From: Mucilaginibacter cryoferens
GTDB lineage: Bacteria > Bacteroidota > Bacteroidia > Sphingobacteriales > Sphingobacteriaceae
DNA length: 64,000 nucleotides
NCBI RefSeq assembly: GCF_014205845.1
Contig: NZ_JACHCR010000008.1
Span: forward strand, 185,423 to 249,422
Reading direction: 5' to 3'
Shown: positions 1 to 64,000 of the stretch, piece after piece
How positions within the stretch are numbered: the stretch's first letter is position 1
Layout of the letters: every line of letters begins with the position of its first letter
Translations under genes and position numbers: made by a program
The notes under the pieces: model-generated
The model's database searches: none
Told to the model about the DNA's origin: nothing
Seen by the model: only the letters and a program-made list of their open reading frames with translations

Positions 1-26
1 TAATAAGACATTAATTAATACATAGT

Positions 27-3000
27 ATGCAGCATTCAACCGTTTCCGTTTGGGAAGAAAAAGTAATTATACCCACCTATGGTGTTGGCAAGCCCGATAA
101 AAACCCTATGTTTTTCGAAAAACGGGTATACCAGGGTAGCAGTGGTGTAGTTTACCCAAACCCGGTAATTGAAAAAATTGCCGACGAAAAAGAAGATAAA
201 GAATACATAGGCCTGTATCTCGAAAATAAATACCTTAAAGTGATGATATTGCCCCAACTGGGCGGTCGTATACAAACAGCGTTTGATAAAATTAAGCAAC
301 GCCATTTTATATACCACAACCAGGTAATTAAGCCTGCACTGGTGGGTTTAACTGGTCCGTGGATATCTGGTGGTATTGAGTTTAACTGGCCGCAGCATCA
401 CCGGCCAAGTACCTTCGACGCGGTTGACTATAAACTGGAAGAGCATGCCGATGGCAGTAAAACCGTTTGGGTTAACGAAGTGGAACGCATGTTTCACACC
501 AAAGGGATGGCTGGTTTTACCCTGCACCCGGATACTGCTTACATCGAAATAAAAGCGAAGCTGTTTAACCGCTCGGCATTGCCGCAAACTTTTTTATGGT
601 GGGCAAACCCCGCGGTAAAGGTTAACGATTATTACCAATCGGTTTTTCCGCCCGATGTGAACGCGGTGTTTGATCATGGCAAACGTGATGTATCCGATTT
701 TCCTATCGCTACCGGTACGTATTATAAGGTAGACTATGCGCCGGGTACCGATATTTCGATGTACAAGAACATTCCCGTGCCTACATCGTACATGGCCATC
801 AATTCTGACTATGATTTTGTGGGCGGATATGAGCACGATAGCGAAGCCGGTTTGCTGCATGTGGCCAATCACCATGTATCGCCCGGTAAAAAACAATGGA
901 CCTGGGGGCATAGTGATTTTGGCCAGGCCTGGGACCGTAACCTGACCGATGAAGACGGCCCATACATTGAGCTGATGACCGGCGTATTTACCGATAATCA
1001 GCCCGACTTTAGTTGGCTGATGCCTTATGAGGAGAAAACCTTTACCCAATATTTTTTACCCTATCGCGAATTAGGGATGGTGAAAAATGCATCGAAGGAT
1101 ATTTTGCTGGCGCTGAACAAAGCAGACGATAAAGTAACCCTCAAAATACAGGTAACATCGGCGCAGCCAGATCTTCACATCAGCCTTACTTATAAAGGGA
1201 GTGAGCTGTTTACGCAAACCACAGGCATTAGCCCCGAAAGTGTTTTTGTACACGAATTAAACGTTGCCGGCGGTTTAAATGAAAACGAGTTATTACTTGT
1301 TATTACCAACAGCGCCAATCAGGAAGTATTGCGCTACGAGCCTGCCAAAAACAAAAAGAACGAAATGCCGGTTGCCGCAAAGCCTGCTGTGGCACCTGCC
1401 GATGTGGAAAGTGTGGAGCAATTGTTTTTAACGGCCCAGCATCTGGAGCAATATCGCCATGCTACTTATAGTCCGGTGCCTTATTATGAAGAAGCCTTGC
1501 GCCGCGAACCAACTGATGTTCGTAATAATAATGCCCTGGGCAAATGGTATATCCGCAAGGGGCAGTTTGCCAAAGCCGAGCCATTTTTAAGAACGGCTGT
1601 AGAAACCAGCATTAGGCGTAACCCTAATCCTTACGATAGCGAGCCATATTATAATCTGGGTTTATGCCTTAAATACCTGGATAGGGCCGATGAAGCCTAC
1701 ACTGTTTTCTATAAATCAACATGGAGTAATGCATGGAAAGATACCGGCTTTTTTGAGGTAGCCAAAACAGATATGGCCCGTGGTCACTTTGCTTTAGCAT
1801 TAGATCATATCAATCAATCATTAGATAGAAACGCCAATAACAGCAAAGCTTATGTTGTAAAAATGGCTGCCCTGCGCAACCTTAAACAGTTTGATAAGGC
1901 GTTGCAGGTTGCTGATGCCGCTTTAGAAAGAGATGGTTTTAACCTTGGTGTTATTTTCGAAAAGGTGCAACTATACAAGCTAACAGGCGAGGCTGAGCAG
2001 GTTGCCAGATGTTTGGATGAGCTGGCCAGGCTATCGAGAAATGAAGATCAAAACTATATAGAATACGCGTTGGATTATGCCGCCGCCGGTTTGTATACCG
2101 AAGCAGATGAGCTTCTGCAATTGGTACTGAAAAGTGTAGGCAATAACCCTATGGTTTATTATAGCCTGGGCTATTTTAACCATAAAAACGGACTGCCCGG
2201 CGTTGCAAAAAAATGGTTCGAAAAAGCCGCTGCCACCGATTCATACCTGTGTTTCCCTAACAGGTTGGATGAAGTGAAAATATTACAACTGGCCATGGAG
2301 ATCAATCCGGCCGACGCCAGGGCTCCCTATTATTTGGGTAACCTGTTTTACGATAAACGCCAGTATAACGAAGCGGTAAGCAATTGGGAAAAGGCTGCCC
2401 AACTGGATGGAACTTTTCCAACAGTTTACCGGAATTTGGCTATAGCTTATTTTAACAAACAGAACGATGCTGATAAGGCGCTGGGTTATTTTGAAAAGGC
2501 TTTTTCTTTAGATCCTACCGATGCCCGGGTGTTGATGGAGCTTGATCAGCTTTATAAGCGATTAAATTATCCCGCTGATACCCGTCTTGAATTTTTAGAA
2601 GGTAACCTACAGGTTGCAAACCAACGCGATGATGTTTACCTGGAAATAGTAACGCTGTATAACCTAATAGGGCAGCACGATAAAGCGTTAAGGCTTGTAG
2701 CGAGCCGTCAGTTTCATCCGTGGGAGGGTGGCGAAGGCAAAGCATCCGGGCAGTATGTGTTTAGCCTGGTGCAGCTGGCAAAACAATATCTTAACGAGGG
2801 CGGATATAGTAAAGCCATAGCCAATCTCAACCTGGCCAAAAGCTATCCCCACAATTTAGGTGAAGGAAAATTGTATGGCACACAGGAAAATGATATTGAT
2901 TATTGGCTGGGTTGTGCTTATGAAGGGTTAGATCAGGCTGCTGCCCAGGTTTATTATATGCAATCAACCATCGGTTTGGATGAGCCGTCGGCCGCGGTAT

Positions 3001-3374
3001 TTTACAATGATCAGCAGCCCGATAAGATCTTTTACCAGGGGCTGAGCTGGATAAAATTAGGCGATGAGCAAAAGGCCAAACAGATATTCAACAAGTTGGT
3101 AGCCTATGGTAAGGCACATGAAAACGACGAGGTTGAAATTGATTATTTCGCGGTATCACTGCCCAATCTTCTGATTTTTGATGATGATCTAAACTTACGT
3201 AACACCATTCATGCTTACTTTTTGCAAGGTTTGGGTTTGTTGGGTTTACATGAGTTTAAAGCGGCGGAGGCTATGTTTGATAAAGTGCTTAAGCTTGATA
3301 CTGCCCATGCCGGAGCAATAGCGCATTTAAAGATGACCAAACAACAATTGAACGTGCCCAATTATCAGGCGTAA
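27..3374 (+). CDS. DUF5107 domain protein with C-terminal TPR array
   Basis: A 1115-residue protein. Roughly residues 1-350 resemble the DUF5107 domain, a galactose-mutarotase-like beta fold rich in Trp and His (for example the GPWISGGIEFNWPQHH stretch near residue 110). Residues from about 450 to the end are tetratricopeptide repeats, seen as recurring A-x-x-Y-x-x-G/A-L helical pairs. No signal peptide is evident, so it is probably cytoplasmic. DUF5107-TPR proteins are common in Bacteroidota carbohydrate loci, but their reaction is not established to my knowledge. It lies 27 bp before an AraC regulator and upstream of aldose 1-epimerase and susCD, so a sugar-linked role is inferred. The ATG at 27 is used; upstream context is cut by the window edge. 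Confidence 0.85.
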   Translation: MQHSTVSVWEEKVIIPTYGVGKPDKNPMFFEKRVYQGSSGVVYPNPVIEKIADEKEDKEYIGLYLENKYLKVMILPQLGGRIQTAFDKIKQRHFIYHNQVIKPALVGLTGPWISGGIEFNWPQHHRPSTFDAVDYKLEEHADGSKTVWVNEVERMFHTKGMAGFTLHPDTAYIEIKAKLFNRSALPQTFLWWANPAVKVNDYYQSVFPPDVNAVFDHGKRDVSDFPIATGTYYKVDYAPGTDISMYKNIPVPTSYMAINSDYDFVGGYEHDSEAGLLHVANHHVSPGKKQWTWGHSDFGQAWDRNLTDEDGPYIELMTGVFTDNQPDFSWLMPYEEKTFTQYFLPYRELGMVKNASKDILLALNKADDKVTLKIQVTSAQPDLHISLTYKGSELFTQTTGISPESVFVHELNVAGGLNENELLLVITNSANQEVLRYEPAKNKKNEMPVAAKPAVAPADVESVEQLFLTAQHLEQYRHATYSPVPYYEEALRREPTDVRNNNALGKWYIRKGQFAKAEPFLRTAVETSIRRNPNPYDSEPYYNLGLCLKYLDRADEAYTVFYKSTWSNAWKDTGFFEVAKTDMARGHFALALDHINQSLDRNANNSKAYVVKMAALRNLKQFDKALQVADAALERDGFNLGVIFEKVQLYKLTGEAEQVARCLDELARLSRNEDQNYIEYALDYAAAGLYTEADELLQLVLKSVGNNPMVYYSLGYFNHKNGLPGVAKKWFEKAAATDSYLCFPNRLDEVKILQLAMEINPADARAPYYLGNLFYDKRQYNEAVSNWEKAAQLDGTFPTVYRNLAIAYFNKQNDADKALGYFEKAFSLDPTDARVLMELDQLYKRLNYPADTRLEFLEGNLQVANQRDDVYLEIVTLYNLIGQHDKALRLVASRQFHPWEGGEGKASGQYVFSLVQLAKQYLNEGGYSKAIANLNLAKSYPHNLGEGKLYGTQENDIDYWLGCAYEGLDQAAAQVYYMQSTIGLDEPSAAVFYNDQQPDKIFYQGLSWIKLGDEQKAKQIFNKLVAYGKAHENDEVEIDYFAVSLPNLLIFDDDLNLRNTIHAYFLQGLGLLGLHEFKAAEAMFDKVLKLDTAHAGAIAHLKMTKQQLNVPNYQA

Positions 3375-3401
3375 AATAACGGCGGCATATTATACGGGTA
3401 C

Positions 3402-4310
3402 ATGAGCACCGATCAAAAAATGAAGCGTATAAAAGATGGGTTTGCAGGGCAACGCATGTTTGTGTTGCCCCCGCATATCCGCCGCGCGGTAATGGCTAAC
3501 CCAATAAGCCGCAATTTTTATATTACAGCAGTGGGGTATTATCCTAAAGCATGGGGCCACGAGCGTGAACGCAGATACGGCAGTAACGATTATATTATGA
3601 TTTACTGTACCGATGGGGGAGGTGAGATAACCGTTAACAGTGCAAAAGTTAACCTAAAATCTAACAGCTATTTTATTATACCGGCAAATACACCGCATAA
3701 ATATAATAGCTGGGTAAATGAGCCTTGGAGTATTTACTGGATGCATTTTAACGGCGAATTGGCTGCAGAAATTTATAGCCGCTGCCTGTTGGCAGGCGAG
3801 CCAGCTGTGCACGAAGTTAGCTATAACGGCAACCGGATACAAACGTTTGAAGAGCTGTGCGATATTTTAGCGCATAGCTATAACAAACGCGAAATGGAGA
3901 TCATGAACTTTGATGCCCTCCACTTTGTAACGTCGCTGGTTTACTACCGCGAAATAGATCCGGTAGCTTATAATCTGGATGCCATAAGTAGTTCCATCGC
4001 TTTTATGAAGCTAAACATCAATATTAAATATGGTTTAAGTGAGCTGGCTAAACAGCAAAACATCTCGGTAACGCATTATTCAAAAATGTTCAGGCAAAAA
4101 ACGGGGAGCTCGCCGGTAAATTACTTTAACGAGCTTAAGGTGCAGCGCTCTTGCCAGGAGCTATATTTCACCGATAAAAGTATCAAAACCATTTGCGCCG
4201 AACTGGGGTTTGAAGATCAGTATTACTTTTCGCGGTTGTTTAGCAAAGTAACAGGTGTATCGCCGTCTAAATATAAACAGTTGCAAAAATGCAAGCCCCT
4301 GGTTAAGTAA
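3402..4310 (+). CDS. AraC-family transcriptional regulator
   Basis: A 302-residue regulator. The N-terminal half (about 45-165) is a cupin-like ligand-binding domain with the typical FIIPANTPHKY segment. The C-terminal 100 residues form two helix-turn-helix motifs; ICAELGFEDQYYFSRLFSKVTGVSPSKY is the classic second AraC helix region. No membrane segment or receiver domain is present, so it probably senses a cytoplasmic sugar directly. It lies 27 bp after the DUF5107 gene and ahead of galM and susCD, which it may control. The phased ATCTG boxes before susC are a candidate target; this is inference. Confidence 0.92.
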   Translation: MSTDQKMKRIKDGFAGQRMFVLPPHIRRAVMANPISRNFYITAVGYYPKAWGHERERRYGSNDYIMIYCTDGGGEITVNSAKVNLKSNSYFIIPANTPHKYNSWVNEPWSIYWMHFNGELAAEIYSRCLLAGEPAVHEVSYNGNRIQTFEELCDILAHSYNKREMEIMNFDALHFVTSLVYYREIDPVAYNLDAISSSIAFMKLNINIKYGLSELAKQQNISVTHYSKMFRQKTGSSPVNYFNELKVQRSCQELYFTDKSIKTICAELGFEDQYYFSRLFSKVTGVSPSKYKQLQKCKPLVK

Positions 4311-4393
4311 TTAACAAGCCCAAAGGCTTTAACCAGGTATTTATCAATTTAACAATAATATAATCTATCTTGAACTATAAACAAACGCCAATT

Positions 4394-5437
4394 ATGATAA
4401 ATAGCCAAATTAACGTATCGTGCCAGCCATGGGGCGAACATTTTGGCTGTCCGGTTTATCTTTTCAGGATAGAAAATACTTCTGGAGCGTATGTAGAACT
4501 TACCAATTATGGGGCCACATTAGTTTCGGTGGTAGTGCCCGATGCACAAAATAATTTCGAAAACGTGGTGCTGGGTTATAGCTCATTAGCCGCCTATATA
4601 GCTGATGAATGCTATTTAGGTGCCACCATAGGCCGGTTTGCCAACCGGATAGCAGGTGCCAGGTTTACACTTGATAACATCGATTACCATTTAGATGCCA
4701 ACGACGGTGCCAGTTCAAATCATGGTGGTGGCAACGGCTTTAACTCCCGTGTGTTTGGTTATAGTATAACCGATAATTGTCTATTATTTACCCTCCAGAG
4801 TGATGATAATGATGGAGGATTCCCCGGTAAGCTTAACCTCACGGTAGCCTACAGCTGGTCTGAAAACAACGAGTTGAACATTAGTTACCGGGCCACAACA
4901 GATAAGAAGACGGTGGCCAATTTTACCAACCATGCCTATTTTAATCTATCGGCAAAAGGTGTGGGGATATTTGATCACTCAATTAAGGTTTATGCCGATG
5001 CTTTGCTGGACGTTGATGCCGCTTACGTACCCACCGGTTTAATTAAGCCGGCCGGCAATAAGGCTTTAACGGGGGAGAACTTACGGGATAAAATGGTTGC
5101 AGACGGGGATAGAGCCAGTGGTTTTAATGATTGCTTTGTCCTCAAAAATGATAGCGATAATAACCTTAAAACCGCTGCCATACTTGCAGAAAAAGCATCG
5201 GGGCGTACCTTAACCGTGCTTACTACCTATCCTGCTATAATTGTTTACACCGGCGATTACCTGGATTGTACACCCCCTGGTAATTTTTTACGCCCATATA
5301 AGCCATTTGATGGATTATGCCTTGAATGTCAGTATTATCCGGATAGCCCCAACCATGCCCATTTTCCATCAACCGTACTCAGTCCGGGTGATGGATATAA
5401 TGAAACAATTGTTTATAAATTCGGGGTTGTCAGGTAA
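4394..5437 (+). CDS. galM: Aldose 1-epimerase (mutarotase)
   Basis: A GalM-family protein of 347 residues from the ATG at 4394. The frame is open upstream to a TTG at 4370, but the ATG gives the normal family N-terminus. It interconverts alpha and beta anomers of hexoses. Expected catalytic residues are visible: the NHGGGNGF segment with His110, NFTNHAYFNL with His180, and a C-terminal Glu at about 311 in CLECQYYPDSPNH. No signal peptide was recognised, so a cytoplasmic location is likely. It follows the AraC gene by about 83 bp and could share its transcript. A hairpin with a T-run lies downstream at 5811-5862. Confidence 0.93.
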   Translation: MINSQINVSCQPWGEHFGCPVYLFRIENTSGAYVELTNYGATLVSVVVPDAQNNFENVVLGYSSLAAYIADECYLGATIGRFANRIAGARFTLDNIDYHLDANDGASSNHGGGNGFNSRVFGYSITDNCLLFTLQSDDNDGGFPGKLNLTVAYSWSENNELNISYRATTDKKTVANFTNHAYFNLSAKGVGIFDHSIKVYADALLDVDAAYVPTGLIKPAGNKALTGENLRDKMVADGDRASGFNDCFVLKNDSDNNLKTAAILAEKASGRTLTVLTTYPAIIVYTGDYLDCTPPGNFLRPYKPFDGLCLECQYYPDSPNHAHFPSTVLSPGDGYNETIVYKFGVVR

Positions 5438-5589
5438 GACACCGTCGTAAATAAGCCTCTAAAAACCTTATCAACTATTGTTGCCATCTGCCCCTGAACC
5501 CTGTTTTCCTATTGTGAAAAAATAGCACCCTGCTTATGGAAGCAGCGTAGTTGGATCGCTATTGTAATTTAATTTCAATATATACAACG

Positions 5590-5655
5590 CGTTCAATTTT
5601 CTCTTTCTACCACAGGTGAAGAGTGGGGGCGCGTGCGCAGCGATGGCGTGTGAGT
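5590..5655. repeat. REP-like repeat arm (family A)
   Basis: The segment with CTCTTTC, then CAGGTGAAGAG and a G-rich GC block resembles the right arm of the inverted repeat at 22111-22265 and the reverse complement of 20139-20210. It is probably a member of a dispersed palindromic repeat family. Confidence 0.5.
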
Positions 5656-5810
5656 TTTCACGCACACAGCCTGTAGTTTACCTCCAAATATCTCTAATTT
5701 CCATCCCAATAAATTGATGGACAAAATAGTACCCCCTGCTTTATGTGAATCAAATTATCTATTCTCTTACAAAAAAATAATGCCCCGCCTGGCATATATC
5801 TCTTGTTATT

Positions 5811-5862
5811 GATGGATAAAACAATTTTCGATAAAATATTCAGAAAATTGTCCATCTTTTTT
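5811..5862 (+). terminator. Possible rho-independent terminator after galM
   Basis: Arms GATGGA...CAATTTTC (5811-5829) pair with GAAAATTG-TCCATC (5843-5856), with a five-base bulge, and are followed by six T residues. The stem is AT-rich, so strength is uncertain. It would separate galM from susC transcription. Confidence 0.4.
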
Positions 5863-6024
5863 GAAAGTAAATCCATTTTTTGAAGGCTCGCCCTCGCCTA
5901 CATTTACAAAACCAATTATTAACTAAACCCATACAGTATGTAAATATCTTGACTCTTAAATTGAGGGGAGAAAGGCAGGAGGGCTAATTATAACAATTAC
6001 TTAATGGCGAAATTCTGCTGAAAT

Positions 6025-6094
6025 ATCAGATAAAATCTGGCGAATTTTCGAGAAAAATCTGTGACCTATCTGGAAAATATCTGACTGTGATCAG
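6025..6094 (+). promoter_or_regulatory. Phased ATCTG direct-repeat array upstream of susC
   Basis: ATCTG occurs at 6035, 6057, 6068 and 6079, and ATCAG at 6025 and 6090. The last four boxes are exactly 11 bp apart, and 6035 lies two periods before 6057, so most boxes face the same side of the helix. The array ends about 110 bp before the susC ATG and just before a TTTG at 6096, a possible -33 element. This fits an activator site for the susC operon, possibly the AraC protein at 3402; the regulator is inferred. Confidence 0.5.
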
Positions 6095-6206
6095 ATTTGG
6101 CTCAATTCCCAACAATATTATTCTCCCAAAAACTGATCCTGCGTTCGATAACCACGAACTGATCAAAAAAACAATTAATAAACCAATAAATTATGAATCA
6201 AGTTTT

Positions 6207-9200
6207 ATGAAGCCACTTTACATTTTTAGTAAACTACTTTCAAAAAAAAATAAACACATGGCCGCGTGGCGTTACGTTATGCTGTTTGTGTTTACCCTGC
6301 TTTTTTGTGATGCTTATTCGCAAAGCCGGGTTACCGTTACAGGTAAGGTAACCGATACTTTGGGCGTAAAAATACAAGGGGTTACCATACTGGCCGAAAA
6401 CGTTAAAAATATTTCTACCTCCACAGACGAGAACGGTCGGTTTGTGTTGGAGGTACCTGTAGGTACTTCACTGCGCATCTCCTTTATTGGTTTTACCGAG
6501 CAGCATATAATTGTTACCGCCGATAAAAAGGTATTTAATATTATACTGAAGGAGAACAAGCTGATAGCCGAAGAAGTGGTAATTACGGCCTTTGGTAAAA
6601 AAGAGCGTAAAGAAGCCCTGGTAGGATCGGTAACAAGTATTAAGCCCGGCGAACTGAAGATTCCGGCAAGTAACTTAACCAATGCGCTTGCGGGGCAGGC
6701 AGCCGGTATCATCGCTTATCAAAGGAGCGGCCAGCCGGGGCAGGATAATGCCTCGTTCTTTATTCGCGGGGTAACCACTTTTGGGTACAAGCGCGATCCG
6801 CTTATTTTGATAGATAACGTAGAGCTTTCTACCAACGATCTGGCCCGTTTAAATGTAGATGATATTGCCAGCTTCTCAATATTGAAAGATGCCAGTGCCA
6901 CCGCACTATACGGTGCCCGTGGTGCAAACGGCGTTATTTTGGTAAGCACCAAAGAGGGTAAAGAGGGTGCACCAAAAATTAATTTCCGCTCGGAGTACTC
7001 ATCTTCCCAATCAACTCAAACGCTTGACCTGGTAGATCCTATCCAGTACATGAACCTGTACAACGAGGCCACCCTCACCCGCGACCCTAAACTGCCCTTG
7101 CCTTTCCCCGAAAGTAAGATAAGGAATACGCAAAACACGCTTAACGGTACACCGGGCAGCAACCCATACGTATACCCGGCTGTAGACTGGCTTAACCTGC
7201 TCTTTAAAAAGCATGCTACTACCGAGCGTAACAACCTAAGTGTAAGCGGCGGCGGCAACATAGCGCGCTACTATATAGCCGGTGCTTACAATGTTGATAA
7301 TGGTGTTTTAAAGGATGATATCCGCAACAATAACAACAATAACGTTAAGTTTAAAAACTACCAGTTACGGTCAAACATCAACGTAAACATGACCAAAACT
7401 ACCGAGGTAGTTGTAAGGCTCTCCGGTACTTTTAGCGAATATAACGGCCCCATAACTACCGATGGTTCCTTTGCATCAGATTTGTACAATGTGGCTATCC
7501 ACACCAGCCCGGTGTTATTTCCTGCTTACTTCCCGGCCGATTCGGCCAACCTGAACGCCCAGCATATTTTGTTTGGTAACACGGGTTTGGTTGGTGGTAC
7601 TACCAGCAACAATATATCGTACAATAACCCTTACGCGGCATTGCTACGTGGGCATAAAAATTCGTCAGAGTCTCGTATGTCGGCCCAGTTGGAGTTAAAT
7701 CAAAACCTTAAATTTATTACCGATGGTTTAAAGTTTAAAGGTATTTTTAATACCAACAGGTATTCGTATTTCGATTCGCAATCGGCCTACTCTCCATTTT
7801 ACTACAATGTAAATACCTACGATCCTGAGAGCAACAAATACACCTTAACCTGGCTTAACCCACAGCCAACCGGCTATAACGTAGCTCAGGAGTATTTAAG
7901 CTATTCGCCTGGCAATACGCAGGTAAATACTTTCTTATACTTGCAGGGCGCTTTAGAGTACTCCAAATCATTTGGTAACAATAATGTTAACGCTACCCTT
8001 ATTGGTACGCAGCAGCAAACGTTGTATGCCAATGCAAGTACCTTGCTGGCAGCGCTACCTTACCGTAACCTTGGTTTGGCGGGCAGGCTAACCTACTCTT
8101 ATAAAAGCCGGTATTTTGCCGAAGCCAACTTTGGGTACAATGGGTCCGAGCGTTTTTCGGCCAATCACCGTTATGGTTTTTTCCCAACCATAGGTGCATC
8201 TTGGGTTGTATCTAATGAGGACTGGTTTACTCCCGGCATCGTAGATCGTTTAAAATTTCGCGCCAGCTACGGTTTGGTGGGTAACGATGCCATTGGTTCG
8301 CAACGTTTCTTCTACCAATCTGATGTTGCTTTTAACTCGGGTTATAACTATGCCCAGTTTGGTATTAACAACCAGTACGAGCGTAAAGGGGTAACCATCA
8401 ACAACTACGAAAACGACCAGGTTACCTGGGAAACATCAAGGCAAACCAACGTTGCCGTAGAGATGACCTTGCTTAAAAACTTCAACATTATAGCCGAGTT
8501 TTATAAAAATCACCGCTACGATATATTGCAGCAACGTACCAGCATCCCGGTAAGTGAAGGTTTGGAGGCCCCCATCAGCGCCAACTTAGGTGTGGTTGAT
8601 TCAAAGGGTATGGATCTGTCAATGGATTATAAGCAAAGTTTTAGCAACGGCGCATGGGCATCTATCCGTGCCAACTTTACCTACTCTACCAATAAATACA
8701 CTTATATAGAAGAGCCCGACTATAAAGAGCCATGGCGTCATGCTATCGGTCAGCCAATCAGCCGTGGTTATGGCTACATTGCCGAGCGTTTATTTGTCGA
8801 CGATCAGGAAGCTGCCAATTCGCCAACCCAGATCTTTAACGGCAGCGGTATAAAACCCCAGGGTGGCGATATTAAATACCGCGATTTAAACGGCGATGGC
8901 AAAATTGACGTGCTGGACCAGGCTTACATCGGTTATCCGCAAGTTCCGGAGATTGTTTATGGATATGGCTTTTCTACCGGCTACAAAGGGTTTGATCTTT
9001 CGGCATTTTTCCAGGGGCAGGCAAGGGTATCATTCTTTGTCGATCCTACAAGGGTAAGTCCTTTTATACAAAGCCCAGATCCTTATGTGTATGGTAACAC
9101 CCAGGTATTAACCGCGTTTGCCAACAATCATTGGAGCGAAGAAAACCAAAACCTGTACGCAACCTATCCGCGCCTGGGTACCAATTCAACGGTAATATCA

Positions 9201-9452
9201 AACAACCTGCAGCCAAGCACCTGGTGGCTGCGCGATGGCAGCTTTATGCGCTTAAAATCTGTTGAGGTTGGTTATACATTGCCTAAAGGCGTAGCCAAAT
9301 CTTTAAGGGTAGCCAACGTTAGGCTATACCTAAACGGGTTGAATTTACTTACCTGGAGCCCCTTCAAATTGTGGGACCCCGAGCAGGGTGGTAACGGGTT
9401 TGCCTATCCCATACAAAAAGTATACAACATAGGCTTAAACGTAAATTTATAA
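6207..9452 (+). CDS. SusC/RagA-family TonB-dependent outer-membrane transporter
   Basis: A SusC-type transporter of 1081 residues from the ATG at 6207. The open frame reaches a GTG at 6087, but that would run through the ATCTG array and put 40 non-secretory residues first. A signal peptide ends near CDAYSQ, followed by a carboxypeptidase-regulatory-like domain (VTVTGKVTD...GFTEQ), a plug domain (SNLTNALAGQAAGI, FIRGV, ILKDASATALYGARGANGVILV) and a long beta barrel. It imports oligosaccharides across the outer membrane with the SusD-like lipoprotein encoded 21 bp downstream. The substrate cannot be read from sequence. Confidence 0.95.
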   Translation: MKPLYIFSKLLSKKNKHMAAWRYVMLFVFTLLFCDAYSQSRVTVTGKVTDTLGVKIQGVTILAENVKNISTSTDENGRFVLEVPVGTSLRISFIGFTEQHIIVTADKKVFNIILKENKLIAEEVVITAFGKKERKEALVGSVTSIKPGELKIPASNLTNALAGQAAGIIAYQRSGQPGQDNASFFIRGVTTFGYKRDPLILIDNVELSTNDLARLNVDDIASFSILKDASATALYGARGANGVILVSTKEGKEGAPKINFRSEYSSSQSTQTLDLVDPIQYMNLYNEATLTRDPKLPLPFPESKIRNTQNTLNGTPGSNPYVYPAVDWLNLLFKKHATTERNNLSVSGGGNIARYYIAGAYNVDNGVLKDDIRNNNNNNVKFKNYQLRSNINVNMTKTTEVVVRLSGTFSEYNGPITTDGSFASDLYNVAIHTSPVLFPAYFPADSANLNAQHILFGNTGLVGGTTSNNISYNNPYAALLRGHKNSSESRMSAQLELNQNLKFITDGLKFKGIFNTNRYSYFDSQSAYSPFYYNVNTYDPESNKYTLTWLNPQPTGYNVAQEYLSYSPGNTQVNTFLYLQGALEYSKSFGNNNVNATLIGTQQQTLYANASTLLAALPYRNLGLAGRLTYSYKSRYFAEANFGYNGSERFSANHRYGFFPTIGASWVVSNEDWFTPGIVDRLKFRASYGLVGNDAIGSQRFFYQSDVAFNSGYNYAQFGINNQYERKGVTINNYENDQVTWETSRQTNVAVEMTLLKNFNIIAEFYKNHRYDILQQRTSIPVSEGLEAPISANLGVVDSKGMDLSMDYKQSFSNGAWASIRANFTYSTNKYTYIEEPDYKEPWRHAIGQPISRGYGYIAERLFVDDQEAANSPTQIFNGSGIKPQGGDIKYRDLNGDGKIDVLDQAYIGYPQVPEIVYGYGFSTGYKGFDLSAFFQGQARVSFFVDPTRVSPFIQSPDPYVYGNTQVLTAFANNHWSEENQNLYATYPRLGTNSTVISNNLQPSTWWLRDGSFMRLKSVEVGYTLPKGVAKSLRVANVRLYLNGLNLLTWSPFKLWDPEQGGNGFAYPIQKVYNIGLNVNL

Positions 9453-9473
9453 TTAACAGAAAAAACAGAAGAT

Positions 9474-11387
9474 ATGAAACCATCATATTATAAATTGATT
9501 TGTGTGATTGTGCTATGCTGTATGAGCCTGTCATGTAAAAAATATCTGGATGTTACACCCGATAACGTAGGTACGTTGGAGTACGCTTTCAGAAACCGTA
9601 ACGAGGCAGAAAACTACCTGTTTTCGTGCTACTCTACCATGACGCAGATGAACAACGTGGTAAATGATCCGGGTTTTGCAACCTCATCAGAAATTGTGTA
9701 CCCCAACACCCTTACCGATCATTATTTTAACGAAGTAGGTTTTAACATGATACGTGGTTTACAAACCACTGCCAGCCCAAGTCTTGACTACTGGGATGGT
9801 ACCAACGGTGGTTCTAACCTGTTCCAGGCTATCAGGCGCTGCAACATTATGCTCGAAAACATTGATAAGCCTATTGATCTGAGTGCATCAGAAAAAAAGA
9901 GATGGATTGCCGAGGTTAAATTTTTAAAGGCCTACTATCACTATTATATGTTAAGGATGTACGGACCAATTATTTTAATTAAAGATAATAACACCGTAAA
10001 TGCCAGTACCGATGCCGTAAAACGCAGCCGCTCGTCGGTTGATGAATCATTTGCCTACGTAGTATCGTTGCTTGATGATGCCATTCCAGATCTGCCTCCG
10101 GTTATTGAAAGCCAGGCAACAGAATTTGGCCGTATCACCAAATTTATAGCCATGAGCGTTAAAGCAGAAGTTTTAACAACCGCGGCAAGCCCGCTGTTTA
10201 ATGGTAACCCCGATTATGCCACCTTTAAAGATGGCCAGGGCAAATTGCTTTTTCCGGCTACTTATGATGCCAATAAATGGAAACTGGCTGCCGATGCCTG
10301 TAAAGCGGCTATTACCGAGTGCGAAGCGCAAGGTTTGCACCTGTACACTACGCCGCCAACAGTTAGTGTGGGTACTGTATCAGACAATCTGAAAAAGGTA
10401 CTAACCCTGCAAAACATGATCACCGATAAATGGGAGCAAAACCCCGAGTTGATCTGGGCTTTAAACTACACCTTTAGCTACCAGGGTTTCACCATCCCAA
10501 GGATGACCGATAAATCGGAGAGTTTGGCATCTACCTATCCGTCCACCTTCGCGGTGCCTATCTCTACCGCCGATTTGTATTATACCAATAATGGTGTGCC
10601 TATAAATGAGGATAAAACTTTCGATTACGCCAACCGCAATACCGTACAAACTGGTGATGATGCCAATGGCTCGTACATTAAATCGGGCTACCAAACTGCC
10701 AAAGGGCATTTTAACCGCGAGCTGAGGTTTTATGCCAATATTGGTTTTGATGGCGGCATCTGGTTTGGTAATGGTAAGCTTGATGAAAGCAGCGCGTATT
10801 ACGTACAAGCCCGCGGCCCCTATGCATTAGCCGGCCCCAAAAGCCTTAGTGCTACCAATATTACCGGTTACTGGCCCAAAAAGCTGGCCAACTACCTGTC
10901 TGTTTACGATGATGTTTTTACCTCGGTTGATTTTCACCTGCCAAGGATGCGTTTAGCCGGCTTGTACCTTTTATATGCCGAAGCGTTGAACGAATCACAG
11001 GGGCCGGTGGCCGAAGTTTATACTTATGTAGATAAGGTAAGGGCCCGGGCAGGTTTAGGCGGCGTACAGGCATCATGGGCAAGCTATTCTAAAAACCCCG
11101 GTAAGCCTAATACCCAGGATGGTTTACGCCAGATAATTCACCAGGAACGCAGAATTGAGTTGTGTTTTGAAGGCCAGGCCGGTTGGGATCTGCGCAGATG
11201 GAAAGAATTGCAGGATGTGTTAAGCCGCCCTATACAAGGCTGGAATATTAACCAGGGTGAGGCTGTTAACTACTATCGCCCACAAACGGTAATTACCCCG
11301 GTATTTGGGTTAAAAGATTACTTATGGCCTATTCAAACCAGCGATATTATTGTAGATAACAACCTTAACCAAAACCCATACTGGTAG
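9474..11387 (+). CDS. SusD/RagB-family nutrient-binding lipoprotein
   Basis: A 637-residue lipoprotein. The signal peptide ends at the lipobox Cys21 (SLSCKKY); the Lys-Lys after Cys resembles surface-export signals of Bacteroidota lipoproteins. It has the usual SusD layout: N-terminal TPR-like helices (KFLKAYYHYYMLRMYG) and a C-terminal region with RIELCFEGQAGWDLRRWKE. It captures glycans at the cell surface for the SusC partner encoded just upstream. It is somewhat longer than many SusD proteins. Confidence 0.95.
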   Translation: MKPSYYKLICVIVLCCMSLSCKKYLDVTPDNVGTLEYAFRNRNEAENYLFSCYSTMTQMNNVVNDPGFATSSEIVYPNTLTDHYFNEVGFNMIRGLQTTASPSLDYWDGTNGGSNLFQAIRRCNIMLENIDKPIDLSASEKKRWIAEVKFLKAYYHYYMLRMYGPIILIKDNNTVNASTDAVKRSRSSVDESFAYVVSLLDDAIPDLPPVIESQATEFGRITKFIAMSVKAEVLTTAASPLFNGNPDYATFKDGQGKLLFPATYDANKWKLAADACKAAITECEAQGLHLYTTPPTVSVGTVSDNLKKVLTLQNMITDKWEQNPELIWALNYTFSYQGFTIPRMTDKSESLASTYPSTFAVPISTADLYYTNNGVPINEDKTFDYANRNTVQTGDDANGSYIKSGYQTAKGHFNRELRFYANIGFDGGIWFGNGKLDESSAYYVQARGPYALAGPKSLSATNITGYWPKKLANYLSVYDDVFTSVDFHLPRMRLAGLYLLYAEALNESQGPVAEVYTYVDKVRARAGLGGVQASWASYSKNPGKPNTQDGLRQIIHQERRIELCFEGQAGWDLRRWKELQDVLSRPIQGWNINQGEAVNYYRPQTVITPVFGLKDYLWPIQTSDIIVDNNLNQNPYW

Positions 11388-11436
11388 TTTACCGGTGTTG
11401 TAAATATTTCAAATGATTAATATTAAAATATAAATT

Positions 11437-12663
11437 ATGAAAAAGATCAATAGCCGCAGATACCTTACCGGGTTAATGCTGGTGCCTGTTTTGCTGGTTA
11501 TGCTGTTGGCATCGTGCAAAAAATATGAATCTAACATTGAGGTGGTATCAAACGATCCAACCAAGCCGGGGCCGGTAACCAATGTTAACGTAACCAATTT
11601 AAACGGTAGTGCTATGTTAACCTATACGCTGCCCAGTTCTAAAAACCTGTTATACGTTTTGGCCAAATATGCCATAAACGATAAAACAGTACGCGAAACC
11701 AAGGCCAGCTACTATACAGATACCATTACGGTTGATGGTTTTGCCCGGGCACAGGAGTACTCGGTTACCTTATATGCGGTAAGCCGCGCCAATATCATGT
11801 CAGATCCGGTTACTATAAAGGTAAATCCGTTAACGCCAAATTATCAGCTTATTAATTCGGCACTGGCCATAACGCCCGATTTTGGTGGAGCCAACTTTTA
11901 TGGCCTTAATCCAAATAAAGCACCTATTGCCATGCATGTGTTATCGTTTAACACAAAAACCAATAAGTACGATGAGCAGGACCCTAACTACATTAGTACC
12001 GATACCGTTAATTTTTCGGTACGCGGCTTTGCCGCAACACCGGTAAAATTTGGAGTTTACACTACCGATAGGTTTGGCAATCATTCAGATACCCTGTTTA
12101 AAACGCTAACCCCTTTATATGAGACGCTGCTGGATAAAAGTAAGTTTTATGTTTACCATTTACCGAGCGACAGCCCTATTGGCTACGGTTGGGAACTAAA
12201 ATACCTGTTTGACGGCAACACCGGCGAACCAGGCTGGCATACTTTAGGTGCGCCAACCAACCAGTGTACATTTGGCCTGGGTACCACTGCCAAGCTCAGC
12301 CGCTTTGTGTTATGGGAACGGATGAACAGTATCTACGCCTACCAAAATATCCAGAATTTTACCTTGTGGGGGTCGCTTTCTGATAGTCCGCAGGATTCTG
12401 TTTTACCGCTTAACTCGGCCCCGGGTACCATATCCGGCGATTGGGTTAACCTGGGCAATTTTGCGTTTCCTAATCCGCCATCGGGTTTACCACCAAACCA
12501 GGCAAACGCATCAGACGCGGCATTTGTGGCTGCAGGGGTAAGCTTTGCTATTCCGTTTAGCTCGCCATCAACCAAGTTTATAAGGCTGGTATGCACACGT
12601 ACCTGGGGCGGCTTAAATTATGTGAACGCGCTGGAGGTATCACTTTATGGCAATCCACAGTAA
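11437..12663 (+). CDS. Surface lipoprotein with DUF4959/DUF5000-like domains
   Basis: A 408-residue lipoprotein with lipobox Cys27 (LLASCKKY). Residues about 45-130 look like a fibronectin-type/DUF4959 fold (TLPSSKNLLYVLAKYAI). The C-terminal part (about 240-408) is a discoidin-like DUF5000 module with FVLWERMN and FIRLVCTRTWGG. Such proteins are usual third genes of susCD operons and are thought to be surface glycan-binding proteins. It follows susD by 49 bp. Its C-terminal half is clearly related to that of the next gene, suggesting duplication. Domain names are from memory of the family. Confidence 0.78.
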   Translation: MKKINSRRYLTGLMLVPVLLVMLLASCKKYESNIEVVSNDPTKPGPVTNVNVTNLNGSAMLTYTLPSSKNLLYVLAKYAINDKTVRETKASYYTDTITVDGFARAQEYSVTLYAVSRANIMSDPVTIKVNPLTPNYQLINSALAITPDFGGANFYGLNPNKAPIAMHVLSFNTKTNKYDEQDPNYISTDTVNFSVRGFAATPVKFGVYTTDRFGNHSDTLFKTLTPLYETLLDKSKFYVYHLPSDSPIGYGWELKYLFDGNTGEPGWHTLGAPTNQCTFGLGTTAKLSRFVLWERMNSIYAYQNIQNFTLWGSLSDSPQDSVLPLNSAPGTISGDWVNLGNFAFPNPPSGLPPNQANASDAAFVAAGVSFAIPFSSPSTKFIRLVCTRTWGGLNYVNALEVSLYGNPQ

Positions 12664-12696
12664 AACAGTATGCAGTTAAAATTAAAAGCTAAAAAA

Positions 12697-13905
12697 ATGA
12701 AAAATACTTTCCATGTTACTGTTTTGGTTTTGATGCTTTTTGCGATGGTTGGTTGCAAAAAGTACGATACGGATTATAAATCCTTTTTAGACCATCACGA
12801 AGTAACCTATCCTGGCTTAGCTGCGGGGGTTACTTATCACGCCGGTAATTTACGGACGGTGCTTGTTTGGCACCCCAGCCCCGATCCGAGTATCAAAAAC
12901 TATTTGGTTACCTGGAACAACGGAAGCGATTCGGTAGTGGTTAACGCCACATCGCACAGTCCGGCCGATTCTTTAACTGTATCCATCCCCAATTTAAAAG
13001 AGTACGTTTACACCTTTACCATTGTAGCGCGGGATAATGATGGCAATAGATCAGTAGGGCAGGATTTAAATAATGTGCGGGTTTATGGTCCGGTTTACCA
13101 GGCATCGCTTTTAAACCGTGCCGTTAATGAAACTGAACCATACAGCTATAATAACGATGGTACCGTAACCCTTTATTTTAATAAGGCTGATACAGGTAAT
13201 GTTACCACCACGGTAACGTATACCAATATGCTGGGCGTTGCCGTGCAAAAAAATATAAAGCCGGCAGATAGTACCATGATGCTTAGCGACTATAAATATG
13301 GTACCGCAATTCAGTACTCATCACAATACATCCCGGTTGCGGGCGCGGTGGATGTATTTACCGCCAAAGCAGATAATTTACCAACTATATATGCTATTAC
13401 AGAGATGGATAAATCGTTGTTTAAGCAATATAACTTACCTACCGATGCGGGTTCTGCCTATGGTTGGGAAAAATATTATTTGTGGGATAAAAGTACTGCC
13501 GAGCCTGGTTATTACTCATCAAGCCAGGTATATCCATCGTGGTTTAGCTTTGACATGGGCGCGGCGGGTTCTATGGGTAAATTGCAGATCTGGCAGCGCA
13601 CTTCAGACCTGTTTAACTATGGCAATCCTAAAGTGTTTGAAGTATGGGGCACCAATAACCCAAGTGCCGATGGTAGCTTTAGCAGCTGGACCAAACTGGC
13701 CACCTTTACCTCGCGGAAGCCATCGGGCCTGCCGCCGGGACAAAATACCCAGGCCGATGCCGATTACGCCGCCGCTGGCGAAGCCTTTACTTTTCCACCA
13801 GATTCGCCGCCGGTAAGGTATATCAGGTTTAAGATATTACAAACCTGGAACAGTACAGATTTCTTCCATATGCTGGAGATAACCCTGTACAAGCAAAATA
13901 AATAA
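12697..13905 (+). CDS. Surface lipoprotein with DUF4998/DUF5000-like domains
   Basis: A 402-residue lipoprotein from the ATG at 12697, giving a compact signal peptide with lipobox Cys20 (MVGCKKY). An in-frame ATG at 12670 is an alternative only a few bases after the upstream stop. The N-terminal part (GVTYHAGNLRTVLVWHPSPDPSIKNYLVTWN) fits DUF4998 or a fibronectin-like fold. The C-terminal 160 residues share the discoidin-like pattern of the preceding protein: YGWEKYYLWD, FDMG, KLQIWQR, SGLPPGQ and YIRFKILQTW. It is probably a surface glycan-binding protein and the last gene of the operon, since a strong terminator follows. Confidence 0.78.
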   Translation: MKNTFHVTVLVLMLFAMVGCKKYDTDYKSFLDHHEVTYPGLAAGVTYHAGNLRTVLVWHPSPDPSIKNYLVTWNNGSDSVVVNATSHSPADSLTVSIPNLKEYVYTFTIVARDNDGNRSVGQDLNNVRVYGPVYQASLLNRAVNETEPYSYNNDGTVTLYFNKADTGNVTTTVTYTNMLGVAVQKNIKPADSTMMLSDYKYGTAIQYSSQYIPVAGAVDVFTAKADNLPTIYAITEMDKSLFKQYNLPTDAGSAYGWEKYYLWDKSTAEPGYYSSSQVYPSWFSFDMGAAGSMGKLQIWQRTSDLFNYGNPKVFEVWGTNNPSADGSFSSWTKLATFTSRKPSGLPPGQNTQADADYAAAGEAFTFPPDSPPVRYIRFKILQTWNSTDFFHMLEITLYKQNK

Positions 13906-13927
13906 GTTTATAAATTGGTTAAAATGT

Positions 13928-13964
13928 AAGCCGGTAGCTGTTGAAAAACAGCCCGGCTTTTTTT
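13928..13964 (+). terminator. Rho-independent terminator of the first susCD operon
   Basis: AGCCGG and AGCTGTT arms pair with AACAGC-CCGGCT across a GAAAA loop and are followed by seven T residues. It lies 23 bp after the stop of the last lipoprotein gene. Confidence 0.85.
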
Positions 13965-14035
13965 GTGGCAGACAGGCGGTACAAACGAGTGCATGTAGAG
14001 ATAGCTACATCCCAAATTTGCTTGAATAAGTTTCG

Positions 14036-14043
14036 TATATTTG
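14036..14043 (+). promoter_or_regulatory. -7 promoter box of the antitoxin-like gene
   Basis: TATATTTG matches the Bacteroidota -7 consensus TAnnTTTG exactly and lies 11 bp before the ATG at 14055. A TTTG at 14017 is only 15 bp upstream, shorter than the usual spacing, so the -33 assignment is uncertain. The leader would be very short. Confidence 0.45.
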
Positions 14044-14054
14044 TTTAAGCACCA

Positions 14055-14279
14055 ATGAATATGGAAACAGTTTTGCTTCAGATTAATAATAGTAAAGCCT
14101 ACAAACTTATTGAGGACCTGGAGGCATTACATATTGTTAAAGTATTAGAAAAAAATAATCAACCCAAAAGAAAGCTATCAGAAAAATTTGCAGGGGTGCT
14201 AAACCTCTCTAAAGAAGAGTACGATAACCTTCAAAATTCTATAACCCAAGGTAGAAACGAGTGGGAAAGGGGTATTTAA
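14055..14279 (+). CDS. VapB-like antitoxin
   Basis: A 74-residue protein with a second ATG two codons downstream. The pattern VLLQINNSKAYKLIEDLEALHIVKVLEKN, a basic linker and KFAGVLNLSKEEYDNLQNSITQGRNEWERGI resembles short Bacteroidota antitoxins encoded just ahead of PIN-domain toxins. The last 19 bases overlap, in another frame, the start of a PIN-toxin remnant at 14261, the arrangement expected of a VapBC pair. The N-terminus would bind DNA and the C-terminus would cap the toxin. With the toxin broken, this may be an orphan or decaying antitoxin. Confidence 0.7.
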   Translation: MNMETVLLQINNSKAYKLIEDLEALHIVKVLEKNNQPKRKLSEKFAGVLNLSKEEYDNLQNSITQGRNEWERGI

Positions 14280-14407
14280 TAGATTCAAATGTTGTAATCG
14301 GCTATTTGGATAATCAGCTACCAGAACAAGGTATGAAGTTTAAATGTGTTGTCAATCCCAAACATTCCTGGTGCCATCTGGCTGGCTCATGGGCGTTTTT
14401 TGGGTAG
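14261..14407 (+). pseudogene. Truncated PIN-domain (VapC-like) toxin remnant
   Basis: Reading from GTG at 14261, the frame begins GKGYLIDSNVVIGYLDNQLPEQGM. This is the first beta strand and helix of a PIN ribonuclease, with the metal-binding Asp in LIDSN. Homology appears to stop near 14340; the frame continues with unrelated residues to TAG at 14405. Full PIN toxins are about 130 residues, so all but the first 25 or so are missing. The remaining conserved acidic residues are absent, so it should be inactive. The break point may mark an old deletion. Confidence 0.65.
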
Positions 14408-14481
14408 TACCAAACCTGCTTTTGGGCGTTGGCTATTGGAAATACTATAGCAGTATGTTTGTGGCAAAGGCGGTTGTGTAA
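14344..14481 (+). other. Small hydrophobic ORF, possible membrane-protein fragment
   Basis: ATG at 14344 opens 45 codons in a frame different from the PIN remnant. The central part (WLMGVFWVVPNLLLGVGYW) is hydrophobic and would make one membrane helix. It starts exactly where toxin homology ends, so it could be the fused 3' end of another deleted gene, a small membrane peptide or chance. I do not recognise it. Confidence 0.25.
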
Positions 14482-14511
14482 CGCTATCATCTGCTTATTG
14501 TATCTAATGCA

Positions 14512-14542
14512 AAAAGCCCTTCCGGGAATATGGAAAGGCTTT
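14512..14542 (-). terminator. Rho-independent terminator of the MetE-like gene
   Basis: On the minus strand GAAAGCCTTTCC pairs with GGAAGGGCTTTT, ending in a T-run, about 20 bp after the stop of the gene at 14564-15616. Confidence 0.75.
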
Positions 14543-14563
14543 CGCTATTATTAACAGATATTT

Positions 14564-15616
14564 TTAAGCAAACAGCTCTTCTTCTGCCAGTCTTGTTCCT
14601 TCAATGCGGGCTGCTATTTTGGCAAACGCGGTTTCACGGGTGGTAGAGGTGTCATCGCAGAAAGGCGAAAAACCACAATCGTCTGTAGTGCCCAGCTGAT
14701 CTAAAGAAATATATGCTGCTGCTTCCAGTATCCTGTCTTTCACTTCTTCGGCGGTTTCAATGGTTGGGTTAAGTACATCTATCACCCCAATAAAAGCTTT
14801 TTGACCGGGTTTAAGATATTGTTTTATTACTTTTAAAACTTTTACACGGTCGGGCTCGCTGGCCAGTTGCAGGTAGAAGTTGCCCACGTTGAGTTCAAAA
14901 AGGTCGGGTAAAAAATCGGCGTAGTCAATATCAGCGCTATGGGTAGAGTCATGGTCGCCGCCGGGGCATACATGCACGCCTAATTTTTGTTGTTCTTCTT
15001 TGGTAAACCTGTCAAACACCTGGTTGTTTAGGCTGATAAAATGTTTCAACACACCGCCGGATGGATCGAGCTTTAAAGACAGCCGGCCTTCGGTAAAGTC
15101 CATTTGTACTTTGTAAGCGCCTTGCTCCAGGCAAAGCCTGATATCTTTTTCGCATTCGTTAAGCAGGTCGGCCATAAACTCCGCTTGTGGGTAGCCTTCA
15201 ATGCCATCTGCCGGGTATATTAAGCTTAATGCCGATGCCGAAATAATGGCCTGTTTAACCGGTAAGCTGGTTTGTTTTTGTGCGGCTGCCAGATATTTTT
15301 GAGCGTAGTTACCGTACCTGAAAGGGCCGCCGGTTAATAGTGGCAACTGGCGCGAATGCCCATCCTCAAAATTAATTTTCATCCCTTCGGATGTAAGGTT
15401 GGTGAGCCCCTCAAGCGGGTAGGTGGCAAAGCTCGATTTGGTTTGCTCCCCATCGGTAATAACCGGCGATCCGGTTTCTTCAAACTCTTTTAATGTTTCG
15501 GTAATGGCATCTGCATACAGTTGCTGTAATGTATCGGCACTGGCTTGTGTAGTAATTGCGGTTACAAGCTCTGGCGACCTCGGAATGCTCCCGATAGGTT
15601 CAGTAGGTATTCTCAT
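14564..15616 (-). CDS. Cobalamin-independent methionine synthase II family protein (MetE C-terminal-like)
   Basis: A 350-residue protein resembling only the C-terminal catalytic barrel of MetE, about half the length of full MetE. Zinc ligands are visible: His215 and Cys217 in GVHVCPGGD, a possible Glu241 in FELNVGN, and Cys314 in TDDCGFSPF. Short family members act as core methionine synthases or on other methylated thiol or small substrates, so the exact methyl donor is open. It has no signal peptide. Its start is 119 bp downstream of the T9SS cargo gene, and a 17-bp palindrome lies in that gap. Confidence 0.82.
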   Translation of the reverse strand: MRIPTEPIGSIPRSPELVTAITTQASADTLQQLYADAITETLKEFEETGSPVITDGEQTKSSFATYPLEGLTNLTSEGMKINFEDGHSRQLPLLTGGPFRYGNYAQKYLAAAQKQTSLPVKQAIISASALSLIYPADGIEGYPQAEFMADLLNECEKDIRLCLEQGAYKVQMDFTEGRLSLKLDPSGGVLKHFISLNNQVFDRFTKEEQQKLGVHVCPGGDHDSTHSADIDYADFLPDLFELNVGNFYLQLASEPDRVKVLKVIKQYLKPGQKAFIGVIDVLNPTIETAEEVKDRILEAAAYISLDQLGTTDDCGFSPFCDDTSTTRETAFAKIAARIEGTRLAEEELFA

Positions 15617-15701
15617 AGTATCAAACTGGTTTTAAATAGATTACCTAAAGCTACATTATTTTTATCCGGTAATAAAACACTGTGCGCAATTATTATAATA
15701 A

Positions 15702-15718
15702 GTTAAACTGAGTTTAAC
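15702..15718. promoter_or_regulatory. Perfect 17-bp palindrome upstream of the MetE-like gene
   Basis: GTTAAACT-G-AGTTTAAC is a perfect inverted repeat with a one-base centre, about 85-100 bp upstream of the MetE-like start and 18 bp beyond the preceding cargo gene. It could be an operator; no regulator is identified. Confidence 0.35.
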
Positions 15719-15735
15719 ACAGGCCCAATATATGG

Positions 15736-18633
15736 CTAATACAATACCGTTACCGAACCGCTTAGCACCTGTTTAGCCCCTTTTGTACTAATAACGTAGT
15801 AATAAACCCCGGTAGGTATTTTTTTGCCGCTGTACGTGCCGTTCCATGGTATGGCATAACCTTGCGATTGAAATATAAGGCTACCTAAGCGGTTATAAAC
15901 TTTTACAGTGGTTGATGCATCACCTTCTAAACCGGCTATTTCCCAGGTATCGTTGTGCCCGTCGGCATTGGGAGTAAAGGCGTTGGGAATGTGGATATCA
16001 TCGCAATGGCTGCTTATTACAATAGTTTGTGTGGCATGGCAGCCATTATTATCTGTAACGGTTAAATTAACCGATCCTAATTTATCGGTAACGAATATCG
16101 TGCTGCCGGCCTGTCCGTTCCATTCATATTTTGCAAAGCCTGCAGGAGCTGTAAGGGTAATACTTTCTTTGGTATACTGGCAAAGTGTAGCATTGGGTAC
16201 AGCCAGGGTAGGGGTGGGCAAAAACTGCACGGTAGAAGATTGTTCTACCACGCACCCTGCCGCAGTGGTAACCATAGCGTTGTAGGTGCCAGAACTTTTT
16301 ACGCCAATATTGTCGGTTGTTTCCCCGGTCGACCATTTGATGGTGCCGCTGGTGTACGATGCTTTCAGATCAACTGTTTCGCCACTGCATAAGGTTGAGT
16401 TTACAAACTGCTGAATGCTTACTGTAGGCGGTGGAGTAAAACTTAACGTATATGATGCAGAACTGATGCTGCATTTATTGCTGTTATCAACTACGTTAAC
16501 CAGGTACGTGCCCGGTTGATTAGTGGTGATCTCGCTTTTGTTTTGCTGATCGGTAAGCAGGTTATCGTCCTTAAACCAGGTAACAGCGGTAAAAGGGTCG
16601 GCGGTAATGCTGGTTGTTAGCCTGGCGTTATCGCCTATACAATAGGCGGGCTTATCGGCGGAAATAGCCGGTTTTTCCATTTTAATAAAATCGACCTGGA
16701 TCTCGTTTGACGAAACAGCCCCCGAGCAACCCGATACCATCACTTTATATTTGCCTGCCTGGCTTACTTTTATGGAGGGAGCGCTGCCAATAATAGGGCT
16801 GCCGTCTTTAACCCAGCTATATTGATAAGCCGACCAATTGATTACGTTTGAGCCATCAATTGGAACGGCCGCCGATAGCACAGCCTGGTCGCCATCACAA
16901 TAACCCGTTTTATCGGTAGTTAAAACAGGCACAGGTATAGGGATGAAATTAATTTGCACCTCTTTTGATGGCACCCAACTGCCTGCGCAGGCACTTACTT
17001 CTACTTTGTATTTGCCTGTTACAGTTATATTATTAAGCGTGGCGGTGGTTATGCCGTTCAATACACCATCCTTATACCAGCGGTATTGATAGTTGGGTTT
17101 GTCGTCGGTTTTTAATGAGGCTGTTGAGCCAGCGCAATAGTTTAATACATCGGGATAATTGAAAGCAAATACCGGGGCGGCAATTTGTGTTACTGTTAAA
17201 TGGTTTGATTCGAAATGCAAGGCCGAGCAGGGATCGTATAACACCGCATAATAATCACCGGCATCTTTGATGATGAGTGTTGTGCTACTTTGGTTTGGTA
17301 TCTCAACACCATTTTTATACCATTGAAACAAATTGCCATTGTATGCATAGCTGTTAATATATGCATTAACGGTTGTACTAGCACATATCTCTACACTGGT
17401 TTTATCATAGTTTAGTCCGTCAAATTGTATGGCTTGTATTATATTTTGGGTGTCTACATAAGCACCGTAGTCGGGCTTTAGCAGGTACAAACCATCAATT
17501 GCTGCCACCCATATACCATCCTCACAAATTGGAGTTGTATAGGATGTAGCATTAACACAAATATCATTTATCTTTTTATTACCCAACCCATCGTAATGCG
17601 TAAAACTATATACGTTAAGATATCCATCGCTTATATTATGATAACCGGAGGTGCTAAAATACAGGCCGACATCAGAACCGGCCAAGACGTTTTCTTTGGC
17701 GATGGCTTTATAACTGGATGTGCCAAATGCCTTTAATCCTACAATAGAAGTCAGTTTATTGATATTTACGCCGGGTAAATATTGTTTATATGGCCAGGTG
17801 AGGCTGGACGAATAATTGCGGCTATTTTGAGCAATACCATTTTCGGTACCCCAAAGCTGGTTAAAGTAAACGCCGCTTGAAGGGGTGCTAATATCATCTA
17901 TGATACCGGAAGTGTAGTACGCAGTGTTGATGTTATTGCCAAAGCCGTTGTCGCCATAATATATATAGCCACCATAAACAGTATAAGGAGTAAACTCAAT
18001 AACCGGATATTGATCCGTTTCGGTGCCAGACCACGATCCAAATTCTACATCGCTAAACATTTCGGTTCGGTAACTGGCGTCAAATACCCGGGCAGGTACG
18101 TGTGATGCACCAGATAGCATAACATCGTTTTCATAATCATAATGGCACATTCCCTTATCGGTACCTATTACTAACACCTGTGCGTCGGGCTTACCTGCCA
18201 TACCATAGGTATTGTTTGTTAAGTATGAATGAGTGTAATCAACGCCAATGGAGTTTACAATACCTAACACACCATCGGCATTTGTTATAATTTTTAGAGT
18301 GCCTTTCTTATATTCCAACAGGTTACTGGTATTGGTTGCAATAAAAACGGTATCCTTACTACAACCTGCAATATCAATGAAATGAAAATTACTATAGCTG
18401 CTAAACTGATTTGTATAGTTGTCGATAGTTTTGGTAACACTATTGATCCGGTAAACCTCATTGTTTTGCGCAAGCACCCACAGATAAGGATCATGAAAAT
18501 CGCGTTTTACCTTTAGTATATTTTTGCCTGTTAAAAAAGTACTGTTTAAATGCAGATCCATATCCTGCTGGGCATGGGCGCTAAAGAAAAGAGTAATAAG
18601 TATAAATAACAACCAATAGCGTAGCAGGTACAT
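15736..18633 (-). CDS. Secreted T9SS type-B cargo protein with beta-propeller and Ig-like domains
   Basis: A 965-residue protein. The signal peptide ends near FFSAHAQQ. Residues about 25-410 look like a beta-propeller (repeats such as VLAQNNEVYRIN and VLVIGTDKGMCHY). Residues about 420-870 contain serial Ig/PKD-like modules with repeated phrases of the type YCxGDxAxLxT...YRWYKDG. The last 85 residues (IPNAFTPNADGHNDTW ... GVYYYVIS) form the gliding-motility-associated CHU_C domain used as a type-B sorting signal. It should be exported by T9SS and exposed or released. T9SS core genes lie about 2 kb away on the same strand. The ligand is unknown. Confidence 0.88.
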   Translation of the reverse strand: MYLLRYWLLFILITLFFSAHAQQDMDLHLNSTFLTGKNILKVKRDFHDPYLWVLAQNNEVYRINSVTKTIDNYTNQFSSYSNFHFIDIAGCSKDTVFIATNTSNLLEYKKGTLKIITNADGVLGIVNSIGVDYTHSYLTNNTYGMAGKPDAQVLVIGTDKGMCHYDYENDVMLSGASHVPARVFDASYRTEMFSDVEFGSWSGTETDQYPVIEFTPYTVYGGYIYYGDNGFGNNINTAYYTSGIIDDISTPSSGVYFNQLWGTENGIAQNSRNYSSSLTWPYKQYLPGVNINKLTSIVGLKAFGTSSYKAIAKENVLAGSDVGLYFSTSGYHNISDGYLNVYSFTHYDGLGNKKINDICVNATSYTTPICEDGIWVAAIDGLYLLKPDYGAYVDTQNIIQAIQFDGLNYDKTSVEICASTTVNAYINSYAYNGNLFQWYKNGVEIPNQSSTTLIIKDAGDYYAVLYDPCSALHFESNHLTVTQIAAPVFAFNYPDVLNYCAGSTASLKTDDKPNYQYRWYKDGVLNGITTATLNNITVTGKYKVEVSACAGSWVPSKEVQINFIPIPVPVLTTDKTGYCDGDQAVLSAAVPIDGSNVINWSAYQYSWVKDGSPIIGSAPSIKVSQAGKYKVMVSGCSGAVSSNEIQVDFIKMEKPAISADKPAYCIGDNARLTTSITADPFTAVTWFKDDNLLTDQQNKSEITTNQPGTYLVNVVDNSNKCSISSASYTLSFTPPPTVSIQQFVNSTLCSGETVDLKASYTSGTIKWSTGETTDNIGVKSSGTYNAMVTTAAGCVVEQSSTVQFLPTPTLAVPNATLCQYTKESITLTAPAGFAKYEWNGQAGSTIFVTDKLGSVNLTVTDNNGCHATQTIVISSHCDDIHIPNAFTPNADGHNDTWEIAGLEGDASTTVKVYNRLGSLIFQSQGYAIPWNGTYSGKKIPTGVYYYVISTKGAKQVLSGSVTVLY

Positions 18634-18702
18634 GACAGGGTTTTAGAGCAAGAAAGATAGGATAAATATTAAAATATTTAAAGCACTATTCTTCCCCGCC
18701 TA

Positions 18703-20043
18703 CTACGCCCCATAAATATTATGCTCCAAAAACGCGTTCCTGAATTTACCATGCGGATCGTACTCAGCTACCACCTTTTTAAAATCGGCCAGTTTTTGGT
18801 AGCGGGATGCCAGTACTTTCGGGTCGAGCGTAAACACTTTACCCCAATGCGGGCGGGCATTAAATGGTGCAAGGGCTTTTTCTATGGCGGGTAGTAATTT
18901 GGTAACGGCTTCGGTCTCGGGTTTCCAGGTAAAGTGTATGGTTACCGATGTTTGGTTATGGCAGGGGCTCATCCACAAATTATCGGCCGCAATGGTACGG
19001 ATCTCGGTAATAAACAAATGCGGACCAACCTGTTTGCCCAGCTTCGCGATAGCTTCAATAGCTTCTACAGCATGTTGTATTGGTACAAAGTATTCTGATT
19101 GCAGCTCTTTGCCGCTGCTTGGCGTAAAGCCCATTTTAAAATGCGGCAAACGCTCATACCACGGCCCCGGAACACCTAACTGGTCGGTACAGCTTTCGGC
19201 CGGGTGGTCATAAATAGGGTGCAGGTTTTTGGTGGCGGCTTTGGCTCCGTAAAATTCGGGGCCGTCATGGTCTTTTTCAGATATTCGGCTTTTTATCCAA
19301 ACTTCGTTAATGTAATCATTTTGCCAGTCGGTAAACAGGCTTACGCTGTAACCGGCAGATACTATGGCATCAAAGTGCTGTTTAACCTGCGCCATCGGCA
19401 TTTTTAAAAACACGCGTTGGCGCATCATATAGGTAGGCTCAATGGCCAGGGTAACTTTGGTTATAATACCAATTGCACCCAGGCCCACTACCATAGCGTT
19501 AAACTTTTCGGGATCTGTAGCTTTATTGAAATGGACAACGCTGCCATCGGCAATCACCACTTCCAACCCAACTACCGCGCTGGCCAGGTTGCCGTTTTTA
19601 ACACCGCTGCCGTGGGTAGCCGTGGTAATAGAGCCCGCAACCGAGATGTGCGGCAGCGAGGCAAGGTTATGTAAAGCAAAGCCTTCTTTATGTAAATAGG
19701 GGGCCAGTTCGCCATATTTTATGCCGCCCTCAACGGTAACGGTCATGGCTTTTTTATCAATAGAAACAACCTTGTTCAGTTCTTTGGTCGATACCAGGTC
19801 GTCTTTACTATCGGCAATGCGGTTAAAGCAATGCCTGGTACCCAGCGCTTTAAGCTTGCCATGTTTTTTAACCAGTTGCTGCACCTCGGCCACCGAGCGC
19901 GGATACTGTACGTTAGCAGTACTGTAGGTAAGGTTGCCGGCCCAGTTTTGCAATGGGGCCTGGCCGGCCAAACTAATAACAGGAGATAAAAAAGGTGTAG
20001 CCATAAGTGTGCCGCCTAAACGGATAAAAGTTTTTCTTTTCAT
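18703..20043 (-). CDS. FAD-linked oxidase, alditol/aldonolactone oxidase type
   Basis: A 446-residue protein with a probable export signal (MKRKTFIRLGGTLMATPFLSPVISLAG). The FAD_binding_4 domain covers about 45-215. GTRHCFN with His71 aligns with the histidine that carries FAD covalently in related oxidases, and ITTATHGSG is the FAD pyrophosphate loop. The C-terminal domain has RPHWGK (about 415), the hallmark of the arabinono-1,4-lactone oxidase family. It likely oxidises a polyol or sugar lactone with oxygen as acceptor in the periplasm. The substrate is not deducible. It stands alone between the cargo gene and the gld cluster. Confidence 0.87.
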   Translation of the reverse strand: MKRKTFIRLGGTLMATPFLSPVISLAGQAPLQNWAGNLTYSTANVQYPRSVAEVQQLVKKHGKLKALGTRHCFNRIADSKDDLVSTKELNKVVSIDKKAMTVTVEGGIKYGELAPYLHKEGFALHNLASLPHISVAGSITTATHGSGVKNGNLASAVVGLEVVIADGSVVHFNKATDPEKFNAMVVGLGAIGIITKVTLAIEPTYMMRQRVFLKMPMAQVKQHFDAIVSAGYSVSLFTDWQNDYINEVWIKSRISEKDHDGPEFYGAKAATKNLHPIYDHPAESCTDQLGVPGPWYERLPHFKMGFTPSSGKELQSEYFVPIQHAVEAIEAIAKLGKQVGPHLFITEIRTIAADNLWMSPCHNQTSVTIHFTWKPETEAVTKLLPAIEKALAPFNARPHWGKVFTLDPKVLASRYQKLADFKKVVAEYDPHGKFRNAFLEHNIYGA

Positions 20044-20138
20044 AACTAATTGGTTGCTACAAGGTAGGGTTTTAGTTTGGAGAAAAACAAAAAATGCATG
20101 GCTTTAAAAATATATAGTGCAAACTAACCAAGGTTTAA

Positions 20139-20210
20139 ACTCACCCGAACATCGCTACGCTCGTTCACCCTCTCTCTTCTGCTGCGCAGGAAAGAGGGGT
20201 TTGAAGGGTT
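20139..20210. repeat. REP-like repeat arm (family A, reverse orientation)
   Basis: It begins ACTCACCCG, continues with a GC-rich CGCTACGCTCG block and ends CAGGAAAGAGGGGTTTGAAG. The same succession forms the left arm of the inverted repeat at 22111-22265 and, reversed, part of 5590-5655. Confidence 0.6.
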
Positions 20211-20255
20211 TTAGTTATTTTAAAAAATATTCGATGCCATCTTTCACCCGCGGTC

Positions 20256-20345
20256 TGTGTCCTCACCATAGCCGCTATTCCGAATGCTGCAGGCTAAGGG
20301 TGGGTAAATCAGCGTTATATTTGGGAAGATGCTTGTGAGGACACA
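20256..20345. repeat. Inverted repeat with TGTGTCCTCAC arms
   Basis: TGTGTCCTCAC at 20256-20266 is matched by its reverse complement GTGAGGACACA at 20335-20345, enclosing 68 bases. A possible stem-loop or transposon-derived miniature element. Confidence 0.5.
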
Positions 20346-20381
20346 TGCATCGGGTAAAAAAGTGTAACTTTTGTAACGAGT

Positions 20382-20426
20382 CTTAGACCATAGCGATGGG
20401 TTTTAAATCCATCGCTATGGTCTAAG
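20382..20426. repeat. Long perfect hairpin downstream of gldM
   Basis: Two 18-bp arms, CTTAGACCATAGCGATGG and its exact reverse complement, flank a nine-base AT-rich loop. It sits 11 bp after the gldM stop. It could stop transcription or protect the 3' end of the gld transcript, but there is no T-run. Confidence 0.7.
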
Positions 20427-20437
20427 CTGCATGTCAA

Positions 20438-21970
20438 CTAATTAGCTGTTAATGCCACCGGCGCCAGCTGCCTTGGCGAGCCATCGGGCCCAACGGCAAT
20501 AATGTTATCAAAAATTACGCGCGAACCAGGTTTAATAGTATTGAGTGATGTTGTCATGGCATCGTTGAGCGTATTGCCCGAGCCTACCTGTACCGATGCT
20601 GTTTCGCGCGGGTTAGCTATGATGAGGCTAAAACGGGTTATCTTAAACCTTGCGTCAAAATCAAAATTATCCAGCATGGCAAAAATGGCGTTCTGGGCTT
20701 TTAGCGCCACGGTTGGTACGCTGCCGCTGGAGCGGCCAGAGAACTTGGCGATAGGATCTGGAATACGCTTTGCCCTGAACAAGGTATGACTTAACACCTG
20801 TGTTTTACCCGGCGAAATTTCTGCCGATACCGATACCGTTACCATACCCGGACTGCTTACCCTGGCCACATACTTGCCTTCCGAACCATTGAGCGTGCCG
20901 CCCGAGATGCCAATTTTGATATTTTTTGAGGGAATCCCCGGCACCGAAACGGATACCGGGTTATCCACCCCAATATAAAACACGTTCATTTTATCGGGCG
21001 ATACCACTGCCGATGGCCGGGATACAATATAACGCTGCTCTGGCGTGGTATAGGTTTTAACGGTGCCATCGGTTTGTTTTACGCTGATGGTACCTTTCCA
21101 GTTAAATACCCCTTCGCGGCTGGTATTTACGTTGTAAACGCCCCGGCCATCTTTTACGGATATCGGGCTTCCGCCTACCTGTACCGTTGGTGTAGCGCGC
21201 GAATCATAAGCGGTTAAAAATACCTGTGCCGTATAAGGTTGTCCCTGTATCAGGTACGATGTTGGCGCTACGGCTACGGCTTCAAACTTATCCAGGTTCA
21301 CCACAGCCTGGTCCATTTTACCGAGGATCTTTTTCACCACTTCCGATTCGGCGTTTTTATTATCGGCCTGGATACGGGATAGTATGGTAAAGGTGGCGGT
21401 TAGTGGCACCCCTTCGCCAAAGTTCAGTTCTTCCCAGTTACGGTGATTTGCTCCCCGGTTTACAGGGTCGTCGGCATTAAGGTTGAACGATATTGTTTTA
21501 CTATCCTGCGGACCAAGCAGTGTAAGCAGTCGTTCGCGGGTATCGTTTATCCGTTGTTTTAGTGCTGTTGCCCGCTTTTTGTTAATCATTACATCAAAGC
21601 CTATATCCAGGTTATCGCGTTGTTTTAAATCGCCGGTTACTATATCGTAGCCGTTGCTTTGGTTACTTAATTCTGCTTTAATGTCCCTGATATAATTATC
21701 CAGATCTGTTGTAGCCTCCCTTGCCTGTTTGGCTTTCTCGTACACAGGTTTTGCCCTTTCAGGCGATTCTTTAAGCCGGGTTTGCTCAAAAGTGCTGAAT
21801 AATTGCTGTACCGAATTGCCCACATTAGCCGCCGATGCGGTTAAACTGTCGTTTATGGTTTTAAACGCGTCAAGTATGGTTTCTGATACATTGAGGGCCA
21901 GCATCGCCAATAAAACCAGGTACATGATGTTGATCATTTTTTGCCTGGTGGTTTCTTTTCCTGCAGCCAT
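20438..21970 (-). CDS. gldM: Gliding motility / type IX secretion protein GldM
   Basis: A 510-residue protein, close to the normal GldM length. One N-terminal membrane helix (INIMYLVLLAMLALNVS, about 13-30) is followed by a helical region and several periplasmic Ig-like D domains. With GldL it forms the proton-driven inner-membrane motor of T9SS, its periplasmic part reaching the GldK/GldN ring. It is the last gene of the cluster and is separated from gldL by 361 bp holding an inverted repeat, so it may also have its own promoter. Confidence 0.95.
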   Translation of the reverse strand: MAAGKETTRQKMINIMYLVLLAMLALNVSETILDAFKTINDSLTASAANVGNSVQQLFSTFEQTRLKESPERAKPVYEKAKQAREATTDLDNYIRDIKAELSNQSNGYDIVTGDLKQRDNLDIGFDVMINKKRATALKQRINDTRERLLTLLGPQDSKTISFNLNADDPVNRGANHRNWEELNFGEGVPLTATFTILSRIQADNKNAESEVVKKILGKMDQAVVNLDKFEAVAVAPTSYLIQGQPYTAQVFLTAYDSRATPTVQVGGSPISVKDGRGVYNVNTSREGVFNWKGTISVKQTDGTVKTYTTPEQRYIVSRPSAVVSPDKMNVFYIGVDNPVSVSVPGIPSKNIKIGISGGTLNGSEGKYVARVSSPGMVTVSVSAEISPGKTQVLSHTLFRAKRIPDPIAKFSGRSSGSVPTVALKAQNAIFAMLDNFDFDARFKITRFSLIIANPRETASVQVGSGNTLNDAMTTSLNTIKPGSRVIFDNIIAVGPDGSPRQLAPVALTAN

Positions 21971-22331
21971 TTTTTTATGTTTTAATTTAATTTATTAATT
22001 AAGTTATTTGGGGTGTATCTCTTGTTGGATGTTATTACATCTTTAAAGGGAGCGCGCTACTCCTGATATGTTGTGCTTTACATAAGCATTGGCGTTGAAC
22101 GCTGGTTAATACTCACCCGGCTAGGCTACGCCCGCCACCCTCTCTTCGGCTTCGCCGGAAAGAGGGGCTTGAAAAGCTGTTATCGTAAAACTTTATAAAT
22201 CGTTCAACTCCCTCTTTCCACCGCAGGTGAAGAGAGGGTGGCGGGCGTAGCCTCGCCGGGTGAGTCTTCGCCACCATACAGTATACACCATCCTCCACCA
22301 GCATTCTACTCCTAAAAGTTACCTCCTATTT
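21971..22331. other. Non-coding gap between gldL and gldM
   Basis: About 360 bases, unusual for genes normally tightly coupled. The middle 155 bases are a large inverted repeat (22111-22265); nothing else was recognised. Confidence 0.7.
22111..22265. repeat. Large imperfect inverted repeat (family A, two arms)
   Basis: The left arm starts ACTCACCCGGC and runs through GGCGTAGCC-like and CCACCCTCTCTTC blocks to GAAAGAGGGG. The right arm from about 22209 is its near reverse complement and ends CCGGGTGAGT. About 45 bases lie between the arms. Single arms of the same family occur at 5590-5655 and 20139-20210. Confidence 0.75.
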
Positions 22332-23138
22332 TTACTGCATACGTTGCTGGTTCATAGCCGATAGCATGTTGGCGTAGTAAACATTTAATGATGATATGTT
22401 TTGCACCAGCTTGTTTACTTCATCCTTAAATACTTTGGTTTCGCCGGCCGATTCGTGCAAACTGTTGAGTGTGCCGCTTAACCCCTGGTAAAACTGGTTA
22501 ATGCGGCGCAGGTTATTATCGGCACCGTTTAGTTCGCTCTCATACAGGGAGTTTAAATGGGCAAGGTTATGGGTAAGCTTTAAAACCTGTTGCTGATAGG
22601 CCTGGGCATCATCCCGGCTATCGGCAATGGTGGCAAACCCGGTCGATGCTTTCTCAAACATCACACCCAACAGATCGAATTTAGACGACGCGTTTTTTAG
22701 CTTGGCGGCAAACTCATCTGTGCCTAAAGATGCATCGGCAATGGCATTTATCCGGCTCATTTTATCAGAGAATTGCTTTAATCCCTCACCCAGGTTATTG
22801 ATTTTTTCGGGGCTTAGGTCGGCCTGGGTCAGTAAACTATCCAATGCTGCTGTTGTGCCATTGCCGGTATGTACTTTTCTTAAACCTCTGGAGGCAGGTT
22901 CTCCAATGTAATCAACCGCCAGTTCGGGGTACACCTTTTCCCATTCAGGCTCCTCGGCCGGGGGGAAAAAGCCGAGGGTAAAAAACAACATGGCTTCTAC
23001 CGATAGGCCAAGCCCGATCATATAAGTACCCAGCTGGCCGCCCCAGTGGTTAATTTTAAACATGGCGCCAAGTATAACAATGCTGGCACCCCATGATATG
23101 GCTATATGCAGCCAGTTGATTTTTTTTGTCTTTAACAT
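22332..23138 (-). CDS. gldL: Gliding motility / type IX secretion protein GldL
   Basis: A 268-residue protein with two N-terminal membrane helices (about 8-28 and 36-58). The glycine- and histidine-containing segment FKINHWGGQLGTYMIGLGLSVEAMLFF carries the Glu within a helix that is typical of the GldL motor. The remainder is a cytoplasmic helical tail. It forms the proton channel of the T9SS motor with GldM. It starts 26 bp after the small barrel gene. Confidence 0.95.
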   Translation of the reverse strand: MLKTKKINWLHIAISWGASIVILGAMFKINHWGGQLGTYMIGLGLSVEAMLFFTLGFFPPAEEPEWEKVYPELAVDYIGEPASRGLRKVHTGNGTTAALDSLLTQADLSPEKINNLGEGLKQFSDKMSRINAIADASLGTDEFAAKLKNASSKFDLLGVMFEKASTGFATIADSRDDAQAYQQQVLKLTHNLAHLNSLYESELNGADNNLRRINQFYQGLSGTLNSLHESAGETKVFKDEVNKLVQNISSLNVYYANMLSAMNQQRMQ

Positions 23139-23164
23139 GATATTTGATTTTAATGGTTAATGGA

Positions 23165-23791
23165 TCAGAATTTTACGTAGATGCTTACTGCCGAATTAAG
23201 GCCCGGCAACAGGCCTCTTAGTCCGCTGCTTACGTTGCTTGCCTTATCATCATAAGTTGATGTGGCCGAACTTGTGGGTATAAACCATCCGAGGTCTGTA
23301 CGCATACCCACATTTTTAAACAGGTGGATATTGCCCAGCCCCGTGCCGATGTATGGCCTTACTCTTGACATGTAGATGGTATAATTTGGCGTTGTGCCCG
23401 CCCCCTCGCGGTACAGGTTATTTGAAAAATAATAGGCTATACCTGTAGATATATACCATTTACGGGCAAACCAGTCGGTTTTACCATACATGGGCTGCCA
23501 ATCGGCAATGGCAAATACCGATGTGCGGTTAAGCTGCATATCGCGGCTGTTGTATTGTACCGTAATACCGGGAACGGTGTTAAAGCCAATACGGGCGTTA
23601 AACGTAGTCCAAAAACTATAGGAACCCTGCAGCCCCAAGCCCTGTGTACCGGCCTGTATGCCAACCGATGATGACGGGAATGCGCTGTACTCCGGTAGCA
23701 CCTGGGCACTGGCTTTGCCGCAGCAAAATAGCAGCCCGGATAGTAGCATCATCCAAAAAAACTCTCTTAACAATTTTACGTGCGTTGTCAT
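23165..23791 (-). CDS. Small outer-membrane beta-barrel protein within the gld cluster
   Basis: A 208-residue protein with a signal peptide ending near KASAQ. The mature part has alternating aromatic strands (YSFWTTFNARIGFN, WYISTGIAYYF, RPYIGTGLGNIHLF) and ends in Phe (AVSIYVKF), as barrel proteins do. It overlaps the gldN stop by four bases (ATGA), so the two are translationally coupled. It is much shorter than PorP/SprF proteins of about 300 residues, although a T9SS accessory role is suggested by position. I do not recognise the family. Confidence 0.75.
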   Translation of the reverse strand: MTTHVKLLREFFWMMLLSGLLFCCGKASAQVLPEYSAFPSSSVGIQAGTQGLGLQGSYSFWTTFNARIGFNTVPGITVQYNSRDMQLNRTSVFAIADWQPMYGKTDWFARKWYISTGIAYYFSNNLYREGAGTTPNYTIYMSRVRPYIGTGLGNIHLFKNVGMRTDLGWFIPTSSATSTYDDKASNVSSGLRGLLPGLNSAVSIYVKF

Positions 23792-24693
23792 AGTTTATCC
23801 TCCTTTTTACTATCTGTTTTTACCAGATTTTTTGCGTTTATCCCTTTGGGGTTTTGCCAGATGTGTTTTTTTAGATCGGCAATCTTTTGTTCCAGCATGA
23901 GGGCTTCTGTGCTACCCGGTTCCAGTTGGCCGCTTTGTACGCCGCTTGGCGAGGCCTGTTTTACCAGGTAGGCCGAAAACTTGTGCTGCATAAAAACATC
24001 ATCCATGGTAAAATCAAAAATGTCCTTATCGGGGTTGCTTACATCCTCCTGTACCAGCGTATACCTTAGTTGCGGAAAATAGAGCCAAAAGGCCGGGGTA
24101 AAGGCCAGGTTATCGGCCAGGTCGGTAGTGGTACTGATGCGCATCATGGGGGCCAGGGCTACAATACGGGTATCAACCCTGCCGCGCTGCCTGTCAAAAA
24201 AAACATCCTCCTTAATGCGGAAACGCCGTACCTTATCGGGGTTAAACTCGTTGAGCGCCATCCGCGAGCTTATCTGGTTGCCATCCTTATCAAAAATCGG
24301 TATCAGCACCGAGTCGGCAAAACGCAGCTCGCCCTGTTTGGCGGTTAGCTTCTTTTTAAAGTCCTCCTTTTCGTAAGGCGTAAGCTTGCCGGCTTTTATC
24401 CCTTTCATGATATCTTCCATCAGCGATTTGCCGGGAATCATCAGGATGCTGTTACCGGTATCGGCCAAATCAATATCCCGCCAAACCTGTGCATATAGCC
24501 TGATATTGGCCGGGTTTGTTTTTGGGTAGGGGAAAGGCCGGGCCTTGCCCAAATCGGCCGATTTAATTAAATTATCATAGGCCGGGAGGGTATCTGTTAA
24601 TGTGCTATCAACCAGCATAGCCTGCGCAAAGCCCATACTTCTGCCGAAACCGATCAGCAGAAGGGTTTCAATCACTATTATTATCTTTCTCAT
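23788..24693 (-). CDS. gldN: Gliding motility / type IX secretion protein GldN
   Basis: A 301-residue protein from the ATG at 24693, which gives a normal signal peptide (MRKIIIVIETLLLIGFGRSMGFAQ). The frame is open upstream to 24804, but that would overlap gldK by more than 100 bp with non-secretory residues. The mature part contains ADLGKARPFPYPKTNPANIRLY, WRDIDL and FNPDKVRRFRIKEDVFFDRQRG, typical of GldN/PorN. It forms the periplasmic ring with the lipoprotein GldK. It follows gldK by four bases, unlike the usual K-L-M-N order. Confidence 0.92.
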   Translation of the reverse strand: MRKIIIVIETLLLIGFGRSMGFAQAMLVDSTLTDTLPAYDNLIKSADLGKARPFPYPKTNPANIRLYAQVWRDIDLADTGNSILMIPGKSLMEDIMKGIKAGKLTPYEKEDFKKKLTAKQGELRFADSVLIPIFDKDGNQISSRMALNEFNPDKVRRFRIKEDVFFDRQRGRVDTRIVALAPMMRISTTTDLADNLAFTPAFWLYFPQLRYTLVQEDVSNPDKDIFDFTMDDVFMQHKFSAYLVKQASPSGVQSGQLEPGSTEALMLEQKIADLKKHIWQNPKGINAKNLVKTDSKKEDKL

Positions 24694-24697
24694 AAAA

Positions 24698-25987
24698 TTA
24701 TCGTTTAGCGTATTTTCTTGTTTTAACCTGCTCGCCGGGGAGTTCAAAAGCGGCCATAACACAGCGGAAACCGATGTAGGAGTGTGCGTTGCCCTGGTCT
24801 TCAAAACTGCGGGTATCGCTGTTAAGCATCTCGCCGTTATCTTTCCACGATCCGCCGCGCACCACCTTTCGTTTTAACAGGGGCGAATCTTTATCGGTGG
24901 CATCGTACAGCAATGCCGGGTTTAAATCATTTACCAGTTGCGATGCCGATGGACTAAAGGCATCCAATACCCATTCAGATACATTGCCCGCCATATTGTA
25001 AATACCAAAAGCGTTGGGAGTATATGAAGTAACCGGCAGCGTAAACGTCGATCCATCGGCAGCGTAAGAACCTTCGCCCTGCTTAAAGTTTAGGGAAAGC
25101 TTTTCTTTACCCGTGGCTTTATCAACTGTGGTTTTCACGGTTCGCTCTATGGTATCAGCCGGATCGAGTTTGGCTTCGGCAGCGTATTGCCATTGTGCTT
25201 CGGTAGGCAGGCCAAAACTCAGCTTAAAGTTTTTGAGGTTGGGGTTATTCCTGATGAGCACCTTCAGCTGCGTGCTACGCCAGTCGGTATAGGCACGGGC
25301 CTGTTTCCAGGTTACACCAACTACCGGGTTATACTCGTAAATTTTATTGCTGAAATAATTGGCATCCATCACCGTCATCTGCGCGTTGGGGAAATCGGCC
25401 GACCATACATGTTCGTTAGGGTAAACGCCAACCGTATCCATCACATACTCATTGTTTTTCTCGCCATCCATCCGTACATAATAAAACCGGTAGTTCATCA
25501 GCGCCGGATCGGGCATCCGCTGGCCGTTTATCATGGTCATCATGCCGGCCAGCTTTTCTTTTACATCTGCCGGGGCTTTTTTCCATAGGGGCGATATCTT
25601 GTTTACCTTATCCCAGTCTATCATCCTTACCTCCTTACCATTTTTACCAACAGTAGCCCCGGTTGATGGCAGGTAAAAAGATTCATCGTGCAGGTAATTT
25701 GTAATGGCAACAGAATCGGCAACCCAGTTTACAAAGGCCTGGTATTGTTTGTTGGTTACTTCGGTTTTATCTATAAAAAAGGCACTTACACTTACGTTGC
25801 GTTTTTCGCCTTTATCATCATCCAGCAGTTTATACTGAAAAGTACCCGATGGAATATATACCATGCCTACCGGCGGAATAAGCCGTTTTGCAGAAACCGC
25901 GCGGGTGGCAGGTGTATTGTATAGCTTTGACTGGCAGGAGCTGAGCACTATGAGCAGCAAGCCTGTAATTTGGATGGACGATCTCAT
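24698..25987 (-). CDS. gldK: Gliding motility / type IX secretion lipoprotein GldK
   Basis: A 429-residue lipoprotein with lipobox Cys18 (LSSCQSK). The rest is a formylglycine-generating-enzyme-like domain: IPSGTFQY, FFIDKTEVTNKQYQAFVNW, LPTEAQWQYAA, GIYNMAGNVSEWVLDAF, KVVRGGSWKDN and YIGFRCV. In T9SS this fold is structural: GldK and GldN build rings under the outer membrane. It is the first gene of the cluster. The upstream 348 bp is non-coding and should carry the promoter. Confidence 0.94.
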   Translation of the reverse strand: MRSSIQITGLLLIVLSSCQSKLYNTPATRAVSAKRLIPPVGMVYIPSGTFQYKLLDDDKGEKRNVSVSAFFIDKTEVTNKQYQAFVNWVADSVAITNYLHDESFYLPSTGATVGKNGKEVRMIDWDKVNKISPLWKKAPADVKEKLAGMMTMINGQRMPDPALMNYRFYYVRMDGEKNNEYVMDTVGVYPNEHVWSADFPNAQMTVMDANYFSNKIYEYNPVVGVTWKQARAYTDWRSTQLKVLIRNNPNLKNFKLSFGLPTEAQWQYAAEAKLDPADTIERTVKTTVDKATGKEKLSLNFKQGEGSYAADGSTFTLPVTSYTPNAFGIYNMAGNVSEWVLDAFSPSASQLVNDLNPALLYDATDKDSPLLKRKVVRGGSWKDNGEMLNSDTRSFEDQGNAHSYIGFRCVMAAFELPGEQVKTRKYAKR

Positions 25988-26335
25988 TTTGACGATTCGG
26001 GATTTTAGTTAATAAATAGTCAATGTGAGATCATAGCGTTTTTTTTAATTGGTGAAACAATGACCCAAATATGGGCGGTGTGCACTCAAAGGGTGAGAAT
26101 GTGCCGACAAACGGACCTAATAACTCGATGAAGAAATGATGAAGTACGTACGGCAAATTTTAGTTGCCGGCATATACAATATCCCGGTAGCAACAAGCGT
26201 TTTTATCCGCGCTTTTGCAAGCTTTACAGGGCTTTAGGATTGAAAAGGAGGTAGTTAAGCAGTTTTTAATAGAAATTGAAGGCTGCTTTAAACGCTTGGA
26301 AAGAGCTGGCTGGGTAATAAAATATAGCCAATTTA
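25988..26335. other. Non-coding gap upstream of gldK
   Basis: About 350 bases between the gldK start and the 3' end of the GH43 gene. Short open stretches on the plus strand around 26130-26330 do not resemble known proteins. No clear promoter consensus or terminator was found. Confidence 0.5.
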
Positions 26336-27919
26336 TCACTCGCTATAACTTATTGCTCTATTTGTGGTTATTGTTGTAATTTTTATAGATCTGTTATTTT
26401 CGATAACAAAAATTTTGCCGCCATCATTACTGTAGCTTTCTACATCGGATGTTTTGTTGTCATCGCGATAAACAACGCCGTAACAACCTGTGGCAGCTGC
26501 AGAGCTAATTACAACGCAGTATGTGCCACGTTGTAGGCGCCATATTTTGGGTTGAATAGTTATAGTTTTTGCCGACCAGCCAATTCTGGTTACTGCTATT
26601 GTTTGGTTACCAAGGGATTTGCCTGTTGGTAGCCCTGCACTGTTGGCTTTGTAAACACTTATTTGCAAACCAGCATCCGGATATCCGGTTTTATAAACTG
26701 TTAAATTAATGGTGGTGAGCGTACCTGAATTGGATACCGGAAACGATTGCGAGTGTTGTACGCCTTTACTGATATCGCAGATGGTTTTATAATTTGCAGA
26801 GCCATAATTTGCAAATGCTTTCGTACTTAATGGAGTAATTTTAAAACTCTGCTCGCAAGTCATCGGCATAATCGAACCATCGGCATTAAAGGTTAATGGT
26901 GCCCAATAGTAATTGGCAAGCGCCTCATTTTTAGCTGCATTGTTCCAGAGGTCGCTGCCAAATAGAAATACTGTACCCGAACTTAATTTTATAGTTGATA
27001 CAAAGGAGGGCTGTCCGCCGCATGAATTATCGCTGATCTTTTTTCCATCAGACCATGGCCCTAACGGAGATTCTGCTGTACGATATGAGGCACCTGTACC
27101 AGAACAATAACCACAATTCGGATCGGAGTACACTAGGTAGTAAATGCCGTTACGTTTAAACATACCGGGCGCTTCTGTGTTGCCCGGGGTTATTCCTTTT
27201 GCAACCTGGCTGGTGCCGGTAAGGTAGTCGTCGCTTAATTTTTCAATTACTATGGTGCCTTTGGTACGCCAGTCTGTATAAGCCAGGTATGCGGTGCCGT
27301 CATCGTCAACAAAAGTGTCGTGATCGCCGTTATTTAAACCGGCGGCGGGGGCATCTGCATTTACGGCCAGTTTCGGCTCGGCAACTTCTGTAAAAGGACC
27401 AACAGGGCTTTTTGCGGTAAATACTCTGTAGCCAGATACATTGTCGTAAACGTTTATCCATAGTACATACAAAGCCGTTTTTTTATTATAAATAACATGC
27501 GGACGGAAACATCCGTAAGTATTACCATTACAGCGGGTTTGCCATACCGGGGTTTGTGCATTAAAAAGAAAACCACGATCTGTCCAGTTCACCATATCTG
27601 TTGAGGAGTAACTTTTAAAACCACAGAAAGGAGCGCTTTTGTTTCCCCACTCAAAACCACAATCGTAGCTTGTACCGTACAAATAATAAACGCCATTAAA
27701 CAACGCTATCTCACCATCATGTGCGTCAATGGCATCGCCAACCGTACTAAACCGGATTACCTGTTTGCCATCTTTGTCAAAATTGGTAACTGTATTTGAA
27801 GGCATGGCTGCCATTTTTTTAGTTTGAGATAAAGCGGATTGCACTACAAACACAAGCACCAACAATAGAAAAGGAGTAATATGTTTTAGGTATAATGGAT
27901 AGCTGTTTTTGGTTTTCAT
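26336..27919 (-). CDS. Glycoside hydrolase family 43-type enzyme
   Basis: A 527-residue secreted protein with a signal peptide ending near SALSQ. Residues about 60-370 form a five-bladed GH43 propeller: DAHDGEIALFNGVYYLYG near 65-82 and TEAPGMFKRNGIYYLVYS, whose Glu is a likely acid, with WTDRGFLF and GPF/GPW segments between. The AHDGEI and EAPGMFKRN phrases resemble subfamily 24 (exo-beta-1,3-galactanase) more than xylosidases, a tentative reading. The final 150 residues look like a beta-sandwich carbohydrate-binding module. It is divergent from the GH106 gene. Confidence 0.82.
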   Translation of the reverse strand: MKTKNSYPLYLKHITPFLLLVLVFVVQSALSQTKKMAAMPSNTVTNFDKDGKQVIRFSTVGDAIDAHDGEIALFNGVYYLYGTSYDCGFEWGNKSAPFCGFKSYSSTDMVNWTDRGFLFNAQTPVWQTRCNGNTYGCFRPHVIYNKKTALYVLWINVYDNVSGYRVFTAKSPVGPFTEVAEPKLAVNADAPAAGLNNGDHDTFVDDDGTAYLAYTDWRTKGTIVIEKLSDDYLTGTSQVAKGITPGNTEAPGMFKRNGIYYLVYSDPNCGYCSGTGASYRTAESPLGPWSDGKKISDNSCGGQPSFVSTIKLSSGTVFLFGSDLWNNAAKNEALANYYWAPLTFNADGSIMPMTCEQSFKITPLSTKAFANYGSANYKTICDISKGVQHSQSFPVSNSGTLTTINLTVYKTGYPDAGLQISVYKANSAGLPTGKSLGNQTIAVTRIGWSAKTITIQPKIWRLQRGTYCVVISSAAATGCYGVVYRDDNKTSDVESYSNDGGKIFVIENNRSIKITTITTNRAISYSE

Positions 27920-28061
27920 TTTTGGGGAGCGGTAAGTAAAACGCTAAAAATAAATATTATATGTTAAATTAAAGCGCCTTTCAGGATGGATAGGGATGCC
28001 GTTAAATTAAGGGTTTATTACCTTCGTTACCCCACATGTTATTAACCTGAAAACATTGTTT

Positions 28062-31000
28062 ATGTATAAATTTATTGCGAGCTGTTTTATAGCCTTTTTG
28101 CTGGGTTTAAGTGCTCCTTATGCGCAGGTAAATAATTTACAGGCTGGCTTTGTACATCCGCCCGATAGTGCCAAACCTGGTGTTTACTGGTATTTTATGG
28201 ATGGCAACATGTCGGCCAGGTCTATAACCGAAGATTTGGAGGCGATGAAAAAGGCGGGTATTGGCAACCTGATATTTTTGGAAGTGAACGTTGGCATTCC
28301 CCGTGGTCCGGTTGATTTTTTAAGTGAAGAATGGCAAAATATGTTTGCGCATGCGGTAAAGGAATCTAAAAGACTTGGTATTGAGATAACCTTAGGTATT
28401 GGGCCGGGGTGGACGGGTAGCGGTGGCCCCTGGGTGCCTATTGCGCAATCTATGCAGCACCTGGTAAGCAGTACCACAAATATAACCGGCGGTAGCAAAC
28501 AAGTAATTGTTTTACCGGTACCGGCCCCCAAACCACCGTATTTTGGCGAAGGTGCTTTTACACCCGAACTTAAAAAGCAATGGAATAATTTTTACGAAGA
28601 TGTTGCTGTGCTGGCCTATCCAACACCTGCGGCAGCATCGCCCCCAATAACCGATGTTGATGAAAAGGCCTTGTATTATCGTGCGCCATATTCATCGGTA
28701 AAAGGAGTTAAACAGTTTTTACCCTCGGTAGCAGCGTATGCCGAACCGGCTAAAACTACGGTGATAGATAAACGTAAAATAATTGATGTTACCGGCAAGT
28801 TACAACCCAATGGCACCCTTAACTGGGTAGCACCCAAAGGTAACTGGACCATTATGCGCTTTGGTCGCCGTAACAATGGCGCTATAACACGCCCCGCGCC
28901 TGTGCCGGGTTTAGGTTTTGAGGCCGATAAAATGGATACCGTTGCGCTAAACGCCCATTTAGATAATTATGTAGGCAGGCTGCTGCGTAAAACGGGGGCA
29001 CCCAACCCGGCAGATGCCGGTGGTTTAAAAAGACTGCACATGGATAGCTGGGAAATGGGCTCGCAAAACTGGACGGGCCGTTTCCGGGAAGAATTTATAA
29101 AACGACGGGGATACGATCCGCTGCCGTATTACCCGGTTTACGCCGGCAATGTTGTTGAAAGCCAGGAAATAAGCGAGCGGTTTTTATGGGACCTGCGCCA
29201 AACCGCGCAGGAGTTGGTATTAGAAAACCACGCCGGGCAGGTTAAAAAGTATAGCCACCAAAATGGCATGCAGCTGTCTATCGAACCCTATGATATGAAC
29301 CCCACCGCCGATCTGGAACTGGGCGCTGTTGCCGATGTGCCCATGGCCGAGTTTTGGAGCAAGGGACTTGGGTTTAATTCGTCGTTTAGTGTTGTAGAGG
29401 CTACTTCAATAGGGCATGTAAACGGTAAGGCGCTCATCCCGGCAGAGGCTTTTACAAGCCAGGATAATGAGGGCTGGAAACAATATCCCGGTGCCATGAA
29501 AAACCAGGGCGACTGGGCTTTTGCTGCCGGTATCAATAGGTTTGTGTACCACACTTTTCAAAATCAGTTTTTGGCAGATAGCCTGCGCCCTGGCTCAACC
29601 ATGGGGCCTTACGGCGTCCATTGGGACAGGAACCAAACCTGGTGGCCTATGGTTGGCGCGTATCATGATTATATTTCGCGCTGCTCTTATATTTTACAAC
29701 AGGGGCATACGGTGGCCGATGTGCTGTATTTAACGCCAGAGGGTTCGCCGCATGTATTCAGGCCACCATCTTCGGCCATGGATGGGGATGTGGTATTACC
29801 CGATAGAAAGGGCTATAATTTTGATGGATGTTCGCCGGGGCAATTACATAGTGCAAGCGTACAAAACGGGATGATTGTTTTTCCGGGTGGGGCAAGCTAC
29901 AGCTTATTGGTATTGCCGGCTGTTAAAACCATGACGCCTGCTTTGCTGCAAAAGATCAGGCAATTGATAAATGATGGCGCGGTGGTAGTTGGTGCGCCGC
30001 CTTTAAAATCGCCGGGATTATCTGGTTACCCGGCTTGCGATACACAGGTAAGCAATATGGCAAAGGAGGTTTGGGGTAGTTTAGAGGAGCCATCGGCACA
30101 AACAACGCGCAATTACGGCAAAGGGAAGGTTATTTGGGGTGGAGGGTTGGATACCCAGATCAATGACCTGTATCCCGAATATGAATTAACAGCCCGCATC
30201 CTCCAATCAATGAAGATAGAGCCCGATTTTACAGCAAATGGGGAGTTCAGGTACACTCATCGTACAACAGGCGATGAAGATATCTACTTTGTATCTAACC
30301 GAACCGGACAAACTGTGGTAACTACAGCAAATTTTAGAAGTGTAAAAGGAGTACCCCAGATTTGGAATGCCGTTACAGGCGAAATAAGTAAGCTTGCCGG
30401 ATATACAGTTAACGGTCAGCTTACGTCGGTGCCGTTAAAACTGGAAGCTTACCAAAGCTGTTTTGTTGTGTTTGCTAAAAATGAGTTGCCAGCATCAGTA
30501 GCTACCCAAAGTATGGCAGCAACCGTAGCGGTTAAAACCTTAACAGGCCCCTGGCAGGTTTCGTTCGATCCTAAATGGGGAGGGCCCGAAAGTATCCGAT
30601 TTGACGAGCTGATTGATTGGACGCTGAGGCCGGAAAATGCTATCAAATACTATTCGGGCACGGCGGTTTATCATAAAGAGTTTGATCTGGAAGCCAGTCA
30701 GATATCAGCCCAAAAACAAAAATTATACCTCGACCTGGGCGAGGTTAAAAACCTGGCAAGGGTAAAACTAAATGGAATAGACCTTGGCGTAGTTTGGACG
30801 GCCCCATGGCGGGTAGAGATCAGTAACGCTGTTTTGAAAAAGCACAACAAGCTGGAAATTGAAGTAATAAACCTATGGCCTAACCGGCTTATTGGCGATG
30901 AAAACCTGCCCGATGATGGCCCAACCGGCGATGCCTGGCCCAACTGGCTGGTAAAGGGTTTGCCACGACCAAGCAAGCGGTTTACATTTTCAACTTATAA

Positions 31001-31076
31001 GTTTTATAGTAAAGACTCGCCCTTGTTAAAATCGGGGTTGGTTGGGCCCGTTACTATACAGGTCGATGGATTTTGA
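28062..31076 (+). CDS. GH106-type alpha-L-rhamnosidase-like protein
   Basis: A 1004-residue secreted protein from the ATG at 28062; a TTG two codons earlier is unlikely. The signal peptide ends near APYAQ. The start of the mature protein (GVYWYFMDGNMSARSITEDLEAMKKAGIGNLIFLEVN) and the later MDSWEMGSQNW and IPAEAFTS segments match large glycosyl hydrolases of the GH106 type, which have a TIM-barrel core and a C-terminal galactose-binding-like sandwich (LYLDLGEVKNLARVKLNGIDLGVVWTAPW). It would remove terminal rhamnose or a similar sugar. The isomerase gene follows after 29 bp. Confidence 0.84.
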   Translation: MYKFIASCFIAFLLGLSAPYAQVNNLQAGFVHPPDSAKPGVYWYFMDGNMSARSITEDLEAMKKAGIGNLIFLEVNVGIPRGPVDFLSEEWQNMFAHAVKESKRLGIEITLGIGPGWTGSGGPWVPIAQSMQHLVSSTTNITGGSKQVIVLPVPAPKPPYFGEGAFTPELKKQWNNFYEDVAVLAYPTPAAASPPITDVDEKALYYRAPYSSVKGVKQFLPSVAAYAEPAKTTVIDKRKIIDVTGKLQPNGTLNWVAPKGNWTIMRFGRRNNGAITRPAPVPGLGFEADKMDTVALNAHLDNYVGRLLRKTGAPNPADAGGLKRLHMDSWEMGSQNWTGRFREEFIKRRGYDPLPYYPVYAGNVVESQEISERFLWDLRQTAQELVLENHAGQVKKYSHQNGMQLSIEPYDMNPTADLELGAVADVPMAEFWSKGLGFNSSFSVVEATSIGHVNGKALIPAEAFTSQDNEGWKQYPGAMKNQGDWAFAAGINRFVYHTFQNQFLADSLRPGSTMGPYGVHWDRNQTWWPMVGAYHDYISRCSYILQQGHTVADVLYLTPEGSPHVFRPPSSAMDGDVVLPDRKGYNFDGCSPGQLHSASVQNGMIVFPGGASYSLLVLPAVKTMTPALLQKIRQLINDGAVVVGAPPLKSPGLSGYPACDTQVSNMAKEVWGSLEEPSAQTTRNYGKGKVIWGGGLDTQINDLYPEYELTARILQSMKIEPDFTANGEFRYTHRTTGDEDIYFVSNRTGQTVVTTANFRSVKGVPQIWNAVTGEISKLAGYTVNGQLTSVPLKLEAYQSCFVVFAKNELPASVATQSMAATVAVKTLTGPWQVSFDPKWGGPESIRFDELIDWTLRPENAIKYYSGTAVYHKEFDLEASQISAQKQKLYLDLGEVKNLARVKLNGIDLGVVWTAPWRVEISNAVLKKHNKLEIEVINLWPNRLIGDENLPDDGPTGDAWPNWLVKGLPRPSKRFTFSTYKFYSKDSPLLKSGLVGPVTIQVDGF

Positions 31077-31105
31077 TTTTATTTAATTAGATCAGGCATT
31101 TAAAA

Positions 31106-32548
31106 ATGATACAGGAAAACAGAACTCCGCAGTTAAAAGTTGGTTTATTTGGCATAGGCCTCGAAGCTTATTGGGAACAATTTGAGGGGCTGAAAGAGCG
31201 CCTTACCGGCTATTTAAAAACAGTGGATAATAAGCTGCAAAGCTACGGCGCGCAAATTGTTAACCTGGGCCTGGTAGATACACCCGAAAAAGCATTTGAA
31301 GCAGGCGGCAGCTTTCGGCGCGAGGATGTTGATATTATATTTTTATATGTTACCACCTACGCTTTATCGTCAACCGTATTACCTGTTGTAAAAAGAGCCA
31401 AAGTGCCGGTTATTGTTTTAAACCTGGCACCAACCGCCGCTATAGATTATGCATCTTTTAACCAGATGACCAACCGTACTGCTATGACAGGCGAGTGGCT
31501 GGCCTATTGTTCTGCCTGCCCGGTACCAGAAATTGCCAGCGTGTTTAACCGTTCCAATATTCCGTTTTACCAGGTAACGGGCATGTTAGAGAATGATCCC
31601 ATAGTTTGGCAGCAGGTAGAAGAATGGGTAGCCGCCGCCCGTGTTGCCCATACCGTGTACTACAATCGCCTGGGTGTTATGGGCAATTACTATAGCGGCA
31701 TGCTGGATATTTACGCCAACCTTACTTTGCAGTGCGCCACATTTGGCGGGCATATTGAAGTGCTGGAGGTAGATGAACTTTCGGGTATCAGGGCAGAAGT
31801 TACAGAAAGCGAGATTACCGAAAAGCTGAAGGTATTTGATGAACGCTTTGAGATACAGGCTGATTGCCCGGTTGACGAATTAAAACGGGCCGCCCATACT
31901 GCGGTGGCGCTTGATAAGCTGGTGCAAAAGTATAAGCTGGGCTCAATGGCCTACTTCCATAAAGGTACCGGTAATGCCGCTAACCTAAATACCATGACCT
32001 CGGTTATATTGGGTAACTCCCTGTTAACCGCTGCTGGTATCCCCGTGGCGGGTGAGTACGAAATTAAGAATGCCCAGGCCATGAAGATAATGGATAGCTT
32101 TGGCGCAGGCGGTTCGTTTACAGAATATTATGCCATGGATTTTAACGATGATGTGGTATTGATGGGGCACGATGGCCCCTGCCATCCGGCTATTGCCGAA
32201 GGTAAAATAAAAGTAAGGCCATTGCAGGTTTACCATGGCAAAGTAGGCAGCGGTTTATCGGTAGAGATGACGGTGAAACACGGCCCGGTAACCTTGCTGT
32301 CGGTTGTTGAAACTGTGGATGGTAAGGTGATGCTGCTGGTAGCCGAAGCCGAGTCTGTAGCTGGCCCGATTCTGCAAATTGGCAATACCAACAGCCGCTA
32401 CCGGTTCCCCATTGGCGCAAGGCAATTTGTGGAAAGCTGGAACTCGCATGGCCCCGCGCACCATTGTGCTGTAGGCAAGGGGCATATCGCCTCAAAAATT
32501 GAAAAGTTAGGCAAGCTGCTCAATGTGCAGGTGGCTAAAGTTTGCTAA
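31106..32548 (+). CDS. L-fucose/L-arabinose isomerase family protein
   Basis: A 480-residue cytoplasmic protein. Its fold resembles fucose/arabinose isomerases: an N-terminal Rossmann-like part (VDIIFLYVTTYALSSTVLPVVKRAKVPVIVLNL) and a C-terminal part with GNSLLTAAGIPVAGEYEIKNA, DFNDDVVLMGHDGPCHPAI and a closing SWNSHGPAHHCAVGKGH whose histidines could bind metal. It likely converts an aldose released by the neighbouring hydrolase into a ketose. The exact sugar is not determined. It is probably co-transcribed with the GH106 gene and followed by a shared terminator. Confidence 0.85.
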   Translation: MIQENRTPQLKVGLFGIGLEAYWEQFEGLKERLTGYLKTVDNKLQSYGAQIVNLGLVDTPEKAFEAGGSFRREDVDIIFLYVTTYALSSTVLPVVKRAKVPVIVLNLAPTAAIDYASFNQMTNRTAMTGEWLAYCSACPVPEIASVFNRSNIPFYQVTGMLENDPIVWQQVEEWVAAARVAHTVYYNRLGVMGNYYSGMLDIYANLTLQCATFGGHIEVLEVDELSGIRAEVTESEITEKLKVFDERFEIQADCPVDELKRAAHTAVALDKLVQKYKLGSMAYFHKGTGNAANLNTMTSVILGNSLLTAAGIPVAGEYEIKNAQAMKIMDSFGAGGSFTEYYAMDFNDDVVLMGHDGPCHPAIAEGKIKVRPLQVYHGKVGSGLSVEMTVKHGPVTLLSVVETVDGKVMLLVAEAESVAGPILQIGNTNSRYRFPIGARQFVESWNSHGPAHHCAVGKGHIASKIEKLGKLLNVQVAKVC

Positions 32549-32636
32549 AATCTGGATAAAAATATTCCTCTTTAACGGGTTGAGAAAGTGATTTACTTTG
32601 ATAGCCGCAGCGTTGTTATGGTTGGTGAAAAATAAC

Positions 32637-32663
32637 AAAAGGCCCACTATTGCAGGGCCTTTT
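32637..32663. terminator. Bidirectional terminator between convergent genes
   Basis: AAAAGGCCC and GGGCCTTTT are exact inverted arms with a nine-base loop. They can serve the isomerase gene on the plus strand and the AhpD-like gene on the minus strand. Confidence 0.8.
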
Positions 32664-32691
32664 GGGTGTTATAGCTGAGGCCGATAAAATA

Positions 32692-33243
32692 TTATTTAGC
32701 AAAGATGCTGGATGTATAACCAACCTCGGCACGCTCGGCGGCCCGGTCTATATAGATCTGCCTGTCTTGCGGTGCCCAGGTGCCCAGTCCATCAACATAG
32801 CGGTTAAACATGCAAAAGGCGGCGGCAATCAATACGGTATCATGTATCTCTTTATCGGTTGCGCCCTCGTTACGGGCTGCATCTACCTGCCCGGTAGTTA
32901 CCTGTTTGCCGCCTTTTTGTACACTGCCGGCAACAGCAAGTAAGGTTTTTATTTTGGGCGATAAATCTGCCGATGTAAAATCGGCTTTTACAGCATCTAT
33001 CTCATCGATATTGCAATTGAGGTAGTGCCCGGCTACGGCGCCGTGCACGTTCTGGCAAAAAAAGCAATCGTTAAGATACGATACATAGGTAGCTATCAAC
33101 TCCCTTTCGCCGCGCGACAGGCTGTTGTTATCATCCCGTAATAAAACTTCTGCCAGCGCGTTAAGCGGTTTCTCGGTATCAGGGCTGTAATACATTAAGC
33201 CCCTGATACCGGGCAAGTCGTTATTTAATTCAATATGTGCCAT
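32692..33243 (-). CDS. Carboxymuconolactone decarboxylase / AhpD-like protein, copy 1
   Basis: A 183-residue protein from the ATG at 33243. The frame runs back to 33369 into the preceding gene, but the internal ATG gives MAHIELNNDLPGI, matching its paralogues. RGERELIATYVS followed by CFFCQNVH (Cys60, Cys63, His67) is the AhpD-type redox and proton-relay motif. GATDKEIHDTVLIAAAFCMFNRYVDGLGT closes the fold. It probably acts as a thiol peroxidase-like or hydroperoxide-reducing enzyme in the cytoplasm. Last gene of the operon, 25 bp after copy 2. Confidence 0.88.
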   Translation of the reverse strand: MAHIELNNDLPGIRGLMYYSPDTEKPLNALAEVLLRDDNNSLSRGERELIATYVSYLNDCFFCQNVHGAVAGHYLNCNIDEIDAVKADFTSADLSPKIKTLLAVAGSVQKGGKQVTTGQVDAARNEGATDKEIHDTVLIAAAFCMFNRYVDGLGTWAPQDRQIYIDRAAERAEVGYTSSIFAK

Positions 33244-33268
33244 GTTTATATTTTGTTTTAGAGAATAA

Positions 33269-33817
33269 TTATTGTTGTGGTTGCTGCGGTAACGTATAAC
33301 CTTTTGCCATGCGCACCCCCATTTCGGCATAAGCTTCCGGATCGGTAGGGGTAAGGCTTGCAAGGCCATCTACATAACGGTTAAACATACTAAAAGATGC
33401 CGCTATCAGTACGGTATCGTGTAGCTCGCGGTCGGTAGCACCCAGGTTTTTGGCTGCGTCAATATCGGCCTGTTTAACTTCGGTGCCCAATACTTGCACT
33501 TTGCCTGCTATGTTTAACAGCGCTTTTAATTTGTCGCTCACAGGCGCCTGCTGCATATCTTTTAAAACTTCATCCACTATCAGTTCATCATCCTCATATA
33601 AACACCTTGCGGCTGCCGCGTGGCTGCTGTAGCAAAAAGTGCAATTGTTTCTGTACGATACGTATGCTGCTATCAGCTCACGCTCGGCAGGTGATAGGGT
33701 AGATTCGCCCCGTAATAACACCTGTGCCAGCTCGTATAAAGGTTTGCCTGTTTCGGGCCTGAACATTACCAGCGAACGGATGCCCGGAACGCCCTCGGGT
33801 ACATTAATGTGTGCCAT
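33269..33817 (-). CDS. Carboxymuconolactone decarboxylase / AhpD-like protein, copy 2
   Basis: A 182-residue protein, paralogue of its neighbours. PAERELIAAYVSYRNNCTFCYSSH gives the CxxC pair at 59 and 62 with His66. The C-terminal GATDRELHDTVLIAASFSMFNRYVDGL is almost the same as in copies 1 and 3. It starts 83 bp after the MFS gene; the gap contains tandem 8-bp repeats. Likely role as for copy 1. The three copies have clearly diverged, so the duplication is not recent. Confidence 0.88.
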   Translation of the reverse strand: MAHINVPEGVPGIRSLVMFRPETGKPLYELAQVLLRGESTLSPAERELIAAYVSYRNNCTFCYSSHAAAARCLYEDDELIVDEVLKDMQQAPVSDKLKALLNIAGKVQVLGTEVKQADIDAAKNLGATDRELHDTVLIAASFSMFNRYVDGLASLTPTDPEAYAEMGVRMAKGYTLPQQPQQ

Positions 33818-33825
33818 GTGGTTTT

Positions 33826-33875
33826 AATTATTGAATTATTGAATTATTGAATTATTGAATTATTGAATTATTGAT
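33826..33875. repeat. Tandem 8-bp repeat (ATTGAATT)
   Basis: About six head-to-tail copies of ATTGAATT lie just upstream of the copy-2 AhpD-like start, between it and the MFS gene. Copy number could vary by slippage and change leader length or structure. Confidence 0.8.
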
Positions 33876-33895
33876 TTTTTTATTGGCCGCTCTTG

Positions 33896-33923
33896 ACCTT
33901 TCACCTTTCACCTTTCACCTTTC
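33896..33923. repeat. Tandem 7-bp repeat across the MFS stop codon
   Basis: Four copies of ACCTTTC in a row on the plus strand (GAAAGGT in the sense of the gene). The MFS stop TGA lies inside the array. Every reading frame of the repeat meets a TGA, so slippage would alter only the last few residues. Confidence 0.8.
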
Positions 33924-35169
33924 CGCTTTTTTCGTGGCCAAACAATACTACCAGCAGGCCCACTATAAATATTAGCGAAAAAATGAATATGGCATTGCCA
34001 TAGCCCCCTAAGGCTGATACAAGAATGCCTACAAAGAGTACAGCGGTAGCGGTAAATATGCGGCCGATATTAAAACAAAAGCCTGTTGCCGTAGCCCTGA
34101 TGCCTGTTGAAAACAATTGCGGTATATAGGCCGATAATACTCCCTGGCTTGCCCCGAAAAACAGGGCCAGTATGGCAATTTCGGCGTAGATGACCGGGCT
34201 AAACGTGGCGTTGGTTTTAAAAAGGATAAAAGACATGCCCGCGCATACCGCGAAACAGATGAGCATAGACCTGCGCAGGCTGAGGAGGTTTACCAGCCAG
34301 CCAGACAAAAAACCACCGGTAAGGCCGCCCATGCCCAAAAACATCATGCTCAGGCCGCGTTCTTTAGCGGCATCGTGCGTGGTTATAAGGCTTTGTACCC
34401 ATGTTGGCAACCACGAAAATATGGCCCATAAACCTATAAGCATAGTGCCAAAGGTTAACGAACCTACTATCAGCTCGCGGCGGTGAACGGGCGACAACAG
34501 CTTATTTATTGGGTTATTACGATTGGCAATATCGTTTCTGTAGCTTAACCAGCCCGGCGATTCTGCCAGTAACCAGGCGCCCAATAATGCCAATGCCAAA
34601 GGAATAATACCAATCATAAAGCCCGAGCGCCATGATGATACTACGTAATTGATAAGCCCGGCCGAAAATATACCTACCGGGAAAGCTATAGATAGAATGC
34701 CAATAATAACCGCTTTGCTTTTGGCCGGCCAAACTTCGCTAACCAGGGTAATGGTGGTAACCAGTACACCACCCACACCAAAACCGCTCATAAAGCGGCA
34801 TAAAACCACGCCCCACCAGTTGGGCATTTGCCCGGTTAAAATGGTAAAAACACCGTAGCAGCCTATGGCCATTAAAAGCGCTGCCTTGCGGCCCATTTTA
34901 TCGCTGATAACACCCCAGGTAAAGCCGCCCAATGCCCAGCCAAAAATAAACAGGGCATTAATATACCCACTAATGGAGTTGATCTCGTTGGGCGGTAAGT
35001 TGCCTTGCAAATCTTTTACAACTACAGGCAAGTAAACCGACATTAGCGTGGATACCGTGCCGCCAAAGGCGCTGCTAAAAAAACAGATGGTGAATAATAT
35101 CACCCGGTAAGCTACGGTGATATCTGTTTGCGGTTTTGCAACCGGCTCATCAACTACAAGTGTGCTCAT
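33901..35169 (-). CDS. MFS transporter
   Basis: A 422-residue inner-membrane protein with about twelve hydrophobic helices. GVISDKMGRKAALL between helices 2 and 3 is the MFS signature loop, and CRFMSGFGVGGVLVTTITLVSEVWP is typical of the aromatic-acid/metabolite:proton symporter branch. Its start is five bases after the TonB-receptor stop, implying co-transcription. It probably moves the ligand delivered by that receptor across the inner membrane. The C-terminus is encoded by a 7-bp tandem repeat. Confidence 0.9.
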   Translation of the reverse strand: MSTLVVDEPVAKPQTDITVAYRVILFTICFFSSAFGGTVSTLMSVYLPVVVKDLQGNLPPNEINSISGYINALFIFGWALGGFTWGVISDKMGRKAALLMAIGCYGVFTILTGQMPNWWGVVLCRFMSGFGVGGVLVTTITLVSEVWPAKSKAVIIGILSIAFPVGIFSAGLINYVVSSWRSGFMIGIIPLALALLGAWLLAESPGWLSYRNDIANRNNPINKLLSPVHRRELIVGSLTFGTMLIGLWAIFSWLPTWVQSLITTHDAAKERGLSMMFLGMGGLTGGFLSGWLVNLLSLRRSMLICFAVCAGMSFILFKTNATFSPVIYAEIAILALFFGASQGVLSAYIPQLFSTGIRATATGFCFNIGRIFTATAVLFVGILVSALGGYGNAIFIFSLIFIVGLLVVLFGHEKSGKVKGER

Positions 35170-35174
35170 GTTGT

Positions 35175-37943
35175 TTATTTTAAAAGGTCATCAAATACAA
35201 TGGATACATAATAAATAGCGCCAATGGCCGGTGAGCCGTATGATTGGTAGATATGTTTGTTAAAAATATTGCTGCCACCCAGTTTTACGGTCGATTTTAA
35301 TTTGGGCAGCCTTTTGCTCACTTGCGCGTCAACCGTTGAGTAGGCATCTACCCGGCCCGGTAAGGTGCCGTTAAAAGTACCATACCAGTTAAAAGCGCTT
35401 TGCCAGTGGCACGATAGGTTAAAGCCAAAATCGTTAACAACATCGCTGTTGCCAAAGGTGGCGTTGGTGCTCCATTTGGGTGTATTAAACGCGGCAATAT
35501 TATTGGGGTTGGCATTACGCAGGTTAAAGGTTGATAGCGTTGCGTTGCCACCTAAGGCGTAACCCTTGTTAAATAAATAAGTTAACCCGGCGCTTGCTCC
35601 CTGTGCCGATACTTTATCTGGTGCGTTGGTGTACAGCTGAAAAGCGTGAACCTTGCCACCCGGGATGTCGCTTGCAGCTGCCGTGGTAACTTTGCCATCG
35701 GCACCTAATATTTGATCTGTTGGTTGTATAACTACCGTGTTGAGGATAAAATTGGTATAGCTGCTGTAATAGTAATTTACATCAACCAGTAATTTATCCA
35801 TAATTAAGCCTTTGTAACCCAGTTCAAAAGCTTTTTGCTGCTCGGGTTTAATGTAGGCTACGTTTGATTTTTGTAGCAATCCTTTATTTTGTTCAACAGC
35901 CTGCGGAAAAGGCGTGCCACTTGCCACAGCCGCGCCAAATGCGGCGCCAAAAGCGCTAACAGACGATGCCGTGAACGAGTTTTCATACACATTAAGCCCT
36001 GCGCTGTTTTTAGGGGCACCACCCAGTATGGTAATAGGCCCTACGTTAAGGTGGATAAACTGATCAACCGGGGTTGGGTTACGGAAACCGGTTTGGTACG
36101 ATGCCCTGAAGTTTTGGGTTTTATCAACAGTATACACTGCCGAAAAACGAGGGGTAAAGCTGCCTGCAAAATTCTCGTTCTTATCATAACGTAACGAAGC
36201 GGTTAGCTTCAGGTTATCATCAAAAAGCTTTTTGGCGGCCTGCATAAACGCGCCATACTCGGCAATGGTTACACGGTTTACTTTATCATCAAACAAACTA
36301 CCATTGGTAAACATGCGGTAATCGCGGTAGCTGCCGCCGGCAAGTAATTCAAATATTTTGATGGCGCTGGTAAAATCGTACTGGCCATCGGCATGGTAAA
36401 ATTTACTGGCGCTAAACACGCCTGCGCCGCTTAGGCCATAGTTATGTATAGATGCATCTTTGGCCGCATTAAACGCTGCGGTACCCGGTAAAAACCTGCC
36501 CTGATCTGCAAAGGCCCTCGCGGCGGTATTGTTTTGGGCGGTTACTCCGCTAACACTTCCGTTATAAGCAGCCGCGTAACGGGTAAACCAGGTATCGTCT
36601 GCCTTATCCGGGGTTACAGTATTGCCATTTAAATCCTGTACCCAATCGCGGTTAATAAATTGTGCCAGCGAACGGGTGTTGTACGAGTCGTGAGAGTTTT
36701 CGGCAACAGAATAGCCACGGATAAAAAAGTTACTGCCTTTTAACTCCACCCTGTGTGTTTGCAATACAAAATTATTCAGATCGAAACGGCTGCTGCCTGT
36801 ATAGCTGGCAGTACCGCGACCATAGTTGTATTGATAAATGGCCTCCAGGTTATTGTTAATGCGGTATTCTAAAGCGCCGTTTAATTTAAGGCTATACACA
36901 TTGTAGTTCATGAGGTCTTTTTCCTCGTATCCCGTTCTGGATACCAACCCGATGCCGGGCAGGGTACGGGATACCTCATCGCCGTAAATATTTAATGCAT
37001 CGCGGCCGGGGTTGTTGGGGCCACGCTGTGCAGGCGGTGTTGAGGCACTTACGTCGGTATAGTTATCTGCATACCAATCGCGGCCGGTAAGGTAGGAGGC
37101 GTTTAGTTTAAAGGCAAATTTATCGTTGAAAGCCTTGGCGTATCGCGCAGCAAAATCATACAGTCCCTGTGGTTTTACAACCGATTCGCCAAAATGGTTA
37201 AGGCCGGTTTTTATCTGTACGGTTAGGCCCTGGTATTTAAACGGATCTTTGGTTTTTAATGATAACAAACCATTAAAAGCAACCGGGCCATACAAAGCCG
37301 AAGCCGCGCCGGGTATAACCTCCACACTTTCAATATCAATATCCGATGCGCCAAAAAGGTTACCTACAGAAAAGTTAAGGCCAGGTGTTTGGTTATCAAC
37401 CCCATCTACCAACTGCAAAAACCTGCTGTTGCCTGTGCTGTTAAAGCCACGGGTATTAATTTGTTTGTAGGTGAGGCTGCTGGTTACGGCATCTAATCCT
37501 TTCAGACTTTGCAGCCCATCGTAAAAAGTAAATGACGGATTTTCTTTAATGGCTTTCTGGCTCATTTTTTCGATACTCACCGGCGACTGTAAAATACTCT
37601 GGTTAATGCGCGTGGCCGACGATACCACCTCGTTAAGTACAATAGATTTTTGGGTTAGCTTTAAGCTAATGCTGCCACCTAAAGCGGTGACAGGGCTTTC
37701 CTGCGCTTCATAACCTACGGCAGAAATAACAAGGGTAAAAGGTAGTTTTATTTTGTTTACTGTAAGGCTGTAATTTCCTTTGCTATCGGTAATGGTGCCG
37801 GCAAGTTTATTTTTAACGCTAATGCTGGCACCAACAACAGGCGTGCCGGTAGCGGCATCGGTAATGGTACCAGTTAGTTTGCTTTCCTGGGCAAACAAGT
37901 TAATGGATGAGAACAGTAATATATAGAATAAAAGTTTTTTCAT
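35175..37943 (-). CDS. TonB-dependent outer-membrane receptor (non-SusC type)
   Basis: A 922-residue protein with a signal peptide ending near NLFAQ, a carboxypeptidase-regulatory-like domain (LTGTITDAATGTPVVGASISVKNKLAGT...), a plug (INTRGFNSTGNSRFLQLVDGVDNQ, IESVEVIPGAASALYGPVAFNGLLSLKTK) and a barrel ending in YVSIVFDDLLK. No SusD partner is present. Sandwiched between AhpD-like and MFS genes, it likely imports a small molecule or chelate rather than a glycan. The ligand is unknown. Confidence 0.92.
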   Translation of the reverse strand: MKKLLFYILLFSSINLFAQESKLTGTITDAATGTPVVGASISVKNKLAGTITDSKGNYSLTVNKIKLPFTLVISAVGYEAQESPVTALGGSISLKLTQKSIVLNEVVSSATRINQSILQSPVSIEKMSQKAIKENPSFTFYDGLQSLKGLDAVTSSLTYKQINTRGFNSTGNSRFLQLVDGVDNQTPGLNFSVGNLFGASDIDIESVEVIPGAASALYGPVAFNGLLSLKTKDPFKYQGLTVQIKTGLNHFGESVVKPQGLYDFAARYAKAFNDKFAFKLNASYLTGRDWYADNYTDVSASTPPAQRGPNNPGRDALNIYGDEVSRTLPGIGLVSRTGYEEKDLMNYNVYSLKLNGALEYRINNNLEAIYQYNYGRGTASYTGSSRFDLNNFVLQTHRVELKGSNFFIRGYSVAENSHDSYNTRSLAQFINRDWVQDLNGNTVTPDKADDTWFTRYAAAYNGSVSGVTAQNNTAARAFADQGRFLPGTAAFNAAKDASIHNYGLSGAGVFSASKFYHADGQYDFTSAIKIFELLAGGSYRDYRMFTNGSLFDDKVNRVTIAEYGAFMQAAKKLFDDNLKLTASLRYDKNENFAGSFTPRFSAVYTVDKTQNFRASYQTGFRNPTPVDQFIHLNVGPITILGGAPKNSAGLNVYENSFTASSVSAFGAAFGAAVASGTPFPQAVEQNKGLLQKSNVAYIKPEQQKAFELGYKGLIMDKLLVDVNYYYSSYTNFILNTVVIQPTDQILGADGKVTTAAASDIPGGKVHAFQLYTNAPDKVSAQGASAGLTYLFNKGYALGGNATLSTFNLRNANPNNIAAFNTPKWSTNATFGNSDVVNDFGFNLSCHWQSAFNWYGTFNGTLPGRVDAYSTVDAQVSKRLPKLKSTVKLGGSNIFNKHIYQSYGSPAIGAIYYVSIVFDDLLK

Positions 37944-37977
37944 TGTGATTGGGTTTTCAATTAATTAGAGTTAGGGT

Positions 37978-38538
37978 TTATTTTTTAAGATGATCATAGC
38001 CTTGTGGCAGGCGGGTGTAGCCATGATTAACCAGTCTATCTGCTAGTATGTTATAATAACCGGCATCGGCAGGTAGGGCTGTTCCCATGCCATCAACATA
38101 GCGGTTGTACAGGCAAAACAGGGCCGCAATTAATACCGTATCATGAATTTCAATATCGGTTGCCCCGGCGGCTTTTGCCCTTTCAACTTGTGCTGTAGTT
38201 ACGTTTTTACCACTTTGGCCGGTTAATTTGGCAATAGTGAGCAGGGCCTTCATTTTTTCGGTAACAGGGGCTGTTTCTATGTTCTCCTTAATTTTTTGTG
38301 CGGTATCATTTTCGCCTAAATAAAGATCGGCGGCGGCAGTGTGCGCGGTGGTGCAAAATTTACATTGGTTACCGTGCGATACAATGGTGGCTATCAGTTC
38401 GCGGTCGCCTTCGGATAAGGTTGAGGGGCCGCGCAATAAAATTTGTGTGAGATTGCGGATAGGTTCGGCGGTTTCTTTACTGTATTCCAGCAATCCGGTA
38501 ATTCCAGGTAAATGCGATTCGAGAGGGATATAAGGCAT
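37978..38538 (-). CDS. Carboxymuconolactone decarboxylase / AhpD-like protein, copy 3
   Basis: A 186-residue paralogue of copies 1 and 2. EGDRELIATIVSHGNQCKFCTTAH gives the CxxC pair at 59 and 62 and His66. GATDIEIHDTVLIAALFCLYNRYVDGMGT follows. It is encoded before the TonB receptor with a 34-bp gap and may be the first or second gene of the operon. Three AhpD-like proteins around a receptor-transporter pair suggest handling of a reactive or peroxide-forming substrate; this is inference. Confidence 0.88.
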   Translation of the reverse strand: MPYIPLESHLPGITGLLEYSKETAEPIRNLTQILLRGPSTLSEGDRELIATIVSHGNQCKFCTTAHTAAADLYLGENDTAQKIKENIETAPVTEKMKALLTIAKLTGQSGKNVTTAQVERAKAAGATDIEIHDTVLIAALFCLYNRYVDGMGTALPADAGYYNILADRLVNHGYTRLPQGYDHLKK

Positions 38539-38734
38539 AATTTAAATTTGAAAATTTGAAAATGGCCGGGACTGACGTAACACCGTGAATATTTTTATTA
38601 GAGGATGCCAGCGTTTAATACCCCAACTTAAAAGTTATGGGAGCAAACAACTAAAGTGCGCAGGCAAAATCTGGTAAAAAAATTAACGCCGCTGTAAAGT
38701 AGAACCGGAAAAATGAATTAAATGAGAGGGAGAG

Positions 38735-39283
38735 TTAGCAGGTAGCCTTTGGTGGTTGCTCCGGAATATCCTGATGGTAGTAAACCAGGGCTTGTACAGG
38801 TTGTACAATAGATTGCTGTAAGTTTTCTACAGGGCAAATAAACTCAATTTGTACAAACGATAAACTGAGGTTGTCCTGTACAATAATTTTGCCATACGGA
38901 ACGTGATCTTTTTGTGGTACAGGAATGTCTTTAACACCCTTGGCAACAAGCACATTTTTATTGATCAGCTGCGTGGTTTCATAATTGGGGATGCACATGA
39001 GGTGGATGGCTTTGCTGGTCATCCTCATTTTTACATAATTATAATTGCTATTGCCAAACTGAATATGGCCGGCAATGTTTTCAAACCGGGTCCAATCGCG
39101 TATGTTGGGCAGGTTAACCGGTATGGTTATTTCTGTAAGATCTTTAACATTATAAAGCCCTTTGCGCGTTTGTTCGGTATAAAAGTTAGCTGTTTTGTAA
39201 ACCAAATATTGATGAAATACCAATTGCCCGCCAATATTTAGCAGGTGAATGTTTAGCAACATTAAAGCGATAAACTTTTTCAA
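38735..39283 (-). CDS. Conserved-looking secreted or membrane-anchored protein of unknown function
   Basis: A 182-residue protein beginning MKKFIALMLLNIHLLNIGGQ, a possible signal peptide or anchor. It contains several Cys and His but no motif I recognise, and ends PPKATC. It lies on the same strand 196 bp ahead of the AhpD/TonB/MFS genes and diverges from the membrane-protein pair at 39577, so it may head that operon. The function is not assigned. Confidence 0.6.
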   Translation of the reverse strand: MKKFIALMLLNIHLLNIGGQLVFHQYLVYKTANFYTEQTRKGLYNVKDLTEITIPVNLPNIRDWTRFENIAGHIQFGNSNYNYVKMRMTSKAIHLMCIPNYETTQLINKNVLVAKGVKDIPVPQKDHVPYGKIIVQDNLSLSFVQIEFICPVENLQQSIVQPVQALVYYHQDIPEQPPKATC

Positions 39284-39510
39284 TGTGGTTTAAGTACAAA
39301 GGGTTGGCTAAAGGTGTGATTTTAAAATAAACTTTCAAAATTAAATTTAGCAATTGTGATAAATAATTGTTGGTTAGTTGTTTACGGAATATATGGACAC
39401 CTTGGGTATCTATATTGCATAAAAATAAATACGGAGCGCTTTATTTGTTGATGATATGTGCATAAACAATCATGGTGTTATTTTAAATATTAATTTTATT
39501 TTCAATATAT

Positions 39511-39540
39511 TTTGAAAGTTTAATATTTTATTTAGATTTG
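39511..39540 (+). promoter_or_regulatory. Bacteroidota-type promoter of the membrane-protein/MBOAT pair
   Basis: TTTG at 39511, an 18-bp spacer and TAGATTTG at 39533 fit the -33/-7 consensus TTTG and TAnnTTTG. The ATG follows 36 bp later. Confidence 0.6.
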
Positions 39541-39576
39541 TATTGTCTTAATAAATAAAAATAAACCGCCGGTAAC

Positions 39577-40014
39577 ATGAAAATTTCGAGTTTGAGCATT
39601 CAGCAATTGATCTGGTTTGCAGGCCTTGCGCAGGTAGGGTTGGTGATGGGCAGTCTGGCTATACCCCGGGTGCTTAACTGGAGGCAGGAGTTGGTAAAAG
39701 TGCAGCCGCTTATTAAACAAATGTTTTGGACCTATGCCGCTTATATCCTGGTTATCAACTTATGTTTCGGCCTGCTGTCTTTAATGGCCTGTCGCGATTT
39801 AACCGGCGGCTCAAACCTTGCTATGTTGCTTACCGGCTTTATTGCCGTGTATTGGATCTCCAGGCTATTAATCCAGTTCTTTTATTTTGATAGGGCTAAT
39901 TTCCCGGCAGGCAGGCGGCATAAACTGGCCGAAGCTGTATTGGTTTGCCTGTTTATTTTTTTAAGCGTGGTTTATAGCCGGGCCTGTTATTTAAATTACG
40001 TACAATTATCATGA
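39577..40014 (+). CDS. Small integral membrane protein of unknown function
   Basis: A 145-residue protein with about four hydrophobic helices (near 9-28, 45-67, 75-95 and 118-138). No family was recognised. Its stop overlaps the next gene's start by four bases (ATGA), so both are translated together, pointing to a partner role for the MBOAT-like protein. Confidence 0.75.
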   Translation: MKISSLSIQQLIWFAGLAQVGLVMGSLAIPRVLNWRQELVKVQPLIKQMFWTYAAYILVINLCFGLLSLMACRDLTGGSNLAMLLTGFIAVYWISRLLIQFFYFDRANFPAGRRHKLAEAVLVCLFIFLSVVYSRACYLNYVQLS

Positions 40015-40988
40015 TCATACAAGCCTTAATACTTCCTATACTGGTATGTTTTGCACTGGTAAACATAAGCCTGGTACTTTTGGGATATTGGGTTGTGAAG
40101 CATAAGTTGGTTTGGTTAAGCTGGCTAATGCTGCTTGTAAGTATAGCATTGGTTTACCTGACAGCAATTGATACCCACCCCATATTAAAAATGCTGGTTA
40201 TAATAGCCACCACCTTTACCGCGATGAAAGTGGTAGCAGTAACAGAAAGTTACAAAACTAAAAAGCTTACCCTGCAATTTAAGCCCTGGTTTGTTTTTGC
40301 CACAGGCTGGGCCGGCATGCGAGCCGAACCTTTTGAAACCCTGGGGCAGCAGCCATTGCCCAATGCCTGGCAAATGATCCGTTTTGGTATAAGCAGGGTT
40401 ATAGCGGGCGGTGTTATTATTATACTGGCGCACCAGGTGGTGTTATTACCGTTAAACAACCGGGTAATGTACATACTGGTTACAGCCTTGCTGTTGGTAG
40501 GGTTAAGCCTTATTTTACATTTTGGTTTATTAAGCATTAGTGCCGGTACGTGGCGGCTAAAGGGAGCAAATACCTACTATTTGTTTAAGCAGCCCGTAAA
40601 AGCCATGAGCCTTACCGAATTTTGGGGCAAACGCTGGAATATGGCTTTCAGCGAGATGACCTCCGTTGCCATCTTTCGCCCGCTGCGAACTAGCGTAGGA
40701 GCCGGCGGGGCTTTAATGATAGCGTTTATATTCTCGGGCTTGCTGCATGAGCTTGCACTTAGTTTGCCGGTAAATAGTGGTTATGGTTTACCTACGCTAT
40801 ACTTTATTATTCAGGGTATATTAGTACTGGTAGAAAAGCTTTTGATAAGCCGGAAGGGGTTTTTAAAAGACCCGGTAATAGCCCGCTTATGGACATTGTT
40901 TTGGGTAATAGCCCCCATGCCCCTGCTGTTTCATGAACAGTTTATTAAACAAATTGTATGGCCGCTGGTAGGGCTAAGGCTGCAATGA
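40011..40988 (+). CDS. Wax-synthase-like membrane-bound O-acyltransferase (MBOAT)
   Basis: A 325-residue polytopic membrane protein. SLTEFWGKRWNMAFSEM near 200-216 and FIFSGLLHELAL with His246 correspond to the WGRRW-type and catalytic His segments of the wax-synthase/MBOAT_2 family. Such enzymes transfer acyl chains from acyl-CoA or acyl carrier to alcohols or other hydroxyl acceptors. The acceptor here is unknown. It overlaps the small membrane-protein gene. Confidence 0.75.
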   Translation: MIIQALILPILVCFALVNISLVLLGYWVVKHKLVWLSWLMLLVSIALVYLTAIDTHPILKMLVIIATTFTAMKVVAVTESYKTKKLTLQFKPWFVFATGWAGMRAEPFETLGQQPLPNAWQMIRFGISRVIAGGVIIILAHQVVLLPLNNRVMYILVTALLLVGLSLILHFGLLSISAGTWRLKGANTYYLFKQPVKAMSLTEFWGKRWNMAFSEMTSVAIFRPLRTSVGAGGALMIAFIFSGLLHELALSLPVNSGYGLPTLYFIIQGILVLVEKLLISRKGFLKDPVIARLWTLFWVIAPMPLLFHEQFIKQIVWPLVGLRLQ

Positions 40989-41078
40989 TATAAATGTAAT
41001 AATAGAAGTTTAAGTGCCTGATAAAAAGGAATGAACGCTGCGTTTGCTTCTGTGATTGTAATCTCTTAAATTCGTTGT

Positions 41079-42377
41079 ATGACCAATAACCGACGCAGTT
41101 TTATTAAGCAGGCGGCCGTACTTACCGGCGCTTTTTCGGCAACCAGCCTGTTTAGCCAGGCCCATGCCGCCCACTGGGCACCAGCCTTCAATAAAATAAG
41201 CCACCTAACGCCAGAACAGGTAGCACAGGACGAAGATTTTTGGGCAGTTATTCAGCGTTCTTACTCGGTAAGTACCAATATCATTAACCTCAACAATGGT
41301 GGTGTTTCGCCCGCGCCGCTGGTGGTACAGCAGGCCGTTGAACGTTATAATCAGCTTGCTAACGAAGGTCCGTCGTACTACATGTGGCGTATTCTGGATC
41401 AGGGACGCGAGCCCCTGCGCGAGAAACTGGCGCTATTGGCCGGCACCCTGCCCGATGAGATAGCCGTTAACCGCAACGCTACCGAAGCACTTAATACCAT
41501 TATTTATGGCCTGCCACTTAAAAGCGGCGATGAGGTAATAGGGGCCAGGTTAGATTATCCGCACATGGTGCAGGTCTATCGCCAGCGTGCCCTGCGCGAC
41601 GGGATTGTTTACAAGCAGCTTACCTTTGAGTTTCCGATAGAAAATGATGAGCAAATTGTAAAAGCTTATGCCGATGCCATCACCCCAAAAACAAAACTGA
41701 TACACGTTACACATATAGTTAACTACGTTGGGCAAATTATGCCGGTACGTAAAATATGCGATATGGCCCATGCCCGTGGCATTGAAGTAATTGTTGATGG
41801 CGCGCACTCTTTTGGTTTGCTTGATTTTAAAATCTCCGATCTTAACTGCGATTATTTTGGTACCAGTTTACATAAATTTCTCTCGGCGCCGATAGGCAGC
41901 GGGATGATGTGGATTAAAAAAGAGAAGATTGCCAAAGTGATGCCTTTGCTGTGCGATGATAATCCGCAGGGACCGGATATCCGCAAGTTTGAAAATCTGG
42001 GTACCCGTAGTTTTCCGATAGAGCAGGGGATAGGCGAGGCTGTTAACTTTCAACTGGCCATTGGCAGCAAGCGCAAGGAAGATCGCATCCGTTACCTCAA
42101 AAACTACTGGGCAGGCAAAGTTCAGCATCTGCCCAAGGTGAAGCTGCATACTTCGCTTAAGCCCGAATACTCCTGCGCCATTTGCGGTATATCTGTTGAT
42201 GGGATAACGCCCGCACAGTTGGATGCCGCGTTGTTTAATCAATATAAAATTCACCAGGTGTCAATAGTTTTCGAAAACGTGAGCTGTGTACGCATCACCC
42301 CACATGTGTACACCACCCTTGCCGATTTGGATAAACTGGTAAAAGCCATTACCGAAATAGCCGGAAAAGCCAGCTGA
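41079..42377 (+). CDS. Exported class-V aminotransferase-fold PLP protein
   Basis: A 432-residue protein with a Tat-like signal (NNRRSFIKQAAVLTGAFSATSLFSQAHA). The fold I PLP domain contains NRNATEALNTIIYGL, IVDGAHSFGLLDF and GTSLHKFLSAPIGSG, where Lys266 should hold PLP. The family includes isopenicillin-N-epimerase-like proteins, cysteine desulfurases and others, so the reaction is open. Periplasmic export of a PLP enzyme folded with cofactor agrees with Tat. A TTTG and a near TAnnTTTG box (TAAATTCG at 41067) lie just upstream. Confidence 0.85.
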   Translation: MTNNRRSFIKQAAVLTGAFSATSLFSQAHAAHWAPAFNKISHLTPEQVAQDEDFWAVIQRSYSVSTNIINLNNGGVSPAPLVVQQAVERYNQLANEGPSYYMWRILDQGREPLREKLALLAGTLPDEIAVNRNATEALNTIIYGLPLKSGDEVIGARLDYPHMVQVYRQRALRDGIVYKQLTFEFPIENDEQIVKAYADAITPKTKLIHVTHIVNYVGQIMPVRKICDMAHARGIEVIVDGAHSFGLLDFKISDLNCDYFGTSLHKFLSAPIGSGMMWIKKEKIAKVMPLLCDDNPQGPDIRKFENLGTRSFPIEQGIGEAVNFQLAIGSKRKEDRIRYLKNYWAGKVQHLPKVKLHTSLKPEYSCAICGISVDGITPAQLDAALFNQYKIHQVSIVFENVSCVRITPHVYTTLADLDKLVKAITEIAGKAS

Positions 42378-42530
42378 TAGCTCATAAATGCCCTTGTTTT
42401 GTAACAAAAGTATACCACTGCAAACAGATATGTTGTTTACTGCGGGGTAAAGCCTGTATAGATCTCTAAAAAGAGATACTTAAAAACACCCGGTTAACAT
42501 TTGGTACAGTAAACAGCAACATTTTTTGCA

Positions 42531-42559
42531 TTTGAAAAAGCGGTAATGGCATAGTTTTA
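42531..42559 (+). promoter_or_regulatory. Possible promoter of the AraC gene
   Basis: TTTG at 42531, 17 bp, then TAGTTTTA at 42552, one mismatch from TAnnTTTG. It lies about 40 bp before the ATG at 42600. Confidence 0.4.
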
Positions 42560-42599
42560 CGGTTGAAAGCTATTATAAACCGTTACCGATTAAATTCAA

Positions 42600-43475
42600 A
42601 TGCATCAAATGTCAATTCCTAACGTGATGCGCGAAACTACATCCCTAAATTCCGGAGATTGTTTTGCCATGTTTTCGAGGGTGAAAGAGAAGTTTGATTT
42701 TCCTTTACACTACCATAACGAGTACGAGTTAAACCTCATTATTAATGCCAAAGGGGCCAAACGTATTGTTGGCGATACCATAGAAATTATTGATGATATT
42801 GAACTGGTATTTATAGGCCCTAATGTTTACCATGGCTGGTTTACGCATCAATGTACTACACGGGCTATTAATGAGGTTACCATACAATTTCATAAGGATT
42901 TATTTGACGAGAAATTTTTGCAGCGTAACCAGCTGTTTTTCATCAAAAACCTGTTAGAGAACGCACAGCGCGGTATTGTGTTTTCTTACGAAACAACCCG
43001 GGATATCACCACCCGTATACTCAACCTTAACAATAAAGATGGCTTTAACTCGGTGTTGGAGCTGATATCCATACTGCATACTTTGTCCCTCTCCAAAAAC
43101 ATGCGGATACTATCAGACCTGGGTTTTTCCGGCGAGAGTTTTCAGTTTGCCAGCAGGCGGGTTGATAAAGTATTTGAGTTTATGAAAAGTAACTACGATA
43201 AGCAACTAACCCTGGCCGAGGTAGCCCAGGTTGCCAACATGCCCGAAGCTTCGTTTTGCCGTTTTCTAAAAAAACGCACGGGTAAATCATTTATCGAAAG
43301 CCTTAACGAGATCAGGGTAGGTAACGCGTCGCGCATGCTTATCAGCACCACACACTCCATTGCCGAAATTGCCTATCAATCGGGTTTCAATAACATTTCA
43401 AACTTTAACCGTATTTTTAAACGTAACAAATTATGCGTGCCCAAGGAGTTTAGGCGCGAGTATACAGCAGGGTAG
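42600..43475 (+). CDS. AraC-family transcriptional regulator
   Basis: A 291-residue regulator with an N-terminal cupin sensor (FDFPLHYHNEYELNLIINAKGAKRIVGD) and a C-terminal double helix-turn-helix (LAEVAQVANMPEASFCRFLKKRTGKSF, IAEIAYQSGFNNISNFNRIFKR). It has no membrane or receiver domain. It lies 110 bp ahead of the HTCS gene. It may act on that gene, the downstream susCD operon or the aminotransferase; none is proven. Confidence 0.92.
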   Translation: MHQMSIPNVMRETTSLNSGDCFAMFSRVKEKFDFPLHYHNEYELNLIINAKGAKRIVGDTIEIIDDIELVFIGPNVYHGWFTHQCTTRAINEVTIQFHKDLFDEKFLQRNQLFFIKNLLENAQRGIVFSYETTRDITTRILNLNNKDGFNSVLELISILHTLSLSKNMRILSDLGFSGESFQFASRRVDKVFEFMKSNYDKQLTLAEVAQVANMPEASFCRFLKKRTGKSFIESLNEIRVGNASRMLISTTHSIAEIAYQSGFNNISNFNRIFKRNKLCVPKEFRREYTAG

Positions 43476-43585
43476 TTTTTTATTAATAATTAAAAAATTA
43501 TTAGTGTTATTATAACAGGTATTGTGTATTTTTAGCATTCTTATAAACCGGCTTTTAAGTCTCCCCATTGATTGTCTGATTATTT

Positions 43586-46500
43586 ATGCTAAAGGTTAAA
43601 GCTTATGTAGTGCTTATATTATTGATGTGTGCCTGCCGGGGCTTATATGCGCAAAATAATTTATATAAATTTTCGCACTTAGATATTACCAATGGTCTGT
43701 CTGATAACCACATCAATTGTATTTTAAAAGACGAAAAAGGCTTCATGTGGTTTGGCACCAACTCGGGCCTAAGCAGGTACGATGGCAATAAATTTAAAAT
43801 TTTTAAGCACGATGCCAAAAATGCTAACTCATTAAAGGAGAGTTATGTTTTAAAGATATGCGAGGGGCCTGGCCATAAGCTATGGGTTTTTTCAAACATC
43901 GACATCAGCATTTATAACCCCATTACAGAAAGCTTTGGCGACAATGTAAATGACGAACTTGCCCGCTATAAAATATCAACAGACCAGGTAAGCAAAATTA
44001 AAAAGGATGCCGCCGGCAACTTTTGGTTTATAACCAACAATTTTGGCTTGTATTGCTATAAACCTCAAACCGGCGTAACCAATTTTTATGATACCTCGGC
44101 AAAATCCACAGCAAAACTCTATTCTAATTTTGTTGTAGATATTGTTACCGGCCGTGGAAATGTACAGTGGCTGGTGTATAGCGATGGTACACTTGATGAG
44201 TTAAATACAGGTACCAATAAAATATTAAGCAGGTTTAACGGCATTGCCAGTGCAAACAACAACAAAAGTGAGTCGTATAGCGCAATTGCCGATAATAGAG
44301 GCAATTTGTGGGTTTACTCGGCAGCACAGCCTATTGGCGCTTATTGCTATAATCCGCAAGGCAATTCCCTGCAGCATTTTACTAAAGATACACCGCTTGG
44401 CAGGCTAAATTCTAATATCGTTAATTCTATTATACAGGCCGATGATGGCAAGATGTGGGTAGGTACCGATCATGGAGGCATCAATATAATAGACCCGGTA
44501 ACGCTTAACGTTAATTACGTGGTTAATAAAGCCGATGATCCACAATCATTAACGGGCAACAGCATAAACCTGTTTAAGGATGATAATGGCATTATTTGGG
44601 CGGGTACTTTTAAACAAGGGGTTAATTATTACCACAAAGCCATTATCCAGTTTCCGGTTTACAGGCATTTGCTAACAGACCCGCAAAGCCTGCCTTACGA
44701 GGATATTAATGCATTTGAAGAAGATGCCGAAGGCAAATTGTTTATTGGTACCAATGGCGGCGGCCTTATTATATTTAACCGTAAAACGCAACGCTATACA
44801 CAATATAAACACGATGCGGCAAACCCCAATAGCCTATCCAATGATATTATTATCGGGTTGTATTTTGACCATGATCACAAGTTATGGATAGGTACCTATT
44901 TTGGCGGGCTGGATTGTTTTGATGGTAAAACGTTTACGCACTACCGCCACAACGATAAAATACCGTTGAGCATTACCGACGACAGGGTTTATACCATTAC
45001 AGAAGATGCAGCCCTTAATTTATGGGTGGGTACTTTTTCTGGCGGCCTTAATGTGCTTAATCGTAAAACAAAAACATTTAGCCATCCAAATTATAAAATG
45101 ATATCTGATTATACGTCTGTGATATACAAAGACAGGCAGGGAAATCTTTGGATAGGCCACGATAGGGGGATTGATGTAATTGATGGAAAAACAAAACAGG
45201 TAAAACATTATTATTCAAACGCTAATAATCGTAATAGTCTGGCAGGTAGTGATGTAAATGCTATTTTACAGGATAGCCGGGGATTAATGTGGATAGGTAC
45301 AAAAAGTGGTTTAAGTGTTTTAGATACACAAGCAAACAGTTTTTTAAATTTAGAGGATGTTTTAAATAAACCGGCCAGTAATATATCTAATATATTGGAG
45401 GATAACCAGGGCAGGATGTGGGTAAGCACAACCAACGGCCTCTCCAGCATCAGTTTGAGTAGTGCTAACAATAATTACAAGTTTGACGTAAATAACTACA
45501 ATGAAACGGATGGCTTGCAGGGGCGTGATTTTAATTTGTACGCCGGTTTGGTACTCAAAAACGGACAAATAGTGTTTGGTGGCTCACATGGCTTTAACTT
45601 GTTTTCGCCAGCGGCCATAAATACCCTAAAGCCCGCCCCTAAGTTGATATTTACCGATTTTAGGTTGTTTAATAAAAGCGTTGCCGTGGGCGATTCTGTA
45701 AAGGGGAGGGTAGTTTTAAATAAATCTATAGCCGAAACTACGTCGCTAACCCTAAAGCACGATGAAAACGTGTTTGATATTGAGTTTTCTGCCTGCGAAT
45801 ATTTTTATCAGAATAAAATAAAATATCAATACACCTTAGAGGGGTTTGACGATGGATGGATAAACTTTCCGGGAAACAGCCGCAGCGCCACCTATACCAA
45901 TCTTGATGGTGGCGACTATGTTTTTAAGGTAAGAGAACAAAATAGCAACAAAGTAATTACCCTTAAAATTACGGTGTTACCTCCATTTTGGAAAACTCCT
46001 GCTGCTTACATCGCATATTTTCTTTTGGTGGTAAGCTTATTACTTTACATACGGCACCGGGGCATCACCCGGCTGGAGCGGCAGTTTGATTTGAAACAGG
46101 CAGAAATTGAAGCCGAACGTAAAATAGCGGGCGAACGCGAGGAAGCACAACGCATGCATCAGCTTGATTTAATGAAGATTAAATTTTTTGTGAACATCAG
46201 TCACGAGTTCCGCACGCCGTTATCGCTTATTTTATCGCCTATTGATGATCTGATCAAGGTAAGCGACAAGCCCGATCAGCAGCATCACCTCACCATGATA
46301 AAGCGGAACAGTAAGCGCCTGCTTAACCTGGTTAACCAGCTGGTTGATTTTAGAAAGATGGAGCATAACGAGCTTAAGCTCACTTTAGCCAAAGGCGATA
46401 TTATTAAGTTTATACAGGAGGTATCATCATCATTTACAGATGTGGCCCACCAAAAACAAATTCAATTTTTGTTTGAGAGTGAAGCCAGTTCATTTGTGAC

Positions 46501-47740
46501 CAAATTTGATCACGATAAAATGGAAAGGATACTGTTTAACCTGTTATCCAACGCTTTTAAATTTACACCTGCCGGCGGTACCATAAGCGTAATATTAAAC
46601 CTGCCCGAGGTAGATGGCCTGCCACCAGATCAACGAATGCTGGAAGTTAGGGTAATTGATACAGGTATTGGTATTACCAAACAAAACCAGGATATGATAT
46701 TTGAGCGCTTTTTTCAGGATGATGTCCCCGAAAGTTTGCTAAATCAGGGAAGCGGCATTGGTTTATCTATTACCAAAGAGTTTGTAAAAATGCATGGGGG
46801 CAGCATTAAACTGGAAAGTGAGCCCGATTATGGCAGCTGTTTTATAATTAGCTTACCCGTAGGCGGCAAGTTTGAAAAACTGGAAGCCGCGCCAATGCAG
46901 GAACGGGCATTAAAGCCCGGTATAAAGAATGTAGAAGGACTACAAGGGACAACCAAAAAACCAACAGTTTTGCTGGTTGAGGATGACGATGATATGCGTT
47001 TTTATCTCAAAGAGAACCTGAAAAATAATTTCCACATTATTGAAGCCGTAAACGGTAAAGAAGGTTGGCAAAAAGCACTTTCGTTGCATCCTAAACTCAT
47101 AGTAAGCGATATAAGCATGCCCGAAATGAATGGGCTTGAGCTGTCTAAAAAAATAAAGGCTGATAGCCGAACTGTACAGATCCCTATTATATTGTTAACT
47201 GCCGTAACCGGCGACGAAGACCAGCTGGCCGGCCTTGATTGTGGCGCCAATGATTATATTGTTAAACCATTTAACTTCGAGATACTGCTTTCAAAAATTC
47301 ATAACCTGTTGCTGATGCAGCAAACATTTAAGGAAACCTACCAAAAACAGGTAGAAATTCAATCGCAGGATGTGGTTGTGGTATCTGAGGATGAGAAATT
47401 TTTAAAGAACGCCCTTGATTTTATAGAACAAAATATCACCAAATCCAATTTCTCGGTAGAGGAATTAAGCAGGCACCTGGCGCTCAGTAGGGTATCCTTA
47501 TATCGCAAGCTATTAACATTAACCGGTAAAACCCCGGTCGACTGTATCCGTACCATTCGCTTACAGCGCGCAGTACAGCTATTGGAGAAAAGTAAACTTA
47601 GTATTGCCAATGTTGCCTACGAGGTAGGCTTTAACAATGCGGCCTATTTTGCCAAAGTATTTAAAGAAGAGTATGGCATACTGCCTTCAGAATATATCAC
47701 CGAGCTTAAAAACAAAGAACAGGAAAATATATTGGCTTAG
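43586..47740 (+). CDS. Hybrid two-component system (HTCS) regulator
   Basis: A 1384-residue one-protein signalling chain. A signal peptide (to about residue 23) is followed by two seven-bladed regulator propellers (repeats such as GFMWFGTNSGLSRYDG and MWVGTDHGGINI), a Y_Y_Y domain (about 730-800) and one membrane helix (about 807-825). The kinase has FFVNISHEFRTPLS with His873 and an ATPase domain with GSGIGLSITKEF. A receiver domain has phosphoacceptor Asp1175 (LIVSDISMPEMNG), and a C-terminal AraC-type DNA-binding domain completes it. It senses a sugar in the periplasm and activates nearby sus genes, most likely the operon starting at 48692. Confidence 0.95.
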   Translation: MLKVKAYVVLILLMCACRGLYAQNNLYKFSHLDITNGLSDNHINCILKDEKGFMWFGTNSGLSRYDGNKFKIFKHDAKNANSLKESYVLKICEGPGHKLWVFSNIDISIYNPITESFGDNVNDELARYKISTDQVSKIKKDAAGNFWFITNNFGLYCYKPQTGVTNFYDTSAKSTAKLYSNFVVDIVTGRGNVQWLVYSDGTLDELNTGTNKILSRFNGIASANNNKSESYSAIADNRGNLWVYSAAQPIGAYCYNPQGNSLQHFTKDTPLGRLNSNIVNSIIQADDGKMWVGTDHGGINIIDPVTLNVNYVVNKADDPQSLTGNSINLFKDDNGIIWAGTFKQGVNYYHKAIIQFPVYRHLLTDPQSLPYEDINAFEEDAEGKLFIGTNGGGLIIFNRKTQRYTQYKHDAANPNSLSNDIIIGLYFDHDHKLWIGTYFGGLDCFDGKTFTHYRHNDKIPLSITDDRVYTITEDAALNLWVGTFSGGLNVLNRKTKTFSHPNYKMISDYTSVIYKDRQGNLWIGHDRGIDVIDGKTKQVKHYYSNANNRNSLAGSDVNAILQDSRGLMWIGTKSGLSVLDTQANSFLNLEDVLNKPASNISNILEDNQGRMWVSTTNGLSSISLSSANNNYKFDVNNYNETDGLQGRDFNLYAGLVLKNGQIVFGGSHGFNLFSPAAINTLKPAPKLIFTDFRLFNKSVAVGDSVKGRVVLNKSIAETTSLTLKHDENVFDIEFSACEYFYQNKIKYQYTLEGFDDGWINFPGNSRSATYTNLDGGDYVFKVREQNSNKVITLKITVLPPFWKTPAAYIAYFLLVVSLLLYIRHRGITRLERQFDLKQAEIEAERKIAGEREEAQRMHQLDLMKIKFFVNISHEFRTPLSLILSPIDDLIKVSDKPDQQHHLTMIKRNSKRLLNLVNQLVDFRKMEHNELKLTLAKGDIIKFIQEVSSSFTDVAHQKQIQFLFESEASSFVTKFDHDKMERILFNLLSNAFKFTPAGGTISVILNLPEVDGLPPDQRMLEVRVIDTGIGITKQNQDMIFERFFQDDVPESLLNQGSGIGLSITKEFVKMHGGSIKLESEPDYGSCFIISLPVGGKFEKLEAAPMQERALKPGIKNVEGLQGTTKKPTVLLVEDDDDMRFYLKENLKNNFHIIEAVNGKEGWQKALSLHPKLIVSDISMPEMNGLELSKKIKADSRTVQIPIILLTAVTGDEDQLAGLDCGANDYIVKPFNFEILLSKIHNLLLMQQTFKETYQKQVEIQSQDVVVVSEDEKFLKNALDFIEQNITKSNFSVEELSRHLALSRVSLYRKLLTLTGKTPVDCIRTIRLQRAVQLLEKSKLSIANVAYEVGFNNAAYFAKVFKEEYGILPSEYITELKNKEQENILA

Positions 47741-47835
47741 TTAATTGAGGGGAGGGAAGTCCCTTAAAGATTTGCTCTTACCGATGACGTGTTTAAAAAC
47801 TACCCCTTTTGTCATTCTGGGTAATAAAATTTCCC

Positions 47836-47858
47836 TTCAGAGCTTTCGCGAAATTTCA
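47836..47858. repeat. Flanking direct repeat, left copy
   Basis: A 23-base sequence starting TTCAGAGCTTTCGCG and ending AAATTTCA, repeated exactly at 48291-48313. The two copies flank the palindromic elements between them. Its centre TTTCGCGAAA is itself palindromic. Confidence 0.75.
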
Positions 47859-47951
47859 TCATAAAACTATGTCATTGCTTCGTTTCTTATAATGGCATAC
47901 TTTCAAAGTATTGATTATCAGTGCGTATTTTTTAACACAACACCCTCGCCG

Positions 47952-47987
47952 CCGTCCTTGCTTCGTCGTACCTCCTCGCAAGGACGG
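47952..47987. repeat. Shortened relative of the 102-bp inverted repeat
   Basis: CCGTCCTTGC and GCAAGGACGG arms flank CTTCGTCGTACCTCCTC-type sequence shared with the right arm of the element at 48104-48205. Surrounding bases (AAGTATTGATT before, TTTAAGATGTC after) are also shared with that copy, so this looks like an internal deletion derivative. Confidence 0.65.
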
Positions 47988-48103
47988 TCTTTCTTTAAGA
48001 TGTCATTACTGTTTTTTCTGGGCTGCTGGTGGTTCCTCGCAATGACATGGTTGTAAAGTATTGATTTTCAGTATGTATTTTTTTAAACACAAACCCCTCA
48101 CCG

Positions 48104-48205
48104 CCGTCATTGCGAGGCACGAAGCAATCCCCGACCTACAGAGTAGCTGTGCAAATCCGCTCTGTAAGTAGGGGATTGCTTCGTCGTACCTCCTCGCAAT
48201 GACGG
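48104..48205. repeat. 102-bp inverted-repeat element (family B)
   Basis: It begins CCGTCATTGCGAGG and ends with the exact reverse complement CCTCGCAATGACGG. Inside, GAAGCAATCCCC pairs with GGGGATTGCTTC. A closely similar element in opposite orientation lies at 63834-63933. There is no ORF inside, so any mobility would need help in trans. Confidence 0.8.
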
Positions 48206-48290
48206 TCTTTTTTTTAAGATGTCGTTACTGTTTTTTCTGGGTTACCCCCGGTTATCACTCAATGACATAGTTTTATATTGTCATTTCCCC

Positions 48291-48313
48291 TTCAGAGCTT
48301 TCGCGAAATTTCA
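48291..48313. repeat. Flanking direct repeat, right copy
   Basis: Exact second copy of the 23-base sequence at 47836-47858. Confidence 0.75.
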
Positions 48314-48419
48314 CCACTCAGCATAACCGGGCTCGAATAACGTCATTTCCCACAATCAGCCTAATACCCCCACTCACTGCCTGCCCTGCAACTCCGTAAC
48401 AATCATTTAGTGGTATCTG

Positions 48420-48609
48420 TTGATACAATTTTTGATTCATTACACATAGCAGTATTGTATAGCTGTTATGATGTTTTTTTAACTTTTTATACTCTTTATG
48501 TAGTGTATCTAATTGGTAATTAGGTTATTAAATGCGTGTAACATTTGTTGTATCAATTTTAACATATGTGTTACAATCGATTGTTCGCTATCCATAGATT
48601 TGGTATCAA
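48420..48609. promoter_or_regulatory. TTGATACAA-type sites upstream of the second susC
   Basis: TTGATACAA at 48420-48428 and its reverse complement TTGTATCAA at 48548-48556, both followed by ATTTT, with a looser TTGGTATCAA at 48600-48609. They could be operators for the HTCS or AraC regulator; no regulator is demonstrated. Confidence 0.35.
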
Positions 48610-48641
48610 GGTTAAGTGAATATTTTTCGGTGACCGAAAAA
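48599..48641 (+). promoter_or_regulatory. Probable susC promoter with overlapping palindromic operator
   Basis: TTTG at 48599, 18 bp, then TATTTTTC at 48621, one mismatch from TAnnTTTG. The perfect palindrome TTTTTCGGTGACCGAAAAA (48623-48641) overlaps the -7 box and the expected start point, about 50 bp before the ATG. A repressor or dimeric activator could bind here; it might instead form a short leader hairpin. Confidence 0.5.
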
Positions 48642-48691
48642 CTTGAACCGCTTTAATCGCAAACCAATTTTAAAATTCTAATAAATAATGT

Positions 48692-51600
48692 ATGAGAGGA
48701 AAACTACACATCAAAAAGTTTGTGGCTTTTATCTGGATCAACTTAGCACTGTTGTTGGTAAGTATGTCTGGGTATGCCCAAAGCAAAATTACCGGTAAAG
48801 TTATCGGTGCCGACGACGGCTTGCCCATACCAGGTGTAACCGTTAAGGTAAAAGGTACCGCCATAGTTACCAGCACTAATACAGAAGGTGCTTATTCTGT
48901 GAGCGCAGGCAGCAATGCAACGTTGGTATTTAGCTTTATAGGTTATGCAAATCAGGAGGTAGCGGTTGGTACAGGTGCAACACTGAATGTAAAATTAGTT
49001 CCCGAAAATAAATCACTTAACGAGGTTGTTGTAATTGGCTACGGTAGTGCCAAACGCAGCGATGTTACAGGTGCCATAAGTTCAGTTAGTGCAGCTACCA
49101 TTGCCAAGGTACCCGTTACATCATTAGACCAGGCTTTACAAGGCCGCGCGGCTGGTGTACAGGTTACTAATAACGATGCTTCACCGGGCGGTAACGTTTC
49201 GGTAATAATAAGGGGTACAGGTAGCCCGGCAACTGGTGGCAACACACCTTTGTATGTTGTAGATGATTATCCTTTAAACGCGGGTGGTATCAACAATATT
49301 AATCCAAGTGACATCGCGTCAATGGAAGTATTGAAAGATGCTTCGGCAACTGCTATCTATGGTGTTAGGGCTGCCAACGGCGTAGTTTTAATAACCACTA
49401 AAAGCGGGAAAAAAGATGGTAATGCGGTAGTTGAATTTAACGCTTACAACGCTTTTCAAAGCAAACCGAGGCAATATGATTTGCTGAACGCCCAGCAGTT
49501 TGCCACTTTGGCCAATAACGTAGCTGCTAACGATCCAAACAAACATTTTACCACATTAGCCAACTGGGCTGATCCTGCTTCGCTAACCAATGCCGACTGG
49601 CAAAATGCTATCTACCGCACGGGTTTAACTCAAAATTACGACTTATCTATCCGCGGTGGTAGCGAGAAAGTTCAATCGAAAGTTGCGATAGGCTATTATG
49701 ACCAAAAAGGTACCGTTTATGCTTCCTTTTTTAAGAGGATCACGCTTGGAGCTAAATTAGATTATCAGCCTAAGAAATGGCTTAAATCAACCACTAATGC
49801 CAATTACTCTTATCAAAACTACAGCACACCTTTCGGTACAGGCAGCTTGGGCCTTATCAATCAATTGGTGCCAACGTTAGATGGTGGTAATAAATTAACC
49901 AGCCAGATAAAAGATGCTAACGGTAATTATGGTTTCTACAACCCTATATATACCTATGTTGCAAAAAACAGCAACCCTATTTATGACCTCGATCATAACC
50001 AATATAAAAACGTCAATAATTTTTTCAAGGCAAACTCACAGTTAGAAGCCACAATTTTTGATGGTCTTAAGCTTAAAACCAACGCAGGTATTACTTATAC
50101 AGGTTATAACGGCTCATATTTTCAACCTTCAGACAGCCGTAAAATTGATCAGTATGGCGCTGCTGCCGGTGCATCAGGCAACGCGTTGTTTTCTAAACAC
50201 ATGAACAGTACTTTCGACTGGTTGTGGGAAAATTACCTGTCGTACGATAAAACCTTTGGCGCACACACCATCAATTTTGTAGGTGGGGTATCTCAGCAGG
50301 AACGTGATTATAACAGCATGGGGGGGAGCGTAATTCCGCCAAACAACGTTATCAAAGATTTGAACCAGGGAACCAATCTTATACTTGATACATATGGTAA
50401 CGGCGAGATTAAACGTTCTTATGCTTCGCAATTTGCAAGGTTATCATATAACTATGCAAGTAAATATTACTTAACAGGTACGGTTAGAAGAGATGGCTCG
50501 TCGCAGTTTGCGCCAGGCCATCAATATGGTATATTTTACTCTAGTGCTTTAAACTGGAATGCCAAAAAAGAATCTTTTCTGGCCAATGTTGATTGGTTGT
50601 CTGGTCTTAAATTCAGAGGCAGCTATGGCGAATTGGGTAACCAGGCAGGTGTAGGCGATTTTACTTACCAGTCGTTATATACAGCCGGTTCTGCAGCAGC
50701 TACCAGTGGTAACCTGGGTTATGCTTTTGGTAAAATTGGCGGTAGTAATGGTGTTTACCAAGGTGGTATAGCTTCTTTCCAACCAGAAGATGATAACATT
50801 CGCTGGGAAACCGACTATGAAACTGATATAGGTACCGATATTTCATTTTTACATGGTGAACTAACCGTAACTGCCGATTACTTTAACAGAAGATCAAAAG
50901 ATTTCTTGTTAAATCAGTTGGTATCTGCGCAAACAGGCTATTTAAACTTACCAGGTAATACAGGCTCAATCGTTAATAAAGGCTGGGAATTTGCAGTAAG
51001 TTATAACCATGCTATTACCAGTGATTTGCGCATTGATTTGAGTTTAACCGGCTCATTCATTCAAAATAAACTTACCAGCTTAAAGTCTGGCAATCCATAT
51101 ATTGGTAACCTGGCAGCCGTGGCTTCTGGTACAAGTGGTTCAACGGCTATTACATTAAATGGCGACGGCTGGACCGATTTTACCCGTACATACATAGGCC
51201 AGCCTGTTGGCGAATTTTATGGATATAGATCACTTGGTATTATACAATCGCAGGCCCAGTTAGATGCTTTAAATAAAGCAGCGCAGGCAAAAGGTAACGC
51301 TTACTATTACAAGGCTACCACTGCGGTGGGCGACCGTTTATTTGCCGATGTAAATAATAGCGGCAGTGTAACTCCAGACGATCAGGTAGGCCTGGGCAGC
51401 GCTCAGCCAAAATTCTTCGGTGGTTTTAACTTAGGTGGAGGCTATAAAAATTGGGATTTTAACGCCTATTTCTACGGCGTTTATGGTAATAAGATATTAA
51501 ACTACCAGGAAAGTAACCTGGAGAGCTTTGCACTAAGAGGATCTGTAAGTATCGAAAACGTAAGTAAAGATTACTACAATAATTATTTTATACCTGGCGC

Positions 51601-51952
51601 AACAGCTGGTGCGGCACCTATACGTGCATCAAACCGTTATGCAGCTGTATACTATGATGATACCGATCACGGTAACCTTGTGCCATCAAGTGCCTGGATT
51701 GAAAACGGTAGTTTCCTGAAATTAAAAACCCTTACAGTTGGCTATACCTTACCAACCGATTTAGTTAAAAAACTTACACTAACCAAAGTAAGGATCTACG
51801 TATCATCACAAAATTTGTTCACCATTACCAAGTATACCGGTCTTGATCCGGAAATTGGTTCGCAAGGTGGCAGCCCAACCCAAAACGGTATTGATAACGG
51901 CACTTATCCATCATCAAGGTTTTACACCGTTGGCTTAAACGTAGTATTTTAA
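48692..51952 (+). CDS. SusC/RagA-family TonB-dependent outer-membrane transporter
   Basis: A 1086-residue protein with a signal peptide ending near MSGYAQ, a carboxypeptidase-regulatory-like domain (ITGKVIGADDGLPIPGVTVKVKGT), a TonB-box-like NEVVVIGYG, a plug (VPVTSLDQALQGRAAGVQV, ILKDASATAIYGVRAANGVVLITTK) and a barrel ending VGLNVVF. It imports an oligosaccharide with the SusD protein encoded 23 bp downstream and is probably controlled by the HTCS encoded upstream. Downstream genes suggest a glycoside handled by oxidation, though this is inference. Confidence 0.96.
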   Translation: MRGKLHIKKFVAFIWINLALLLVSMSGYAQSKITGKVIGADDGLPIPGVTVKVKGTAIVTSTNTEGAYSVSAGSNATLVFSFIGYANQEVAVGTGATLNVKLVPENKSLNEVVVIGYGSAKRSDVTGAISSVSAATIAKVPVTSLDQALQGRAAGVQVTNNDASPGGNVSVIIRGTGSPATGGNTPLYVVDDYPLNAGGINNINPSDIASMEVLKDASATAIYGVRAANGVVLITTKSGKKDGNAVVEFNAYNAFQSKPRQYDLLNAQQFATLANNVAANDPNKHFTTLANWADPASLTNADWQNAIYRTGLTQNYDLSIRGGSEKVQSKVAIGYYDQKGTVYASFFKRITLGAKLDYQPKKWLKSTTNANYSYQNYSTPFGTGSLGLINQLVPTLDGGNKLTSQIKDANGNYGFYNPIYTYVAKNSNPIYDLDHNQYKNVNNFFKANSQLEATIFDGLKLKTNAGITYTGYNGSYFQPSDSRKIDQYGAAAGASGNALFSKHMNSTFDWLWENYLSYDKTFGAHTINFVGGVSQQERDYNSMGGSVIPPNNVIKDLNQGTNLILDTYGNGEIKRSYASQFARLSYNYASKYYLTGTVRRDGSSQFAPGHQYGIFYSSALNWNAKKESFLANVDWLSGLKFRGSYGELGNQAGVGDFTYQSLYTAGSAAATSGNLGYAFGKIGGSNGVYQGGIASFQPEDDNIRWETDYETDIGTDISFLHGELTVTADYFNRRSKDFLLNQLVSAQTGYLNLPGNTGSIVNKGWEFAVSYNHAITSDLRIDLSLTGSFIQNKLTSLKSGNPYIGNLAAVASGTSGSTAITLNGDGWTDFTRTYIGQPVGEFYGYRSLGIIQSQAQLDALNKAAQAKGNAYYYKATTAVGDRLFADVNNSGSVTPDDQVGLGSAQPKFFGGFNLGGGYKNWDFNAYFYGVYGNKILNYQESNLESFALRGSVSIENVSKDYYNNYFIPGATAGAAPIRASNRYAAVYYDDTDHGNLVPSSAWIENGSFLKLKTLTVGYTLPTDLVKKLTLTKVRIYVSSQNLFTITKYTGLDPEIGSQGGSPTQNGIDNGTYPSSRFYTVGLNVVF

Positions 51953-51975
51953 TCGGCTACATAAAAATTAAAGAT

Positions 51976-53739
51976 ATGAAAATGAATAAAAAATATATAG
52001 CTCTTGTAGTAGTCCTGGCGGGTACGTTACTGATTCCGCTAAGCTGTAAAAAGGGTTTTTTAACCCAAACCAATTCCTATCAATCAACCGCCGGTGCAAC
52101 TTTTCAAAAATCGCAGGATGTTGTTGCTTTAGTAAACAGTATTTACGATGGTTACCAAAGCGCCGATCTGTTGAAGAAATCTATCTGGTACTATGCCAAT
52201 TTTACCACGCATGATTGGTTTAATGATGGTGGCGATATTGCCTGGAACAATTATACCATAAGCCCAACCTTTGGTGCGCTTTATGTTTTCTGGCAAAATG
52301 CTTATTTCGATATCATCAGGGCCAACTCGGCACTGGAGGTTATCGCGACAGCAAAAGCCAACGGTGTTGTTACCCCCGAATTAGGCGACCGTTTATTAGG
52401 AGAAGCTTACTTTTTAAGAGGTATGACCTATTATTACCTTGCAGGTAGCTTTGGTGGCGTGCCAATTGAATTAAAGTCTAATCCAAATGGTTTAGCCCCG
52501 AGAAATACGCAGACGGAAGTGTTTACCCAGGTAGTATCCGATATGAAACAGGCCGAAACCTTATTGCTATCAAAAACAACCTTACCCACTGCCGAATTGG
52601 GCAGGGCAACAAAAGGCGCGGCGTATGCTTATGAGGCTTCGGCGCAAATGTGGTTGGGCAAATATGCTGATGCGTTAACAGCATTTAACAATCCCGAGCT
52701 TACTGCCAACTATCACCTGATTCCTAAATTTGTAAATGTTCACGAATTTAGCAATCAAAACAACGACGAATCCCTTTTTGAAATTCAGTTTGATATCCAG
52801 GGTTCACAAAGCTGGGATGGCGGCTGGCAAAATGGTGGCGAGGTTGCATGGATAGATGACTTTAGCTGGCCACATGAAATAAGCGGTTTTGGTTACGATT
52901 ATGGTAACCCAGGGTTATCGTACTCTTACCAGGCTGGCGATACACGTAAATATGCAACCATTGTTGGGCCTGGCGATTCGTTGGTAAGCCCGGGAATTAT
53001 TGCCAAATGGGGTGGTATAAAAGGCTACCAGGTAACAATTGATGGTTTTAAAAATGGTACCAAAGACAATGCCGGCCAAACATACGGATCGTTTGTTGGT
53101 GATGATGGAAAGATCATCAATACCTGTGGTGCTGTAAGGCAACCATGGTATGGCGATGACCTTACCCGCTCTGGCTACTATTGCTCAAAAAAATGGCGCG
53201 ATCCAAACCTTACCGGTGCAAACGGAACATCAACCATATTTGGTTCTCAAAACCAGATATTGATGCGCTACGCCGAAGTATTGTTAAGCCGTGCCGAGTG
53301 TAAAATACGTACCGGTGATGTTGCTGGTGGTTTAGCCGATGTTAAATTGGTAAGAGACCGCGCCTTTGGTGGCTCGGCGCCGGCTGTTGTACAGGATGGA
53401 CTTACTTTTGATGGTAAAGCTACCCAGCCAATAACAGACCCTATGCAAATTGTATTAAGCGAATACCGGCACGAACTTACCGGCGAGTACTCGTTGTTTT
53501 ACCTGTTACGCAGGGCAGGCAAAAGTGCAAGCGGCGGAACTTATGCGCAACAGTTTATAAAAGCTAATTACGGTACCGATAATACGGTAGTTCCGCAACC
53601 TTACCCATACGGCCCAACTGCCGATGGTAAATTGCATGGTGTTTGGCGCACATCGCTGCCAGATGGGCACGATATATTGCCTATACCGCAACAAGCAAGA
53701 GGGCTTAACCCTAATTTAGTGCAAAACCCCGGTTATTAA
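51976..53739 (+). CDS. SusD/RagB-family nutrient-binding lipoprotein
   Basis: A 587-residue lipoprotein with lipobox Cys24 (PLSCKKG). It has SusD features: GEAYFLRGMTYYYLAGSFGGVPIE in the TPR-like half, LMRYAEVLLSRAECKIRTGD and a C-terminal LPIPQQARGLNPNLVQNPGY. It forms the lid and capture subunit of the SusC transporter. A strong terminator lies 60 bp after the stop, so later genes need another promoter or read-through. Confidence 0.95.
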   Translation: MKMNKKYIALVVVLAGTLLIPLSCKKGFLTQTNSYQSTAGATFQKSQDVVALVNSIYDGYQSADLLKKSIWYYANFTTHDWFNDGGDIAWNNYTISPTFGALYVFWQNAYFDIIRANSALEVIATAKANGVVTPELGDRLLGEAYFLRGMTYYYLAGSFGGVPIELKSNPNGLAPRNTQTEVFTQVVSDMKQAETLLLSKTTLPTAELGRATKGAAYAYEASAQMWLGKYADALTAFNNPELTANYHLIPKFVNVHEFSNQNNDESLFEIQFDIQGSQSWDGGWQNGGEVAWIDDFSWPHEISGFGYDYGNPGLSYSYQAGDTRKYATIVGPGDSLVSPGIIAKWGGIKGYQVTIDGFKNGTKDNAGQTYGSFVGDDGKIINTCGAVRQPWYGDDLTRSGYYCSKKWRDPNLTGANGTSTIFGSQNQILMRYAEVLLSRAECKIRTGDVAGGLADVKLVRDRAFGGSAPAVVQDGLTFDGKATQPITDPMQIVLSEYRHELTGEYSLFYLLRRAGKSASGGTYAQQFIKANYGTDNTVVPQPYPYGPTADGKLHGVWRTSLPDGHDILPIPQQARGLNPNLVQNPGY

Positions 53740-53798
53740 ACTAATGGGCTATTATTTAATGAAATGAGATTTGGTTATATAATTGGTTATCTTGTTTT

Positions 53799-53829
53799 GG
53801 CTTTCTCCCTGCGGGGAGAAAGCCTTTTT
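53799..53829 (+). terminator. Rho-independent terminator after the second susCD pair
   Basis: GGCTTTCTCCC pairs with GGGAGAAAGCC around a short TGCG loop and is followed by five T residues. Confidence 0.88.
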
Positions 53830-53932
53830 AAGTTTGAGCACCTCACACAAATGAATTTTTAAATATAGCAGTACATATATGCACAGCATCAAATTACAGT
53901 TTGATAAATTAATGATCGGCTGATCTCTTGTT

Positions 53933-55144
53933 ATGAAAAAAGTAATAGTAGTAACAGGTATTTGTGTGGCATTGTTGATTGTTGTTTATACTCAATTTAA
54001 TGGCAATACAGCCAAGGCCGATCCGCGAGGAGAGGACTATGCGGGGGCAATGGCTTGTGCCAAATGCCATAGTAAAGTTTACAATTCGTACCTGCATACT
54101 GCTCATTATATGGCGTCAACCCCGGCATCGGCAAACACGGTGCACGGCAGCTTTGCCAAAGGCTTTAATGTGTTTGCTATTGATAGTAATCAAAGAATAG
54201 TGATGGAAAAACGGGATAGCGGCCTATATCAAACTTACTACGTTAAAGGTAAGGCTAAGCAAAGCAACCGTTTTGATATTGTTTTTGGAGGAGTTAAAGG
54301 CGAAAGTTATTTGTATTGGAAGGGCAATCAGCTTCATCAGTTGCCATTATCTTATTTCAACCTGCAAAGTGAATGGTCAACAAGCCCGGGTTATAAATTT
54401 AGCTTTATCGATTTCAGATCTATAGGTAAACGCTGCCTGGAATGCCATGTTTCTTATATAGACGAGCTGCCGCAGCAACAGCTAAGCCGCGACGAGCAGT
54501 TTGATAAAAGCACGTTGGTTTACGGTATTGATTGCGAACGCTGCCATGGCCCCGGCGCGCAGCATGTAAGTTTTCAGACCAATAACCCAACCGTTAAAAC
54601 GGCGAGGTTTATAGCCCGTTATTCAACCTTAACCCGCGATCAAAAAATGGATATGTGCGCGGTATGCCATTCGGGCATCCATACGGCACTACTTAAATCA
54701 ACTTTTGCATTTATGCCCGGCGATACGCTTGCCAAATTTAAACTGCCCGAGTTTCAACATAGTTTAGATACCAGCCACCTGGATGTGCATGGTAAGCAAT
54801 TACAGCTGCTAAAAACCAGCAAATGCTACATGTATAGCAAAATGGATTGTGCAACCTGCCACGATACGCACCAGAATACCCGCGGTAACGATATTTTGTA
54901 TACGCAAAAATGCCTCAGTTGCCACAACAAGCCCAATCATGTTTATTGTAAAATGACAGATAAGCTAAGCGCCGATGTGCTTAAAACCAAGTGCATCAGC
55001 TGCCACATGCCGGAGTTAACAACAAACGTAATTTCGGTACTTGTTGCCGATAAGGCGCCGCCTGTAAGGTTTTTTGTGCATACGCATCATATAGCCATTT
55101 ACCCGCAGGAGGTTAAAAAAATATTGGCCTTTATCAACAAATAA
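53933..55144 (+). CDS. Seven-heme c-type cytochrome
   Basis: A 403-residue protein with a hydrophobic N-terminus (about 3-20), either a cleaved signal or an anchor. Seven CxxCH heme sites are visible at about residues 42, 168, 201, 242, 306, 327 and 354 (CAKCH, CLECH, CERCH, CAVCH, CATCH, CLSCH and CISCH). The long gap between the first and second sites and the later spacing suggest a cytochrome c554-like or related multiheme fold. It should carry electrons in the periplasm. The next gene follows at once, with neighbouring genes encoding a possible dehydrogenase and cytochrome. The electron donor and acceptor are unknown. Confidence 0.88.
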   Translation: MKKVIVVTGICVALLIVVYTQFNGNTAKADPRGEDYAGAMACAKCHSKVYNSYLHTAHYMASTPASANTVHGSFAKGFNVFAIDSNQRIVMEKRDSGLYQTYYVKGKAKQSNRFDIVFGGVKGESYLYWKGNQLHQLPLSYFNLQSEWSTSPGYKFSFIDFRSIGKRCLECHVSYIDELPQQQLSRDEQFDKSTLVYGIDCERCHGPGAQHVSFQTNNPTVKTARFIARYSTLTRDQKMDMCAVCHSGIHTALLKSTFAFMPGDTLAKFKLPEFQHSLDTSHLDVHGKQLQLLKTSKCYMYSKMDCATCHDTHQNTRGNDILYTQKCLSCHNKPNHVYCKMTDKLSADVLKTKCISCHMPELTTNVISVLVADKAPPVRFFVHTHHIAIYPQEVKKILAFINK

Positions 55145-55181
55145 TTAAGTGTATAGTATTAATTTCAGTATATATTCTTTT

Positions 55182-58100
55182 ATGAATAAGATCTACTTTT
55201 CGGCCCTGCTCTTGCTGTCGGTATGTTTGTGCGCTTGCAAAAAACATACCTTGTTTGAGCAAATTTCTTCGTCGCACTCGGGCATTCACTTCAATAACCA
55301 AATCATCGAAACCGATACTATAAATCCTATCGATCTCACCAATATTTACAACGGGGGCGGTGTTGGTGTAGGCGATTTTAATAACGATGGCTTGCAGGAT
55401 CTTTACTTTACGGGCAACCTGGTATCTAATCGCCTGTACCTCAATAAAGGTAATTTTAAGTTTGAAGATATTACCGATAAAGCCGGCGTAAGCGGCCTTG
55501 GCCGCTGGGGCCGTGGTGTTGCCGTTGTAGATATTAATAATGATGGGTTGATGGATATTTATGTATGCAATACCATCTACCCCGATTCTACCCGTCGCCG
55601 TAACATCCTTTACATAAACCAGGGGGTGGATAAAGATGGCATTCCGCATTTTAAAAACATGGCTAAGGAGTATGGTTTGGAACTTACCCAGCAATCAACC
55701 ATGGCCAGCTTTTTTGATTATGATAACGATGGCGACCTGGATATGTACCTCACCGTTAACACGGCGTCATCTGCCTATTACCCCAACGTTTTTGGCAAGG
55801 CCAGTCGCACAAGCAGCAGCAGCGCCGGTAAGCTGTATCGTAACGATTGGGACGAGAAACTGCACCATGCTGTATTTCATAACGTATCAGACCAGGCGGG
55901 TATTACTACCGAGGGCTTTGGCCACGGCGCCACAACGGTTGATATTAACGGCGATGGCTGGAAAGACATTTACGTATCTGACGATTTTGTATCGAGCAAT
56001 ATTTTATACATCAACAACCATAACGGCACTTTTACAGATAGATCCAAAGAATATTTTAAACATACATCATACAATGCCATGGGGCAGGATATTGTAGACA
56101 TCAACAACGATGGCCTTGCCGATGTGCTTGAACTGGATATGAACCCAGCCGATAATTACCGTAAAAAAATGATACTGGGAGCCAACAGCTACCAGATGTT
56201 TGAACTGTTTGATATGTTTAAAACGCAATACCAATACGTGCGCAACACGTTACAGGTAAACCAGGGGCCGCGTTTGGGGCAAAATGGCACTTTGGGCAGC
56301 CCTGCATTTAGCGAGGTTGGTTTTATGAGCGGCATTTCACAAACAGACTGGAGCTGGACACCACTGGTTACCGATTTTAATAACGACGGCTTTCGCGACC
56401 TGGTGGTAACCAATGGTTTCCCCAAGGATGTATCAGACCGCGATTTTATGACCTACCGCAAGGATGCCTTCGCGGCAGTACCCAAGAAAAAAGTACTGGA
56501 GCAGATTCCCGAAATTAAGATCCCCAACTACGCTTTTGAAAACAACGGCAACCTTACTTTTCAGGATGTAAGTAAAAGCTGGGGATTAAACATCCCATCG
56601 TTTTCTAACGGTGCTGTATATGTTGATCTGGATAATGATGGTACCATGGATATGGTGATCAACAATATTAACGATGAAGCATTGGTGTCCCGTAATACCT
56701 CCAGAGACGATAAAACCAAACTTAATGATACCCATTACCTGCAAATTAGCTTTAAAGGCGATAAGCAGAACATCAACGCCCTGGGTACTTTGGTTAATAT
56801 ATACTATGATAAAGGCAAACAGCAGGTTTATGAAAACGATCCGTACCGGGGATATTTATCGAGTGTACAAAACATCGCTCATTTTGGTTTGGGTAAGGTA
56901 AACAAGGTAGATTCGGTAGTGATAAAATGGCCGGGCGGCAAAAAGCAAAAACTGCTTAATGTAAAGGCCGATCAAAAACTAACCGTAAACATTGCCGACG
57001 CTAATGATAATTATACCAGCACACTGCCGGCAGTTTACCTCAAATCGTTGTTTAAAGAGGTTACAGATTCATTAGGGATTCATTATGTAAGTAAAGATGC
57101 CAATTTTATCGACTTTAATATCCAAAAGCTTTTACCACATAAACTATCAGAATATTGCCCGGCTTTGGCTGTTGGCGATGTAGATAACAACGGATTAGAC
57201 GATGTAGTGATTGGTGGTAACTCCAATTTTCCGGCACAGGTATTTTTACAGCAGCCCAACGGCAAATTTATACAGCGCAACTTGTTCAATAACAAACAGC
57301 AAAGCCAGGCAAAATATAAAGATGCAGGTCTGTTGCTGTTTGATGCCAATGGCGATGGCAAGCTGGATTTGTATGCTGCCAGTAGTGGTTACGAAACCGC
57401 CGCTGGTAGCCCCGAATACCAGGATAGGTTATACTTAAACGATGGTAAGGGCAATTTTACTTTAGCTACAGATGCCCTGCCCACAAACTTTACCAGTAAG
57501 CTGTGCGTACGTGCCTGCGATTATAATAAAGATGGTAAGCTGGATCTGTTTATATCTGGCAGGGTAGAACCCTGGAAATATCCGCAGCCGGTATCCAGCA
57601 TTATTTTGCGGAACGATAGCCACAACGGGCACGTTAAATTTACCGATGTTACCGCGCAGGTTGCCCCTGCATTGAAAAACGCAGGGCTGGTTTGCGACGC
57701 CCTGTTTACCGATTTTGATAACGATGGCTGGCCCGATCTGATCATGGCCGGCGAATGGATGCCCATAACTTTTCTTAAAAACGATCATGGTAAGTTTGTA
57801 AACATCACCTCAAAATCGGGCATCAGCGATAAGCTGGGCTGGTGGAATACCATAACCGGTGGCGATTTCAGGCATACCGGACGTACAGATTATATAGTGG
57901 GCAACCTTGGGCAAAACAGCCTGTTACAGGCCAGCGACCAGTACCCTATATACATCACTGCCAAAAACTTTGATGGCAGCGGTTACAGCGCTATTCCGTC
58001 TGTTTTTTTCCCCGATGTAAATGGTGATAAAAAAGAGTTTCCGCTGCATGGGAGGGAAGATCAGTTAAAGCAAATGATAAGCCTTAAAAAGAAGTTTACC

Positions 58101-58751
58101 AACTATAAATCGTTTGCCACGGCCACCATGACGGATGTACTTACGCCCGAGCAAATGAATGGTGCATTGCGATTAAAAGCCAACCTGCTAAAATCATGCT
58201 TTTTGCGTAACGATGGCAACGGCAAATTCGCGCTCATTCCGTTACCCATTGAGGCCCAGGTATCGGTACTTAACGGTATGGAAACCGGCGATTTCGACGG
58301 CGATGGCAACCTGGATGTGGTGATGAACGGTAACGATTATGGCGCTGATGCATCAACCGGCAGGTACGATGCCCTTAACGGCTTAATGTTAAAAGGCGAT
58401 GGCAAAGGCGGGTTTAAGCCGATGAGCATTTTGCAAAGCGGTATCTATATCCCTGGCAATGGCAAGGCACTGGTAAAACTGCGCGATAAAAGCGGGCACA
58501 TCCTGCTGGCAGCCAGCCAAAACAGGGATTCGCTAAAGGTATTTAAGCTAAACGCGAAGGTGAAGATAATAGCCGCCGCAGCGCAGGATGCTTACGCTGT
58601 GATAAAATACAACGATGGCCGGATAGCCAAACAGGAGTTTTACTACGGTAACTCTTTCCTGTCGCAATCTGCCCGTTTTATGCAGGTAGATGATAGCATG
58701 AAAAGCGTAATTATTTTTGATAATAAGGGTAAGCAGCAGGTGGTTAAATAG
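55182..58751 (+). CDS. CRTAC1-like lipoprotein with FG-GAP/VCBS repeats and ASPIC/UnbV domain
   Basis: A 1189-residue lipoprotein from the ATG at 55182 with lipobox Cys19 (LCACKKH); a GTG at 55149 is an unlikely start. At least seven FG-GAP/VCBS calcium-loop repeats occur in the first half, of the type DINNDGLMDIYV, YDNDGDLDMYL, DINGDGWKDIYV and DFNNDGFRDLVV. An ASPIC/UnbV segment (about 540-605: ALGTLVNIYYDKGK ... VIKWPGGKKQKL) is followed by a second FG-GAP set. It probably forms one or two calcium-stabilised beta-propellers on the cell surface. It lies 37 bp after the cytochrome gene. Role unknown; binding or electron-transfer scaffolding is possible. Confidence 0.85.
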   Translation: MNKIYFSALLLLSVCLCACKKHTLFEQISSSHSGIHFNNQIIETDTINPIDLTNIYNGGGVGVGDFNNDGLQDLYFTGNLVSNRLYLNKGNFKFEDITDKAGVSGLGRWGRGVAVVDINNDGLMDIYVCNTIYPDSTRRRNILYINQGVDKDGIPHFKNMAKEYGLELTQQSTMASFFDYDNDGDLDMYLTVNTASSAYYPNVFGKASRTSSSSAGKLYRNDWDEKLHHAVFHNVSDQAGITTEGFGHGATTVDINGDGWKDIYVSDDFVSSNILYINNHNGTFTDRSKEYFKHTSYNAMGQDIVDINNDGLADVLELDMNPADNYRKKMILGANSYQMFELFDMFKTQYQYVRNTLQVNQGPRLGQNGTLGSPAFSEVGFMSGISQTDWSWTPLVTDFNNDGFRDLVVTNGFPKDVSDRDFMTYRKDAFAAVPKKKVLEQIPEIKIPNYAFENNGNLTFQDVSKSWGLNIPSFSNGAVYVDLDNDGTMDMVINNINDEALVSRNTSRDDKTKLNDTHYLQISFKGDKQNINALGTLVNIYYDKGKQQVYENDPYRGYLSSVQNIAHFGLGKVNKVDSVVIKWPGGKKQKLLNVKADQKLTVNIADANDNYTSTLPAVYLKSLFKEVTDSLGIHYVSKDANFIDFNIQKLLPHKLSEYCPALAVGDVDNNGLDDVVIGGNSNFPAQVFLQQPNGKFIQRNLFNNKQQSQAKYKDAGLLLFDANGDGKLDLYAASSGYETAAGSPEYQDRLYLNDGKGNFTLATDALPTNFTSKLCVRACDYNKDGKLDLFISGRVEPWKYPQPVSSIILRNDSHNGHVKFTDVTAQVAPALKNAGLVCDALFTDFDNDGWPDLIMAGEWMPITFLKNDHGKFVNITSKSGISDKLGWWNTITGGDFRHTGRTDYIVGNLGQNSLLQASDQYPIYITAKNFDGSGYSAIPSVFFPDVNGDKKEFPLHGREDQLKQMISLKKKFTNYKSFATATMTDVLTPEQMNGALRLKANLLKSCFLRNDGNGKFALIPLPIEAQVSVLNGMETGDFDGDGNLDVVMNGNDYGADASTGRYDALNGLMLKGDGKGGFKPMSILQSGIYIPGNGKALVKLRDKSGHILLAASQNRDSLKVFKLNAKVKIIAAAAQDAYAVIKYNDGRIAKQEFYYGNSFLSQSARFMQVDDSMKSVIIFDNKGKQQVVK

Positions 58752-58800
58752 CTGGATGGCGAAAGAGAAATGACAAAAGTTTGGGGATTGGTGTAGATCC

Positions 58801-58834
58801 CAGACTTCCGAAGTTTTTAAACTTCGGAAGTCTG
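58801..58834. repeat. Perfect 34-bp hairpin (family C)
   Basis: CAGACTTCCGAAGTTT and its exact reverse complement are separated by two bases. It sits 50 bp after the CRTAC1-like gene and lacks a T-run. It may be a dispersed palindrome or an RNA-stabilising hairpin. Confidence 0.85.
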
Positions 58835-58849
58835 TCGCCGGATTACCAT

Positions 58850-58890
58850 TCTCCCTTCAGAGGCTCAGGATTTTAAAATTTGAAGGGAGA
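58850..58890. repeat. Inverted repeat with TCTCCCTTCA arms
   Basis: TCTCCCTTCA (58850-58859) and its reverse complement TGAAGGGAGA (58881-58890) flank 21 bases. The CCCTTCAGAG start is shared with the direct repeats near 47836 and 48291, suggesting a related element. Confidence 0.6.
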
Positions 58891-59046
58891 TTGATAAAAG
58901 TCGCTTACAGCGATCCAACACCCAAGCCAATTTTCTATCATTTTTTGTTAAAATAAAATACGCAATCGATTGTACAAATAATTAAATTGCACGGTATAAG
59001 GTTACAAGCCTTTTATCGATATAAACCATATTATAATTTAAACATA

Positions 59047-60885
59047 ATGTATTGTATTAAGCATCCTCCCATTAGTTTTGGTGGCAAAAGATCTCTGGTG
59101 TTGCTGCTGTTGCTGCTTGGCGGCAACCGGTTGATGGCGCAAAACACGGTGCCGCTAAATGATCTTTCTTTTTTTCAGGAACCCGCATCAAACTGGAAAC
59201 TGGCCTCGGGCGTACAGGCCGATTTAGATAAAGACGAAGTTTTAACCACCAAAGGTGGCAACGGCATCCTCATTAATTTGCCCGGTAAAAGCGGCGCGAA
59301 AGATTTGTATAGCAAAACCAGCTATGGCGATGTAGACCTGGAGCTGGATTATATGATGGCTAAAGCATCAAACTCGGGTATTTATTTACAGGGCCGGTAT
59401 GAAATTCAGCTGCTGGATAGCTGGGGTGTTGTTAACCCCAAATCGGGCGATAATGCAGGCATTTACGAGCGTTGGGACGATAGCAAACCCGATGGGCAGC
59501 AAGGTTATGACGGCCATGCGCCAAGGCAAAACGCCAGCAGGGCCCCCGGTTTGTGGCAGCATATAAAAATTTCGTTCCAGGCACCGCGTTTTGATGCACA
59601 GGGCAAAAAAATAAGCAATGCCAAAGTGATATATGTTTGGCTAAACGGTGTTTTGGTACAGGATAATGTAGAGCTTGCCGGGCCAACCCGCGGTGCTATG
59701 GATAGTAAAGAAACAACTGCCGGTCCGCTGCGCATTCAGGGCGATCATGGTGCCGTTGCGTTCCGTAATATCAGCATTACTGGTTTTGATAAAGCGCCCC
59801 CTATATTATCAAACCTAAAATACGCGGTTTATAAAGGCGGTAGCACTACCGAGGCCGATTACAAAAAACTAAAAGCCGAGGCGGAAGGTGCATCAACCAT
59901 TTTGTCATCAAACCAGGGTAAGCTTGCTAATGATTTCTTTCTTCGTTACACAGGTACCATCAAAGTAACCGAGGCTGGCGAATACACCTTTAAGTTGAGC
60001 GTACCTGGTGGTAAGGGCGCATTACACATTGGCGGTGCCGATGCGGTACCGGTAGCCGATTTTAGAGGCACAGGTAAAATACAATTACAACCCGGCGAAC
60101 ACCCTTTTGAACTGTTTTACGCCAAAACAATTGATTGGGCCAAACCCGCTTTGGGGTTAACTGTATCCGGTCCCGGCATCCGCGAGTATTTACTGAGCGA
60201 TGCCAACGTAAGTAACAATGATCCTGTTGATCCTATCCTCATCAACGCTACCGCCAATACTATTTTGCGCAGTTTTTCTGATCTGCCGGGAGGCATCCGT
60301 GTAACCCACGGCGTAAACGTGGGCAGCCCCGATCTGGTACATTATACCTACGATATGGATAAAGGGATGATTGTACAGCTATGGCGTGGCGGCTTTTTAG
60401 ATGCTACACCCATGTGGCACGATAGGGGCGACGGCTCTTCGCGCGTGGCTGGTTCTGTACAATATTTAGGTAAACCGGTACCGGCGATACAAAAACTGGC
60501 CAATACACAGGCGACTTGGGCGGCAGATACCGCCGGCACGGGTTACCGCCCTAAAGGCTATGTTTTAAATACCAATGATGAACCAACGTTTAAATACCTT
60601 ATTTATGGCACCATGGTTAATGATGCCAGTACAGTGATAACAGGCGGCCACGGCATCCACCGCGAAGTAACACTGCAAAATCCGGTTGATGGTTTGTTTG
60701 CGCAGCTGGCTACGGGTACCAATATCGAAGACCTTGGCAACGGCCTGTATACAGTTGATGATAAATCCTACTACATCCGCATAGAGGATGCAGCAGGAGC
60801 CAAACCCATTCTGCGCAACGCGGGCGGCAAGCAGGAGCTCATCGTACCTATCCAAAAGAAATTAACCTATTCTATTATCTTTTAA
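59047..60885 (+). CDS. DUF1080 (3-keto-glycoside hydrolase-like) protein with PA14-like domain
   Basis: A 612-residue protein from the ATG at 59047; an upstream TTG is unlikely. The signal peptide ends near GGNRLMAQ. Residues about 30-240 form a DUF1080 domain (NSGIYLQGRYEIQLLDSWG, APGLWQHIKISFQAPRFD, VWLNGVLVQDNVELAGPT, GPLRIQGDHGAVAFRNI), a fold assigned to 3-keto-disaccharide hydrolases. A PA14-like beta domain (about 290-380) follows. The last 230 residues (from about 385) I do not recognise; they contain FLDATPMWHDRGDGSSRVAG. Likely a periplasmic enzyme acting on oxidised glycosides. A clear Shine-Dalgarno at its stop serves the next gene. Confidence 0.8.
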   Translation: MYCIKHPPISFGGKRSLVLLLLLLGGNRLMAQNTVPLNDLSFFQEPASNWKLASGVQADLDKDEVLTTKGGNGILINLPGKSGAKDLYSKTSYGDVDLELDYMMAKASNSGIYLQGRYEIQLLDSWGVVNPKSGDNAGIYERWDDSKPDGQQGYDGHAPRQNASRAPGLWQHIKISFQAPRFDAQGKKISNAKVIYVWLNGVLVQDNVELAGPTRGAMDSKETTAGPLRIQGDHGAVAFRNISITGFDKAPPILSNLKYAVYKGGSTTEADYKKLKAEAEGASTILSSNQGKLANDFFLRYTGTIKVTEAGEYTFKLSVPGGKGALHIGGADAVPVADFRGTGKIQLQPGEHPFELFYAKTIDWAKPALGLTVSGPGIREYLLSDANVSNNDPVDPILINATANTILRSFSDLPGGIRVTHGVNVGSPDLVHYTYDMDKGMIVQLWRGGFLDATPMWHDRGDGSSRVAGSVQYLGKPVPAIQKLANTQATWAADTAGTGYRPKGYVLNTNDEPTFKYLIYGTMVNDASTVITGGHGIHREVTLQNPVDGLFAQLATGTNIEDLGNGLYTVDDKSYYIRIEDAAGAKPILRNAGGKQELIVPIQKKLTYSIIF

Positions 60886-60889
60886 GGAG
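60884..60889 (+). promoter_or_regulatory. Shine-Dalgarno site of the dehydrogenase-cytochrome gene
   Basis: AAGGAG overlaps the upstream TAA stop and lies eight bases before the ATG at 60898. Such a clear site is uncommon among neighbouring genes and supports the chosen start and translational coupling. Confidence 0.7.
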
Positions 60890-60897
60890 CCTTCATC

Positions 60898-62865
60898 ATG
60901 ACTTATACACTAAAACAAATGATAAACAGGGCCACGTTATTTACTGCCATATTAGCTGCCTCGCTGTTAAGTAATACGCAAAAAACATACGCCCAGGCCG
61001 AATCGCCGAAAGAGGACGATTTTTTCAAGATCATGAAAGTACCCGCGCCCGAGGGTACCATACTGGAAGTTGGTGGCTTGTGCACCTTGCCTAATGGCAC
61101 ACTGGCGGTAACCACCCGCAGGGGTGATATTTTTATGGTGGAAAACCCTACCAGTCAGCATCCATATTTCAGGAAATTTGCATCGGGCCTGCACGAAGTT
61201 TTGGGCGCGGCCTGGAAAGACGGCGCTTTATACGTAGTACAACGCGGCGAGCTTACCAAACTGCAGGATACCAATATGGATGGCAAGGCCGATGTGTTTG
61301 AAACCATATACGCCTGGCCCCTGTCTGGTAATTACCACGAATACAGCTTCGGCCCCAAACTGGCACCCGATGGCTCCTTTTTTGTAACGCTAAACCTGGG
61401 TTTCCCGCCAGATTGGTGGCACCCTAAAAGCTTTGTGCCTTATAGGGGCTGGGCTTTAAATATTAAGGAGGACGGCACCGTTACCCCCTGGGCGGCGGGT
61501 TTCCGCTCGCCATGCGGTATCAGTATGATAGACGGCGAATTGTGGTACAGCGATAACCAGGGCGACTGGGTAGGATCGGGAAGTATTATGCAGATCAAAA
61601 AAGGCGCTTTTATGGGCCATCCATCCAGTTTGGTTTGGACCAACCTGCCAAATTCTCCCTTAAAGCTAACGCCCGAACAATTCTTTGCCAAAAATAACCC
61701 AAGGATAGAATTTGATAAAAGCGGACAGCCTTTTAAACCCCAGGATATCCCCAACGAAAAATTCAGGACCGAGTTTGAAGTTAAAAAAGAGATCCCCGAA
61801 TTAACGCTGCCGGTAGTTTGGCTGCCGCATGGTATTTTGGGTATTTCCAACTCCGAAATTGTAAAAATACCCGAAGATACTTTTGGTCCGTTTGCAGGCC
61901 AGTTGCTGGTATGCGATCAGGGGCAAAGTATGCTCGACCGTATCTTTTTAGAAAAAGTGAACGGCGAATACCAGGGTGCTGCCTGGGCGTTCCGCAGTGG
62001 TTTTCAGTCGGGTGTCATCAGGCTGGCCTGGTTACCAGATGGTTCACTGGCCGCGGGCGAAACTAACCGCGGCTGGGGTTCGGCAGGCGAATCTACCATG
62101 GGGTTACAGCGTTTGGTATGGAATAATAAGGTGCCTTTTGAAATGCGCGCCATACGTGCTATGCCCGATGGTTTTGAAATAGAATTTACCAAACCGGTTG
62201 ATAAAAAGGTAGCCGAAGATATCGCGTCGTACTCGGTTGAAAGCTTTATTTATAAATACCAGGCCGTGTATGGCAGTCCGCCCGAGAATACCGAGAAATG
62301 CCCTATTGTTGGCGTTAAAGTATCTGAGGATGGTTTAAAAGCCAGGCTTATTGTAAACAACCTGCGCAGGTACTACATACATACCATTACGCTGGATGGC
62401 GTACGCGATAAGGAAAACTATTTTAACCTGGTGCACCCAACTGCCTACTACACCCTAAACAATATCCCCGAAGGGCAAAAATTGTCTATGACCGGGGTGA
62501 GCACCCTTAACACCGCCAAAACAGTAAAAGCTGGCTTACCTGCCGCCCCCAAAAAGGGAGCAACAGCAAAAGCTACCGCTGCAAAATTATTGGGGGCAGT
62601 AAACGCCGTGCCAACCTATGATGAGGTAAAACCATTGCTGATGAAAAATACCTGCCTATCTTGCCATAACGCCAATAAGCGCCAGGTGGGGCCGGCCTAT
62701 GTAGATGTGGCTAAACGCAAATACAGTGTTAACGAACTGGTACAGCTGATTCATAACCCCAAGCCAGAACATTGGCCCGATTATTCGACACCGATGCCGC
62801 CAATGCCGCAGGTGCCTTTAGCCGAGGCCCGTAAAATAGCGCTCTGGATAAAATCGCTCAAATAG
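60898..62865 (+). CDS. Beta-propeller dehydrogenase-like protein fused to cytochrome c
   Basis: A 655-residue protein with a signal peptide ending near KTYAQ. Residues about 40-430 are a propeller resembling the glucose/sorbosone or PQQ-type membrane-bound dehydrogenase family (VGGLCTLPNGTLAVTTRRGDIFMVE, GLHEVLGAAWKDGALYVVQRGELTKL, WAAGFRSPCGISMIDGELWYSDNQGDW). A small beta domain follows. The C-terminus is a class-I cytochrome c with CLSCH (Cys586-His590) and a likely axial Met in MPPMP. It could oxidise a sugar and pass electrons to the fused heme. The cofactor is not proven; key PQQ ligands were not checked. It lies between two DUF1080 genes. Confidence 0.82.
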   Translation: MTYTLKQMINRATLFTAILAASLLSNTQKTYAQAESPKEDDFFKIMKVPAPEGTILEVGGLCTLPNGTLAVTTRRGDIFMVENPTSQHPYFRKFASGLHEVLGAAWKDGALYVVQRGELTKLQDTNMDGKADVFETIYAWPLSGNYHEYSFGPKLAPDGSFFVTLNLGFPPDWWHPKSFVPYRGWALNIKEDGTVTPWAAGFRSPCGISMIDGELWYSDNQGDWVGSGSIMQIKKGAFMGHPSSLVWTNLPNSPLKLTPEQFFAKNNPRIEFDKSGQPFKPQDIPNEKFRTEFEVKKEIPELTLPVVWLPHGILGISNSEIVKIPEDTFGPFAGQLLVCDQGQSMLDRIFLEKVNGEYQGAAWAFRSGFQSGVIRLAWLPDGSLAAGETNRGWGSAGESTMGLQRLVWNNKVPFEMRAIRAMPDGFEIEFTKPVDKKVAEDIASYSVESFIYKYQAVYGSPPENTEKCPIVGVKVSEDGLKARLIVNNLRRYYIHTITLDGVRDKENYFNLVHPTAYYTLNNIPEGQKLSMTGVSTLNTAKTVKAGLPAAPKKGATAKATAAKLLGAVNAVPTYDEVKPLLMKNTCLSCHNANKRQVGPAYVDVAKRKYSVNELVQLIHNPKPEHWPDYSTPMPPMPQVPLAEARKIALWIKSLK

Positions 62866-62908
62866 TTAACAAGCTTTTTATTTACACTCATCATTTAAAT
62901 AATTAAAT

Positions 62909-63679
62909 ATGAAATTTCACATATTATTAGTGGCTTTAATAGCCGGATCGGCAATGGCTGCAAACGCGCAGCAAAAAGGAAAGCCCGAGGATACCGAGTA
63001 CTGGACACCCGTACCGGCCATAGTAACACCCGGTGAAAAAATGGGCCAGGCACCATCTGATGCTATCGTTTTATTCGACGGTAAAAATTTGGATGAATGG
63101 GTAGCCCTCAACGATTCTACCTCTACCCATAAATGGAAGGTTGCCGATAACGCCATCACGGTTGATAAAAGTGCAGGCGACATCCGCACCAAAAGAAAAT
63201 TTACAGATTTTCAGCTGCATATAGAGTACCGCATTCCATCAAACATAACAGGCAGTAGCCAGGCACGCGGTAACAGCGGTATTTTTTTGGCTGCTTTGCC
63301 CTGGGGCGCTGGAGGTTACGAGTTACAGGTTTTGGATAATTACAAAAATCCAACCTATGTAAATGGTCAGGCTGGCAGCTTATACAAACAATCGCCTCCA
63401 TTGGTAAACGCCTGCCGCAAACCCGGCGAATGGCAATATTACGATGTAATTTGGACAGCCCCGCGTTTTAACGAGGACGGCACCCTAAAATCGGCTGCCC
63501 GCGCAACGGTTTTACATAACGGTGTACTGGTGCAAAACAACACCTCGTTGAAAGGCGATACTCCCTACATCGGTCAGCCCGAGTATCGTAAACACGGTGC
63601 CGAACCCATCAAACTACAAGCCCACGGCGATAAAAGCGAACCGATAAGCTACCGCAACATTTGGGTGCGGGAGCTTTAA
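62909..63679 (+). CDS. DUF1080 (3-keto-glycoside hydrolase-like) protein
   Basis: A 256-residue secreted protein with a signal peptide ending near AANAQ. It is essentially one DUF1080 domain: AIVLFDGKNLDEWV, WKVADNAITVDKSAGDIRTKRKFTDFQLHIEYRIP, GNSGIFLAALPWGAGGYELQVLDNYKNPTYVNGQAGSLYKQSPPLVNACRKPGEWQYYDVIWTAPRF and a closing ISYRNIWVREL. Family members cleave or process 3-keto-sugars. It is a simpler paralogue of the gene at 59047 and likely co-transcribed with the dehydrogenase gene 43 bp upstream. A weak terminator follows. Confidence 0.87.
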   Translation: MKFHILLVALIAGSAMAANAQQKGKPEDTEYWTPVPAIVTPGEKMGQAPSDAIVLFDGKNLDEWVALNDSTSTHKWKVADNAITVDKSAGDIRTKRKFTDFQLHIEYRIPSNITGSSQARGNSGIFLAALPWGAGGYELQVLDNYKNPTYVNGQAGSLYKQSPPLVNACRKPGEWQYYDVIWTAPRFNEDGTLKSAARATVLHNGVLVQNNTSLKGDTPYIGQPEYRKHGAEPIKLQAHGDKSEPISYRNIWVREL

Positions 63680-63701
63680 TTTATACCTTATCTAGATTGG
63701 A

Positions 63702-63738
63702 GGGGCAGGGTCATGAGTGATCTTGTCCCTTTTTTTGT
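63702..63738 (+). terminator. Probable terminator after the last DUF1080 gene
   Basis: GGGCAGGGTCA pairs imperfectly with GATCTTGTCCC, followed by a run of seven T residues. Confidence 0.5.
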
Positions 63739-63833
63739 TTTTATGTGGCTGATGGTCAAAAAATAACACTATCTCACTGAATGATAGCGCGGAGTTAATC
63801 CGGAAAAAACTGTAATTACATCTTAAAAAAGAT

Positions 63834-63933
63834 CGTCATTGCGAGGAGGTACGACGAAGCAATCCCCAAAATACAGGGCCGATTTGCACAGCTACTCTGT
63901 AAGTAGGGGATTGCTTCGTGCCTTATAATGACG
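63834..63933. repeat. Family-B inverted-repeat element, inverted copy
   Basis: CGTCATTGCGAGGAGGTACG, then GAAGCAATCCCC on the left and GGGGATTGCTTCGTGCC with AATGACG on the right. It matches the reverse complement of 48104-48205 closely, including the central CACAGCTACTCTGTA stretch. Confidence 0.8.
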
Positions 63934-64000
63934 TGTTTTTAAGTTATTGATAATCAAGCTACTTTCTGAATGATAAATCCAAGTTTTGTAGCTTCTTTTT

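What the first reader, a model, noticed from the sequence alone, without database searches (positions are those of the whole stretch)
48692..63679. SusCD locus paired with cytochromes and keto-glycoside enzymes instead of classical hydrolases
Behind an HTCS-controlled SusCD pair come a seven-heme cytochrome, a CRTAC1-like surface lipoprotein, a DUF1080-PA14 protein, a propeller dehydrogenase fused to cytochrome c, and another DUF1080 protein. No typical polysaccharide glycoside hydrolase is seen. DUF1080 proteins are linked in the literature to 3-keto-glycoside processing, which needs prior sugar oxidation. The set could be an oxidation-first glycan or glycoside pathway with electrons leaving through multiheme cytochrome. 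A terminator after susD argues for two transcripts.
Basis: partly seen in the sequence, partly recalled or inferred. Interest (0 to 1): 0.75.

Follow-up and report, generated by a model that had tools for sequence, protein, structure and literature searches.

The report
Xylose-regulon-linked redox sugar-uptake locus
In a soil bacterium, a sugar-import gene pair sits beside sugar-oxidising and keto-sugar-cleaving type enzymes that carry the same predicted switch site as the xylose genes, which suggests a testable oxidative route for plant sugars; the multi-heme cytochrome beside it is an add-on found next to these genes in only a few relatives.

Summary
Neighbourhood comparison splits the locus. 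(1) A core pair, the DUF1080-PA14 protein plus the propeller-cytochrome c protein, is adjacent in 40 of 40 loci examined; what is constant in the first protein is an unnamed C-terminal domain, while DUF1080 and PA14 are optional. (2) SusC-SusD lies upstream in 14 of 20 genus loci, CRTAC1 in 13 of 20, but SusCD in only 1 of 20 loci of the wider sample. (3) The seven-heme cytochrome lies near the propeller gene in 5 of 120 genus genomes; elsewhere it sits mostly in ordinary SusCD loci, often beside beta-glucan hydrolases. New here: one LacI-type palindrome lies in the promoters of both susC and the DUF1080-propeller operon; its core is kept at the operon in 18 of 20 genus loci, and the full site is in front of xylulokinase in 19 of 19 genomes tested. 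This predicts membership of a xylose/xylan regulon. The window's DUF1080 protein is 66% identical to one in a LacA/LacC/Gfo-Idh cluster of this genome. Oxidation-first catabolism stays plausible, unproven: no LacA/LacC gene is in the locus.

The parts
43586..47740 (+). Hybrid two-component system (Reg_prop, Y_Y_Y, HisKA, HATPase, response regulator, AraC HTH)
   Evidence: An HTCS-like gene is upstream of susC in G103, G020, G056, G004, G043, G025, G010; none was seen in the roughly 5-9 kb held upstream of susC in G071, G017, G116, G068, G031
48573..48584 (.). LacI-type palindrome ACAATCGATTGT, 108-119 bases upstream of the susC start codon
   Evidence: exact 12-mer upstream of susC in 9 of 14 cassette susC genes, one more (G020) with one mismatch, none exact in G004, G043, G025, G010; 1 of 47 susC genes in the 80 cytochrome loci, and that one (L100) is itself a cassette locus
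48692..51952 (+). SusC/RagA TonB-dependent transporter
   Evidence: TIGR04056 821.9 bits, cut-off 368.25
51976..53739 (+). SusD-like protein
   Evidence: PF07980, PF14322
53799..53824 (+). Terminator-like hairpin GGCTTTCTCCCTGCGGGGAGAAAGCC + T-run
   Evidence: most GC pairs of the 26 terminator-like sites found; shuffles give 19.4 +/- 4.0, so the scan as a whole is weak
53933..55144 (+). Seven-heme c-type cytochrome, N-terminally anchored (inferred); lineage-specific addition
   Evidence: 7 CXXCH in 79 of 80 homologous loci, 6 in one; AlphaFold model too poor to use (pLDDT 47.5)
55182..58751 (+). CRTAC1-like FG-GAP + ASPIC/UnbV protein, lipoprotein-like start by eye (strict lipobox pattern not matched)
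58962..58973 (.). LacI-type palindrome GCAATCGATTGT, 74-85 bases upstream of the ATG at 59047
   Evidence: core AATCGATT at this gene in 18 of 20 genus loci: 16 strictly upstream of the ORF as called, 2 within its first 40 bases; exact 12-mer within 200 bases upstream in 11 of 19 relatives
59047..60885 (+). DUF1080 (3keto-disac_hyd) + PA14 + conserved C-terminal domain (about residues 390-612)
60898..62865 (+). Beta-propeller (PQQ sugar dehydrogenase fold) + C-terminal cytochrome c551/552-like domain
62909..63679 (+). Stand-alone DUF1080 protein with a signal-peptide-like start (by eye)
   Evidence: closest solved structure 4qhz (E 6.4e-86); 66% identical to the DUF1080 of the C22 cluster

Best explanation
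This is a two-transcript, one-regulon glycan-use locus of Mucilaginibacter. A SusCD importer and a CRTAC1-like (probably glycan-binding) protein bring a xylose-containing oligosaccharide or glycoside into the periplasm. There the DUF1080-PA14-CTD protein and the propeller-cytochrome c protein work as a pair: the propeller oxidises a sugar carbon, probably with PQQ or a similar cofactor, and passes the electrons to its own cytochrome c domain and on to respiration. The DUF1080 domains cleave oxidised (3-keto) glycosides, which may be made partly by the LacA/LacC-type enzymes encoded elsewhere in the genome. Transcription of both units is released when a LacI-family regulator that also controls xylose isomerase and xylulokinase senses a xylose-type inducer. 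The seven-heme cytochrome is an optional redox accessory between susD and CRTAC1 in one small lineage. Shown: gene content, conserved adjacency, fold, conserved palindrome. Inferred: the regulator's identity, inducer, substrate, cofactor, oxidised carbon, and the pairing of the two proteins in one complex.
Against: No GMC or Gluconate_2-dh3 gene in the locus; PF13618 hits in this genome are only on C4 and C22. PF07995 (GSDH) does not match the propeller even at E 10, and the profile alignment to a GSDH-family protein does not line up a catalytic histidine. PQQ synthesis genes were not looked for. The exact 12-mer is at the operon in 11 of 19 relatives only. The xylulokinase scores below the XylB cut-off (309.6 vs 380.25). 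Two LacI genes carry the site, so which one acts here is open. Outside Mucilaginibacter the core was seen in 2 of 18 loci and SusCD upstream in 1 of 20 of the wider sample, although the pair persists: xylose control and SusCD cannot define the pair's chemistry. In Pedobacter none of ten DUF1080 genes had a lactose phenotype (PMC9007349; redundancy suggested there).
Confidence: 0.43

Rival explanations
1. Ordinary polysaccharide utilisation with hydrolytic DUF1080 enzymes: the DUF1080 proteins hydrolyse an unoxidised glycan like GH16-type enzymes, and the propeller protein is a periplasmic aldose (C1) dehydrogenase that harvests electrons from released reducing sugars. No 3-keto step takes place.
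For: A DUF1080 protein of Thermogutta is described as an endo-glucanase/xanthanase (PMC10881899, passages). The nearest folds are glucose and aldose sugar dehydrogenases. No LacA/LacC gene in the locus.
Against: The window's 256-aa DUF1080 is 66% identical to one encoded in a cluster with LacA/LacC-like and Gfo/Idh genes; DUF1080 in Caulobacter and BT2157 are linked to 3-keto sugars (PMC9007349, passages).
Confidence: 0.3
2. One reading: one oxidation-first pathway in which the seven-heme cytochrome is the dedicated electron exit, possibly at the cell surface.
For: In this genome and four relatives the cytochrome lies between susD and CRTAC1, co-directional with the cassette.
Against: Cytochrome and propeller lie within 10 kb in 5 of 120 genomes; in 8 of the 20 genus loci SusCD-CRTAC1-DUF1080-propeller is complete without it; 2 of 80 named cytochrome loci contain the propeller; the palindrome is upstream of 0 of 80 cytochrome genes; lipobox-like motif in 1 of 79.
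Confidence: 0.1
3. Two unrelated neighbours: SusCD (with or without cytochrome and CRTAC1) forms one system and the DUF1080-propeller operon another, brought together by chance.
For: Each half occurs without the other (6 of 20 genus loci and 19 of 20 wider loci have no SusC-SusD upstream; cytochrome loci); a terminator-like hairpin and separate palindromes.
Against: SusCD precedes the operon in 14 of 20 genus loci, and the same palindrome is in front of susC in 9 of these 14.
Confidence: 0.17

Closest known systems
LacABC + DUF1080 3-keto-glycoside pathway (Caulobacter; Price et al. 2022, PMC9007349, passages read)
   Same: DUF1080 proteins with signal-peptide-like starts; oxidation outside the cytoplasm is the shared idea; this genome has LacC-GMC-DUF1080 genes on C4 and LacC/GMC/Gfo-Idh/TIM-barrel/DUF1080 genes on C22.
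   Different: The window locus has no GMC (LacA) or Gluconate_2-dh3 (LacC) gene; in their place is a propeller-cytochrome c protein with a conserved partner domain, and a SusCD importer.
PQQ-dependent soluble glucose/aldose sugar dehydrogenases (sGDH, Asd; AA12)
   Same: Propeller fold.
   Different: No PF07995 match; fused cytochrome c551/552-like domain; cofactor residues not established.
Large DUF6797 propeller proteins of other Bacteroidota (and, by recall, of PVC bacteria)
   Same: The propeller aligns to the C-terminal half of four DUF6797 proteins of 928-1017 aa over 432 columns (hhalign probability 99.95; BLASTP 23-25%).
   Different: Here the cytochrome domain is C-terminal (N-terminal in those four, by eye) and the partner domain is in a separate gene; relation of that domain to DUF6797 is only a weak lead (E 0.015; hhalign probability 1.2%, P 0.046).
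HTCS-controlled SusCD polysaccharide utilisation loci
   Same: SusC, SusD, neighbouring HTCS.
   Different: No classical glycoside hydrolase within the locus in this genome; additional LacI-type palindrome.

Membership tests
LacABC-type 3-keto-glycoside system | GMC oxidoreductase (LacA) in the locus | tested here: not met
   no PF00732/PF05199 hit among the 8 proteins scanned (the contig ends at the locus, so genes further downstream cannot be checked)
LacABC-type 3-keto-glycoside system | LacC (PF13618) in the locus | tested here: not met
   three hits in the genome, on C4 and C22, none on C8
LacABC-type 3-keto-glycoside system | DUF1080 protein | tested here: met
   PF06439 at 62909-63679 and 59047-60885
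LacABC-type 3-keto-glycoside system | activity on 3-keto glycosides | not testable with these tools
   needs enzyme assay
PQQ sugar dehydrogenase (sGDH/Asd/AA12) | six-bladed propeller of this fold | tested here: met
   model pLDDT 67.6, so moderate confidence
PQQ sugar dehydrogenase (sGDH/Asd/AA12) | GSDH sequence signature PF07995 | tested here: not met
   (E up to 10); a GSDH protein of this genome scores 124.1 bits
PQQ sugar dehydrogenase (sGDH/Asd/AA12) | PQQ/Ca-binding and catalytic residues | tested here: inconclusive
   H147 invariant in the 24-row A2 and at least 90% in the 12-row A3; R203 invariant in both. The profile alignment to the GSDH-family protein places R203 at its GNRNP arginine but does not place H147 at a histidine; which residues matter is recalled
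PQQ sugar dehydrogenase (sGDH/Asd/AA12) | PQQ supply (pqq genes) | not tested
MtrC/OmcA-type surface electron conduit | match to the decaheme families over their cut-offs | tested here: not met
   43.8 vs 192.2, 21.2 vs 209.3, 53.6 vs 325 bits; the Pfam MtrC/MtrF domain II/IV model does match over its cut-off (36.2 vs 30)
MtrC/OmcA-type surface electron conduit | lipoprotein signal | tested here: inconclusive
   lipobox-like pattern in 1 of 79 homologues; the pattern is strict and also misses the window's SusD and CRTAC1
Classical Bacteroidota PUL | SusC + SusD + regulator | tested here: met
Classical Bacteroidota PUL | classical glycoside hydrolase or lyase in the locus | tested here: not met
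   none among the proteins of 48692-63679; GH43 in relatives G103, G020
LacI xylose/xylan regulon of Mucilaginibacter (predicted) | same palindrome upstream of xylB in the same genomes | tested here: met
   19 of 21 xylB loci, 19 of 19 genomes
LacI xylose/xylan regulon of Mucilaginibacter (predicted) | binding of the regulator | not testable with these tools
   needs EMSA or mutant

The most novel reading that the evidence does not exclude
A xylose-regulated, oxidation-first glycan pathway in which a two-protein propeller-cytochrome c dehydrogenase (with a new, unnamed partner domain) replaces LacABC as the periplasmic sugar oxidase feeding DUF1080 keto-glycosidases; and, separately, a seven-heme cytochrome family that is a recurrent redox accessory of SusCD glycan loci, including beta-glucan loci.
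Probability: 0.22. Interest if true: 0.8.

Novelty: new variant of a known kind. Interest (0 to 1): 0.55.

Why it matters
If right, it adds a new oxidase type to the little-known route by which bacteria break glycosides after oxidising a sugar carbon, names the inducer class to try first (xylose, xylan, xyloglucan), and gives a two-gene target for biochemistry. The seven-heme cytochrome in many beta-glucan loci raises a question that gene deletion can test: why would use of a glucan need electron transfer?

Tried and rejected
Structure of the cytochrome: AlphaFold2 gave pLDDT 47.5, so no fold search was run with it. PDB by sequence found no useful relative (best E 6.9e-5 over 53 residues). C-terminal domain as DUF6797: weak only, kept as a lead. 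Regulon test with UxuA and the ThuA-GSDH protein: the exact 12-mer occurs in 9 of 30 UxuA-type loci (anywhere in the locus) and in 2 of 30 ThuA-GSDH loci (30 of the 31 and 38 matches had loci), so only xylB shows near-general conservation and the other own-genome sites are weaker evidence. The reversed-pattern control gave 8 genome matches against 20 for the palindrome, so some of the 20 will be chance; of the 18 sites in the regions, seven lie inside a called ORF: two in ORFs of about 100 aa upstream of susC, three within 75 bases of a called start, two deeper in GH3-like genes.

Papers: searches listed no paper that, by title or abstract start, describes this locus, the cytochrome inside SusCD loci, or a LacI xylose operator of Mucilaginibacter; this covers only the held open-access library. 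PMC9007349, PMC10881899, PMC12125979 and PMC12175321: passages only; PMC10628242: abstract and outline only. PMC12125979 deals mainly with an E. coli-type XylR (AraC DNA-binding domain) in Vibrio; one passage says that beta-1,4-xylan systems of Bacteroides, Prevotella and Xanthomonas are regulated by LacI-family or HTCS regulators, which agrees with finding both here. PMC12175321 mentions SusCD and multiheme cytochromes apart, in Woeseiaceae.

Counts and selections: the wider sample is 20 loci from 20 of the 66 genomes with a hit, chosen by me for spread; two of the 20 (G127, G019) are same-genus genomes with a more distant copy. The genus sample is 20 loci from 19 of 41 genomes with a hit (G043 twice). 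The xylB/UxuA/ThuA-GSDH tests used those 19 genomes. L059 repeats the window and was dropped. Gene names in the maps come from BLAST to seed proteins, with Pfam checks on a few. Related genomes are not independent, so k-of-n counts overstate the evidence.
Full report
Setting. The window is G000:C8:185423-249422 of a 6.95 Mb genome in 64 contigs, and its right end is the end of the contig. Genus assignment is therefore Mucilaginibacter, by inference.

The observation. All seven genes and the HTCS are in the stated places. The cytochrome has seven CXXCH motifs. The propeller protein carries a C-terminal cytochrome c551/552-like domain. A hairpin with 11 pairs and a T-run follows susD at 53799-53824.

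The cytochrome is not part of the core. In 120 genus genomes the cytochrome has a match in 76 (E <= 1e-10) and the propeller protein in 41 (E <= 1e-30), but the two lie within 10 kb of each other in only 5 (G000, G103, G020, G056, G102; positions). In the 20 genus loci of the propeller gene that I mapped (window plus 19, recounted) SusC-SusD lies upstream in 14, CRTAC1 in 13, the cytochrome in 5, the last DUF1080 directly downstream in 17, and the DUF1080-PA14 gene directly upstream in all 20. Eight loci have SusCD, CRTAC1, DUF1080-PA14 and propeller without the cytochrome. In 80 named loci of cytochrome relatives (the best 80 of 574 confirmed, itself a capped list) 63 contain a SusD-like gene in the stretch shown, 45 have it within 5 kb, 41 have a GH30-, GH16- or GH5-like neighbour within five genes, 18 have SusD and CRTAC1, 17 have no SusD-like gene in view, and 2 have the propeller. 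Pfam confirms GH30, GH16 and GH5 for one such locus. Two orders recur: susC-susD-GH16-GH30-(GH3)-GH30-cytochrome-GH5 in 9 loci and susC-susD-GH30-GH5-cytochrome in 15 Pedobacter-type loci, so the 80 are far from independent. I did not measure how often a SusD-like gene falls in a random stretch of this size; the fixed gene order is the better evidence.

Where the cytochrome sits in the cell. Its N terminus is a predicted helix (residues 2-24, in a model that is otherwise poor) and 1 of 79 homologues has a strict lipobox-like motif. I infer a periplasm-facing anchored protein. The lipobox test is strict: it also misses SusD and CRTAC1, whose starts look like those of lipoproteins by eye. A Pfam MtrC/MtrF domain model matches just over its cut-off (36.2 vs 30 bits), the decaheme family models do not.

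The core pair. Across 40 loci (20 genus; 20 of a wider sample, drawn from the 66 of 201 order-level genomes with hits) the partner gene is directly upstream in 40. It has three architectures: DUF1080+PA14+C-terminal domain in 19, DUF1080+C-terminal domain in 15, C-terminal domain alone in 6. So the constant partner of the propeller is the C-terminal domain (window residues about 390-612). In the wider sample SusC-SusD is upstream in 1 of 20 and a DUF1080 gene downstream in 5 of 20: the SusCD link is a trait of Mucilaginibacter, not of the pair. Other Bacteroidota carry single proteins of 928-1017 aa with a DUF6797 domain before a propeller (4 of 148 genomes with DUF6797) that aligns with this one over 432 columns at hhalign probability 99.95. 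The C-terminal domain's own similarity to DUF6797 is weak (E 0.015; hhalign probability 1.2%), so the idea that the two genes are a split form of such proteins is a lead, not a result.

DUF1080 and 3-keto chemistry. The stand-alone DUF1080 protein is 66% identical over its whole length to the DUF1080 protein in a cluster on C22 that holds two Gluconate_2-dh3 (LacC) genes, two GMC-like genes, two Gfo/Idh/MocA genes and several TIM-barrel-like genes (the second GMC gene and most TIM-barrel genes were identified from the start of the sequence only). A small operon on C4 is LacC-GMC-DUF1080. PMC9007349 (passages) reports that LacABC and a DUF1080 gene are needed for lactose use in Caulobacter; in Pedobacter the dehydrogenase mattered, but none of ten DUF1080 genes showed a lactose phenotype, which the authors put down to possible redundancy. 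In the window itself there is no LacA or LacC. So either the propeller makes the oxidised sugar, or the LacA/LacC enzymes do so in trans, or this DUF1080 pair is hydrolytic (PMC10881899 reports one such member).

A shared operator. Reading the promoters showed the same palindrome upstream of susC (48573-48584) and of the DUF1080-PA14 gene (58962-58973). These are the only two exact matches of RCAATCGATTGY in the 64 kb (three matches at up to one mismatch; 1 of 100 shuffles reached three). In the genus loci the core AATCGATT is at the DUF1080-PA14 gene in 18 of 20 (16 strictly upstream of the ORF as called); the exact 12-mer within 200 bases upstream is present in 11 of the 19 relatives. Exact matches upstream of the cassette's susC are found in 9 of 14 loci, with one more at one mismatch; in G103 and G020 the exact site also lies 28 bases before the HTCS gene. 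Other genes: 3 of 396 in the genus regions and 1 of 907 in the cytochrome loci; susC genes of the cytochrome loci: 1 of 47, itself a cassette locus; upstream of the cytochrome: 0 of 80.

What the operator belongs to. Of 20 sites in the whole genome (reversed-pattern control 8) one lies between a LacI-family gene and a xylulokinase-like gene followed by xylose isomerase and a sodium/solute symporter. In 19 genomes with the pair the site is in front of the xylulokinase gene in 19 of 21 loci, at least once in each genome. Further own-genome sites precede GH67 alpha-glucuronidase, an acetylesterase-like gene, UxuA and a second LacI gene, GH11, four susC genes, an HTCS gene, FecI/FecR-like genes, a GMC oxidoreductase and a ThuA-GSDH-PKD-cytochrome c protein. 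The last is kept in few relatives (2 of 30 loci), and seven of 18 sites lie inside called ORFs, so not every site need be real. The prediction is a xylose/xylan LacI regulon that includes this cassette in Mucilaginibacter. Outside the genus the core was seen at the pair in 2 of 18 loci, so the link to xylose is a genus-level one.

HTCS or LacI. In G071, G017, G116, G068 and G031 no HTCS was seen in the roughly 5-9 kb held upstream of susC, and the exact operator is present at susC; in G004, G043, G025 and G010 an HTCS is present and the exact operator is not (the 8-base core is, in G043, 98 bases before susC); in the window's small lineage both occur. This looks like turnover of regulators around one cassette.

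Verdict. I rate it a new variant of a known kind.

Noticed in passing
L107, L112, L118, L147, L157, L178 and others: Seven-heme cytochrome genes embedded in SusCD loci with GH30, GH16, GH5 and GH3-like genes in Sphingobacteriaceae and Chitinophagaceae: why a beta-glucan locus keeps a cytochrome is unexplained.
   Followed up: partly
L125, L128, L142, L148: Another arrangement: cytochrome convergent with SusC-SusD-CRTAC1, a PAP2-superfamily protein (haloperoxidase-like by eye) and an FG-GAP protein with a CXXCH motif (Pfam run for L125 only).
   Followed up: partly
G000:C22:13000-30000 (L200, L201) and G000:C4:37800-41100 (L199): LacC/GMC/Gfo-Idh/TIM-barrel/DUF1080 cluster and a LacC-GMC-DUF1080 operon: probable 3-keto-glycoside pathways of this genome.
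   Followed up: partly
G000:C24:116603 (L238) and G000:C27:1425 (L240): The same palindrome precedes a GMC oxidoreductase with a neighbouring ThuA gene, and a ThuA-GSDH-PKD-cytochrome c fusion.
   Followed up: partly
window 47940-48200 and 63820-63920: Near-copies of a short dispersed repeat (CATTGCGAGG...GAAGCAATCCCC type) flank the locus on both sides; seen by eye.
   Followed up: no
window 26336-31076: GH43 and GH106 (alpha-L-rhamnosidase) genes upstream, apparently part of another glycan locus.
   Followed up: no
L067 (G116): The CRTAC1 gene appears split into ORFs of 961 and 233 codons, possibly a frameshift.
   Followed up: no
L327 (G004), ORF of 457 codons between HTCS and susC: Looks like a GH27-type hydrolase by eye; not scanned with Pfam.
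   Followed up: no
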